Of a stretch of 41,687 nt of DNA, positions 1 to 41,687 are shown in pieces. The stretch lies in assembly GCA_011523735.1 (NCBI GenBank), contig WTGB01000114.1, forward strand, positions 1-41,687. The letters are read 5' to 3'. The position numbers and the translations under genes are program-made. The stretch's first letter is position 1, and every line of letters starts with the position of its first letter. Source of the DNA: Chloroflexota bacterium. Its GTDB lineage: Bacteria; Chloroflexota; Anaerolineae; Aggregatilineales; Phototrophicaceae. The notes beneath the pieces were generated by a model. It was not told the DNA's origin and made no database searches. It saw only the letters and a program-made list of their open reading frames with translations.

Positions 1-395
1 CCCAGCAAGGGCGCAAATGCCCGGATCGACGCGAAGGCGCCGCGCCAGTTGACACGAAAGATTCGGTCAATCAGTTCATCATCCAGCCCGTCCAGGTCAG
101 CATGGGCGACTGCCTGGCTGATGCCCGCGTTGTTCACCAGGATATCCAGCCGACCGTATTTCTCGGCGATAGCCTCCGCCAGCGCGGCTTGGGCGCCGCT
201 GTCGTCTACCGGACAGCTTATGACCAGGTGATTTCCGCTGGCCAGGCTGTTGGCGGTCGCCCGCGCCTTGCCTTGATCGCTGTTATAGGTGATGACAATC
301 TGCGCGCCCGCGGCGGCCAGTCGCCAGCAGATAGCGCTGCCAATACCGCCACCGCCGCCCGTCACCACAGCTACCTGTCCGCTTAAATCAGACAT
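1..395 (-). CDS. SDR family NAD(P)-dependent oxidoreductase (C-terminus beyond the window)
   Basis: Reading leftward from an ATG at 395, the first 131 residues of a classical short-chain dehydrogenase/reductase are visible; the rest lies outside the window. The Rossmann nucleotide-binding motif TGGGGGIG falls near residues 12-19, and the NNAG motif of the central strand lies near residue 90. The catalytic Ser/Tyr/Lys would be in the missing part, so substrate and even activity cannot be judged. A good ribosome binding site (GGAGGGAGG) precedes the ATG. The gene starts 33 bp after the stop of the histidine phosphatase on the same strand, so the two are probably co-transcribed. The family call is firm; the specific reaction is unknown. 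Confidence 0.9.
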   Translation of the reverse strand, partial: MSDLSGQVAVVTGGGGGIGSAICWRLAAAGAQIVITYNSDQGKARATANSLASGNHLVISCPVDDSGAQAALAEAIAEKYGRLDILVNNAGISQAVAHADLDGLDDELIDRIFRVNWRGAFASIRAFAPLL

Positions 396-428
396 TAGGC
401 GCCTCCCTCCGCTCAGAGCCGTCGGCTG

Positions 429-1124
429 CTACCAGGATCGCATCGTTGGCGGCAAATGATCGACGCGATTCATGTATTGCAGTATCGGCCGCGCGCCGTC
501 GTAGTCAACGCGAGTGATGGCAGTGTTGTTGTGATAATAGCTCATGCTCTGGGGACGGGACGGCAATTGGCCGGATATCGCTTTCAACAAAATGTCGAGA
601 AAGCCGGCGTGAGAGATCAAGGCGATGACCGCGTCGGTCTTGCCCCACTCGCTCAAGTCTTTGGCGACTTTGATGGCGCGATAGAAACTGTGCGTTTCCG
701 GCTCTAAGCCTAGTGACGCATCATACCAGCCGTTCTCCGAAACCGCTTCCGGCAGTCGATAGCTGGGAAACTCTTGCAAGATGGCGGAGCGGGACATGCC
801 CGAGAAACCCTTGAAGGTTCCATTCTCTCGGCGAAACATACCGCCTTTCTCGTGCAGATCCACCCAGGTCATCGGCTGCCTGTCCAAAGCTTTGCTGACG
901 GGCTGCGCCGTCAAGAGCGAGCGGTACATAGGGCTGGTGTAGAGGCGGCTGATGCCAAAGCCGTCATTGCCCAGGCCCGACTCATTCGCCAGGTATTCCG
1001 CCAATGCCTCACGCTGTCGGTAGCCCAACTCGGTCAGATCAGGGTCGACCTTGCGGCGCTGCATCGTCTCGGCTGTCAGGATGTTGTTTTCCGATTGCGC
1101 ATGGCGGATGAGATAAACGTGCAT
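429..1124 (-). CDS. histidine phosphatase family protein (phosphoglycerate mutase-like)
   Basis: A 231-residue protein of the histidine phosphatase superfamily. The N-terminal catalytic motif is LIRHAQSENN, with the phospho-accepting His at residue 8, and the second core His lies in SHAGF at residue 172. These enzymes remove phosphate from small molecules or sugar phosphates, or act as mutases; the substrate here cannot be told. I place the start at 1124 because AAGGA lies six bases upstream of it, whereas the in-frame ATG at 1130 would overlap its own ribosome binding site. A candidate promoter with a perfect TATAAT lies at 1166-1194. The partial SDR gene follows on the same strand. Confidence 0.88.
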   Translation of the reverse strand: MHVYLIRHAQSENNILTAETMQRRKVDPDLTELGYRQREALAEYLANESGLGNDGFGISRLYTSPMYRSLLTAQPVSKALDRQPMTWVDLHEKGGMFRRENGTFKGFSGMSRSAILQEFPSYRLPEAVSENGWYDASLGLEPETHSFYRAIKVAKDLSEWGKTDAVIALISHAGFLDILLKAISGQLPSRPQSMSYYHNNTAITRVDYDGARPILQYMNRVDHLPPTMRSW

Positions 1125-1165
1125 AGACATTCCTTATTCCAAGCTGCGAGTGATCTCAGTGAGTG

Positions 1166-1194
1166 ATTATAAGCAAATCTTGGCGGAAAGTAAC
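1166..1194 (-). promoter_or_regulatory. candidate sigma-70 promoter for the phosphatase-SDR operon
   Basis: On the minus strand GTTACT (1194-1189) is followed after 17 bases by a perfect TATAAT (1171-1166). The expected transcription start is near 1159, about 35 bases before the start codon. The -35 matches only three consensus positions, so this rests on the -10 and the spacing. Confidence 0.45.
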
Positions 1195-1328
1195 CCGAGG
1201 CTCGCCGACAATCGTTAAGCTTTGACCAAGAACGCTTATTATTCCGGCGCCGCGAATAAAGGCTGGTTACCAGAATTGCCTCTCGTTAAACTTGCCACTG
1301 TTTGCGATTCACGAGGCTTATGACGCCC

Positions 1329-2258
1329 ATGCAGAAAATTGTGACCCTCACGATGAACCCGGCGCTTGATGTGGCCACCCGCATCAACTCAGTGGCGCCC
1401 GAGATCAAGCTGCGCTGCGCCGCTCCGCGCTTCTATCCTGGCGGCGGAGGCATTAATGTTTCGCGGGCGATTTCTTTTCTCGGCGGCAAGTCTAGCGCTG
1501 TCTACGCCGCTGGCGGGCACACCGGCGCGATGCTGACGCAGCTTCTGGCGGCTGAAGGCATCGCCCATCATCCTGTGGAGATCGGCGGTATCACACGCGA
1601 AAGTTTTGTCGTCTATGAAGAAAGCAGCTCTTTGCAATATCGCTTCACCTTGCCCGGTCCCGCACTGTCGGTGGAGGAGTGGACCGCCTGCCTCGAGACA
1701 GTTTTCAATTTAGATCCCGACTACTTTGTCGCCAGCGGCAGCTTGCCCGATGGCGTTCCACTCGAATTTTATGGCGAAATCACGCGCTATGCCCGCCAAC
1801 ACGATATTCGCGTTATCCTAGATACGGCGGGCGACGCGCTGAATCACGCGCTGGGCAAGGGCTTATACCTAATCAAGCCGAACCTGCGCGAGCTGGAAAT
1901 CTTCGCCGGTGAAAAGATACGCGACGAGGCGCATATCAAATCCGCTTGCCGCCGTTTGATCGCGGAAGGCTTGTCGGAAGTGATGGTTGTGTCAATGGGC
2001 GCGGCCGGCGCCGCCCTAGTCACGGCTGCGGACTACCTGCACTTTCACGCGCCCGTGGTGCCGATCGCGAGCAAGGTCGGCGCGGGCGATTGCATGGTCG
2101 GCGGCATCGTTGTGGCATTGGCGGAGGGGCGCAGTCTACCTGACGCAGCGCGTTTTGGCGTGGCCGCGGGCAGCGCCGCTGTCATGACGCCCGGAACCCT
2201 GCTCTGCCGCCGCGAGGATGCCTATCGACTCTTCGACAGCGTCACAGTGACAGCTTGA
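1329..2258 (+). CDS. pfkB: 6-phosphofructokinase II (PfkB family sugar kinase)
   Basis: From the ATG at 1329 the product has 309 residues, which I recall as the length of E. coli PfkB, and it matches that protein along its length by recall. Examples are the start IVTLTMNPALD, the GGGGINVSRAI motif of the substrate site, the RFTLPGPAL segment, and GAGDCMVGG near the C-terminus with catalytic base D254. The reaction is ATP-dependent phosphorylation of fructose 6-phosphate to fructose 1,6-bisphosphate in glycolysis; a related substrate such as tagatose 6-phosphate or fructose 1-phosphate cannot be excluded. An upstream in-frame ATG at 1320 lies only three bases after the GAGG at 1313-1316, while 1329 is twelve bases away, so the start is chosen by homology. 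The gene is divergent from the phosphatase operon. Confidence 0.87.
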   Translation: MQKIVTLTMNPALDVATRINSVAPEIKLRCAAPRFYPGGGGINVSRAISFLGGKSSAVYAAGGHTGAMLTQLLAAEGIAHHPVEIGGITRESFVVYEESSSLQYRFTLPGPALSVEEWTACLETVFNLDPDYFVASGSLPDGVPLEFYGEITRYARQHDIRVILDTAGDALNHALGKGLYLIKPNLRELEIFAGEKIRDEAHIKSACRRLIAEGLSEVMVVSMGAAGAALVTAADYLHFHAPVVPIASKVGAGDCMVGGIVVALAEGRSLPDAARFGVAAGSAAVMTPGTLLCRREDAYRLFDSVTVTA

Positions 2259-2350
2259 CATATAGACGCATTTGTTGACTGGAGTAGTTCCGAGTAAGTG
2301 AAAACATGCGACAAAGTAAAGAGACGGACAATAATTAAAAGTATTTGTAA

Positions 2351-2393
2351 GGGCGACTGACGGGCTGTGTCTACGCGCCCCTGTGTGTCGCCC
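2351..2393. repeat. GGGCGAC-type palindromic repeat, copy 1
   Basis: Arms GGGCGAC (2351-2357) and GTCGCCC (2387-2393) flank a core containing GCTGTGTCTACGCGC. Nearly the same core (GCTGTGTCTGCGCGC) occurs in the copy at 24082-24126, so these two belong to one subfamily. It sits between pfkB and the DUF6958-like gene and may also form a transcript hairpin. Confidence 0.6.
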
Positions 2394-2464
2394 GCCTGCG
2401 CCACCAGTACATATCAATTTTCGCATGACTAACTTGCTTTTGCTGGGATAGGAGAGAATCACAA

Positions 2465-2782
2465 ATGAGCACGATTCAAGCGCGAAATGTCAATCATCCA
2501 GAACACCGTGAGAACCTCAAAGAAGAAAAATACAATCATATTCGCGCGGCTATGCTGGCCAGCCTGCCCGTAGACAGTTGGATGCCATTTTCAGAACTGG
2601 AAGATAAGGTCCGCGCCTGGCTCAGCCAAAACGATGTGCCGCGGGCGCTTTTCCCCAAGCCCGGCTCCGTCCGCTGGTATTGCAAGGCGGTGCAATTGGA
2701 TCTGGAAGCGCGCGGCGAAATCGAGCGGCAGCCGAAGAAATCCCCTCTCCATCTGCGCAAAACTGAGCGAGCCTGCCGCTAA
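2465..2782 (+). CDS. DUF6958-like small protein of unknown function
   Basis: A 105-residue soluble protein. Its pattern (NVNHPEHRENL, then KYNHIRAAML, then VRWYCKAVQLDLEARGEI and a basic PLHLRK tail) matches my memory of small bacterial proteins grouped as DUF6958, whose predicted fold is helical with a winged-helix flavour; the function is not known. The start ATG is preceded by AGGAGAG at a suitable distance. Its stop codon overlaps the stop of the convergent phospholipase D-like gene by four bases (CTAA). No signal peptide or membrane segment is present. Confidence 0.7.
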   Translation: MSTIQARNVNHPEHRENLKEEKYNHIRAAMLASLPVDSWMPFSELEDKVRAWLSQNDVPRALFPKPGSVRWYCKAVQLDLEARGEIERQPKKSPLHLRKTERACR

Positions 2783-3981
2783 TCACATATCACTTCGTTT
2801 GGCGCCAACTCCTCGGCGCTATCCCAGATTCTCCGCCATTCGTCGAGATAGAGCGCGGCGATATCGGCGTTGCGGATGATCACGATGTTCTCGTCATTGC
2901 TTTCCGCGGCGCTGCGCGAGAAGTTGAAGGAGCCGGTAATCACGGTGTCATCGTCGATAATAATGACTTTGTGATGCAGAATGTAGCGATTGCCATCCTG
3001 CCGCACTGCCGCCCCGGCACAATGCAGCGCGGGCAATTGACTCCAGCTTGCTGTGCTGTTCCGCTTCTCGAATACGCCCTCAATTGCCACGTCTGCATTT
3101 GCTGCCTGCAGCAGCATCGCCTCCGCCAGCGCTTCCAGCGAAAACACGAAGGTCATGAAACGAATCGACCGCTGCGCCCGCGCGATCTCAGACCTGAGCG
3201 CGCTGATCTCATCCGCTTCCGGTGCAAACAGAATGCTGATTTCGCCGTTGTCATGCGCAAACGTGACGGTCCCGCCATCGCGTGAGCGTTTGCCGAACTC
3301 GCCGCGCTCGAACATCTCGTCAAACTCGGCTTGATACGCCGCTGCCGCCGCTACGCTTTCGAGCACCAGAGCGTTGTTATTGTTGCGATAGCTGCCGTTG
3401 ACCGTGTAATTCCACGAACCGGTCCATACTGCCTGCCCATCGATGATCACGAACTTATTGTGCATCAGACCTGAACGATCATCGTCATGCAGTTGGATGT
3501 CTGCTTGAAGCAGGTCGCGCAGATGCGAATCGCGCTCGTCCTGCAAGCCGTGATCATCATCGGTGAGGATCCGCACGACTAGGCCCCGTTCATGCGCCGC
3601 CGCTATCGCATCGCGGAGGGCATCGCTGTTCAGTTCAAAAGCCGCAATATCGAGCGTGGCTGCTGCCCCGTCAATGGCGGCAGCAAGTACTTCGTCAAGC
3701 CCATTGGCGTATTCGGCGCGCTCGCTACCTTCGTCGGGCTCGTTGAAGTAAAGCTGCCAATTGGGCCCGATGTACCCGCGCCCGAATTCAAATCCCAACT
3801 CTTGATAGGCGACCGGCGTTGGCGCTGGGGCTACGCTCCCCATATCGACCGACCCGGATCGGCCCACATGAAATGCTCGCGACACAAAAGTCATCATGAT
3901 GCTCAGCAAAATGAAGACCGCGATGAGCGACTGCCGCCAGCGCCGTCTCCGATGAGTCTTCCGCGCTCTTTGCGAATCCAT
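2779..3981 (-). CDS. membrane-anchored phospholipase D-like protein with two HKD motifs
   Basis: A 400-residue protein with a basic N-terminus (RRRRWRQ) and one hydrophobic segment around residues 17-35, so it is probably anchored with the catalytic part outside. Two complete HKD motifs are visible: HNKFVIID (H174, K176, D181) followed by GSWN, and HHKVIIID (H337, K339, D344) followed by GSFNFS. Two HKD half-sites form one active site in phospholipase D, cardiolipin synthase and related nucleases, acting on phosphodiester bonds through a phosphohistidine. Lipid and nucleic acid substrates cannot be told apart from sequence. The ATG follows TTGAGGCGGC. The gene converges on the DUF6958-like gene with overlapping stops and is divergent from the ABC-F gene. 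Confidence 0.85.
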   Translation of the reverse strand: MDSQRARKTHRRRRWRQSLIAVFILLSIMMTFVSRAFHVGRSGSVDMGSVAPAPTPVAYQELGFEFGRGYIGPNWQLYFNEPDEGSERAEYANGLDEVLAAAIDGAAATLDIAAFELNSDALRDAIAAAHERGLVVRILTDDDHGLQDERDSHLRDLLQADIQLHDDDRSGLMHNKFVIIDGQAVWTGSWNYTVNGSYRNNNNALVLESVAAAAAYQAEFDEMFERGEFGKRSRDGGTVTFAHDNGEISILFAPEADEISALRSEIARAQRSIRFMTFVFSLEALAEAMLLQAANADVAIEGVFEKRNSTASWSQLPALHCAGAAVRQDGNRYILHHKVIIIDDDTVITGSFNFSRSAAESNDENIVIIRNADIAALYLDEWRRIWDSAEELAPNEVICD

Positions 3982-4078
3982 GCCGCCTCAAGATGGAGAA
4001 TTGTTTATGCTCATTGTATTGTAATGAGGAAAAGATAGTAGATAACTGGGCGCCAATTTTCATGTGGAGGGACGGGTG

Positions 4079-4107
4079 TTACGCGGGTATTCGCGGTCTG
4101 TTATAAT
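4079..4107 (+). promoter_or_regulatory. candidate promoter of the ABC-F gene
   Basis: A perfect TATAAT at 4102-4107 is preceded, after 17 bases, by a weak -35 TTACGC at 4079-4084. The predicted start of transcription is about 30 bases upstream of the ABC-F start codon. Confidence 0.5.
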
Positions 4108-4143
4108 GCGCGCGTTTCGCCATCTAGCCAGTTCAAGCGAGCC

Positions 4144-6048
4144 ATGTCCCTTCTCACCGCAAGCGACTTGGGGAAATACTACGGTGCTGACGAGGTTTTC
4201 AGCGGCCTCAGTCTTGCCATCGCCAAAAGCGGGCGTATCGCCCTGGTCGGTCCCAATGGCGCTGGCAAGACCACTCTGCTTAATGTGTTGGCGGGCATCG
4301 ACTTGCCCACGCAGGGCACGGTGAGCCTGGCGCGCAATCTGCGGCTCTCCTTCTTGCCGCAGCGGCCCGAACTCGCCGGCGATCATAGCCTCTGGCAAGA
4401 GCAACTCAAAGCTTTCGCAGACTTGCGCGGTATGGAAATGCAGCTCGCCCAGCTTGAGCGGCAAATGGCGCAGGCCGACAGCTACGAGAGGGCGCTGGAG
4501 CGCTACGGTCCGCTGCAAGCCGCGTTTGAGCGCCTCGGCGGCTACAGCTATGAAGCGCGCATCAAGATGGTCCTGTCCGGGCTGGGCTTCAGCGCGGACG
4601 ACTATGAAACGCCGCTGCCTCAGCTTTCCGGCGGCCAGAAGACGCGGGCATTGCTCTGCCGCCTGCTCCTGGAAGAGCCGGACTTGCTGATACTCGATGA
4701 GCCGACCAATCATCTCGATATCGAGGCGGTCGAATGGCTGGAAAAATACCTGGCGACCTATGCCGGCGCCGTGCTGGCGGTCAGCCACGATCGCTACTTC
4801 ATCGACAACTTCGCCAAGACAATCTGGGAGATCGAATACGGGCGCTTGCAAGTCTATCGCGGCAATTACAGCGCCTACGCCAAGCAGCGGGCTGCCGGGC
4901 GAGAAACGCTCCGACAAGCCTACTATTGGCAGCAGGAATTCATCCGCAAGGAGCAGGAGTTCATCCGCCGTCACATGGGCAGCCGCCGCACAGCCCAGGC
5001 GAAAGGGCGGCTCAAAAAGCTCGAGACGATGAAGAAGCGCGGCGCCATTATCGAAAGCGGTCCCAGGCAACGCCGCAAGATGTTCATCGAAATGGATGAC
5101 GTCCAGCGCAGCGGCGATCAAGTGATCCTCACCCGCGATTTAGTCGTCGGCTACGACCCGGCGCAACCGCTTCTTGCCGTTCCCGATAGCTTGGTGCAGC
5201 GTGGTGAGACCGTGGCCGTCATCGGTCCAAACGGCGTTGGCAAATCGACCTTGCTCAAGACGCTGAGCGGCGATCTGCCCGCTTTGGCCGGCGCGGTGCG
5301 GCTGGGCGCGAAGGTGAAAGCCGGCTACTTCGCCCAAGCGCACGAGTCTCTCGTCGCGGAGAATACGCTGCTGGACGCTGTCACCGCCGTCAAGCCCATG
5401 CCGATTTCACAGGCTCGCGATTGGCTGGGCCGCTTCCTCTTTAGCGGCGATGATGTCTTCCGAACGATCGCCTCCCTCTCTGGTGGCGAACGCGGTCGGG
5501 TGGCTCTGGCGAAACTTGCCCTGCAGGGCGCCAATCTCCTCCTGCTGGATGAGCCGACCAATCATCTCGATATCGACAGCCAGGAGGTCTTGCAGGCGGT
5601 ATTAGCGGGCTTCCAAGGGACAATACTGCTCGTCAGCCACGATCGCTACCTGATCGACGCCCTCGCCACGCAGATCTGGGAATTGACGCCGGGCGAGTTG
5701 CGGCTGACTGACGGCGGCTATCAGGAATATCTGCGCGCCCGCAACCGCCGTCTGGCGCAGGCTGCCGCCGACGACAGGAACAGATCAGCGCATTCCAAAG
5801 TCAAAGGTCAGGCTCGTTATACGGACAAAAAATATGGCTTGAATCCCTTCCAGTTGGCACAGCGCGCCTCCGAATTGGAAACCAGGATCGACGCCCTGGA
5901 AGCCCAACTCAGCGACATCAGTATCCAGCTTGATGACGCTAGCCTGGCTCATGATGCTGTCAAAGTGCGGGCGCTGGGAGAATCATACAAGCGCGCGGAA
6001 GAAGAACTCGAGGCGGCGCTGGAAGAGTGGGGCAGGCTGGCGGAATAG
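4144..6048 (+). CDS. ABC-F family ATPase (ribosome-associated type)
   Basis: A 634-residue protein with two ABC ATPase domains in one chain and no membrane domain, the ABC-F layout. Domain 1 has Walker A GPNGAGKTT (from G36), signature LSGGQ (from L161) and DEPTNHLD (from D185). Domain 2 has GPNGVGKST (from G361), LSGGE (from L445) and a second DEPTNHLD. Between them is the charged linker typical of the family. The C-terminal 90 residues are rich in Glu, Ala and Leu and look like a coiled coil, as in Uup. ABC-F proteins bind the ribosomal E site and help stalled translation or give antibiotic resistance; which applies here cannot be told. A TATAAT promoter lies upstream; no strong ribosome binding site precedes the ATG. 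Confidence 0.92.
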   Translation: MSLLTASDLGKYYGADEVFSGLSLAIAKSGRIALVGPNGAGKTTLLNVLAGIDLPTQGTVSLARNLRLSFLPQRPELAGDHSLWQEQLKAFADLRGMEMQLAQLERQMAQADSYERALERYGPLQAAFERLGGYSYEARIKMVLSGLGFSADDYETPLPQLSGGQKTRALLCRLLLEEPDLLILDEPTNHLDIEAVEWLEKYLATYAGAVLAVSHDRYFIDNFAKTIWEIEYGRLQVYRGNYSAYAKQRAAGRETLRQAYYWQQEFIRKEQEFIRRHMGSRRTAQAKGRLKKLETMKKRGAIIESGPRQRRKMFIEMDDVQRSGDQVILTRDLVVGYDPAQPLLAVPDSLVQRGETVAVIGPNGVGKSTLLKTLSGDLPALAGAVRLGAKVKAGYFAQAHESLVAENTLLDAVTAVKPMPISQARDWLGRFLFSGDDVFRTIASLSGGERGRVALAKLALQGANLLLLDEPTNHLDIDSQEVLQAVLAGFQGTILLVSHDRYLIDALATQIWELTPGELRLTDGGYQEYLRARNRRLAQAAADDRNRSAHSKVKGQARYTDKKYGLNPFQLAQRASELETRIDALEAQLSDISIQLDDASLAHDAVKVRALGESYKRAEEELEAALEEWGRLAE

Positions 6049-6163
6049 ACGCTCCTTGGCTCGACTTTGCACTGCCAATTCGCCGCGGCGGATGTATCAT
6101 TGGGGCATCCGCGCCTAGTTAGCGGGCAGCGCGAAACCGGCAGGCTTGTGAGGGAGACGCATC

Positions 6164-6802
6164 TTGGAGATCACCTGGTACGGCTACAGTTGCTTTCGCA
6201 TCACCGAACGCGGACATACCACAGTCTTGACCGATCCTTATCTGCCGGCGCTGGACCTGGCTCAGCGCAGTTTGAAAGCGGATCTGGTGACAGTCAGTCA
6301 TGCGGAAGCCGCGGGGCAGGTCGATGATATCCGCGGCGACAAATACGTCATCTCCGCGCCGGGCGAATATGAAATTGGCGAGCTCTTTGTCACTGGCCTT
6401 GCTCTGCACGTCCATGTGGCTGACAGCGATCAGGTGTTGCGAAACATCGCCTATCACTTTGAATATCCTAACGGCCTGAACTTCCTGCATCTTGGCGTCC
6501 TGCATCAACTGCCGGATCAATCCATCATCGAACAGTTTGGCGAAGTGCATGCTCTTCTGCTGCCAATTGGCGGCGCAGCGCTAAGCGGTGACCAACTGGC
6601 GGATTTAATCAGCATGATTGAGCCGAATTATGTCCTGCCGATGCACGCCCCGGACCTCAGCGAAGAAGCTTTTGACCCGGCGCTCGACGGTTTCCTCAAG
6701 GCTATGGGCGTCGCCAGCATCGAATGTCAGGATTCCCTGCGTGTGACCACAGCTGGCTTAAGCGAGCAAACGCAGGTGCTTCGTCTGCTCCCGGCGACGT
6801 AA
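6164..6802 (+). CDS. MBL-fold protein with a degenerate metal site
   Basis: A 212-residue metallo-beta-lactamase-fold protein starting at TTG, with AGGGAG seven bases upstream. Its frame (MEITWYG-SCFRI, LTDPY, VTVSH, SAPGEYEIG, LPMHA) matches a UlaG-like group common in Chloroflexota, whose members I recall carrying YGHSCF and a metal motif of the type SHDHPGH. Here the first His of YGHS is Tyr8, and the HxHxGH motif reads HAEAAG: only H46 remains, and later positions are Glu48, Ala50 and Gly51. The zinc site is therefore probably lost and the protein may not be a hydrolase. It starts 115 bp after the ABC-F gene. Confidence 0.8.
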   Translation: MEITWYGYSCFRITERGHTTVLTDPYLPALDLAQRSLKADLVTVSHAEAAGQVDDIRGDKYVISAPGEYEIGELFVTGLALHVHVADSDQVLRNIAYHFEYPNGLNFLHLGVLHQLPDQSIIEQFGEVHALLLPIGGAALSGDQLADLISMIEPNYVLPMHAPDLSEEAFDPALDGFLKAMGVASIECQDSLRVTTAGLSEQTQVLRLLPAT

Positions 6803-6879
6803 ATGGTCAAGAACCGATTCTCACTCGAATTGCGTTATACTATGTGTACACTGCCAATCTGCGATGAGGGCGTCGCTCC

Positions 6880-7197
6880 ATGCGAAACGGAAACGTCAAA
6901 ATCCTCATGACATGGGATATCAAGCCGGGCTTGGATCAAGAATACTTTGAGTTTGTCATGCGGGAATGGGTGCCCAATACGACCAAACTGGGCTTAACGC
7001 CTATCGAAGCTTGGTACAATGTTTATGCCAGTTCCGATGTGCCGCGGATCATGGCGGGCGCCATCGCGGAAGACGCCAGCGCCATGCGCGACATCATCAC
7101 CAGTTCCGATTGGGCTGACCTGCAAGCCAAGCTCTTCGAATATGTCGAGAATTACAGCCACAAAATCGTTCTCGTCACCGGCGACTATCAACTCTAG
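6880..7197 (+). CDS. small protein resembling dimeric alpha/beta barrel (Dabb) proteins
   Basis: A 105-residue soluble protein. The pattern of a first strand VKILMTWDIKPG, a helix containing YFEFVMREWVPN, and a later strand/helix pair ending in SHKIVLVTGDYQL resembles ferredoxin-like dimeric alpha/beta barrel proteins such as antibiotic monooxygenase or NIPSNAP relatives. No catalytic motif is visible, so no reaction is proposed. TATACT at 6836-6841 could be a -10 box, but I see no -35. A GAGGG lies somewhat far upstream of the ATG. It converges on the LysM gene, separated by 189 bp that hold a palindrome and a terminator. Confidence 0.65.
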   Translation: MRNGNVKILMTWDIKPGLDQEYFEFVMREWVPNTTKLGLTPIEAWYNVYASSDVPRIMAGAIAEDASAMRDIITSSDWADLQAKLFEYVENYSHKIVLVTGDYQL

Positions 7198-7236
7198 ATC
7201 GCCTCATCAACAGCGACTCAAATAGTAGATGTATAG

Positions 7237-7257
7237 GGGCGAGCTACTAACTCGCCC
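7237..7257. repeat. GGGCGA-type palindromic repeat, copy 2 (short)
   Basis: Arms GGGCGAG (7237-7243) and CTCGCCC (7251-7257) with a seven-base loop, preceded by TATAGG, which resembles the GTAGG start of the other copies. Confidence 0.5.
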
Positions 7258-7329
7258 GTCGACGTCAGGCCGCACGCTTTCGGGCTGCCTGCCAGGTCAC
7301 CCGCGCCCAACCCGCTTTCGCCCGCAATC

Positions 7330-7367
7330 CCAAAAGAAAAGGGCGAGACCCGCCGATCCCGCCCTTT
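7330..7367 (-). terminator. Rho-independent terminator after the LysM gene
   Basis: AAAGGGCG (7338-7345) pairs perfectly with CGCCCTTT (7360-7367) around a 14-base loop. On the minus strand the hairpin is followed by TTTTCTTTT, a typical U tract. It lies about 20 bases past the stop of the LysM gene and may also stop rightward transcripts. Confidence 0.75.
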
Positions 7368-7386
7368 AACTAGATATTCTCCGGGA

Positions 7387-8808
7387 CTAGCCGCCCATCG
7401 CCACCCGCAGCGAATCACAAGCGGGGCAGGCGCCGCCGGGCCGCACAATGGCATATCCCGCTTGGGGATCAGAGCCCCAATGCGTGGCGTCGACATTCCA
7501 TACGATATACAAGCGGACATAACCCGAGCCTCGCATACGATGCACCGCGCCCGCCAGCCAGGCCGCCTGCTCCGCCAAGGTATTGTCCGAAGCCCAGGCG
7601 AATCCGCCCGGCAGCGCGCCAATGCCTTCACCGGTCAGGTAGCCGAGCTCGGTGAAGCAGAGCGGTTTGCTCGGGAAGAAGCTCCGATACAAGGTCATCA
7701 TCCGCGGCAGGTACCAGGAATAATGACCGGAACTGCCAACCGGCGCTCCGCTGGTTGCATCGGGCGGGACGATACCGGCGTTGTAGTGGACGCCGACGCA
7801 ATCCATATAATTGGCTGCGCCAGCCGCCTGCATCTGCCGCAAGTAGCAGTCATCATCGCCGCCATTGGGAGTGCAACCCTGGAAGAAGCCCGTGGGCGCG
7901 GGCGCGCCGCTGATCACCAAAGTACCGGGGTTGGCGGATTTGATCGCGTTGTAGGCCGCGCTGAGCATCTGTACGTAATTCGCACCGCTGATCTGCCCCG
8001 CAGGCCACTCGCGGTCAATATTCATCTCATTCCAAACTTCGATGGCGTCCGCGCCGCCGCGCGCCAAATCAGCCAGGAAATTGGCGTAATTCTGATAGAA
8101 TCCGCCCGGATTAGACCCGATCTGATTCTTTTCGCCGATCACGCTCAGCAATACCTTGAACCCGTTGTTGCGGGCGCTGTCGATTAAGTGCTGGAAGTTG
8201 CTGGCGGGTTCGTTGCCATGCCACTTGACCTGGCGCTTCACCCAGGTCATTCCTGCGTTCTTCATGTGGCCTGGATGCGCGAAGCTCAGCGCCTGCCCGC
8301 CCAATTCAAAGCCGCCAGTATTGGCTGTGCTCGGCAGTGGCGCTGCGGTCTCTGGCGTAGTGGCTGTTTCTTCGGCGGGTGGCGGTGGCGCGCCGGGCAC
8401 TGTTAAGACTTGCCCAACATGCAGCACATCCGGATCCGCGATGCCATTCATCCGCGCCAATTCAATGTAAGTCGTGTTGAACTGCGCCGCGATAGTTGAC
8501 AGGTTGTCGCCGCGCTGAACCGTGTAGGTGGTCGTGCCCGTCGGCTGCTGCTCCTCTGGCGCCGGGGCGGGGGCTTGCGTCACGCCGCCAACGGGCGGGA
8601 TCGTGAGTTGGTTGCCCGCATGAATAATATAGGGCTCGCTCAAACCGTTCGCCTGTGCGATTTCTTCAACCGTGCGGTCATATCGTCGCGAGATGCTATA
8701 TAGTGTTTCGCCCCGTTGCACGACGTGTACTTGCTGAGCCATAACTGCGGCTGATCCCAGCGACAGCATAACCAGCATGGTTAATATCAAAATGGTTAGA
8801 CGGCGCAT
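7387..8808 (-). CDS. secreted LysM protein with a glycoside hydrolase-like TIM barrel
   Basis: The start at 8808 is chosen because AGGAG precedes it and the first 24 residues then form a clean signal peptide ending in VMAQ; an upstream in-frame ATG at 8844 would bury the signal. The 473-residue product has two LysM domains (about residues 25-72 and 95-140) for binding peptidoglycan or chitin-like glycans, a Pro/Thr/Ala linker, and a catalytic-type domain of about 300 residues. That domain carries VWNEMN (E261) and CFTELGY (E387), the acid/base and nucleophile positions of clan GH-A glycosidases such as family 39. The glycan substrate is unknown. A terminator follows the gene, and a TATACT box at 8845-8850 may be its -10. 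Confidence 0.85.
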   Translation of the reverse strand: MRRLTILILTMLVMLSLGSAAVMAQQVHVVQRGETLYSISRRYDRTVEEIAQANGLSEPYIIHAGNQLTIPPVGGVTQAPAPAPEEQQPTGTTTYTVQRGDNLSTIAAQFNTTYIELARMNGIADPDVLHVGQVLTVPGAPPPPAEETATTPETAAPLPSTANTGGFELGGQALSFAHPGHMKNAGMTWVKRQVKWHGNEPASNFQHLIDSARNNGFKVLLSVIGEKNQIGSNPGGFYQNYANFLADLARGGADAIEVWNEMNIDREWPAGQISGANYVQMLSAAYNAIKSANPGTLVISGAPAPTGFFQGCTPNGGDDDCYLRQMQAAGAANYMDCVGVHYNAGIVPPDATSGAPVGSSGHYSWYLPRMMTLYRSFFPSKPLCFTELGYLTGEGIGALPGGFAWASDNTLAEQAAWLAGAVHRMRGSGYVRLYIVWNVDATHWGSDPQAGYAIVRPGGACPACDSLRVAMGG

Positions 8809-8844
8809 ATCCGCTCCTTGCTTGACAAATGCACTCGAAGTCAA

Positions 8845-8850
8845 AGTATA
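8845..8850 (-). promoter_or_regulatory. possible -10 box of the LysM gene
   Basis: On the minus strand TATACT lies about 37 bases upstream of the chosen start codon. No good -35 is seen at 16-18 bases, so this is weak. Confidence 0.3.
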
Positions 8851-8969
8851 CGCAAGTCATTCTAGCATCGGTCGATAAATCGCGCTGAAGCTGCGTCAAG
8901 CATTATGTCGGCGTCCGCCGTTGGCAGGAAATATGAATGCTGGTAAAAAACCTTGGGGGCAGAATAGTT

Positions 8970-9860
8970 CTAATGACCGATTTCCATGCCCAAATCCACC
9001 AGCGGCAGTCGCGGATCTATGCCCGGCAACACATCCCGCACCCAACTGAAATCGGGATCATCGCTATAGGCGAAGTCGCGGGTCGAGCCGGCCAGGAAGT
9101 TTAAGGTGTAGGTCACTGTGCCCGGGGCGCTGACCATCGTATAGTAACCGGCGGGCATCAGAACAATATCGTGCTGGCGCGCCATCATCCGGGCGTCCCA
9201 GCGCTTGTCGACGGCATAGACGCGCTGATAGGCATATCCGGTCGGTCGGTCGAACTTGTAGAAGCTGAAGCGGTTCAGTTGCGCCTCCAGCACCTTGCCG
9301 CGCTCATCAGTCTTGTGTGTATCATGCTTGTGCGGCGGGTAGCTCGACCAATTGCCGCCGGGCGTGTACAGCTCATACACCAGCAAGCGATCCGCCGGGA
9401 AGGCGCCGCCGATGATTCGGCACATCTGCCTTGAGCAATTGCCGCCGCCCAGCAATTGCACTTCGATGTCCCGCGGCTTAATCAGTTGGGCTTGCGCCTC
9501 TCGCTCGGATGGCGCCCAGCAGGAAGCGAACTCGAAGTTCTCGCTCAGCGATTCGATGGCGAATTCTGTGTGCGGCGGCAGGTAGACCGCGTATGGCAAG
9601 CCGCTGAAGACACTGTCGCGCCGGCCCAGCTCCTCGAAGTCGCCCTTGTTGCTGCGGATATTGCAGCGTCCGCTTAATACCACCGCCACGTATTCAAAAG
9701 CATCGATGGCGACCTCGAAAGTCCGGCCTTCGCCCAGGCGCACGGCGGCGAAATTCATCGTATCCCAACCGGCGCGTTTGGCGTCCAGCGCAGCGAATGC
9801 GCCCGCTCGACCGCTGTCCTCAGCCGGAAAGTGCAGGCTGTCGGCAGTGTATGTCGCCAT
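8970..9860 (-). CDS. iolB: 5-deoxy-glucuronate isomerase
   Basis: A 296-residue bicupin enzyme of myo-inositol catabolism that converts 5-deoxy-glucuronate to 2-deoxy-5-keto-gluconate. Recognised by the C-terminal cupin motif YPPHKHD (metal-binding His pair), followed by YKFDRPTGYAYQRVY, QHDIVLMPAGYYT and the ending FSWVRDVLP, all characteristic of IolB. The length is close to the family norm. GGGAG lies seven bases before the ATG. The gene begins 17 bp after the ABC ATPase gene and is the last of a three-gene leftward run, yet no other inositol gene is adjacent; the Gfo/Idh/MocA gene near 30 kb could be a dehydrogenase for such polyols, but that is only a guess. Confidence 0.92.
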   Translation of the reverse strand: MATYTADSLHFPAEDSGRAGAFAALDAKRAGWDTMNFAAVRLGEGRTFEVAIDAFEYVAVVLSGRCNIRSNKGDFEELGRRDSVFSGLPYAVYLPPHTEFAIESLSENFEFASCWAPSEREAQAQLIKPRDIEVQLLGGGNCSRQMCRIIGGAFPADRLLVYELYTPGGNWSSYPPHKHDTHKTDERGKVLEAQLNRFSFYKFDRPTGYAYQRVYAVDKRWDARMMARQHDIVLMPAGYYTMVSAPGTVTYTLNFLAGSTRDFAYSDDPDFSWVRDVLPGIDPRLPLVDLGMEIGH

Positions 9861-9877
9861 ATTCGCTCTCCCTCGGT

Positions 9878-10834
9878 TTAAGTCACCAAACCACGGGTGA
9901 CGCGCATGAACATGTGCTCCAGATCTTTCTCTTCTTCGTTGAAGCCCAGCAGCAGAACATCGCCTTCAAAGAGCTGCCGACTCAAAGCGCCCAATTCTTC
10001 ATCGTTGCCAGCGAAATCGACCCGCACCCGCGCCCGGCCGTTCTTAGGTGTGATGATCTCGGCGGCGGCGACCTGCCCAACACCGCTCACCAGGCTCATC
10101 ACAATCTCAGCGACATCATGATTCATCACCGTAACGATGATTTCCCGATGCGCCATCAACTCCAATTTCAAGTCATCAATGCTGCCCTGCATGATCAACT
10201 CGCCCGCTTCCACAATGCCGATATGCGAGCAGACATCTTCGACATCAGCCAGGATATGCGACGAAAAGAATATCGTCTTGCCCATATTCGCCAGTTCGCC
10301 CAGCAGCTCGCGGATTTCCACCCGCGCCCGCGGATCCAAGCCCGAGGCCGGCTCGTCCAGGATCAGCACCTGCGGATCGTGCGCCAGCGTGCGCGCCAGC
10401 GACAGGCGCTGCTTCATGCCCCGGCTGAGCTTGTCCACCATCTCCTCGCGCCGATGCTGCAAGTCAACCAGCTCAAGCAAGTCCGCCACCAACACCTTGC
10501 GCTGATTTTCCGGGATATCGTAACAAGCGGCGAAAAAATCCAGATATTCCCAGACGCGCAAGTCCTCATACACGCCGAACTCGTCGGGCATATAGCCGAT
10601 GGCTCTTCGCACCGCCCGCCGATCTTCCAACACCGAATGACCGGCAACCCAAGCCTGCCCGCTCGAAGGCCGGGTCAAAGTCGTCAATATGCGCATCGTT
10701 GTCGTTTTGCCAGCGCCGTTGGGACCGACGAAACCGTAGATCGAACCAGCCGGCACTTCCAGCGAGATGCCGCGCAGCGCCTCGAAATTGCCGAAGGACT
10801 TGTGCAAGTCATAGGTCTTGATTATCCAGTCCAT
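9878..10834 (-). CDS. ABC transporter ATP-binding protein
   Basis: A 318-residue single-domain ABC ATPase. Walker A is GPNGAGKTTT (from G37), the signature is LSRGMKQRL, and the Walker B region is VLILDEPASGLDP; after about residue 230 there is an accessory domain as in export-type ATPases (DrrA, CcmA and GldA relatives). Such subunits normally work with a separate ABC-2 permease, but none is encoded next to it. The gene lies between the large membrane protein (20 bp upstream) and iolB (17 bp downstream), so the three are probably co-transcribed. GGAAGAGG precedes the ATG. The transported substrate is unknown. Confidence 0.92.
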   Translation of the reverse strand: MDWIIKTYDLHKSFGNFEALRGISLEVPAGSIYGFVGPNGAGKTTTMRILTTLTRPSSGQAWVAGHSVLEDRRAVRRAIGYMPDEFGVYEDLRVWEYLDFFAACYDIPENQRKVLVADLLELVDLQHRREEMVDKLSRGMKQRLSLARTLAHDPQVLILDEPASGLDPRARVEIRELLGELANMGKTIFFSSHILADVEDVCSHIGIVEAGELIMQGSIDDLKLELMAHREIIVTVMNHDVAEIVMSLVSGVGQVAAAEIITPKNGRARVRVDFAGNDEELGALSRQLFEGDVLLLGFNEEEKDLEHMFMRVTRGLVT

Positions 10835-10854
10835 CGCCTCTTCCCACTCGAACG

Positions 10855-13371
10855 CTAGGAAAAACGCCCGGTCTGCTCGATTCTTATCTTACGAACGCGC
10901 AAGGTGCCCATGCCATCGCCATACTCCAGGCGGATTCTGACGGCATTGCCCGGTCCCAGGAAACGTTGCGGACTGCTTAAGTCCAGTTCGCTGCCATCGC
11001 GGTAAGTGAAGATTTCGTACTCTTCCCGCGTCCAGTCATAGAGTTCGATCGCCAGCGCCTGCGCATAACCGCCGCCGCGATCGACATCGACCAGCAGTCG
11101 CTCCACGACATCCAGCGCCAAACCGGGTAGCGGATGAAACAGGAACTCCACGCTCTGCCCTTCGAACAGGCTGAAGTTTTCCGTGCCATTGCCCGTGACG
11201 CCTTGCCTGTCCAGCGTCAACCAACTGAAATGCTCCGAGGTCAGCGTGGCGCGTTCCCGCGGCCGCTGGATTTCCACATCGAGCTCGATAATGTACAAGC
11301 TGGTATCAATGGAAGACCAGCCGGCGCCGCTAATCGTCAAGTCCCGCCGCCATTCATCACTCCAGCCGAGCAGGAACAAACGGCTGCCCCGCGCGGCCGA
11401 CTGAAACTGGTCCAACATGAAACTGGCGAGGAATGCCTGCTCCCGCGCCGCTTGCCGGTCGGCTGTCGATTCCGCGTTCAAGAAAGTCCGGCTCCGCATG
11501 AAGCGCTGTCCTTGCAGATTCTTGATCGACATATTGTGGTTGCTGCCGGAAAACGGCGACAAACTCGTCCCCAGCGCCGAGACATGCAATTCAAGTGGAT
11601 TGGGCTGCGCTGGTCTGTCAGCAATTTCCGCTTTCAACTCTTCGCGTCCCAGCATGACGATGTCGCCCGGCGCCAGGTCGCCTTCCAGCCGGTGAACCAA
11701 GCCCTCGCCGATCACGACCGCATCCCTCAGCGTGACATCGCTTTGGTTGCTGATCAAGCCCTGATAGGCGCTGACCATGCGGCCGCTATCCAATATCTCG
11801 TAATCCAGCGTGAAGCTCCCTTCGATTGCCGGCTTGGCGATCCGCCCGGATACGCTGAAATTGGCGAAGATGCCGCCGTCAACGGTGAAATCGCGCGCGC
11901 CGAAGCCCCCGCCTTGTGAAATCTCGGTGGCAGTTTGAATCGTATTGCTGGCGAATATGCTGCTCGGCGTCGTCGCCCCGGCCACCGCCAGGAAATGCCC
12001 CTCCGGCGCCGTCAGCGAATACGTGGCCCGCCGCGGCGACAGCAAGCCGACAAATTGATTCACCCGCGCCTCGTCGCTGTCCGTGTAGGATTCCAACAAA
12101 GTCAGCCGACTAAGCATAATCTCCGTGCCGCGCAAGTTGAAACCAACCGTCCAGGCAATCACGGCGAAGCAGCCGATAACCAGCGGAATGGTGAACCAGC
12201 CCCAGCCATTGCGCCTCAAACGCGACAAAATCAAATAATTGAGTGGACCAATGAGCGCGATATAAGCGGCGAGGAAAAGGCAGAGCGTTTGCATCGGCGG
12301 CAAGAGATCCAGTCCCGGCAAATTCGCCACCGCTTCCGCGCCCCACTCCGGCCGCGTGAAGCCTTCGCGCCAGGCGGGATGTGGTCCCCGCGTCGCCAGC
12401 AGCTTCAGCCACAATTCGCTCAACTCATCCCAACTCAACAGCGGCTCGAGCGTCGGGTCGGCAGCCAAATAATCGACCAGCCCCGCGCCAAGCCCGCGCC
12501 GTATCAGCAAGGGGACGCCATCCTGCTCGACCAGGACCCTGGCCTCTTCAAGGACCTCGCCCAGCGCGATGACCCCCCGCCCGCTTAAGCTGGCCTGTCT
12601 ATCACCGGCAAATCGCGCCAGGCTGCTTAGATCATCGACGGTCCGGCTGCCCTCGGGCTGCAATGGGAGAAGCTCATTCAAACCGGCAGCGCTGATGACC
12701 GCTGAAGGACCGCCGCCGACGATCAAGTGCCCTCCGCCTTCCACCCAATGCCGGATCGCCCTGCGTTGCCCGCTCGACAAGCCTTCGCTGTCGATATTGA
12801 TCAGCATCATCATATCCAGCGATTCCAGTGATTTGCCGTATTCCGGGATGTCATGGATCCCCCAAATCGCCTGCTGAGCCTCAAAACCGCCGATGTGCGC
12901 GCCCGTCAGATTGGGCGGCGCGGTATTGGGACCGATGACAACCGCGTACAGTTGATCCTGGAGAATGAGGTCGATCAAACCGGCATCTTGAACGGCGCGC
13001 ACCGCCCCGGCATTGTCGATAAATTCAACGCGAATCTTATCGGGAAAAGACCGTGCCCGGATATTCAACAGCGCGGATTTCTCGGCGCCGCTGGGCAAAT
13101 CAACCGGACTGCTGAAGGCGTTGCCGACCACCGTTCCTGATGTCTCCGGGCGGATGACTGCCCGCCCCGTCACCGACTCGCCGTTGTTCTTGAGTCTGAT
13201 GAACACCGGCGTCCAATCGCCGGGCCGGAAATAAGAATTGAAGCCGACTTCGACCGACATTTCGATGACATCGCGGAAATTGTCCTGCGCCGCCGCGGGC
13301 GACCAGGCGAAGACAAGGATGATTATCCATATGCCGATGAGCGAAAGGCTCGTCACTCTATGCCGGAACAT
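10855..13371 (-). CDS. large membrane protein with a glutamine amidotransferase-like extracellular domain
   Basis: An 838-residue protein with a signal peptide (about residues 1-29), a beta-rich region, and a segment (LDMMMLINIDSEGL to HLIVGGG, roughly residues 170-215) that looks like the non-catalytic class I glutamine amidotransferase fold seen in DUF4350-type proteins. Two adjacent membrane segments follow at about 361-381 and 391-411 (containing LIGPLNYLIL), then another long region probably outside the membrane. The start at 13371 is favoured over in-frame ATGs at 13407 and 13449 because AGGA precedes it and a TACAAT box covers the 13407 ATG. It lies 20 bp upstream of the ABC ATPase, so it is probably its partner, as auxiliary subunits are in gliding-type ABC systems. 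Function unknown. Confidence 0.75.
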   Translation of the reverse strand: MFRHRVTSLSLIGIWIIILVFAWSPAAAQDNFRDVIEMSVEVGFNSYFRPGDWTPVFIRLKNNGESVTGRAVIRPETSGTVVGNAFSSPVDLPSGAEKSALLNIRARSFPDKIRVEFIDNAGAVRAVQDAGLIDLILQDQLYAVVIGPNTAPPNLTGAHIGGFEAQQAIWGIHDIPEYGKSLESLDMMMLINIDSEGLSSGQRRAIRHWVEGGGHLIVGGGPSAVISAAGLNELLPLQPEGSRTVDDLSSLARFAGDRQASLSGRGVIALGEVLEEARVLVEQDGVPLLIRRGLGAGLVDYLAADPTLEPLLSWDELSELWLKLLATRGPHPAWREGFTRPEWGAEAVANLPGLDLLPPMQTLCLFLAAYIALIGPLNYLILSRLRRNGWGWFTIPLVIGCFAVIAWTVGFNLRGTEIMLSRLTLLESYTDSDEARVNQFVGLLSPRRATYSLTAPEGHFLAVAGATTPSSIFASNTIQTATEISQGGGFGARDFTVDGGIFANFSVSGRIAKPAIEGSFTLDYEILDSGRMVSAYQGLISNQSDVTLRDAVVIGEGLVHRLEGDLAPGDIVMLGREELKAEIADRPAQPNPLELHVSALGTSLSPFSGSNHNMSIKNLQGQRFMRSRTFLNAESTADRQAAREQAFLASFMLDQFQSAARGSRLFLLGWSDEWRRDLTISGAGWSSIDTSLYIIELDVEIQRPRERATLTSEHFSWLTLDRQGVTGNGTENFSLFEGQSVEFLFHPLPGLALDVVERLLVDVDRGGGYAQALAIELYDWTREEYEIFTYRDGSELDLSSPQRFLGPGNAVRIRLEYGDGMGTLRVRKIRIEQTGRFS

Positions 13372-13405
13372 ATCCAGTCCTGTGCAGAAACCTAAAATCC
13401 TGCTC

Positions 13406-13433
13406 ATTGTATCACGCCGCCGCCCCTTGTCGT
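13406..13433 (-). promoter_or_regulatory. candidate promoter of the membrane protein-ABC-iolB operon
   Basis: On the minus strand ACGACA (13433-13428), 16 bases, then TACAAT (13411-13406). Predicted transcription would begin near 13399, about 28 bases before the chosen start codon at 13371. Confidence 0.4.
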
Positions 13434-13583
13434 GAGTGCGATTGCCCAATAGCTGGCACGATGAAGCTCAATTCATCCTCGCTTGATTTCGCGCTGTTGC
13501 AAGTCAACTGTATTTATGAGTAGCCGCGCCCTTCGCGTTTCATTCTCAGTAAATGCAAGTAAGTCATGCGAAAAAGCGAGCCT

Positions 13584-13658
13584 TGTAGGGGCGACCCTTG
13601 GGCCGCCTGCTGCCGCTCAAGTTTGTGGTTTCGGGCGACATGGTATGTCGCCCCTACA
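13584..13658. repeat. 75-bp inverted-repeat element, copy 3
   Basis: Perfect 12-base terminal inverted repeats TGTAGGGGCGAC (13584-13595) and GTCGCCCCTACA (13647-13658). Inside, GGGCGACATGGTATGTCGCCC forms a second smaller palindrome at the right end. No gene is contained. The remainder of the 13.45-14.08 kb gap shows no convincing coding sequence. Confidence 0.75.
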
Positions 13659-13758
13659 GACCGTTGCTTTAGCGAAATTTGCACGACTTAGTTGCGCTTA
13701 CTCCTGCGCCTCCTTTTTAATGAACTTACTAAATTCCATCTGCAATCATGTCGAAATT

Positions 13759-13834
13759 TGTAGGGGCGACTTATCAAGCCGCCCAATTACTTATCCTTTC
13801 GCTACGACGGGCGATCAGGTTGGTCGCCCTTACA
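13759..13834. repeat. 76-bp inverted-repeat element, copy 4
   Basis: TGTAGGGGCGAC (13759-13770) faces GTCGCCCTTACA (13823-13834), matching at 11 of 12 positions. It has almost the same length and outer sequence as the element 100 bp to the left, but a different core. Confidence 0.75.
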
Positions 13835-14012
13835 ATTCTCACAATTAAGAGTTCATTATTCTGTATGAGCCAAGTGCTGACTTACGAGCGGCTGTGGTAA
13901 ATCCCCCCAGTGCAGAACTCGGTACGCGTCCCAAGTCTTTGTAATTCGCTACCATCCCCACCCGCTGCTCTTGGGAACTCCATGCCGATGCGCTATAGTA
14001 GGCGCGTCAATT

Positions 14013-14038
14013 TGTAGGGGCGACCTATCAGGTCGCCC
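14013..14038. repeat. GGGCGAC-type palindromic repeat, copy 5 (short)
   Basis: TGTAGGGGCGACC followed after four bases by GGTCGCCC. The right arm lacks the CCTACA end found in the longer copies. It sits 45 bp upstream of the aldo/keto reductase start. Confidence 0.65.
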
Positions 14039-14082
14039 GAAAATGTACACCATCCAGCTAGAGCGAACACGAGGAGAAACAC

Positions 14083-15066
14083 ATGGCCTACTTGGCGGCG
14101 GAAGACCGCTATGACACAATGAAATACCGGCGGAGCGGACGCAGTGGTCTGCTGCTGCCGGCAATATCACTCGGCATCTGGTGGAACTTCGGCGGCGTCG
14201 ATACCATCGAAAATTCGCGGCAGATGCTGCGTACCGCCTTTGATCTCGGCGTCAACCATATTGATATCGCCAATAATTACGGTCCCCCGCCCGGTTCAGC
14301 CGAAGAAACCTTCGGACAGATATTGCGCCAGGACCTCGCGCCTTATCGCGACGAGCTAATTATTTCCAGCAAAGCCGGCTATCTCATGTGGCCCGGCCCC
14401 TATGGCGAATGGGGCTCCCGCAAGTACCTCATCGCCAGCTGTGACCAGAGCCTGCAACGCACCGGTCTCGATTACTTCGATATCTTCTACAGCCATCGTT
14501 TCGATCCCGATACTCCGCTGGAAGAGACCATGAGCGCCCTCGACCATATCGTCCGCAGCGGCCGCGCCCTCTACATCGGCATCTCCAGCTACCGGTCCCA
14601 GCAAACGCGCGAGGCGGCCCGCATCCTCAAGGAACTTGGCACGCCCTGTTTGATCCACCAGCCCCGCTACAATATGTTCGACCGCTGGATCGAAGATGGC
14701 TTACTCGATGTGCTGGGCGATGAGGGCATCGGCTGCATCGGCTTCTCACCGCTCGATCAGGGTATCTTGACGAATAAATACATCGGCGCGGTTCCGGGCG
14801 ATTCCCGCGCCGCCAAGCACGATTGGGGCGACCGCCTGGCGCGGCAGAAAATCGACAAAGTCACCCAACTCAATGCCATCGCGACCGAACGCGGACAGAA
14901 TATGGCGCAGCTCGCGCTCGCCTGGACCCTGCGCCACCCGGAGATGACCTCAGCGCTCATTGGCGCCAGCAAACCGGAGCAGATCATTGACGCGGTCGGC
15001 GCTCTAGACAATCTCGATTTCAGCGAAGACGAACTGGCGAGAATCGAAGCGATCCTGGCGGACTGA
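14083..15066 (+). CDS. aldo/keto reductase, L-glyceraldehyde 3-phosphate reductase-like
   Basis: A 327-residue (beta/alpha)8 NADPH-dependent oxidoreductase. The catalytic tetrad is visible: Asp and Tyr in HIDIANNYG, Lys in ISSKAGY, and His in FYSHRFDP; the C-terminal cofactor region GASKPEQI is intact. The combination AETFGQIL, the GPYGEWGSRKYL insertion and YSHRFDPDTPLEET is that of the YghZ/Gpr group, which detoxifies L-glyceraldehyde 3-phosphate or reduces related aldehydes; activity on a sugar is equally possible. GAGGAG lies seven bases upstream of the ATG. The first 12 or so residues precede the usual family start (MKYRRSG), so a later ATG at 14119 is possible. It lies upstream of the FGGY kinase on the same strand. 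Confidence 0.87.
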   Translation: MAYLAAEDRYDTMKYRRSGRSGLLLPAISLGIWWNFGGVDTIENSRQMLRTAFDLGVNHIDIANNYGPPPGSAEETFGQILRQDLAPYRDELIISSKAGYLMWPGPYGEWGSRKYLIASCDQSLQRTGLDYFDIFYSHRFDPDTPLEETMSALDHIVRSGRALYIGISSYRSQQTREAARILKELGTPCLIHQPRYNMFDRWIEDGLLDVLGDEGIGCIGFSPLDQGILTNKYIGAVPGDSRAAKHDWGDRLARQKIDKVTQLNAIATERGQNMAQLALAWTLRHPEMTSALIGASKPEQIIDAVGALDNLDFSEDELARIEAILAD

Positions 15067-15115
15067 GACTTTACCTCGATAGCCGGCTCCCCTGCGCGCC
15101 ATGTACGTTAAATTC

Positions 15116-15141
15116 TGTAGGGACGACTCGCTGAGTCGTCC
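15116..15141. repeat. GGACGAC-type palindromic repeat, copy 6
   Basis: TGTAGGGACGACTC, a three-base loop, then GAGTCGTCC: nine-base perfect arms (15121-15129 and 15133-15141). It is a variant of the TGTAGGGGCGAC family with GGACGAC arms. It lies between the reductase and the sugar kinase and ends 19 bp before the kinase start. Confidence 0.65.
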
Positions 15142-15160
15142 ATAAACAATCGAGTCTGCG

Positions 15161-16609
15161 ATGTCTCTGCTCCTTATCGACCTGGGCAGCTCATCCGTCC
15201 GCGCTCTGCTCTTTGACGATTCGGCGCAGCTGATTGACGGCTCCATCCACAGCCGCCGCTGCGATTTCGATACCGATAGCGCGGGCCGAGCAACCGCCGA
15301 TGCCATCGTCTTGAAAGCTTTGGTGGAAAGCTGCATCGACGAGGTCTTGGGGCATCCAGCCGCAGCGGCGATCCGCGCCGTGGGCTTGGCGACCTTCGCC
15401 GGCAACTGGCTGGGTTTGGACGCCGCCGGCGCCGCTTGCACACCCGTCGTGACCTATGCCGACACCATGGGCCGCTCCGAGATTCCAACCTTGCTAGAGA
15501 AGCTCGATGGCGATGCCGACGCCTATCATCAAGCCACCGGCTGCATGCTACATCCCGCCTACCTGCCGGCACAATACACCCATCGGCGCCGCAGCCGCCC
15601 CGCATCGGAAAAGAAAATCCACCGCCTCAGCGACATCGGCGGCTATCTGTATCGGCAATGGTTCGCTCGCGAGATGCCGATGAGCCTGTCCCTTGCGAGC
15701 TGGTCCGGCTTGCTGGATACGAAGCGGCGTGACTGGCATTGGGACTACGCCCGACTGTTGCTCGGCGACGGTTTCTTGGATAAGCTGCCGCCCCTCGCCG
15801 AGTACGATCAGGTTCAAACGGGCTTGGGAGGAGACTACGCCGCCCGCTGGTCCCAATTGCGTGATGTGCCTTTCTTCCTGGCGCTGGGCGATGGCGCGGC
15901 CGCCAATATCGGCTCCGGCGCCCTCGATTCCCGCCACATCGCGCTGACGGTCGGCACCACCTCAGCCCTGCGCGTCATCAAGACGATTGAGCCTGTCCCG
16001 CTGGGCCTATGGCGCTACCTGGTCTGTGCCGATATGCCGCTGGTCGGGGGCGCCACCAGCGAAGGCGGCAACATCTATCAATGGGTGGTGGAAGACCTGC
16101 TGCGCGAAACCGACCGGCTCAATGCGGAATTGGAAAAACGTCAAGCTGACTGTCACGGGCTGACCGTGCTTCCACTGCTGGCTGGCGAGCGCAGTCCGGG
16201 CTGGCAGCCGAATGCCGCCGGCACCATCCACGGAATTCGCCGCAACACTAGCCGCCTCGATATCTTGCAGGCTCACCTCGAAGCGGTGGCGCTGCGCCTG
16301 TCGCTGATTTTCGATCTGCTCAAGACCCAAGAGGCCACGGTCATGGCGGGTGGCGGCGCTCTGCAGTCATCGGCAGTCTGGGCGCAGATGATCGCGGACG
16401 CCTTCGATTCGCCGCTGCAACTGCTGGCTGAAGCGGAGATCACCGCCCGCGGCCTGGCGCTAATGCTGCGGCGCAGCCTGGACGGAGAAGCGCTCGCACA
16501 GCGACCACCGCAGGTCAGCCGCGTCATTCAACCCGACCCGGCCGGGGTCGCCTCCCTGCGAGCCGCACGCGAACGGCAAATCGACCTCTATCAGCGCCTC
16601 TACTCTTAA
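15161..16609 (+). CDS. FGGY family carbohydrate kinase (gluconokinase-like)
   Basis: A 482-residue sugar kinase of the FGGY superfamily. The N-terminal phosphate loop is LIDLGSSSVRALLFD; the second domain has GDGAAANIGSGA, LTVGTTSALR, GGATSEGGNIYQW and the C-terminal MAGGGALQSSAVWAQMIADAF with the adenosine-binding glycines. The DGAAANIGSG-LTVGT pairing is closest to gluconokinases, but xylulo-, glycero- and other kinases share the frame, so the sugar is uncertain. The ribosome binding site is weak. It probably follows the aldo/keto reductase in one transcript, with a palindrome between them. Its TAA stop lies inside a TTAA shared with the stop of the convergent dehydratase. Confidence 0.85.
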   Translation: MSLLLIDLGSSSVRALLFDDSAQLIDGSIHSRRCDFDTDSAGRATADAIVLKALVESCIDEVLGHPAAAAIRAVGLATFAGNWLGLDAAGAACTPVVTYADTMGRSEIPTLLEKLDGDADAYHQATGCMLHPAYLPAQYTHRRRSRPASEKKIHRLSDIGGYLYRQWFAREMPMSLSLASWSGLLDTKRRDWHWDYARLLLGDGFLDKLPPLAEYDQVQTGLGGDYAARWSQLRDVPFFLALGDGAAANIGSGALDSRHIALTVGTTSALRVIKTIEPVPLGLWRYLVCADMPLVGGATSEGGNIYQWVVEDLLRETDRLNAELEKRQADCHGLTVLPLLAGERSPGWQPNAAGTIHGIRRNTSRLDILQAHLEAVALRLSLIFDLLKTQEATVMAGGGALQSSAVWAQMIADAFDSPLQLLAEAEITARGLALMLRRSLDGEALAQRPPQVSRVIQPDPAGVASLRAARERQIDLYQRLYS

Positions 16610-17571
16610 GTGCTTTGCCTCTCCAGCAGCTTAGCATAGCGCGCCACATCCTCAGCCGAATCGTTGCAGCCGCAGATCAATAGCACAAGCTCGTTTTCCG
16701 CTGACAGGCGGTCCTTGATCGCTTCGGCGGCGGCGAGCGTGCTGGCGGCGGCCAACTCCGGGCATATACCCTCGTCTTGTATGAAGCGCTGCTGCGCCGC
16801 GATCATATCCAGGTCGCTAACCAGAATGAGGTCTTCTAAATGCTCGCGACACAGGTCCAATGCTGCCCGTCCGACGAAAGGCGCGCCCAGTGTCTTCGAT
16901 AGAGAGGCCGGCTTGATATTGACGATTTCGCCAGCCTCCAGCGCGCGCTGCATTGTCGGCGCGGTCTCCGGCTCGACGCCCCAAACGCGGACCGCCGGCT
17001 TCACCGCTTTGACAGCCGCGATAATGCCGGCGATGAGTCCGCCGCCGCCGATACTGACGATGATATCCGTCATCCCCGGGCAGTCCTCCAGTATCTCCAG
17101 CGCGACGACGCCGTTTCCCGCGATCTGCGCCGGGCTATCAAAGGGATGCAGATTTGTGCGTCCTCGCGCTAACCACTCATCGGCTCGGGCAAATGCCGCG
17201 ACCGCGTCCGGCAGCAATTCCACCTTCGCGCCATAATCCCGCGTCGCGTCGATCGAGTTACCCGGCGCATTCTCCGGCATGCACACGATGGCATCGACGC
17301 CGAGCACGCCGCTGCAATAGCCAACCGCCCGCGCGAAATTGCCGCCGCTGACCGCCACCACGCCGCGACTTAAGGCGGCGTCTCCCAACTCAAGCATCTG
17401 ATGGAAGGCGCCGCGCGTCTTGAACGAGCCGCTATGCTGCCCCATCTCCAGCTTGAGCTGCGTGTTTACGCCCAGCCGTGCGCTGAAGAATGGTGAATGA
17501 CGCTGCGGTGTACGAAGGGTGTACCGCTCTACATTGGTCTTTGCGTTGTGGATATCTCTCAGTGTGACCAT
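16606..17571 (-). CDS. PLP-dependent threonine/serine dehydratase-like enzyme
   Basis: A 321-residue fold-type II PLP enzyme. The Schiff-base lysine is K51 in SGSFKTRGA; SGGNFARAVGY binds the substrate carboxylate, and SIGGGGLIAGI is the glycine loop for the PLP phosphate. The length and lack of an ACT regulatory domain fit the catabolic threonine dehydratase/serine racemase group, which deaminates threonine or serine to 2-oxoacids. Threonine synthase or related ammonia-lyases are less likely. It stands alone, convergent with the FGGY kinase with a four-base stop overlap. No strong ribosome binding site is seen before the ATG. Confidence 0.88.
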   Translation of the reverse strand: MVTLRDIHNAKTNVERYTLRTPQRHSPFFSARLGVNTQLKLEMGQHSGSFKTRGAFHQMLELGDAALSRGVVAVSGGNFARAVGYCSGVLGVDAIVCMPENAPGNSIDATRDYGAKVELLPDAVAAFARADEWLARGRTNLHPFDSPAQIAGNGVVALEILEDCPGMTDIIVSIGGGGLIAGIIAAVKAVKPAVRVWGVEPETAPTMQRALEAGEIVNIKPASLSKTLGAPFVGRAALDLCREHLEDLILVSDLDMIAAQQRFIQDEGICPELAAASTLAAAEAIKDRLSAENELVLLICGCNDSAEDVARYAKLLERQST

Positions 17572-17671
17572 TTTCGCTTCGCGCTCTTCCCCAGAACGCG
17601 CTCGACTATAGCATGAATCGAGAGATATAGCAGTAATTGGCTCGGCCCTTTCCGACTAGTCGCAGCCGTGG

Positions 17672-17710
17672 AAAAAAAGCAAAACGGGCGCAACACCATC
17701 GGCTGCGCCC
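17672..17710 (-). terminator. Rho-independent terminator after haloperoxidase-like gene 1
   Basis: GGGCGCA (17686-17692) pairs with TGCGCCC (17704-17710) around an 11-base loop. On the minus strand it is followed by GTTTTGCTTTTTTT, and it lies about 20 bases past the stop codon. Confidence 0.8.
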
Positions 17711-17730
17711 TGGGTTAATCAGGCGACGAG

Positions 17731-19827
17731 CTAGCAGCTGCCGCTTGTGCGCACGTAATCGCCGCTGATCCAGCCCAAAATTCCGTCAAAGCGCACGGCG
17801 TACCAGCCGGTCGATTTCGCGGTCGGCGACAGTCGGGTTCCAAGCGGGATTATGATATCCAGCAGGTCGCCGGCTGGCGCGGCGCGGAAGTTGACGCCGG
17901 CGGTGGTGGACACCTGACAATTGGCAAGCGGCACGATAGTCGATTTGACTTCTCCGTCTACCTGCGACGCCGGCAGAAGCGTAGCAAATAGAACCACCGT
18001 GCCCGGCTGGTCAATCCAGCCGCAGGTCATGCTGCCGACGCGGTAGGCCAGCAGCTCCATCATCCGCCGTACGGGGCCGCTCATATCCAGGAAAATTAGC
18101 GAGCCGTGCTCACGGAAACAGACTTGAACACCGGTCTCCAGTTCCCCGCTGATGTCGACGGCATCGAGGAAGCCGGTCAGCAATTGCAGGCCGCTGGTAT
18201 CGAGCGCGCGACATTCAATGCTGCTATTGACGGATGTAACTAGAATCGAATCCGATACCGCCTCGCAAGCTTCGGGCGTGGGCGTGGTCGGCGGCGGAAC
18301 GCTAACTGTTTGCGCGGCTGGCGGGATCGAAGCTTCGAGCCAGGGATCAACCTCAAGCGCCTGCGCACTCTCGCGCACACTGGCTGTGCCATCCATTAAT
18401 GTAGCGTAATAGTCGAAAGCCATATCGCCGAAGGTATTGCAAATAGCGGCGCTCGCCTCGACCGCGGCCGGAAAATGCACACCGGCCCAGACGCGGGCTT
18501 GGCCACAGTTTGCGGCGAAATCTGTCCAGGTGTCGAAGGTCAAAGTGGTAGCGCGCGCCGGTGTGACACCGGGTTCAATCCGCGAGCCGCCGGCCGGGTA
18601 ACTGATGCTCCAGTTGAGATTGTCGCTGCCGGTGAAGCGCCTCATCGCTTGCGCAGTGGCATAACAGCCACAGGTGGAGCCGGACGGGTATTCCGGGTGG
18701 TCGGCTTCTGGCAGGTAGGCTTGCCAGTCGCTAGCCGGGATTTCTCTCCGGCCGGCGCCGGGACCGCCCCAAGCTGTCACCAACTCGTCGCCATAGATGT
18801 GTCGAATGGCGCTGAAGGGACGGACGCCATCGTAGCGCGCTTTTTCCTGCCAGATGACGATTGACGCATCCAGCGCGGCCGCGACCTTGACGAGATAACC
18901 GCGGGCCGTATCGGCCGGCGACAGGTCGAGCTCTTGCACTAGGTGAGTATAGGATAGACCGAGCGAGACGATCTTGTTATCGAAAAGCTCCGCCATCAGT
19001 TTCTGCTCATCAGTCAGGTTGGCCGAGACTGCCAGCACGGCGTCCGCTTGCTCTTTATAGGCATCCCAGTTGTTGACATCGCTGGCGCTCGGCGGCGGCA
19101 CGCGCAAGCTGCGCGGGTCAAAGGGCGCGAAGGGCTCGACATTAGCCAGCTGCGGCGTGACGAAGTGCTGCACGGTGTAAACGCCCGCGCCTTGCAGCCG
19201 CAGGCCCGGCTGCCAGCGGGATGGATCGCGCAGGAAGAAGGCGGAATTTACCGGCATGTAGCCGGTTGTGTCTTGGTAATTGCCTCTCTGGTTCATGCCA
19301 TCGTCCAGCCGTCCTTCGAGCGCGCCGATGCCGGCGACATTTCCGATGCCCACGGCCGTATCAAGATCTTCGCTGTCATCATCGGGGTTCAAGCCATAAT
19401 CAAACAGCATATCACGCCAGACCGGCGCGCGATCGGGCAGCAAGCCAATCAGCGTGTGATAGGCCGCATGCAGCATGGCCGTGTTGATGTTGCGATCAGT
19501 ACGCTCGTCTCCCGGCCGACGTGGTATTCGCGTATACATGCCAACCGCCGTGGCGTGATAGGGCGCGGCCGCGTCGACCATGCCCAGCGCAATGATGAAG
19601 TTGAGGCGGTTTATCAAGGTGGCATCGCCCAGTGACGGCGATACATCCATGGCGATGATCGGATAGAGCCGCGGCAAAATCACATCAGCAAGCGGGTCAA
19701 TTGTTTCGATCAGGGTCCGTGAGGCTTCGCTGCCAAGCAAGCCTTGACCCTGTACCAATGGCGCATACTGGACCATCACCATGAACAACGATGCAAATAC
19801 ACAAATGGAAAACACCTTCCGTCGCAT
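17731..19827 (-). CDS. secreted vanadium haloperoxidase/PAP2-like protein with SH3b domain (copy 1)
   Basis: A 698-residue protein with a signal peptide (cleavage near VQGQG). The start at 19827 is set by AGGGGG seven bases upstream. About residues 40-480 form a vanadium haloperoxidase-type helical domain: KARYDGVRP gives K329, R336 and P337 (the K-x6-RP vanadate motif), HPEYPSGS gives PSG with Ser384 where the acid-base His normally stands, and RVWAGVH gives R445 and H451 (the vanadate-linked His). After a Pro-rich linker come a Cys-containing beta-rich segment and a C-terminal SH3b domain (NFRAAPAG to GWISGDYV). Known relatives oxidise halides with H2O2 or hydrolyse phosphate; the substituted His makes either uncertain. 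It is a tandem paralogue of the gene at 20222-22282, with its own consensus promoter and terminator. Confidence 0.85.
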   Translation of the reverse strand: MRRKVFSICVFASLFMVMVQYAPLVQGQGLLGSEASRTLIETIDPLADVILPRLYPIIAMDVSPSLGDATLINRLNFIIALGMVDAAAPYHATAVGMYTRIPRRPGDERTDRNINTAMLHAAYHTLIGLLPDRAPVWRDMLFDYGLNPDDDSEDLDTAVGIGNVAGIGALEGRLDDGMNQRGNYQDTTGYMPVNSAFFLRDPSRWQPGLRLQGAGVYTVQHFVTPQLANVEPFAPFDPRSLRVPPPSASDVNNWDAYKEQADAVLAVSANLTDEQKLMAELFDNKIVSLGLSYTHLVQELDLSPADTARGYLVKVAAALDASIVIWQEKARYDGVRPFSAIRHIYGDELVTAWGGPGAGRREIPASDWQAYLPEADHPEYPSGSTCGCYATAQAMRRFTGSDNLNWSISYPAGGSRIEPGVTPARATTLTFDTWTDFAANCGQARVWAGVHFPAAVEASAAICNTFGDMAFDYYATLMDGTASVRESAQALEVDPWLEASIPPAAQTVSVPPPTTPTPEACEAVSDSILVTSVNSSIECRALDTSGLQLLTGFLDAVDISGELETGVQVCFREHGSLIFLDMSGPVRRMMELLAYRVGSMTCGWIDQPGTVVLFATLLPASQVDGEVKSTIVPLANCQVSTTAGVNFRAAPAGDLLDIIIPLGTRLSPTAKSTGWYAVRFDGILGWISGDYVRTSGSC

Positions 19828-19884
19828 CAGGATCCCCCTTTTTCGGAAGCGCATTAAGTTGCATTGCACTAGACAAGGTCGCGG

Positions 19885-19913
19885 AGTATAGACTTGTGGA
19901 AATTCGATGTCAA
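19885..19913 (-). promoter_or_regulatory. consensus sigma-70 promoter of haloperoxidase-like gene 1
   Basis: On the minus strand a perfect TTGACA (19913-19908), 17 bases, then TATACT (19890-19885). Transcription would start near 19878, giving a leader of about 50 bases. Immediately upstream (19915-19966) the DNA is very AT-rich and holds two direct copies of ATCTCATAAA (19930-19939 and 19943-19952), suggestive of an UP element or regulator site. Confidence 0.75.
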
Positions 19914-20039
19914 CCGTATTTTGATATATATCTCATAAAAAAATCTCATAAATATAAAAAATACTACCATTCGGAGGCACGGTTAAGCTAGCGATAGATC
20001 TGCCGTCGATACCCGGCTTTGCAGGAATTGGCGTGAGCG

Positions 20040-20138
20040 TCACTCAAATCCGAGCGCGGGGATAGAGGCGATGCAACTGCTGTCCGGTTCGTGGAGGGGC
20101 GTTTCAATAAAGGCTAACGGCGACCACTCGCGCAGCCG
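20040..20138 (-). pseudogene. C-terminal remnant of an alpha/beta hydrolase paralogue
   Basis: Translated leftward, 20114-20040 reads AFIETPLHEPDSSCIASI then PALGFE and a stop. This aligns without gaps to the C-terminus of the hydrolase at 22467-23936 (AFIDEPLEEPDSSCLASI, then RAIEFD, stop), with 16 of 24 residues identical. DNA similarity continues to about 20138 but with small insertions and deletions that break the frame, and no further upstream part of the hydrolase is present. The remnant precedes haloperoxidase-like gene 1 at about the same distance (212 bp) as the intact hydrolase precedes gene 2 (184 bp). The rest of the 19.9-20.2 kb gap shows no gene. Confidence 0.8.
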
Positions 20139-20221
20139 CCTCAATATGTTGCAACGTAATCATATCGCTTGTCACCTTGTCGTCATTGGACGAGTTGCGG
20201 CTCCAACAGGCGGATTACTCT

Positions 20222-22282
20222 CTAACAGCCGCTACTCGCCTGGACGTAATCACCGCTGATCCAGCCGGTTCTTCCGGCGAATTGGACATTATACCAGTTG
20301 GGCGTTTTCTCGGTGACAGGAAGCCGCGCGCCCTTCCGGATGAGACCAATAATATACCCGCCTGGAGTTCGACGGAAGTTGAGAAACTCCGCCGTGGTAG
20401 TCACCAGGCATTCCTCCGCTGGCTGGGGCGGCGAGGCCATCAGCATTACCGTGCCGGGCTTGTTGATCCAGGCGCAGGTCGAGCCGGTTATTTGATAACT
20501 CAGCAATTCATGGAAACGAGGGACGATACCGTCGTTTTCCAGCATGACGATTGAGCCGGGCTGGTCGAAACAAACTTGAGCGCCAAAGTCCAACTCGCCG
20601 GAGATGACAACGGCGTCAAGAGAATTTGACAGCCCCGATAAGCCAGTCATGTCCACCCCTTCGCAAGTCACGCCGTTATTGACTGCTGCGACCGAGACAG
20701 AGTCGTCGACGAATTCGCATGATTGTGGCGTTGGGTAGGTGTTTTCTGGCACGACGACCGTTGGCGCGGGCATTTCCCTCGCGGCTTCGAGCCAGGGGTC
20801 TGCTGCCAGAGCCTGTGCCGGCTGCCGCAGCGCCGCGCTGCCATCCATCAAAGATTGATAGTACTCGTAAGCGCTATCGCCGAAAGTGCTGCAATAAGCC
20901 GCGCTGGCCTCAATGGCATCGACGAAGTGGACGCCAGCCCAATGCCGCGCCATCCCGCAGGCTTCGGTGAAATCAGACCAGGTTTCAAAGGTCAGGGTCA
21001 TATCGCGGCTTGGCGTCAAGCCCGGCTCAATCCGCGAGGTGCCGACGGGATAACTGATGCTCCAATTCAGCTCATCAGTGCCGCTGAAACGCCGCAGGGC
21101 TTGCGCATGGGCATAACAGCCGCATGTGCTGCCCGAGGGATATTCCGGGTGGTCGGGCTCTGGCAAATACGCTCGCCATTGATTCGCTGGTATTTCCCGG
21201 GTCCCTTCGCCTGGACCGCCCCATGCCGTCACCAAATCGTCCCCGTAAACATAAGAAATCGCGCTGTTTGGACGGACGGCGTCATAGCGCAGCTTCTCCT
21301 GCCAAGTCACGATCGAGGCGTCCATCCAGGCTGATACCTTGAGGAAATAGCCGCGCGCGATATCGGCCGGCGACAAATCCATTTCCTCCGTGAGATGGAT
21401 ATAGGATAAGCCAAGAGAAGCGATCTTGTTGTCGAAGAGCTCGGCTTTCAGTTTCATCTCATCGCTGAGGTTCGCCGAGGTCACCAGCACGACATCCGCT
21501 TGCGCTTGGTAAGCCTCCCAATTCTCCGGCTGGCTGGCAACTGGCGGAGCGACGCGCAGCGCGCGCGGGTTGAAGAGCGCCATCGGCTCCATGTTGGACA
21601 GTTGCGGCGTTACAAAGTGCTGCACTGTATACACGCCCACCCCTTGCTGGCGCAAGCCCGGCTGCCAGCGGGACGGATCGCGCAGTTCGAAAGCCGTGTT
21701 GACCGGTACGTAGCCAGTTGTATCCAGGTAGTTCCCCGTTTGATTGATGCCATCATAAAGTCTGGCATCGTGCGCGGATTTGCCGGCGACATTGCCGATG
21801 CCGACCGCTGTCCTCAAGTCAGCGCTCGTGTTGTCCGGGTCCAAGCCGACATCGCGCATCATATCGCGCCAGACGCTTTGACGCTCCGGCAGCAAGCCCA
21901 TAAGCGCATTGTAGGCGCCGTGAAGCATCGCCGTGTTGATATTGGAGTTTGTCCATTCTTCTTGGGGCCGCCGCGGTATGCGGGAATACATGCCCACAGC
22001 TGTCGGATGATAAGGCGCCGCCGCGTCAACCATGGCAAGCGACACGATAAACCGGAATCGATTAATCAGCGTCGCGTCCCCCAGCGTAGGCGATATATCC
22101 GCGCCGATGATGGCGTAAAGGCGCGGCAAGACTACTTGGTGAAGCGGGTCTGGCGATTCCGCCACATCAAGAGCGATCTCCGCGCTTGGCAAGCTCTGCC
22201 CCAAGGTCAGACCGCCTGACAGCAATCCGCAGAGAATCAGCAACCGGAGGAAACTCTTGGTGATTTCCGCGTACTTTTGCAT
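20222..22282 (-). CDS. secreted vanadium haloperoxidase/PAP2-like protein with SH3b domain (copy 2)
   Basis: A 686-residue paralogue of the product at 17731-19827, similar along its whole length. The signal peptide (MQKYAEITKSFLRLLILCGL...) differs from copy 1, while the catalytic-type domain is closely conserved: KLRYDAVRP (K330, R337, P338), HPEYPSGS with Ser385 in place of the usual His, and RHWAGVH (R446, H452). The Cys-containing beta segment and the SH3b tail (LNFRRTPGG to GWISGDYV) are kept. AGGAGGGTGA precedes the ATG. It lies 184 bp downstream of the alpha/beta hydrolase on the same strand and may share its transcript. A TATCAT at 22315-22320 could be its own -10, but no -35 is seen. 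Substrate unknown; probably acts outside the membrane. Confidence 0.85.
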   Translation of the reverse strand: MQKYAEITKSFLRLLILCGLLSGGLTLGQSLPSAEIALDVAESPDPLHQVVLPRLYAIIGADISPTLGDATLINRFRFIVSLAMVDAAAPYHPTAVGMYSRIPRRPQEEWTNSNINTAMLHGAYNALMGLLPERQSVWRDMMRDVGLDPDNTSADLRTAVGIGNVAGKSAHDARLYDGINQTGNYLDTTGYVPVNTAFELRDPSRWQPGLRQQGVGVYTVQHFVTPQLSNMEPMALFNPRALRVAPPVASQPENWEAYQAQADVVLVTSANLSDEMKLKAELFDNKIASLGLSYIHLTEEMDLSPADIARGYFLKVSAWMDASIVTWQEKLRYDAVRPNSAISYVYGDDLVTAWGGPGEGTREIPANQWRAYLPEPDHPEYPSGSTCGCYAHAQALRRFSGTDELNWSISYPVGTSRIEPGLTPSRDMTLTFETWSDFTEACGMARHWAGVHFVDAIEASAAYCSTFGDSAYEYYQSLMDGSAALRQPAQALAADPWLEAAREMPAPTVVVPENTYPTPQSCEFVDDSVSVAAVNNGVTCEGVDMTGLSGLSNSLDAVVISGELDFGAQVCFDQPGSIVMLENDGIVPRFHELLSYQITGSTCAWINKPGTVMLMASPPQPAEECLVTTTAEFLNFRRTPGGYIIGLIRKGARLPVTEKTPNWYNVQFAGRTGWISGDYVQASSGC

Positions 22283-22466
22283 AGTTCACCCTCCTGTACC
22301 TCTACTTGGAGGGTATGATAGCGTTGAATCGGCGAGAAACTGGACGGCTCGCCTACGCATTGCTTACTGGCAACCGCCGCTGCGGTGAATTATGAACCAG
22401 AGAGGGCAAGATTATCGCGAAAATCGCCCTGTCGTTTGCCACGCCGAACGGTTTGGCAGCCGCCGC

Positions 22467-23936
22467 TCAGTCAAATTCGATCGCGCGGATGGAGGCGAGG
22501 CAACTGCTATCGGGTTCTTCCAGCGGCTCGTCGATGAAGGCTAAAGCGATGCGCACCGCGCAGCGATGCGACCGCAGCACCCCGTGCCCGATATGCGGCA
22601 GGATGTAGCTGAACGCGGCGACCAAGGTTTCCTCAGCCTGCTCGGCATAGGACGGTGGCGTGATCGGATCATAATTGCCTGAAAGCAGGAGGGCGGGCAC
22701 GCTGCTATGCACCGGGCTATTCGCCAGCGGCGGCCGCGCTTCCGCCCGGAAGATTTCACATAGTCGACCCAAGGTCTCTGTCCCCTCGACGGGATAACGC
22801 AGGAAGCCGCTCAGATGCGGGAAACGCGACAACATTCCGGCATAGTCGCGATTCGGCGCCGAACCGTATTCTTCCTGGCACTGCACCGTGTAATGCATGC
22901 CCAGGCTCAGCGCGGTCATGGAGGCTTCAACGGTCATGCCCGCCCGTGCCGCATCCTGTGATCTGCCCTGCGCCAGATCGTAAATCAGGCGCGGGATCAG
23001 TTGTATCGAATCGACCTCGTAGAGCCAGCTAAAGGTCCAGTCATAGAGTCGATAACCGCTTATTTCTATATTTAGCTGTTTGTAGCGCGGTGGCGTGATA
23101 GTCGCCAGTGCCGGCTCGTGATTCAAGCGCTCGTATAGTTTGTAGAAAACATCTTCGAGATCGGGGTAACGCCTGTTGCAACTCTCGGATGCCTCGCAGG
23201 CGGCGAAGAGCAGGCTCAGCGCTCGCTCGCCGTTGTAATAGGAATCGAGATAGATATCGGCTTGCGGCGGATAGACCGAATCGAGTATGACGCTGCGCAA
23301 ATGCTGCGGATAATCGCGCATCAGCGCCAGCGCCAGCCGCGATCCATAGGAAACGCCGACCAGGTTCCACTTCTCATATCCCAGCGCCAGCAAGACGTTG
23401 ACGATATCACGCGCGTTGTTCTCGCTGTGAAAGGCAGCGAACTGCACGCGTTTGTCCGATAGTCGACTGTGGCAATCAGTCAGGATCTCGAGCATCAATT
23501 CGGCATGATCGGCATGATGGCTCTGCAAAATCTCGTCCAGGCGAAACAGCGCTTCGCGGCAATATAGCGGCGGATTGGATAAACCGGTCCCGCGTTGGTC
23601 AATCACGATGATATTGCGGTCGCCAGCGAAAGCGCGCAGATACTTGCGAAACGATGTATCTAATAGCTGCGTCCCGCTGCTGCCCGGACCCCCAACCAGA
23701 TAGACCAACGGATCGGGCTTTGGTTCCGAATTGCGGCTCTGTATCAGGGTATAAAAGATTTCCACATTGCCGGCGCGGGGCTTGTTATAATCTTGCGGCA
23801 GGGTCACATAGCCGCAGCGCGTGGCATAGCCGGTCGGGCTCACCATACATTCGGCGCCCTCGTGAATGCCTTGCGCGCCTGCGCCAGCAAGCGTCAGACA
23901 AAGTGCTATTGCTGCGAAGCCAAGTCTGAGGATCAT
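22467..23936 (-). CDS. secreted alpha/beta hydrolase (tripeptidyl aminopeptidase/proline iminopeptidase-like)
   Basis: A 489-residue alpha/beta hydrolase with a signal peptide (to about residue 22, AGAQG). YVTLPQDYNKP and LVYLVGGPGSSG (oxyanion region), DQRGTGLS, the nucleophile elbow GVSYGS with S196, the acid in GNYDPITP (D423) and HIGHG with H451 give a complete triad. The lid region and C-terminal part resemble the TAP-like group that releases N-terminal peptides or proline, but esterase activity is possible. Cysteines near the N-terminus and in the tail (EPDSSC) suggest an exported enzyme with disulfides. No strong ribosome binding site is visible. A remnant of a paralogous copy lies at 20040-20138. 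It precedes haloperoxidase-like gene 2 and may be co-transcribed. Confidence 0.88.
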   Translation of the reverse strand: MILRLGFAAIALCLTLAGAGAQGIHEGAECMVSPTGYATRCGYVTLPQDYNKPRAGNVEIFYTLIQSRNSEPKPDPLVYLVGGPGSSGTQLLDTSFRKYLRAFAGDRNIIVIDQRGTGLSNPPLYCREALFRLDEILQSHHADHAELMLEILTDCHSRLSDKRVQFAAFHSENNARDIVNVLLALGYEKWNLVGVSYGSRLALALMRDYPQHLRSVILDSVYPPQADIYLDSYYNGERALSLLFAACEASESCNRRYPDLEDVFYKLYERLNHEPALATITPPRYKQLNIEISGYRLYDWTFSWLYEVDSIQLIPRLIYDLAQGRSQDAARAGMTVEASMTALSLGMHYTVQCQEEYGSAPNRDYAGMLSRFPHLSGFLRYPVEGTETLGRLCEIFRAEARPPLANSPVHSSVPALLLSGNYDPITPPSYAEQAEETLVAAFSYILPHIGHGVLRSHRCAVRIALAFIDEPLEEPDSSCLASIRAIEFD

Positions 23937-24081
23937 GCCGCGTCCCGCGCTGGTTTCCTACAGTTAAACATATTCGGCCGCGCAAATCAAAGTTTCGCGC
24001 GAGTTTCTTTTAGTACAGCCGCTCGCAAGCCGCGACTTGCCTCACACAAAACAATGAACTCCTAATAGTGAGAATATGTAG

Positions 24082-24126
24082 GGGCGACCAAGAAGCAGCT
24101 GTGTCTGCGCGCTACCCTAGTCGCCC
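24082..24126. repeat. GGGCGAC-type palindromic repeat, copy 7
   Basis: GGGCGAC (24082-24088), preceded by TGTAG, faces GTCGCCC (24120-24126). The core holds GCTGTGTCTGCGCGC, shared with the copy at 2351-2393. Confidence 0.65.
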
Positions 24127-24161
24127 GTCGTGGCAAAGGATGCGTATTCGAGATCACTATA

Positions 24162-24201
24162 CCCCTCACCCCCGGCCCCTCTCCCACACGAGGGAGAGGG
24201 G
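24162..24201. repeat. CCCCTCTCCC/GGGAGAGGGG palindromic interspersed repeat
   Basis: CCCCTCTCCC (24176-24185), loop ACACGA, GGGAGAGGGG (24192-24201): a perfect ten-base stem, preceded by CCCTCACCCCCGG. Elements of this form are scattered in many bacterial genomes, by my recollection. It belongs to a repeat-rich non-coding stretch (23937-24691) in which I see no convincing gene. Confidence 0.7.
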
Positions 24202-24242
24202 AGCTAAGTTTGGCGGGGCGATTGTTAGCTTTTCGTTTGTGT

Positions 24243-24323
24243 ATTGTCCGACATTGTCCGTTTTCGGACAAAGAAAAATGTTTTTCGGACAATAGGCATA
24301 GTTTTCTGGCTGAAACGGACAAT
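24243..24323. repeat. cluster of five ATTGTCCG/CGGACAA motifs
   Basis: ATTGTCCG at 24243-24250 and 24253-24260, then the reverse orientation at 24265-24272 (CGGACAAA), 24286-24293 and 24316-24323 (CGGACAAT). The second and third form a perfect inverted repeat TTGTCCG-TTTT-CGGACAA. This may be an operator cluster or a remnant of a mobile palindrome. It lies 360 bp upstream of the glycosidase gene. Confidence 0.6.
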
Positions 24324-24655
24324 AAGCAGAGAGCCGTTGGTATGATTTTGGTTTGCATGCGAGCCGGCGTCATAGAGCCCTGAAAATATCTCAGCTGGCC
24401 CGATAAATCGGCAAGTGTATAGACACAGTATAGATACGGGGCGGCGAAGGCGGGAATTCGAGGACGGAATTCGCAGAGAGCCGAGATTGAGCGCATGAGA
24501 CAGTGAAGGCCATAGGGACAGTGTATCATCATTTTGCGCAGGTGGGAAGAACAAATGTTCACGTATTTCATACGGTTTTTATCTCTCCCCAGCCCCGTCC
24601 TCCTCATCTCTAGCGCGCGTAGGTCGCGCAAACAGTTCTCACTGCCCTCCGCGCT

Positions 24656-24684
24656 TTTCCATTATCGCTAGCCTGAACTATAAT
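24656..24684 (+). promoter_or_regulatory. candidate promoter of the glycosidase-GT39 pair
   Basis: TTTCCA (24656-24661), 17 bases, then a perfect TATAAT (24679-24684). The predicted start of transcription falls at about 24691, directly at the ATG at 24692. Confidence 0.5.
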
Positions 24685-24691
24685 GCGGCGC

Positions 24692-26416
24692 ATGACCGAG
24701 GCAGTAGCAAATGTCCGCCATTCTCTCCGCTGGCGCGCCACTATCATCGCTATTCTTGCGCTTGCTTTCGCGCTGCTGCTGGCGCTCGACTTGCGGCATA
24801 AAGGGCTGGCTTGGCAATTCCTCTGGTCGCAGACCGGCGAAGAAGAGGCGCCCGGTCAAATTCGCGGCATCGTCGAAGCGGCCGGCAACCTCATCCGCGC
24901 GCCACTTTCAACCGAAGCGCTGTCTCCGATCAGGCACAAAGCCGAAGTGCCCTATGGCATCAACACCTTCCTGGAACAAGAAGTAGAAGGACCCAAGATC
25001 GAGGCGATGCTGCAAATGATCAGCGAAGCCGGCTTCCGCTGGCTGCGGCAGGAATTCCCCTGGGAAGATCTCGAATTCGATGGACGCGGCCAATACAGCG
25101 TTTCTCGCGATCTTAACGGCGATGGAGAGCCCGATGTACCCGATACCTGGCTGAAATACGATCGTATCGTCGACCTCGCCGAAGCTTATGGCTTGCGCCT
25201 GATGGTCCGCCTGAGCAACCCGCCGGCCTGGTCGCGCGCGGATCCGGAGGCCGGCGACCGCGCCCCGCCGGATGACCTGCAGGATTATGTCAATTACGCT
25301 ATCGCCGTGGCGGAGCGTTATCGCGGGCGCATCAGCCACTATCAGATCTGGAACGAGCCGAATATCTACCCGGAGTGGGGCAACCGCCCAATCGACCCGG
25401 CTGGCTACAGCGAATTGCTCTGCCGGACATACGCTGCGCTGAAAGCGGTCGATCCGGACATTGTGATCATCAGCGGCGCTATTGCCCCCACAATCGCTCT
25501 CGACGGCGCGCGCGATTTGAGCGACCTGGTCTTCTTGCAAGCGCTTTACGACAGCGGCGGCGGCGAATGCTTTGATGTGCTATCGGCCCAAGGGTATGGC
25601 TTGCGCAGCGGACCGACCGATCAGCGTCTGCGCGCGACCAGCGTCAATGTCGCACGCCATTCCTATTACCGCGACATCATGGTGCGCAACGGCGATGCCC
25701 ACAAAGCAATCTGGCTCAGCGAAGCCGCCTGGAACGCCACGCTTGATGCTGAGCTCCCGCCCGAGCAAATCTCGCTGTACGGCAATTATGGCAACGTGAC
25801 GCAAGAACAAGCCGCCCGCTACATGCCCATGCTTTACGATCGGATCCAGCGAGAATGGCAATGGGTCGGCAATGTCTTTTATTGGTTCTTTACGCGCAAG
25901 GACCCTTTCGAGGCTGACCAAGCCTTCTATTATTTCCGCATGGCGGAGCCGGATTATCAGCCTGAGAAGCCGACTTTTACCCCGCTGCCCGTCTATCACA
26001 GCGTCAGCAACTATATCAATGGACAAAAGCTGGTATTGTATCGCGGGATGCACCAAGCCGAGACCTGGCAGGTTCAACCTGGCGGCAACCTCGTTTCAGA
26101 TAATAGCGCCCGCTTTCAGCAAGCTGTCGCCTTTGGCTCTCCGCTCAAGTTCACAGCGCATGGAACCGCAGTGGACATCCGCTGGCGACCGTCTGACGAG
26201 GCGGATTCCGGCTGGCGTGTTTCTCACATTTCGCTCTCGGGGGACCTGGCGCGGACGCAGGAAATCGCCTTCGGCGAGGCGCCGCTCATCGTTGATGAGA
26301 TTGCCGTCTATGACCGGGGCCGGAATCGTATGCTCTCATGGCTGGCGCTGGGCTTGGCTGGCGCAGCGCTCGTACTTGGAACCATTCTGCTGGCGCTGCG
26401 AGAGCGTTTGCGATGA
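24692..26416 (+). CDS. membrane-anchored glycoside hydrolase-like protein (clan GH-A, family 39-like)
   Basis: A 574-residue protein with a hydrophobic segment near the N-terminus (IIAILALAFALLLAL) and another at the very C-terminus (LALGLAGAALVLGTILLAL), so it may be held in the membrane at both ends with the enzyme domain outside. The domain starts at YGINTFLE; IWNEPN (E222) and WLSEAAWN (E344) are the acid/base and nucleophile of clan GH-A retaining glycosidases. The substrate is not recognisable. The ATG at 24692 is chosen because a TATAAT overlaps the only earlier ATG (24683) and there is no ribosome binding site, so the mRNA may be leaderless. The stop overlaps the start of the next gene (ATGA), implying translational coupling to the glycosyltransferase. 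Confidence 0.8.
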   Translation: MTEAVANVRHSLRWRATIIAILALAFALLLALDLRHKGLAWQFLWSQTGEEEAPGQIRGIVEAAGNLIRAPLSTEALSPIRHKAEVPYGINTFLEQEVEGPKIEAMLQMISEAGFRWLRQEFPWEDLEFDGRGQYSVSRDLNGDGEPDVPDTWLKYDRIVDLAEAYGLRLMVRLSNPPAWSRADPEAGDRAPPDDLQDYVNYAIAVAERYRGRISHYQIWNEPNIYPEWGNRPIDPAGYSELLCRTYAALKAVDPDIVIISGAIAPTIALDGARDLSDLVFLQALYDSGGGECFDVLSAQGYGLRSGPTDQRLRATSVNVARHSYYRDIMVRNGDAHKAIWLSEAAWNATLDAELPPEQISLYGNYGNVTQEQAARYMPMLYDRIQREWQWVGNVFYWFFTRKDPFEADQAFYYFRMAEPDYQPEKPTFTPLPVYHSVSNYINGQKLVLYRGMHQAETWQVQPGGNLVSDNSARFQQAVAFGSPLKFTAHGTAVDIRWRPSDEADSGWRVSHISLSGDLARTQEIAFGEAPLIVDEIAVYDRGRNRMLSWLALGLAGAALVLGTILLALRERLR

Positions 26417-28386
26417 TCGACCCGGCATTGCCCGCGCCTTCGCCAATAGGCAATACATTACAAAAGCTGCCGCTGCCAGCCCTGCTGCTCGCCATACTCT
26501 TGCTGGCGACCGCCGTCCGCTTCCACCGTCTGGGTGAACAGTCGCTCTGGTATGACGAAGGCGTCGCCTATGCCCATTCTCTGCGCACCTTGCCGGAGTT
26601 GATCCCGCTGCTCCAACGCAATGTTCACCTGCCCGCTTATTTCACATTGCTCGGCTGGTGGCAAGATTGGACCGGCTCATCCGAGTTCGCCCTGCGCGCC
26701 CTGTCAGCGCTATTCAGCATCGTTAGCGTCGCCTGGACCTACGCGCTGGGCAAAGTCCTCTTCCATCCAGGCGCTGGTCTTGCCGCGGCCGCGCTGGTGG
26801 CTTTGAACAGCTTCAGCATCTATTACGCCCAAGAGGCGCGCATGTACGCCATGCTCACAGCCATCGCCGGCGGCAGCATGTGGCTGTACATCGGTCTCCT
26901 TCGCGGATTGCCTCCGCTACGGCCGCGCTGGCTAGCTGTCATGTCTCTGGGCTTGCTTAACGCTCTGGGCTTCTATACGCATATCGCCTACGCTCTCATA
27001 ATCTTGACACAAGTCCTTCTGGCTGCGCTCTGGCTAGGCAGATCTTGTTACCGGGATCGGGGAGAAGAGCCCGCAATGAAGCGCAACTTGCGTCTGCTGA
27101 TACAATTTGTCCTAGTCAACCTGCTGACACTGATGCTTGTTCTGCCCTGGCTGCCTGTTTCAATCCAGCAAGTCTTCGCTCAGCCCAACCTCTCGCAGCC
27201 GATCGCCACGGATCAGTTGCTTCGCCTGCTTTTTGGCACACTTGCTTTTGGCATTACATTTGAGCAAGCGGTGGGCAATCTGGGCTTCGTGATTGTATTC
27301 CTTATGCTTTTTGGTCTTCTTCCCGGCCCCCGCCGCCACAATAGCCGGCAACTGCTTTTTCCCGTCATGTGGCTGCTCGTTTCGGTAGCCATTTACGCTT
27401 ATCTCGGCTTGACGACGCGTTACTTGCGTTTTCTGCTGCCGGCGCAATTGGCGGTTGCGCTTTGGCTGGGGCGGGGCGCCTGGATGCTCTGGCAGCCGCC
27501 GTTTCGTGAATCGCATATGGCATTGCGCGCTGTGTTCAAGCTGGTTGCGCTAATCGCCCTGGGCGCTTTGCTGATGACGCAATTCAGCGGGTTGGCCCTG
27601 CTTTATCATGGCCGCGAATTTCAGCGCGATGATGTCCGCGGATTGGTCGGGCGGATCGAATCGGAACTGCGGGAGGGCGATGCTGTGCTGGTCAGCGCGG
27701 CCGGGTTGCAGGAAGTCTTGAGTTACTACTACCGAGGCGACGCCCCGGTTTACGGCTTACCGACGAGCGCGGACGCCGGTGATACTGCGTCAGCGGTGTT
27801 GCAGATGACACTGATGCACAGACGGATTTTCACCATCTTTTATGGCAGCGAGGAGCAAGATCCCAAGCGCGCGGTCGAAATCAATCTAAATGCGCATAGC
27901 TATCAAGCCAGCCAGGAATGGGTCGGCGATATACGTTTCGCCCGTTTTATCGTGCCCGCCGACGAGAGCTTTAACGAAAGGCGCTCGCCGGACCTGCCCT
28001 TCGGCGATGTCATCCGCTTGGCTCACTACTGGACGAGCGCAAAGCCGGTTGCGCGCGGGGAATACCTGCTTGTGGGAATCTTCTGGCTGGCGAATGGCAC
28101 ACCTGAAACGCGCTACAAGGTCTTCGTGCAGCTGCTTGACATGGAGGGCAGGCTTGTCGCGCAACGGGATAGCGAACCCGCTGGCGGCACTTGGCCAACC
28201 TCCTCTTGGGAAGCAGGCTACAACTATTACGACTATCACGCTTTGCTAATACCAGAGGAGTTGCCCACCGGCGAATACACATTGATCGCGGGACTCTACG
28301 ACATCAATGATCCGGCGGCGCGACTGCCGGTCGGCGATAGCTCGTATGTCGATTTGGGAACTATAGAAGTCACTGACCCCGGCTAG
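26413..28386 (+). CDS. glycosyltransferase family 39 membrane protein
   Basis: A 657-residue polytopic membrane protein starting at an ATG that overlaps the previous stop. After a first membrane helix comes the family 39 motif LWYDEG (D48, E49), the acidic pair in the first outer loop that acts with a polyprenyl-phosphate sugar donor in ArnT and protein mannosyltransferases. About ten further hydrophobic segments follow to about residue 400, including QEARMYAML in the third or fourth helix region, another family feature. The last 250 residues form a soluble, probably extracellular domain. The sugar acceptor is unknown; coupling with the glycosidase-like protein suggests both handle one surface glycan. 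Its stop codon overlaps that of the convergent guanine deaminase (CTAG). Confidence 0.87.
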   Translation: MIDPALPAPSPIGNTLQKLPLPALLLAILLLATAVRFHRLGEQSLWYDEGVAYAHSLRTLPELIPLLQRNVHLPAYFTLLGWWQDWTGSSEFALRALSALFSIVSVAWTYALGKVLFHPGAGLAAAALVALNSFSIYYAQEARMYAMLTAIAGGSMWLYIGLLRGLPPLRPRWLAVMSLGLLNALGFYTHIAYALIILTQVLLAALWLGRSCYRDRGEEPAMKRNLRLLIQFVLVNLLTLMLVLPWLPVSIQQVFAQPNLSQPIATDQLLRLLFGTLAFGITFEQAVGNLGFVIVFLMLFGLLPGPRRHNSRQLLFPVMWLLVSVAIYAYLGLTTRYLRFLLPAQLAVALWLGRGAWMLWQPPFRESHMALRAVFKLVALIALGALLMTQFSGLALLYHGREFQRDDVRGLVGRIESELREGDAVLVSAAGLQEVLSYYYRGDAPVYGLPTSADAGDTASAVLQMTLMHRRIFTIFYGSEEQDPKRAVEINLNAHSYQASQEWVGDIRFARFIVPADESFNERRSPDLPFGDVIRLAHYWTSAKPVARGEYLLVGIFWLANGTPETRYKVFVQLLDMEGRLVAQRDSEPAGGTWPTSSWEAGYNYYDYHALLIPEELPTGEYTLIAGLYDINDPAARLPVGDSSYVDLGTIEVTDPG

Positions 28387-29699
28387 ATTCTGTCGTCCCG
28401 CTCATACACCAGTTCGCCCGCCACATAGGTCGCTTGAATCGCCCGGTCATCGGCGCAAATCATCAGCGCAAAGAGCAGTTCATCCAGCGTCTCCGCCACA
28501 TCCGCCCGCAGCGTCAACAGCGGCGTCGCCCGCGGATCCAGCACCGCGATATCAGCCGCATAGCTCGCCTGCAACTTGCCAACCCGGTCATGGATGCCCA
28601 GCGCTTCCGCGCTGCCCAAAGTCGCCAGATAGAAGCTCTGCGCCGCCGTCACCGAGATGCCGCGCAACTGCGCCATCTTGTAGGCTTCGCTCATCGTCCG
28701 CAGCATCGAGAAGCTCGTGCCGCCGCCGACATCCGTTCCCAAGCCCACCGTGACCGGACGCGCCGCGTCTTTGGTAGCCGCGATATTGAATAAGCCACTG
28801 CCGATAAAAAAGTTCGAGGTCGGGCAATGTGCGATTCTGGCCCCCGTCTCGTGGAAAGTCCGCAACTCGCCTTCCGACAAGTGTATGCCATGCCCATAGA
28901 TCGCTCGCTCATTGAGCAATCCATAGTGATGGTATATGTCCGTGTAATTCTTCTGCGCCGGATACAGTTCCGCCGCCCGCGCCACCTCCGCCAGGTTCTC
29001 CGATATGTGCGACTGCAAGCGGACATCGCTGTGCTCGCGCATCAGGGCACCAGCCAACTCGAGTTGCTGCGGGCTGCTCGTCAGGGCGAAGCGCGGCGTC
29101 ACGGTGTACAGGCGGCGTCCCCGCTTGTGCCAGCGCTCAATCAGCGCCTTCGAATCGTCATAACTCGCGCTTGCCGTATCGAGGATATCCGCCGGCGCAT
29201 GGCTGTCCATCATCATCTTGCCAGCCAGGATCAGCATGTTCCGCGCCCCCGCCGCCTCGAATATCGCATCGACCGAACCAGGCGCCGATGTGCAGAAGAC
29301 CGAAGCCGTGGTGCTGCCATTGCGCAGCAACTCGGCGATGAAAAAGTCGGCGATCTCTTGCGCGTGCTCCCGGTCATTGAACTTGGCTTCCGTGGGGAAG
29401 GTGTATTTATTCAGCCACTCCAGCAACTGTGTGCCATAGGAGCCGATGATCTCAACCTGCGGATAATGAATATGCGCATCCACGAAGCCCGGCAGAAAAA
29501 TCGCATCCGGGTAAACCCTTGTCTCGATGTCGTTCGGCATTTGATCTTTGAGCTTGCCATAATCGCCGACCGCGTTTATCAGCCCATCGCGTATCAGAAT
29601 CAGGCCGTCCGATTCATAGACAACGCAATCTTCCGCCGCGTTCAAAAAGGGGTCATTGACCAGGGTGTAAAGGGCGCCGCGCAACGCTAGATCGCTCAT
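28383..29699 (-). CDS. guaD: guanine deaminase
   Basis: A 438-residue amidohydrolase, close to the 439 residues I recall for E. coli GuaD. It converts guanine to xanthine and ammonia in purine breakdown. Recognised by PGFVDAHIHYPQ (first metal HxH), SYGTQLLEWLNKYTFPTE (guanine-specific segment), GKMMMDSHAP, LQSHISEN, YGHGIHLSE and GLGTDVGGGTSFSM (metal Asp). Compared with the common MDRNAP motif the second segment reads MDSHAP, a change near the substrate pocket that leaves some doubt over the exact substrate. I prefer the ATG at 29699 (family start) to the one at 29744. It starts 63 bp after the Gfo/Idh/MocA gene and is probably in its operon. Confidence 0.88.
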   Translation of the reverse strand: MSDLALRGALYTLVNDPFLNAAEDCVVYESDGLILIRDGLINAVGDYGKLKDQMPNDIETRVYPDAIFLPGFVDAHIHYPQVEIIGSYGTQLLEWLNKYTFPTEAKFNDREHAQEIADFFIAELLRNGSTTASVFCTSAPGSVDAIFEAAGARNMLILAGKMMMDSHAPADILDTASASYDDSKALIERWHKRGRRLYTVTPRFALTSSPQQLELAGALMREHSDVRLQSHISENLAEVARAAELYPAQKNYTDIYHHYGLLNERAIYGHGIHLSEGELRTFHETGARIAHCPTSNFFIGSGLFNIAATKDAARPVTVGLGTDVGGGTSFSMLRTMSEAYKMAQLRGISVTAAQSFYLATLGSAEALGIHDRVGKLQASYAADIAVLDPRATPLLTLRADVAETLDELLFALMICADDRAIQATYVAGELVYERDDRI

Positions 29700-29762
29700 G
29701 AGCTTTTCCACTAAGTTGACCGGACATCGGAATGATTCTGCCACAAATCAGGACGTGCTGCC

Positions 29763-30944
29763 TCATTCCTGCCGCAAGCTCGTCACTTCTTCCCAGCCAC
29801 CGCTTGCCCAGGAACGAATCATCGCCGCATGCACCTCAGCCACCGCTAGCGCGTCTCCAAAGTCGGGCGTGGGGGCTTTCCCCTCCGCCACCGCTTTGAG
29901 GAAGTGATATGCCTCGATGACTTTCATATCTTCATAGCCCAGGCCGCTGCCATCGCCCGGGTTGAAATTGCCGTGAAATGGGTACTTGTCGCCGCCGACC
30001 AGCCGCATGTAGCCATCATGCCGTCCATCTTCGCCGGGCAGATACAATGCCAGTTCATTCATTCGCTCGAAATCCCAGTTGAGCGCGCCCGCTGTCCCGT
30101 TCACTTCAAAAGCCATCTGATTCTTGGGACCGAATATCGAACGCGAGACCTCGAAACTGCCCCGCGCGCCATTGTCAAATTCGACCAGAGCGCCGACATA
30201 ATCTTCATTGCTGACCGCGCCCTTGGGGTCTTCCGGCGCCCCGCGCGAATAATGGGTGCCCTTGCCCGGGATCGGCAGCGGACGCTCGCTGATGAAGGTA
30301 TGCGAATTGCTGACCAGCCGTCTCACTCCCCCGCAGAGATAAAGCGCCATATCGGTCACATGCGCCATGATATCGCCCAAGACGCCGTAACCGGAAATCT
30401 CCCTGTCAAAGCGCCAGGAGAGCAAGCCCAGCGGATCGCTGCCGTACATGCTGAAGAAGCGCCCGCGGTACTGCGTCAGCTCGCCCAAAGCGCCCTTGTC
30501 TATTAGCCTCTTCGCATGGATGACCAGCGGCGCCCAGCGATAATTGAAACCGACAAAGGTCAAGACGCCGGCTTGCCGCGCCAGGCTTTCGATCCGCGCC
30601 GTCTCTTCCGGACCCCGCCCGACCGGTTTCTCGCAGAATATATGCTTGCCCGCCGCCGCGGCCGCCCGCACGATCTCGACATGCAGGTTGTTTGGCGTGG
30701 CGATGTTGACGATTCGCACAGCGGGATGTTCAATCACATCCTGCCAACGCGTGGTCGCCATCTCAAAGTCGAGCCGGTCCCGCGCGCTTTTCGCCCGCTC
30801 GGCCACATTGTCCGAGCAGATGACCAGCCGCGCCTCGAGGTCCGCATCCGGAAATCGCTGCCTTACCAGGCTATAGGAGCGCGCATGAACCTGCCCCATC
30901 CAGCCCATGCCGATTATGCCAATGCCAAGTTCATTCTCTGGCAT
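29763..30944 (-). CDS. Gfo/Idh/MocA family oxidoreductase
   Basis: A 393-residue NAD(P)-dependent dehydrogenase of sugars or polyols. The N-terminal Rossmann motif is GIIGMGWMGQVHARSY, and HIFCEKPVGR contains the EKP signature whose Lys contacts cofactor and substrate. The C-terminal alpha/beta domain shows GVLGDIMAHVTDM, with His at the usual catalytic place. The substrate could be inositol, glucose or an N-acetyl sugar derivative, and sequence alone does not decide. AAGGAAAG precedes the ATG. Guanine deaminase follows on the same strand; iolB, at about 9 kb, is the only other possible inositol-related gene in the window. Confidence 0.9.
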   Translation of the reverse strand: MPENELGIGIIGMGWMGQVHARSYSLVRQRFPDADLEARLVICSDNVAERAKSARDRLDFEMATTRWQDVIEHPAVRIVNIATPNNLHVEIVRAAAAAGKHIFCEKPVGRGPEETARIESLARQAGVLTFVGFNYRWAPLVIHAKRLIDKGALGELTQYRGRFFSMYGSDPLGLLSWRFDREISGYGVLGDIMAHVTDMALYLCGGVRRLVSNSHTFISERPLPIPGKGTHYSRGAPEDPKGAVSNEDYVGALVEFDNGARGSFEVSRSIFGPKNQMAFEVNGTAGALNWDFERMNELALYLPGEDGRHDGYMRLVGGDKYPFHGNFNPGDGSGLGYEDMKVIEAYHFLKAVAEGKAPTPDFGDALAVAEVHAAMIRSWASGGWEEVTSLRQE

Positions 30945-31065
30945 GTTCTTTCCTTATGTCGATTCGATTTGTTACGTCTTTCAGGCAGTCTCCGCCCGCC
31001 GCCAGATCCATGCGAGCGCCGAACAGCGCCAGCCTGCGCTGCTCGCGGGTTTGTTGCGGCAAGCC

Positions 31066-31407
31066 TTATTCAGGCGCTTCAATGTGAATGCGGAAACTCG
31101 ATTTGGGATTCTCCGTGTAAGCCCAAGCCCGCGTCTTACTCACCAGGGTCACGCTGACCCGCTGATAAGCATCGCCCTCGTAGTCGTCAAGCTTTTGCAG
31201 CTCCTCGCTGGTCACCTCAAAGAGTGTGCCATCGACGGTCGAGCCGGGGTGGGGCTGTAGAATCGAATAGACAAAATGGATGCCGCGCAACCTCGCCAGC
31301 CGATAGCCGCGCAGGGTATCGGGCTTGCCTCCGCCGAGCTCCCGCCCCAGGAGCTGCAACTGCGTCGCGGGATTCCGGAGCGTGCCGTATGTGAAAAGCT
31401 TTTCCAT
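31066..31407 (-). CDS. gamma-glutamylcyclotransferase-like (AIG2-type) protein
   Basis: A 113-residue protein with the family signature FTYGTLRNP at residues 5-13 and LDDYEGDAYQRVSV further on, whose Glu matches the catalytic acid of gamma-glutamylcyclotransferases. Such enzymes release 5-oxoproline from gamma-glutamyl amines or peptides, and many bacterial members are uncharacterised. The start is placed at 31407, just before the conserved motif; a GTG at 31428 would add seven residues. No clear ribosome binding site is seen. It lies 121 bp upstream of the Gfo/Idh/MocA start and 162 bp downstream of the next leftward gene. Confidence 0.83.
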   Translation of the reverse strand: MEKLFTYGTLRNPATQLQLLGRELGGGKPDTLRGYRLARLRGIHFVYSILQPHPGSTVDGTLFEVTSEELQKLDDYEGDAYQRVSVTLVSKTRAWAYTENPKSSFRIHIEAPE

Positions 31408-31569
31408 CCGCGTGGGTCTCTGCCTCACACCGCTGTTATGGCAATCGTAACCTGCGCTTCATAGGGCGTGGTCGAATCTGCCTTGTGCATCTAGGGCAGG
31501 TTTGCGCAAGCGCACACTACCATTTTACTTCCGCTGAACGGCTGTCAAGCCCGATCTTGGCGACTTCCC

Positions 31570-34275
31570 TCAGTCCCCGCTCTGCGCATGCGCCCCATCC
31601 AAGTATCCGGCGATCCATTTTAGCATGTCAATCGACCCTTGGGGATTCGCCTCGCCCTGCATCAACTGCCGGTCTATGCTGTCGTCGCTGCGCATGAGCG
31701 ATGGCTTGCTGCGCTTCTCCGCCATCTGCGTAATTCGGTTGGCGAGATTGCGCAGGTTATTCGCCAGGATATGCCGCTGCTCCGATGAAAGCTCGCCGCT
31801 CAAGCCGTCCACTTCCCGGCGAATGGTATGCGGATCCGTGTCAGACAGGTCCCCGCCGTCAAAGGCGTCGGTGATGTGTTCGAGCATGATGTAAGCTGTG
31901 TTGATCGCTTCAGCCAGTTCGGCTGGTCCGCGGCTGTGCAACCAGCGCCGCATCGCCAGCACGGTCTTGATGATGTGCTTCTGCTCTTCCATGTGCCGCT
32001 GCGTATCGAGCTCGCGCAGTAGCCGCTGCAATTGCGGCATGGCGCAGCTATGCGTGTAGCCTCGCCACCAGTTGTTGACCCCGTCTTGCAGGTTCTTGCT
32101 GAAGGAAGACTGGCGGCAGATGCGAGCCAGCCCCGCGATGACCACAGCCAGATCCTCTTCGGTATCAAACTGCGCCGTCAACTGCGTCATGACGACGCGC
32201 GTCGCCGCTTCGGATTGCAATCCCTGGCAGGCCTCAAACAGTTTCCACAGATGGCGGTAGGATATGCGTACCTCGTGATGCTTCGCCAACAGCCGAGCCA
32301 GAGCCTCCATCAGGTGCTGCGTCTGCGGCTCCCATTGATAATAATCGAGCAGCGAAAAATAACAGGCGATGACATCCTGCGGTGGGACCTTGCTGATGGC
32401 GCTGACCGCATTCATCACGGCAAGCACCTTGTCCAGCGGCAAGCCATCTTGCTCCAAAGCCTTGCTCAAACGCGGAAAGAGCAGTTCATGATCCGCCAGA
32501 TGTTGCATGGCATTCGCGATAAACTGACGGTCGTCGATATGCAGGCTGTACCGCAACAAGAGATCGACCGCGTCCTCCGTCATCTGATGGCTGGCTCGCG
32601 TCGCCAGCAGGCGTATCAAGGCCGGCGCGCGATAGGCCGCCGGTAAATTCGCTCGCTGTTCGGATTCAGCCAGGCTAATCAACCGGCGCGCCGCCGCTGC
32701 GGAAACGAGCAATTGGTCGGATGAACTAATCCCGTGATAGAGGGGGAGCAGGAAATGTTCCGGTTTGTCATCGATTAATGCATCGAGGGTTTCCAGGGAA
32801 GCATTTTTTAAGGCAGCTCGGACATTTGGCTCCAGCGCGGCAATGAGCGCCCTATCGCCCAAAAGGTCATCGACGATTTCTGGTACCCGCCGCGCCGCGA
32901 TGAGAATCAGTTGAACCCCCAATTCGCCATCATCATAGGCGCGCTTCGCCGCGGAGAGGACACTGCGCTTCAATATCTCCTGCAGTTGATAGGCTTGCGG
33001 CTCATGCGCGATCAACTCCAGCCAGCCCGCCAGCGTACCCACATCCCCGTCCTGGATCGCCACATCGAGGGAATTCTGCGCCGCCACGTGCAATCGCGGG
33101 ATCCAGCGTTCGTCCACACCGAGGTTGATCAGCCGATTGCGGATGAATACGTATACCGCGTCCGGCTGGTCAGCCAGCATCTCTTCAAACAATCCGGCCA
33201 GCGCCGCGTCCAACTCCTCGTCTCGCTCCAGCTCTTCGGCTACCCACCGCCCCGCGGCCGAGTCACGATTATTCAGCGCGTTCTGCAGCAACTTCTCAAC
33301 ATACAGCCGCCGCAGATTTTTGCTTGGCGATTCGGCGCCTTCCAGAATGCCTATCATCACATCTGTGGAAACTTCGTCCCCGGCTCGGACGTGATGGTCG
33401 ATCTGGAAGCGCTCCGCCAATTGCCCCAGGTCATTGTCCAAGTCCCCCGGCTGGCCGCCCGGCAGGTCTGGCAAAGTCATTCTGTGAATATCTGCCGCCA
33501 GTTGCGAAGGCTCTCCGGACCACAGGACGCGCAAAACATCGATATATGGATGCTCAAGCAATTCGCTTACGATTCGCGGCTCGTGCCAGTCAAAGACCCA
33601 AGCGGCGCCCTCATCGCCGCCTTCGGCGAAAGCGATCTGCGGTTTGCGTTGGCACTTATATGGCGCGCTGCTGGCGAATGTGATACGAGAGGCCAGCTTG
33701 CCCGGCAACAGCGCTTGTATGCCAGCTATGAAAGCCAGGCGCAAGCTGAGATCCGCCGGACAGCCGCTTATTAGCAACTGCTTCTTGTCCATCAGCGCGC
33801 CCACCAAGCTGAGCAGATATTCGAAGTCGGCATCCGGCCAGCGATTGAGAATTTGAGCCAGGTTTGCCGCGCGCGTTTCAACATCGACTTCGGTGAATTC
33901 CGGCGCCCGCAGCAAGGGCAGGGTGACGTCAATATCGCGCGTCGCTTTTGGCAAAAATGACAGCCAGCTCTCGAATTGATCAGCCGCTTCGGTGAGCGAT
34001 TCTGGCGGCATAAAGATATAATGATCGGTGAATGCGCCGGAGCCATCGACAGCCGGCTGATTGACAACCAGCAACATCTGCGGACTGTCATACTCGACAA
34101 GCGCCAAGCCAGTTTGCCCCGCGCCCGTCGCGTCAGTCAGAGACTCGATATTGATAATTCGCGTGTAGAAGGCGGGATCAAGCGATGGTAAGGCTCCATT
34201 GAAGAGCAGCAGCTTGCGTCTCGTCTCGCCTCGATCATCCTGGTCGTGACCAAGTATCACATAGTCCAGCGTCAC
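31570..34275 (-). CDS. 901-residue protein resembling GTPase-associated protein 1
   Basis: A soluble protein with no signal peptide or membrane segment, starting at GTG 34275 with AAGGG nine bases upstream. The first 250 residues look alpha/beta (LDYVILGHD; DGSGAFTDHYIFMP; KLASRITFASSAP), while residues 300-900 are almost entirely helical with repeated acidic/Leu-rich helices. This layout, and the GR/GA-x-F-x-H-x-x-x-x-P pattern near residue 85, recall GTPase-associated protein 1 (GAP1), described with Ras-like GTPases and vWA proteins in predicted conflict systems. No GTPase gene is adjacent. The family link is tentative; no enzymatic motif is visible. The first 15 codons fall inside a perfect 350-bp tandem duplication. 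Confidence 0.6.
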   Translation of the reverse strand: MTLDYVILGHDQDDRGETRRKLLLFNGALPSLDPAFYTRIINIESLTDATGAGQTGLALVEYDSPQMLLVVNQPAVDGSGAFTDHYIFMPPESLTEAADQFESWLSFLPKATRDIDVTLPLLRAPEFTEVDVETRAANLAQILNRWPDADFEYLLSLVGALMDKKQLLISGCPADLSLRLAFIAGIQALLPGKLASRITFASSAPYKCQRKPQIAFAEGGDEGAAWVFDWHEPRIVSELLEHPYIDVLRVLWSGEPSQLAADIHRMTLPDLPGGQPGDLDNDLGQLAERFQIDHHVRAGDEVSTDVMIGILEGAESPSKNLRRLYVEKLLQNALNNRDSAAGRWVAEELERDEELDAALAGLFEEMLADQPDAVYVFIRNRLINLGVDERWIPRLHVAAQNSLDVAIQDGDVGTLAGWLELIAHEPQAYQLQEILKRSVLSAAKRAYDDGELGVQLILIAARRVPEIVDDLLGDRALIAALEPNVRAALKNASLETLDALIDDKPEHFLLPLYHGISSSDQLLVSAAAARRLISLAESEQRANLPAAYRAPALIRLLATRASHQMTEDAVDLLLRYSLHIDDRQFIANAMQHLADHELLFPRLSKALEQDGLPLDKVLAVMNAVSAISKVPPQDVIACYFSLLDYYQWEPQTQHLMEALARLLAKHHEVRISYRHLWKLFEACQGLQSEAATRVVMTQLTAQFDTEEDLAVVIAGLARICRQSSFSKNLQDGVNNWWRGYTHSCAMPQLQRLLRELDTQRHMEEQKHIIKTVLAMRRWLHSRGPAELAEAINTAYIMLEHITDAFDGGDLSDTDPHTIRREVDGLSGELSSEQRHILANNLRNLANRITQMAEKRSKPSLMRSDDSIDRQLMQGEANPQGSIDMLKWIAGYLDGAHAQSGD

Positions 34276-34581
34276 ACTGGCAACCCTTTTAGGACCACGC
34301 CATCGGCTTGCTTAATCATTGTGTCAAATTGTCTGCCGACATGCAAGCGTTTGCAATCTGCTGGCGCGTCGCCGCTGGTGATTTGCCGGGCGGCGCATCC
34401 TAATCTTTGGCGGAGAGGTATAAAGGTCCCGCTCGACCCGCCTGACCTGATCGCGCTGCCAGCTGTGTCGGCCGGTCAATATCATCCACGCGGAAGATGG
34501 CGCAACAGTCAGCCTATGCGCCAGTAGCAAAATAGCCGCGATCATGGTACTAAATTGGTTCTAAATGGATATGCACAGAGG
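34232..34581. repeat. 350-bp perfect tandem duplication, copy A
   Basis: Identical base for base to 34582-34931. Copy A contains the true start region of the GAP1-like gene (GTG at 34275) and about 300 bp upstream of it. On the minus strand it carries a TTGACA (34327-34322) but no good -10 at the right distance. I see no gene in the remainder. Confidence 0.95.
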
Positions 34582-34931
34582 CGATCATCCTGGTCGTGAC
34601 CAAGTATCACATAGTCCAGCGTCACACTGGCAACCCTTTTAGGACCACGCCATCGGCTTGCTTAATCATTGTGTCAAATTGTCTGCCGACATGCAAGCGT
34701 TTGCAATCTGCTGGCGCGTCGCCGCTGGTGATTTGCCGGGCGGCGCATCCTAATCTTTGGCGGAGAGGTATAAAGGTCCCGCTCGACCCGCCTGACCTGA
34801 TCGCGCTGCCAGCTGTGTCGGCCGGTCAATATCATCCACGCGGAAGATGGCGCAACAGTCAGCCTATGCGCCAGTAGCAAAATAGCCGCGATCATGGTAC
34901 TAAATTGGTTCTAAATGGATATGCACAGAGG
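34582..34931. repeat. 350-bp perfect tandem duplication, copy B
   Basis: Second copy of 34232-34581, directly abutting it. It carries a duplicate of the GAP1-like start (GTG at 34625), but translation from it runs through the junction and stops after 27 codons, so only copy A leads into the full gene. The right end lies about 55 bp upstream of the FMN-binding protein start. Confidence 0.95.
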
Positions 34932-34986
34932 CTTGTTTTGCGCTACACTCGCGCCTTCGTTTTCCTACTGTGAAAGTTCGGGAGCC

Positions 34987-35568
34987 ATGAGCCGCGACTA
35001 TCTTGAGCAAGACGCGACGCAAATGCGCCGCGCTGACCGCGCCGTCGACGACGAGGCTTGGATAAAGACTTTTCTGCACAGGGCCGCCGTCGGCGCCTTC
35101 GCCACCCTGCACGGCGACCAGCCATTTGTCAACACGAACTTATTCGTCTATGACGAGGACTCAAACAGCATCATCGCGCATACCGCTCGCGTCGGGCGCA
35201 CGCGCGCGAACATTGAAGTTCACGATAAAGTCTGCTTCTCGATTATGGAAATGGGACGCTTGCTCCCGGCTGACGAAGCGCTCGAATTCAGCGTCGAATA
35301 CGCTGGAGTGACCGTCTTCGGCAGCGTGGAAATCATCAACGACGAAGCGGAAGCGACCGCCGCGCTGCAATTGCTCCTCGACAAATACGCGCCGCATCTC
35401 AAGCCCGGTTCAGACTACCGCCCGCCTGTGCCTGACGAATTGCGCCGTACCTCGGTCTTTCGCCTGAATATCGAGTCCTGGTCCGGCAAAAAGAAGGAGG
35501 TCGCCTCCGACTTCCCCGGCGCATTCCTCTTTGACTACAAACCGGTGCTGGAGACCAATAATGACTGA
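34987..35568 (+). CDS. pyridoxamine 5'-phosphate oxidase family (FMN-binding split barrel) protein
   Basis: A 193-residue protein with the flavin split-barrel pattern: VGAFATLHGDQPFVNTNLFVYDEDS, then IIAHTARVGRTRANIEVHDKVCFSIMEMGR, then EYAGVTVFGSVEIINDEAEATAALQLLLDKYAPH. This is typical of small FMN or heme binding proteins of the PNPOx-like superfamily (5-nitroimidazole reductase relatives), not of PdxH itself. The physiological substrate is unknown. The ATG at 34987 is preceded closely by GGGAG; an upstream in-frame ATG at 34915 lies inside the tandem duplication and is less likely. Transcription is divergent from the GAP1-like gene. Confidence 0.85.
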   Translation: MSRDYLEQDATQMRRADRAVDDEAWIKTFLHRAAVGAFATLHGDQPFVNTNLFVYDEDSNSIIAHTARVGRTRANIEVHDKVCFSIMEMGRLLPADEALEFSVEYAGVTVFGSVEIINDEAEATAALQLLLDKYAPHLKPGSDYRPPVPDELRRTSVFRLNIESWSGKKKEVASDFPGAFLFDYKPVLETNND

Positions 35569-35690
35569 GGGAATCGCGTTTGAATCTGTCCCATGCAAGT
35601 GTATCGCCCAGTAACTGCCGCCTCACAGGATTACACTGCGCTTTCCGATGGACCTGTCTTGACCGCCTCGCAGTAGTCCAGACAGTTCTG

Positions 35691-35699
35691 TGCTATACT
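35691..35699 (+). promoter_or_regulatory. extended -10 promoter of the kinase gene
   Basis: TGCTATACT matches the extended -10 pattern TG-n-TATAAT at five of six hexamer positions and lies 46 bases upstream of the start codon. No -35 is seen at 17 bases, as expected for extended -10 promoters. Confidence 0.5.
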
Positions 35700-35744
35700 C
35701 TCAAGATAAAATAGTTGCTTTCTGTGCCAATGACGGGGGAACTC

Positions 35745-38700
35745 ATGGAGTTATTAGAATTATCGGGCCGGTCGGTAAAGTCTTACGATTTTGAAAGGCT
35801 TATCGGGCAAGGCGGTTTTGGCGTCGTTTATCTGGCGCGTCAAAGCGCAGTCTTGCGCGACGTGGCAGTCAAAATCATTTTGCCCAAATACGCCAACTCC
35901 CCCGAATTTATCCGCCGCTTCGAAAGCGAGGCGCAGGTCGTCGCTCGCCTGGAGCATCCGCATATCGTCCCTCTTTACGACTACTGGCGCGAGCCGGACA
36001 GCGCCTACCTCGTCATGCGATATTTGCGCGGCGGCAGCCTCCGCGACCTGATGGATCGTGAAGGCATCCTGGGGACTGAGGTGACCAGCAAGGTGCTGGA
36101 ACAGGTCGGTTCCGCGTTGACCTTCGCCCACCGCAACGGCGTCGTCCACCGCGACATCAAAGCCGATAATATCCTGCTGGATGAGGACGGCAATGCCTAC
36201 CTAAGTGATTTTGGCATCGCCAAGGAGTTGGGCGGCGAAGCCTTAGACAGCGAAGGCTCCCTTGTCGGCACGCCCGCCTATCTGGCGCCGGAGCAGATCC
36301 GGGGTGACGAAGCCGGTCCTCCCAGTGATGTTTACGCTTTTGGCATCATGCTCTACGAGATGCTGTCCGGCAGTCGTCCCTTCGCCGATGAAACCTTGGC
36401 CACCCTGGTCTACAAACATCTCAACGAACCGCTGCCCATGATTGACCACGACGCCCTCAACCTGCCGCCCGCCTTTAACGCCATCATTCAACGCGCCACC
36501 GCCAAAGACCCGGACGAACGCTATCCGGATGCGCTGGCGCTGGTGAGAGAGTTCCAGCAGTCCCTTCGCCAAGGCGCCGCTACCGCGGAACTTGAACTCG
36601 AAGAGCTTGACTTCGCCGAGTTTGAACTGCTCGAAACCAAGAATCCTTACAAGGGTCTGCGCGCCTTCCAGCAAGCCGACGCCGCTGATTTCTTCGGGCG
36701 CAGCGCTATGATCGAACGTGTCCTGGCGCGCTTGCAGGAACCAGTCGTGGAAAACAACTTCCTCGCCGTGATTGGTCCCAGCGGCAGCGGCAAGTCCAGC
36801 CTCGTCAAAGCCGGTGTTCTGCCCGCCTTGCGCAGCGGCCGGGTCCCTGGCTCGGAGCGCTGGTATTACGCCGAGATGGTGCCGGGCGAGATCCCGATTG
36901 AAGAACTCGCTTCGGCGCTCTTGAGCGTCTCCTCGTCGCCCATGCCCGGCTTGGAAGATACTCTGCGGGAACATCCCGATGGCTTGGCTGTCGGCTGTTA
37001 TGAGGCGCTGCCGACAAAAGAGAACAAACTGCTGCTGATGATCGACCAGTTTGAAGAGCTTTTCACCCAGGTCGAGCTGGAGAGTGACCGTCAGCAATTC
37101 CTCGATCTCATCCTCAACGCCGTCAACGCCGAAGACAGTCCTGTCATCATCCTCGCCACGTTGCGCGCTGATTTCTACGACCGTCCGCTGCTCTACCAGG
37201 GCTTCGGCGAGTTGATACGCGCCCGAACCGAACTCGTCCTGCCGCTCAACGACGAGGAACTGGCGGAGACCATCCGCGGTCCAGCCTACCGCGTCGGCGC
37301 CGTGCTGGAAGAAGAACTGGTCGAGACCATCATAGAGGACGTGCGCGAGCAGCCCGGCGCCTTGCCTTTGCTGCAATATGCTTTGACGGAATTGTTCGAG
37401 CGGCGTGAGGGGGCGCTATTGACCAACGCCGCCTACAAGGATATTGGCGGCACCCTGGGCGCCTTGGCCAAACGCGCCGAAGAAGTCTTCCGCCGCTTCA
37501 ACCAAGCGGGACAGAATATGTCCCGGCAGATGTTCCTCCGCCTCGTCACCCTTGGCGAGGGCCAGGAAGATACTCGCCGCCGCATCCTGCAATCGGAACT
37601 GCTTACCCTGGGCGATCGCGATGTGGTGGAAGAGATCATCGATCGCTTTGGGCGCTACCGACTGCTGACCTTCGACCGCGATGAAGCGACGCGCAGTTCC
37701 ACTGTTGAAGTCGCCCATGAAGCGCTGATTCGCCGGTGGGAACGGCTGCGCGAATGGCTGACCGAAAGCCGGCAAGATGTGCGCCTGGAACGCGAATTGC
37801 TTCATGCCGCCACCGATTGGGAAAACGCCAATCGCGATCCCAGCTATCTGATGCAGGGCAATCGCCTGCTCTCTTTTGAAGAATGGGCGGCGACCACCAC
37901 ACTCCGACTCAATGACCTGGAAAAGGAATACTTGGCGGCCAGCCTCGCCGCTCGCGACGAACGCGACGCTATCGAACGCGCCCGCCAGGAGCGCGAACGC
38001 CAACTCGAACGGCAGAAAGCCCGCAATATGCGCATCGCCGCCGGCATCTTCGCCGTCGCCGCGGTCCTGGCTGTCATCCTCAGCCTCTTCGCCTTCGACC
38101 AATCCAATAAAGCCAATGAACAGCGTGCCATCGCCGAAACCGAACGCGAGCGCGCCGACGAACAGCGTATGGTCGCCGAAACCGAACGCGAACGCGCCGA
38201 AGACGCCTTGCACATCGCCGAAATCAATGAACGCAAAAACCTCAGCCTCGCCTTGGCCGCCAACGCTCGCGCCGCCCTCAGTGAACACGATCCCGCCCTG
38301 GCGTTGCCCGTGGCGATCGAAGCGCGACAAGTCTTCGAACCGCCGGAAGCCGAAGTGCTGAGGATTCTCGGCTTGGCTGCCTTCTCGCCCGGTCCGCGTT
38401 TCCGCTTCGCTGATTCGCCCCAATCGATCCTTGCCGTCGAGCCTAATTCCGACGGTTCCATCGGCGCTTACGCCGGGACCGAAGGCGTCATCCGCCTGGT
38501 CAGCAGCAGCACCGGTGAGTTGCTGCGCGCCATCGAAACGGGCAGTCCTGTCACGGGCTTGGCCATTAGCGGCGACGACCAGTTGATCGCCGCCAGCCTG
38601 GCTGATCAAACAGTCGGTGTCTGGGATCTAAACAGCGGCGTCGAACGCCACCGCTTGGAGGGGCATGAGGCTCTCGTTACCGATGTCGAATTCAGCCCTG

Positions 38701-40385
38701 ACGGCGACGTGCTTGCATCATCCAGCGCCGATACCACTGTCCGGCTTTGGGATGTCGCCACGGGCCAGCCGCTGAGCACGCTCCAAAAGCACATCGATTA
38801 TGTTATCAAGCTCAGCTTCAGGGAGGATGGGGCGCTGCTCGTCAGCTCCTCAGCCGCCATCGGCGTCGGTGAAAGCGATCGGACGCCCGAACACAACACC
38901 ATACAGGTTTGGGATGTCGCCAGTGGCGAAAATGTCTTGACCATTCCGCCGGATGGCATCGGCTACTTCCGCGATGTCGAATTCAGCCCGGATGGCTTGA
39001 CACTCGCCGCCTCGACATATAGCTCCGGTCAGGGTGGCATGGCGGTTATCTACGATGCCGCCACCGGCGCGGAGTTGCACCGCCTCTATGCCCACCGCGA
39101 TGTAATCACCAATGTCGAGTTCTCGCCGGATGGGGCGCTGCTGGCCACCGCCTCCTGGGATGCCACTATAAAGATCTGGGATATTGACAAGGGCGTACTG
39201 GTGACGAGCTACGTAGATTTTCCCGAGCGCGTGCATGATATTGAATATTTGCCCGATGGCGAGTTTATGCTGGTTGGGCTGGGCAACGCGGGCAACTATC
39301 CCGATGGCAGCGACAGCCCGGCCGATAGCTCCGCCTTCCTCTGGGATCTTCGCAGTCGTACGCAAGCGCAAGTCTACGAGGGCCATACCAACTGGACCTG
39401 GGCGACTGATATCAGCCCGGGCGGCTCCCTGGTGGCCTCCGGCGCCGGTCCCTTGCGCATGCCCGCCAATATGGACGATCTCGACGCAACCGTGCGCGTC
39501 TGGGATGCCGTCACCGGCCGGCAAGTGATTGCGCTGCATGGACATGAAAATACCGTCGATGCCGTTCGCTTCACTCTCGACGGGCGCTATCTGCTCTCAG
39601 CTAGCTGGGATGGCAGCATCCGCCGCTGGGATTTAGACGACGGTAGCGAAGTCGCGCGTTACAGAATCCCGGATGCCCAAGTCTATATGATCGACCTTCT
39701 GCCAAACGGCGCGCAATTCGTCTCAGCCTCGAGCGATGGCATCATCAGATTGTGGGATATCGAAACGGGCGCTATCCTGCGCGAATACCTGGGCCACGAA
39801 GCCCCGGTCAACGGCATACATGTCAGCGATGACGGCAAATTGATGGCCAGCGCCAGTGGCGGCTGGGACTTCGTGGACTTGACCGTGCGCCTCTGGGATG
39901 TCGAAACCGGCGAACTCTTGCGGACCTTCGAGGGGCACAGCCATATTGTCAATTACGCTCGCATCGCGCCCAATATGGAATTCATCATCAGCACCTCCTG
40001 GGATGACACCGTGCGCATGTGGGATATCGAAACAGGCGAGGAGATTCGGCAATTCGTGGGCCACGCCGGCAATACCTTCGGCATAGACATCTCCGCTGAC
40101 AGCCAGGCGCTTCTGACCACATCTTCCGATACCACCGTGCGCCTGTGGGACATCGCCAGCGGCGAGGAGCTCAACCGCTATGACGAACACACCGACTGGA
40201 TCCAGGAAGTCTTCTTCAGTCCCGATGAATCCTTCGCCGTCTCCGCCGCGCAAGATTATACGCTGAGGCGCTGGCGCATCGCGCGGACCGCCGCCGACAT
40301 CATCGAGTGGGCGCAGGACAATCGCCAAATCCGCCAACTCAGTTGCGCCGAGCGACAATCTTACCGCCTTGCCTGCGAGCCCTGA
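35745..40385 (+). CDS. receptor-like Ser/Thr protein kinase-STAND ATPase-WD40 protein
   Basis: A 1546-residue protein; the ATG at 35745 follows GGGGG. Residues 15-270 are a Hanks-type kinase: GQGGFG loop, K43, HRD (135-137) and DFG Asp at 155, all intact. Residues 300-700 are an nSTAND-type NTPase opening with NPYKGLRAFQ, with Walker A GPSGSGKSS (344-352) and Walker B LLMIDQFEEL. A hydrophobic segment (about 762-783) follows, then a charged coiled coil with two copies of EQRxxAETERERA. From about 895 there are 14 WD40 repeats, most ending in [VI]RxWD, enough for two seven-bladed propellers, and a short Cys-containing tail. If the segment spans the membrane, kinase and ATPase are inside and the propellers outside. 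Role: probably signalling; ligand unknown. Confidence 0.92.
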   Translation: MELLELSGRSVKSYDFERLIGQGGFGVVYLARQSAVLRDVAVKIILPKYANSPEFIRRFESEAQVVARLEHPHIVPLYDYWREPDSAYLVMRYLRGGSLRDLMDREGILGTEVTSKVLEQVGSALTFAHRNGVVHRDIKADNILLDEDGNAYLSDFGIAKELGGEALDSEGSLVGTPAYLAPEQIRGDEAGPPSDVYAFGIMLYEMLSGSRPFADETLATLVYKHLNEPLPMIDHDALNLPPAFNAIIQRATAKDPDERYPDALALVREFQQSLRQGAATAELELEELDFAEFELLETKNPYKGLRAFQQADAADFFGRSAMIERVLARLQEPVVENNFLAVIGPSGSGKSSLVKAGVLPALRSGRVPGSERWYYAEMVPGEIPIEELASALLSVSSSPMPGLEDTLREHPDGLAVGCYEALPTKENKLLLMIDQFEELFTQVELESDRQQFLDLILNAVNAEDSPVIILATLRADFYDRPLLYQGFGELIRARTELVLPLNDEELAETIRGPAYRVGAVLEEELVETIIEDVREQPGALPLLQYALTELFERREGALLTNAAYKDIGGTLGALAKRAEEVFRRFNQAGQNMSRQMFLRLVTLGEGQEDTRRRILQSELLTLGDRDVVEEIIDRFGRYRLLTFDRDEATRSSTVEVAHEALIRRWERLREWLTESRQDVRLERELLHAATDWENANRDPSYLMQGNRLLSFEEWAATTTLRLNDLEKEYLAASLAARDERDAIERARQERERQLERQKARNMRIAAGIFAVAAVLAVILSLFAFDQSNKANEQRAIAETERERADEQRMVAETERERAEDALHIAEINERKNLSLALAANARAALSEHDPALALPVAIEARQVFEPPEAEVLRILGLAAFSPGPRFRFADSPQSILAVEPNSDGSIGAYAGTEGVIRLVSSSTGELLRAIETGSPVTGLAISGDDQLIAASLADQTVGVWDLNSGVERHRLEGHEALVTDVEFSPDGDVLASSSADTTVRLWDVATGQPLSTLQKHIDYVIKLSFREDGALLVSSSAAIGVGESDRTPEHNTIQVWDVASGENVLTIPPDGIGYFRDVEFSPDGLTLAASTYSSGQGGMAVIYDAATGAELHRLYAHRDVITNVEFSPDGALLATASWDATIKIWDIDKGVLVTSYVDFPERVHDIEYLPDGEFMLVGLGNAGNYPDGSDSPADSSAFLWDLRSRTQAQVYEGHTNWTWATDISPGGSLVASGAGPLRMPANMDDLDATVRVWDAVTGRQVIALHGHENTVDAVRFTLDGRYLLSASWDGSIRRWDLDDGSEVARYRIPDAQVYMIDLLPNGAQFVSASSDGIIRLWDIETGAILREYLGHEAPVNGIHVSDDGKLMASASGGWDFVDLTVRLWDVETGELLRTFEGHSHIVNYARIAPNMEFIISTSWDDTVRMWDIETGEEIRQFVGHAGNTFGIDISADSQALLTTSSDTTVRLWDIASGEELNRYDEHTDWIQEVFFSPDESFAVSAAQDYTLRRWRIARTAADIIEWAQDNRQIRQLSCAERQSYRLACEP

Positions 40386-40398
40386 TTCCAATTTCCTC

Positions 40399-40404
40399 TA
40401 TAAT
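40399..40404 (+). promoter_or_regulatory. possible -10 box of the amidase gene
   Basis: A perfect TATAAT just after the kinase stop codon and 44 bases upstream of the amidase start. The -35 would fall inside the end of the kinase gene and does not match consensus. Confidence 0.4.
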
Positions 40405-40447
40405 GGTGTTGCGCTGATTCTTGCTCCGCTTGAAGAAAGCCAGCACC

Positions 40448-41536
40448 ATGCCAGAGGAAAACAGTAGCGATCAGCCGAATAATCACGAACCGGAGCCTTC
40501 CGCCTCCGCCATCTTCGTCGCCATGATGCGCCAGGCAGCGGAAAAGGCAGTGTCCTCCGCGCCTGCCGAGAACGCCGATCCGGCCAGTCCCGCATTTGAA
40601 GACGAAATCAGCCTGGAGCCGCCACCGGAAACTCATGACATCCGCCGCGTGCGCCCCCGGCTCATATTGCGCCGCCCGCATCCTTCCAGCATGGCAAGTG
40701 GATTTTTTGGGGCGATTTTCGTCGTCGTCATCAGCACAGCCTTGGTCGCCACCTTGTTGATGTTCTTTATCAATCCCGAATTTTTGAGCCCGGCAGTTGT
40801 GCAAGGCTTGCAGTTGGACAGCCAAGGGCGCATGATAAACGCGGAGGTTGCGAGGCCTACGCCCGTGCGCACGCCCCATTGGTTGCGCCGCATTGGCATC
40901 ATCTCGGGCCACCGTGGCAAAGGCGCAACCGGAGGCCGCGACCCCGGCGCCATCTGCGAAGACCAATACGGCAACCCCTTCCTCACCGAAGCCGATATCA
41001 ATTTCGCGGTGGCGCAGCGTGTCGTCGCCAGCCTCGAGTCGCTTAATTACGGCGTCGAACTGCTTGACGAATATGACCCCCGTCTGCACAATTATCGCGC
41101 CGACGCCCTCGTCTCGATTCACGCCAACACCTGCTACGATTTCGGCGAATACGTCTCCGGTTTTATTGTCGCCATCTCCGAAGCTCGGCCCGAATACGGT
41201 CCCGATGCCTTCCTGCGCGAGTGTATTGCCGATAACTTCGGCGCTAACGTACCTCTGCCGCGCAGCTACAATGTGACTGAAGATATGACCGAATATCATG
41301 TCTGGCAGAAAATCCATCCGCTGACGCCTGGCATGATCCTGGAAATGGGGTATATGCTCGCAGATCAGGCTGTGCTCACTGAAGATCCCGATCTGCTCGC
41401 CCGCGCTGTCATCGCCGGCATCCTCTGTTTCATTGAAAATGTGGGCAAGCCGCATACGCAACTCCAAACGGACCAGCGAGCCGCTCCTTATGTGATCCCG
41501 ATCCTGGCAACGCCGACGCCCATATTCCGCAATTGA
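40448..41536 (+). CDS. membrane-anchored N-acetylmuramoyl-L-alanine amidase (Amidase_3)
   Basis: A 362-residue protein. The first 80 residues are acidic, Pro/Ser-rich and probably cytoplasmic; a single membrane helix spans about 83-108, placing the rest outside. The Amidase_3 domain begins at RIGIISGHRG and has the zinc ligands H155, E181 (in LTEADINF) and H225 (in VSIHAN), with the catalytic Glu at 299 (in LEMGY), so the active site looks complete. Such enzymes cut the bond between muramic acid and the stem peptide in cell wall turnover or division. The ATG at 40448 is preceded only by a distant AAGAAAG. It lies 62 bp after the kinase gene and could be co-transcribed, but a TATAAT lies between. 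Confidence 0.88.
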   Translation: MPEENSSDQPNNHEPEPSASAIFVAMMRQAAEKAVSSAPAENADPASPAFEDEISLEPPPETHDIRRVRPRLILRRPHPSSMASGFFGAIFVVVISTALVATLLMFFINPEFLSPAVVQGLQLDSQGRMINAEVARPTPVRTPHWLRRIGIISGHRGKGATGGRDPGAICEDQYGNPFLTEADINFAVAQRVVASLESLNYGVELLDEYDPRLHNYRADALVSIHANTCYDFGEYVSGFIVAISEARPEYGPDAFLRECIADNFGANVPLPRSYNVTEDMTEYHVWQKIHPLTPGMILEMGYMLADQAVLTEDPDLLARAVIAGILCFIENVGKPHTQLQTDQRAAPYVIPILATPTPIFRN

Positions 41537-41585
41537 CCCCGCTGCCGCCGCCGGGTTAATGCAAAATCCTGCCGCCGTTTCCAAC

Positions 41586-41614
41586 TTGGAATCGACGCCC
41601 TCCACTGCTATAAT
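41586..41614 (+). promoter_or_regulatory. strong promoter of the tRNA-Ser gene
   Basis: TTGGAA (41586-41591), 17 bases, then TATAAT (41609-41614) with a TG one base upstream (extended -10). The expected start is near 41621, 15 bases before the tRNA. Confidence 0.75.
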
Positions 41615-41635
41615 TCAGATACAGGTATAAGCTAT

Positions 41636-41687
41636 GGAGAAGTCGCATAGAGGCCTAGTGCGTCCGCTTGGAAAGCGGATACGGGAA
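41636..41687 (+). tRNA. tRNA-Ser(GGA), 5' part; cut by the window end
   Basis: The acceptor strand GGAGAAG (41636-41642) is followed by a D arm with GCA/TGC pairing, then an anticodon arm TCCGC-TTGGAAA-GCGGA with a perfect five-pair stem and anticodon GGA, which reads UCC and UCU serine codons. The following ACGGGAA begins the long variable arm expected of a serine tRNA. The T arm and 3' end lie beyond the window. Confidence 0.9.

What the first reader, a model, noticed from the sequence alone, without database searches (positions are those of the whole stretch)
17731..23936. Duplicated hydrolase-haloperoxidase unit with one hydrolase copy decayed to a C-terminal relic
On the minus strand the order is hydrolase, haloperoxidase-like 2, hydrolase remnant (20114-20040), haloperoxidase-like 1. 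The remnant matches the last 24 codons and stop of the intact hydrolase (shared HEPDSSC/EEPDSSC and ASI segments) and sits at nearly the same distance before copy 1 as the intact gene does before copy 2. The simplest reading is tandem duplication of a two-gene unit, followed by deletion of most of one hydrolase. It implies the hydrolase and peroxidase-like protein once formed a functional pair.
Basis: seen in the sequence. Interest (0 to 1): 0.75.

Follow-up and report, generated by a model that had tools for sequence, protein, structure and literature searches.

The report
Two haloperoxidase gene loci spliced together
Between two neighbouring haloperoxidase-like genes of a bacterium lie leftover ends of two other genes, and the two haloperoxidase-like genes are not each other's closest relatives, so the second one was likely spliced in from a related strain rather than made by copying the first.

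Summary
In detail: minus strand 20114-20040 matches the last 24 codons and stop of the intact hydrolase H (22467-23936); no such relic was found in 57 stretches from relatives. [quoted passage not shown] fails four tests. (1) Directly before the hydrolase relic lies an unreported second relic, the first 19 codons of a PALP-family (threonine/serine dehydratase-like) gene (20175-20119); the join is start-of-PALP to end-of-H, out of frame. (2) The two haloperoxidase-like genes are not sisters (AU p = 2e-8). (3) The spacer before copy 1 does not resemble the spacer before copy 2. (4) The hydrolase relic fits the hydrolase of relative G076 better than this genome's own (9.25 lnL units; 0 of 600 simulations), though it is only 72 bases. 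Best reading: two versions of one locus, H-P2-PALP and H-P1-PALP, were joined, illegitimately on one side and likely by homology inside PALP on the other. In close pairs of relatives the start of PALP differs whenever its upstream neighbour differs, which suggests repeated exchange of haloperoxidase genes at this site. H has no haloperoxidase beside it in 10 of 34 genus genomes, so an obligate pair is not implied.

The parts
22467..23936 (-). H: intact secreted-type alpha/beta hydrolase (TAP-like C-terminus), 489 aa
   Evidence: Abhydrolase_1 5e-20 and TAP-like 1.4e-9; GVSYG in 33 of 33 H proteins; candidate Ser196 and His451
20222..22282 (-). P2: haloperoxidase-like protein copy 2, 686 aa (DUF6851 + VCPO_2nd + SH3_3)
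   Evidence: in a 12-row clade with the first P after H of 7 relatives
20119..20175 (-). palp': relic of the start (19 codons, GTG start) of a PALP gene
   Evidence: 38 of 45 bases match G079's PALP start and 34-36 of 45 those of G071, G065, G077, G066, but only 20 of 45 the window's own intact PALP; a 28-mer from it occurs with 5 or fewer mismatches only at those five PALP starts in the window and 57 stretches; blastx alone is weak, E 0.006
20115..20118 (-). join between palp' and h' (out of frame)
   Evidence: frames of the two relics differ; sequence; parental sequences laid side by side
20040..20114 (-). h': relic of the last 24 codons plus stop of a second H gene
19828..20039 (-). spacer before P1 with a promoter-like site TTGACA-17-TATACT (19913-19885)
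   Evidence: of 15 spacers and flanks compared, none clearly similar; G071's was highest, 7 of 200 shuffles as high; consensus match 11 of 12, but the scan found 5 sites against 4.0 expected
17731..19827 (-). P1: haloperoxidase-like protein copy 1, 698 aa
   Evidence: P1-type clade of 17 rows with G082's H-adjacent copy and G095
16606..17571 (-). PALP: intact PLP-dependent enzyme (threonine/serine dehydratase-like)
   Evidence: PALP 1.9e-63; first 20 codons 35-45% identical (DNA) to the P2-adjacent PALP genes of five relatives against 73-80% for codons 31-79
22283..22466 (-). H-P2 spacer, shared with H-P2 spacers of relatives
   Evidence: local scores 109, 78, 77, 57 with G076, G080, G071, G079 (no shuffles were run for this spacer, shuffles of the P1 spacer reached at most 30)

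Best explanation
The second haloperoxidase-like gene (P1) likely came from a related strain whose locus read H-P1-PALP, and was joined behind the resident H-P2 so that the scar holds the first 19 codons of one PALP gene fused to the last 24 codons of another H gene. Shown: the two relics and their out-of-frame join, the non-sister relationship of P1 and P2, the dissimilar spacers, and a better fit of h' to G076's H than to the window's own. Inferred: incoming DNA [end of H - P1 - start of PALP] paired by homology inside PALP on its right end, and its left end was joined without homology (perhaps over a few shared bases) to the resident PALP start just after P2, as in homology-facilitated illegitimate recombination. 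The net effect would be gain of a second, divergent haloperoxidase-like gene without loss of H, P2 or PALP. Inferred more widely: the H-PALP interval is a site where haloperoxidase-like genes are exchanged, because in close pairs of relatives the start of PALP differs when its upstream neighbour differs. H and the P proteins are predicted to be exported enzymes (serine hydrolase; vanadate-dependent haloperoxidase of the NapH1 kind); activity is untested.
For: The P tree of all 40 matches and a 101-row tree put P1 and P2 in different clades; sisterhood rejected, AU p 2.1e-8, and the three second copies (G000, G076, G080) as one clade rejected, p 1.5e-6. h' sits on the G076 end branch, 9.25 lnL above the own-H branch; relics simulated from the own-H branch reached that difference in 0 of 600; site bootstrap 849 of 1000. 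rpoB, IF-2, H, x15161 and PALP trees pair G076 with G079, apart from G000, so h' is not what descent predicts. palp' matches the P2-adjacent PALP type. For PALP pairs at least 82% identical in codons 31-79, the first 20 codons are 73-97% identical in 22 pairs with the same upstream neighbour and 55-65% in 9 pairs with a different one (pairs are not independent: G069 gives 5 of the 9). The order H-P1-type-PALP exists in G082, and a relic most like P1 lies between H and P2 in G065. G080 has a short PALP-start-like stretch after its first P. The P1 and P2 protein clusters (3 and 2 contigs) both list a longest contig of 100,674 bases, against a chimera in this one contig.
Against: h' is only 72-75 bases; 151 of 1000 site bootstraps prefer another of the seven branches tested, 87 of them the own-H branch. 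No genome with H-P1-PALP and a G076-like H was found. Placing P1 with the 12-row P2 clade is not rejected (p 0.108). P1's nearest relative among the genomes searched, G095, is another genus whose P lies away from its H relative. PALP starts are variable in general between distant pairs, which weakens the replaced-start argument outside close pairs. H tails do not clearly change with the downstream neighbour (88 against 84%, and 82 against 75% with 3 pairs), so the left border of ordinary exchanges is not mapped. The x14083 tree, which lacks G079, puts G000 near G076 and G085 with weak support (0.24). G080's PALP-like stretch gave no blastx match, and G065's relic is nearly as close to P genes away from H (101 against 106 bits).
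Confidence: 0.72

Rival explanations
1. Local tandem duplication of H-P (or H-P-PALP) in this lineage, followed by deletion from the start of PALP copy 1 to the end of H copy 2 and fast divergence of P1.
For: Order and orientation are those of a duplicated H-P-PALP unit with an internal deletion. 87 of 1000 site bootstraps put h' on the own-H branch. P1 inside the wider P2 clade is not rejected (p 0.108).
Against: P1 and P2 not sisters, p 2.1e-8; P1-P2 nt identity 65% and pS 0.68, against 85% and pS 0.35 for P2 and its G076 counterpart, so the P1/P2 split looks older than the species split while h' looks younger; spacers dissimilar.
Confidence: 0.1
2. The mirror image: H-P1-PALP was resident and the H-P2-palp' part is the newcomer, anchored by homology in H and joined illegitimately at its right end, so h' is the resident's own displaced H end (as 3' ends are displaced in T6SS and Rhs arrays).
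For: Same final structure; a P1-type gene beside H exists in G082, and a relic most like P1 in G065. Intact PALP keeps a non-P2-type start.
Against: Then h' should look like the G000 lineage, but it fits G076's branch; H of G000 shows no obvious mosaic switch along its length (by eye); P2 broadly follows the species tree in 8 genomes, G071 excepted, which suggests that P2 was already resident.
Confidence: 0.13
3. Assembly chimera of strains in the metagenome.
For: The window is one contig (C122) of a 169-contig draft genome.
Against: The relics are decayed and no identical donor was seen; the P1 and P2 protein clusters are seen in 3 and 2 contigs with the same longest contig length, 100,674.
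Confidence: 0.03

Closest known systems
Homology-facilitated illegitimate recombination (PMC3240628: abstract and outline seen; the Acinetobacter, Streptococcus and Pseudomonas work seen only as citations in PMC5361080)
   Same: One end of a linear incoming DNA integrates by homology, the other by illegitimate joining; foreign DNA is gained.
   Different: Here inferred from an old, decayed scar between related loci, with a gene start and a gene end at the join; no transfer was observed.
Immunity-gene arrays of Vibrio T6SS clusters and Rhs orphan 3' ends (PMC5361080, passages seen)
   Same: Stepwise arrays at one site, duplication set aside because alleles within a genome do not cluster; orphan 3' gene ends left behind; HFIR proposed.
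   Different: Those are effector/immunity modules with a conserved upstream anchor; here haloperoxidase-like enzymes, and the likely anchor is the downstream PALP gene.
NapH1/NapH3-type vanadium-dependent haloperoxidases (PDB 3w35, 8cxl, 9ptr, 9l8x)
   Same: P1 and P2 align over about 410-450 residues at E 5e-102 to 2e-116, with K-x6-RP, PSGST and R-x5-H as in NapH1 and 9l8x.
   Different: P1 and P2 add a C-terminal region with an SH3-like domain (P1's below Pfam's cut-off); 9ptr and NapH3 differ at the PSGST motif; activity and vanadate binding unknown.
TAP-like secreted serine hydrolases (Hip1/carboxylesterase A type, PDB 7sfm, 5bkm)
   Same: Alpha/beta hydrolase with TAP-like C-terminus and GxSxG.
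   Different: Sequence match covers only residues 39-228 at E about 6e-14; substrate unknown.

Membership tests
Local tandem duplication | the two copies are each other's closest relatives | tested here: not met
   P1+P2 sisterhood rejected, AU p 2.1e-8
Local tandem duplication | flanking spacers are copies of each other | tested here: not met
   score 14 against shuffle mean 16.4
Local tandem duplication | relic closest to the gene of its own genome | tested here: not met
   G076 branch better by 9.25 lnL; 87 of 1000 site bootstraps prefer own H
Homology-facilitated illegitimate recombination product | one border without homology | tested here: met
   PALP start joined to H end, out of frame
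Homology-facilitated illegitimate recombination product | other border in homologous sequence | tested here: inconclusive
   PALP start differs while the body follows descent; border not resolved, and PALP starts vary in general
Homology-facilitated illegitimate recombination product | short shared bases at the illegitimate join | tested here: inconclusive
   TCGCGC occurs at the join in G079 PALP and G076 H by eye, but the scar itself has diverged
Homology-facilitated illegitimate recombination product | incoming segment of foreign origin | tested here: met
   h' placement and P1 phylogeny, within the limits of 72 bases for h'
NapH1-type vanadium-dependent haloperoxidase | domain family and vanadate-site motifs | tested here: met
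   VCPO_2nd 5.5e-52 (P1) and 2.6e-49 (P2); motifs in P1, P2 and NapH1; that these are the vanadate site is recalled
NapH1-type vanadium-dependent haloperoxidase | vanadate-dependent halide oxidation | not testable with these tools
   needs enzyme assay
TAP-like serine hydrolase | Ser nucleophile motif and C-terminal His | tested here: met
   GVSYG in 33 of 33 and a His in the [AG]H[GA][VAT]LR motif in 33 of 33; the roles are recalled, not tested

The most novel reading that the evidence does not exclude
The gap between the hydrolase and the PALP gene is an exchange slot: haloperoxidase-like genes of several lineages are swapped in and out there by recombination anchored in PALP, each swap replacing the first 20 or so codons of PALP, and a failed join turns a swap into a tandem array. 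This would be an enzyme-gene counterpart of Rhs and T6SS orphan arrays, readable from PALP starts alone.
Probability: 0.55. Interest if true: 0.5.

Novelty: new variant of a known kind. Interest (0 to 1): 0.4.

Why it matters
It corrects a common reading: two adjacent, same-family genes with a relic between them look like a duplication but are here better explained by joining two divergent versions of one locus. It gives a concrete scar with both partner genes named, and a cheap test (the start of the downstream gene) for gene exchange at a fixed site. If haloperoxidase-like enzymes are swapped this way, they may be under local, strain-level selection.

Tried and rejected
Rejected: tail motif common around these loci (tail search over 57 stretches and the window: no second case, next best E 0.03). 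Rejected: the scar as a fused gene (the two relics are in different frames). Rejected: P1 and the second copies of G076 and G080 as one clade (p 1.5e-6); all 16 copies at the H-PALP site as one clade (p 1.1e-8). Rejected: H-P as an obligate pair. Not supported: H tails changing clearly with the downstream gene, the mirror test of the PALP-start effect. Papers: 'homology-facilitated illegitimate recombination' is held by 49 papers, 10 listed, two opened in part; 'vanadium-dependent haloperoxidase' with Chloroflexota 0; 'gene remnant', unequal crossing, bacterial genome, tandem together 0; haloperoxidase + Chloroflexi + sponge 6, listing only; tandem/xenolog terms 20, 8 listed, listing only.

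Rows left out: G070's partial H was left out of the 33-row H tree; the 101-row P tree adds 61 proteins of 650 aa or more from P0002-P0082, leaving out P0053 and those sharing stretches with rows already in, and itself lists the best 120 of 1476; G071's PALP enters by its first part only because the gene holds a masked stretch; the simulations and site bootstrap of h' compare seven branches of the four-genome clade, the full set of branches only.

Full report
What is in the window. The minus strand reads H (23936-22467), P2 (22282-20222), a gap of 394 bases, P1 (19827-17731), PALP (17571-16606). H is an alpha/beta hydrolase with a TAP-like C-terminus; P1 and P2 carry DUF6851, the VCPO second helical-bundle domain and an SH3-like domain (P1's SH3 match is below Pfam's cut-off); PALP is a PLP-dependent enzyme like threonine/serine dehydratases. 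P1 and P2 are 63% identical. In the genome the only other near-full-length relative of H is 31% identical, beside one 69-residue partial match, and there is no third full-length P.

The relic is real. The 75 bases 20114-20040 match the last 24 codons and the stop of H: 58 of 75 bases to the window's own H, 63 of 75 to H of relative G076. In blastx against 98 locus proteins the match to G076's H has E 1.7e-7. No other such relic was found in 57 fetched stretches. It starts at codon 466 of 489, after the candidate catalytic His451, so it cannot be a working enzyme part.

A second relic. Directly upstream, 20175-20119 encodes VTSDMITLQHIEAAARVVA, the start of a PALP gene. Over 45 bases it matches the PALP start of G079 at 38, G071 and G065 at 36, G077 and G066 at 34, and the window's own intact PALP at only 20. 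A 28-mer from it occurs with 5 or fewer mismatches only at the PALP starts of those five relatives, in the window and 57 stretches; by blastx alone the match is weak (G071, E 0.006). Those five are the relatives in which P2 is directly followed by PALP. The bases between P2's stop and this relic also resemble the P2-PALP gap of G066 and G071 by eye. The two relics are in different frames. G080 has a similar but shorter stretch between its two P genes (15 identical bases, then a gap; no blastx match) and no hydrolase relic.

The locus in relatives. All 34 genomes of the genus have H (G070's is partial). From: 12 of 34 have a P beside H (three of these, G000, G076 and G080, have two), 10 of 34 have H followed directly by PALP, and 12 of 34 show neither in the stretch held (contig ends or other genes; G085 has H on one contig and P-PALP on another). 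P was found at E 1e-60 in 31 of 98 family genomes, 30 of the 34 of the genus (G062, G063, G070 and G093 have none); in many it lies elsewhere, for example among transporter-permease-like genes (by sequence look only).

P1 and P2 are not sisters. In the tree of all 40 matches P2 lies in a 12-row clade with the first P after H of G076, G079, G080, G066, G071, G077 and G065, plus the second copies of G076 and G080, and P of G085 and G064. P1 lies with G095 (another genus; 99/94) and, less firmly, G082's H-adjacent copy (90/69). With 61 more proteins P1 falls in a 17-row clade (local support 97) that includes G082. AU tests reject P1+P2 (p 2.1e-8) and the three second copies as one clade (p 1.5e-6), but not P1 held together with the 12-row clade (p 0.108). 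All 16 copies at the H-PALP site as one clade is rejected (p 1.1e-8; at least 4 changes of site on the tree).

The relic is likely not from this genome's own H. On the DNA tree of 33 H genes, h' belongs on G076's end branch; the own-H branch is 9.25 lnL worse and the stem of the four-genome clade 10.6 worse; 0 of 600 relics simulated from the own-H branch reached that difference; 849 of 1000 site bootstraps agree and 87 prefer the own-H branch. rpoB, IF-2, H, x15161 and PALP trees pair G076 with G079, not with G000; the x14083 tree lacks G079 and is unresolved (0.24). So h' looks younger than the P1/P2 split and likely foreign, with the caution that it is 72 bases.

Spacers and PALP starts. 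The h'-P1 spacer shows no clear similarity to 15 spacers or flanks (G071's is borderline, 7 of 200 shuffles as high), whereas the H-P2 spacer scores 109, 78, 77 and 57 with those of G076, G080, G071 and G079. Among 22 PALP genes (231 pairs), pairs at least 82% identical in codons 31-79 have first-20-codon identities of 73-97% when the upstream neighbour is the same (22 pairs) and 55-65% when it differs (9 pairs: five with G069, G076-G079, G075-G073, G083-G066 and G083-G065). The contrast shrinks in distant pairs, because PALP starts vary in general. The mirror test on H ends showed no clear effect. This suggests that P exchange usually has one border inside the start of PALP.

Mechanism. The simplest history is that DNA from a relative with H-P1-PALP entered a genome with H-P2-PALP; PALP gave the homologous border; the other end, in the last codons of the donor's H, was joined illegitimately to the resident PALP after codon 19. 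H beside a P1-type gene is not hypothetical: G082 has it, and G065 keeps a C-terminal relic between H and P2 that is most like P1 (106 bits), though P genes away from H score nearly as well (101 bits). The mirror history (P2 as newcomer) gives the same order but predicts a native h'. A full H-P2-PALP-H-P1-PALP array with later deletion cannot be told from a direct join by structure alone, but its copies would still have to be of mixed origin.

Known kinds. This is how homology-facilitated illegitimate recombination is described (PMC3240628, abstract), and close to the model for Vibrio T6SS immunity arrays, where co-resident alleles do not cluster, duplication is set aside, and 3' gene ends are displaced (PMC5361080, passages). 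What differs is the cargo, haloperoxidase-like enzymes, and the downstream anchor.

Function. P1 and P2 keep the K-x6-RP, PSGST and R-x5-H motifs seen in NapH1, and change between relatives is mostly synonymous (P1-G095 pN 0.19, pS 0.67; P2-G076 pN 0.09, pS 0.35), so both are likely working genes. Export is inferred from hydrophobic N-termini only. Record titles of three genus relatives (Anaerolineae bacterium, Chloroflexi bacterium) suggest that the genome is of Chloroflexota.

Noticed in passing
L076 (G065) about 8840-9170, minus strand: C-terminal relic of a haloperoxidase-like gene between H and P2, best match to the window's P1 (60% over 80 aa, 106 bits; next 101 bits, a P away from H).
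   Followed up: partly
L071 (G080) about 9849: PALP-start-like stretch (15 identical bases, then a gap) between the two P genes of G080; no blastx match.
   Followed up: partly
L072 (G079) 7640-8300 and 10532-10826: Gaps on both sides of P2 are filled with repeated GC-rich units (GGGGCGTCCCTACGG and GGCTCGCCCCTACGG kinds), seen by eye.
   Followed up: no
window 24165-24336: Low-complexity block (ccctcacccccggcccctctccc) and two CGGACAATA(A/G)GCA units in the divergent gap upstream of H.
   Followed up: partly
proteins P0004 and P0029: Both list a longest contig of 20,704 bases, so another tandem of a P1-type and a G080-second-type gene may exist.
   Followed up: no
L084 (G065) 4620-8404: Another pair of shorter haloperoxidase-like genes in the same orientation, from two different clades of the P tree, away from H.
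   Followed up: no
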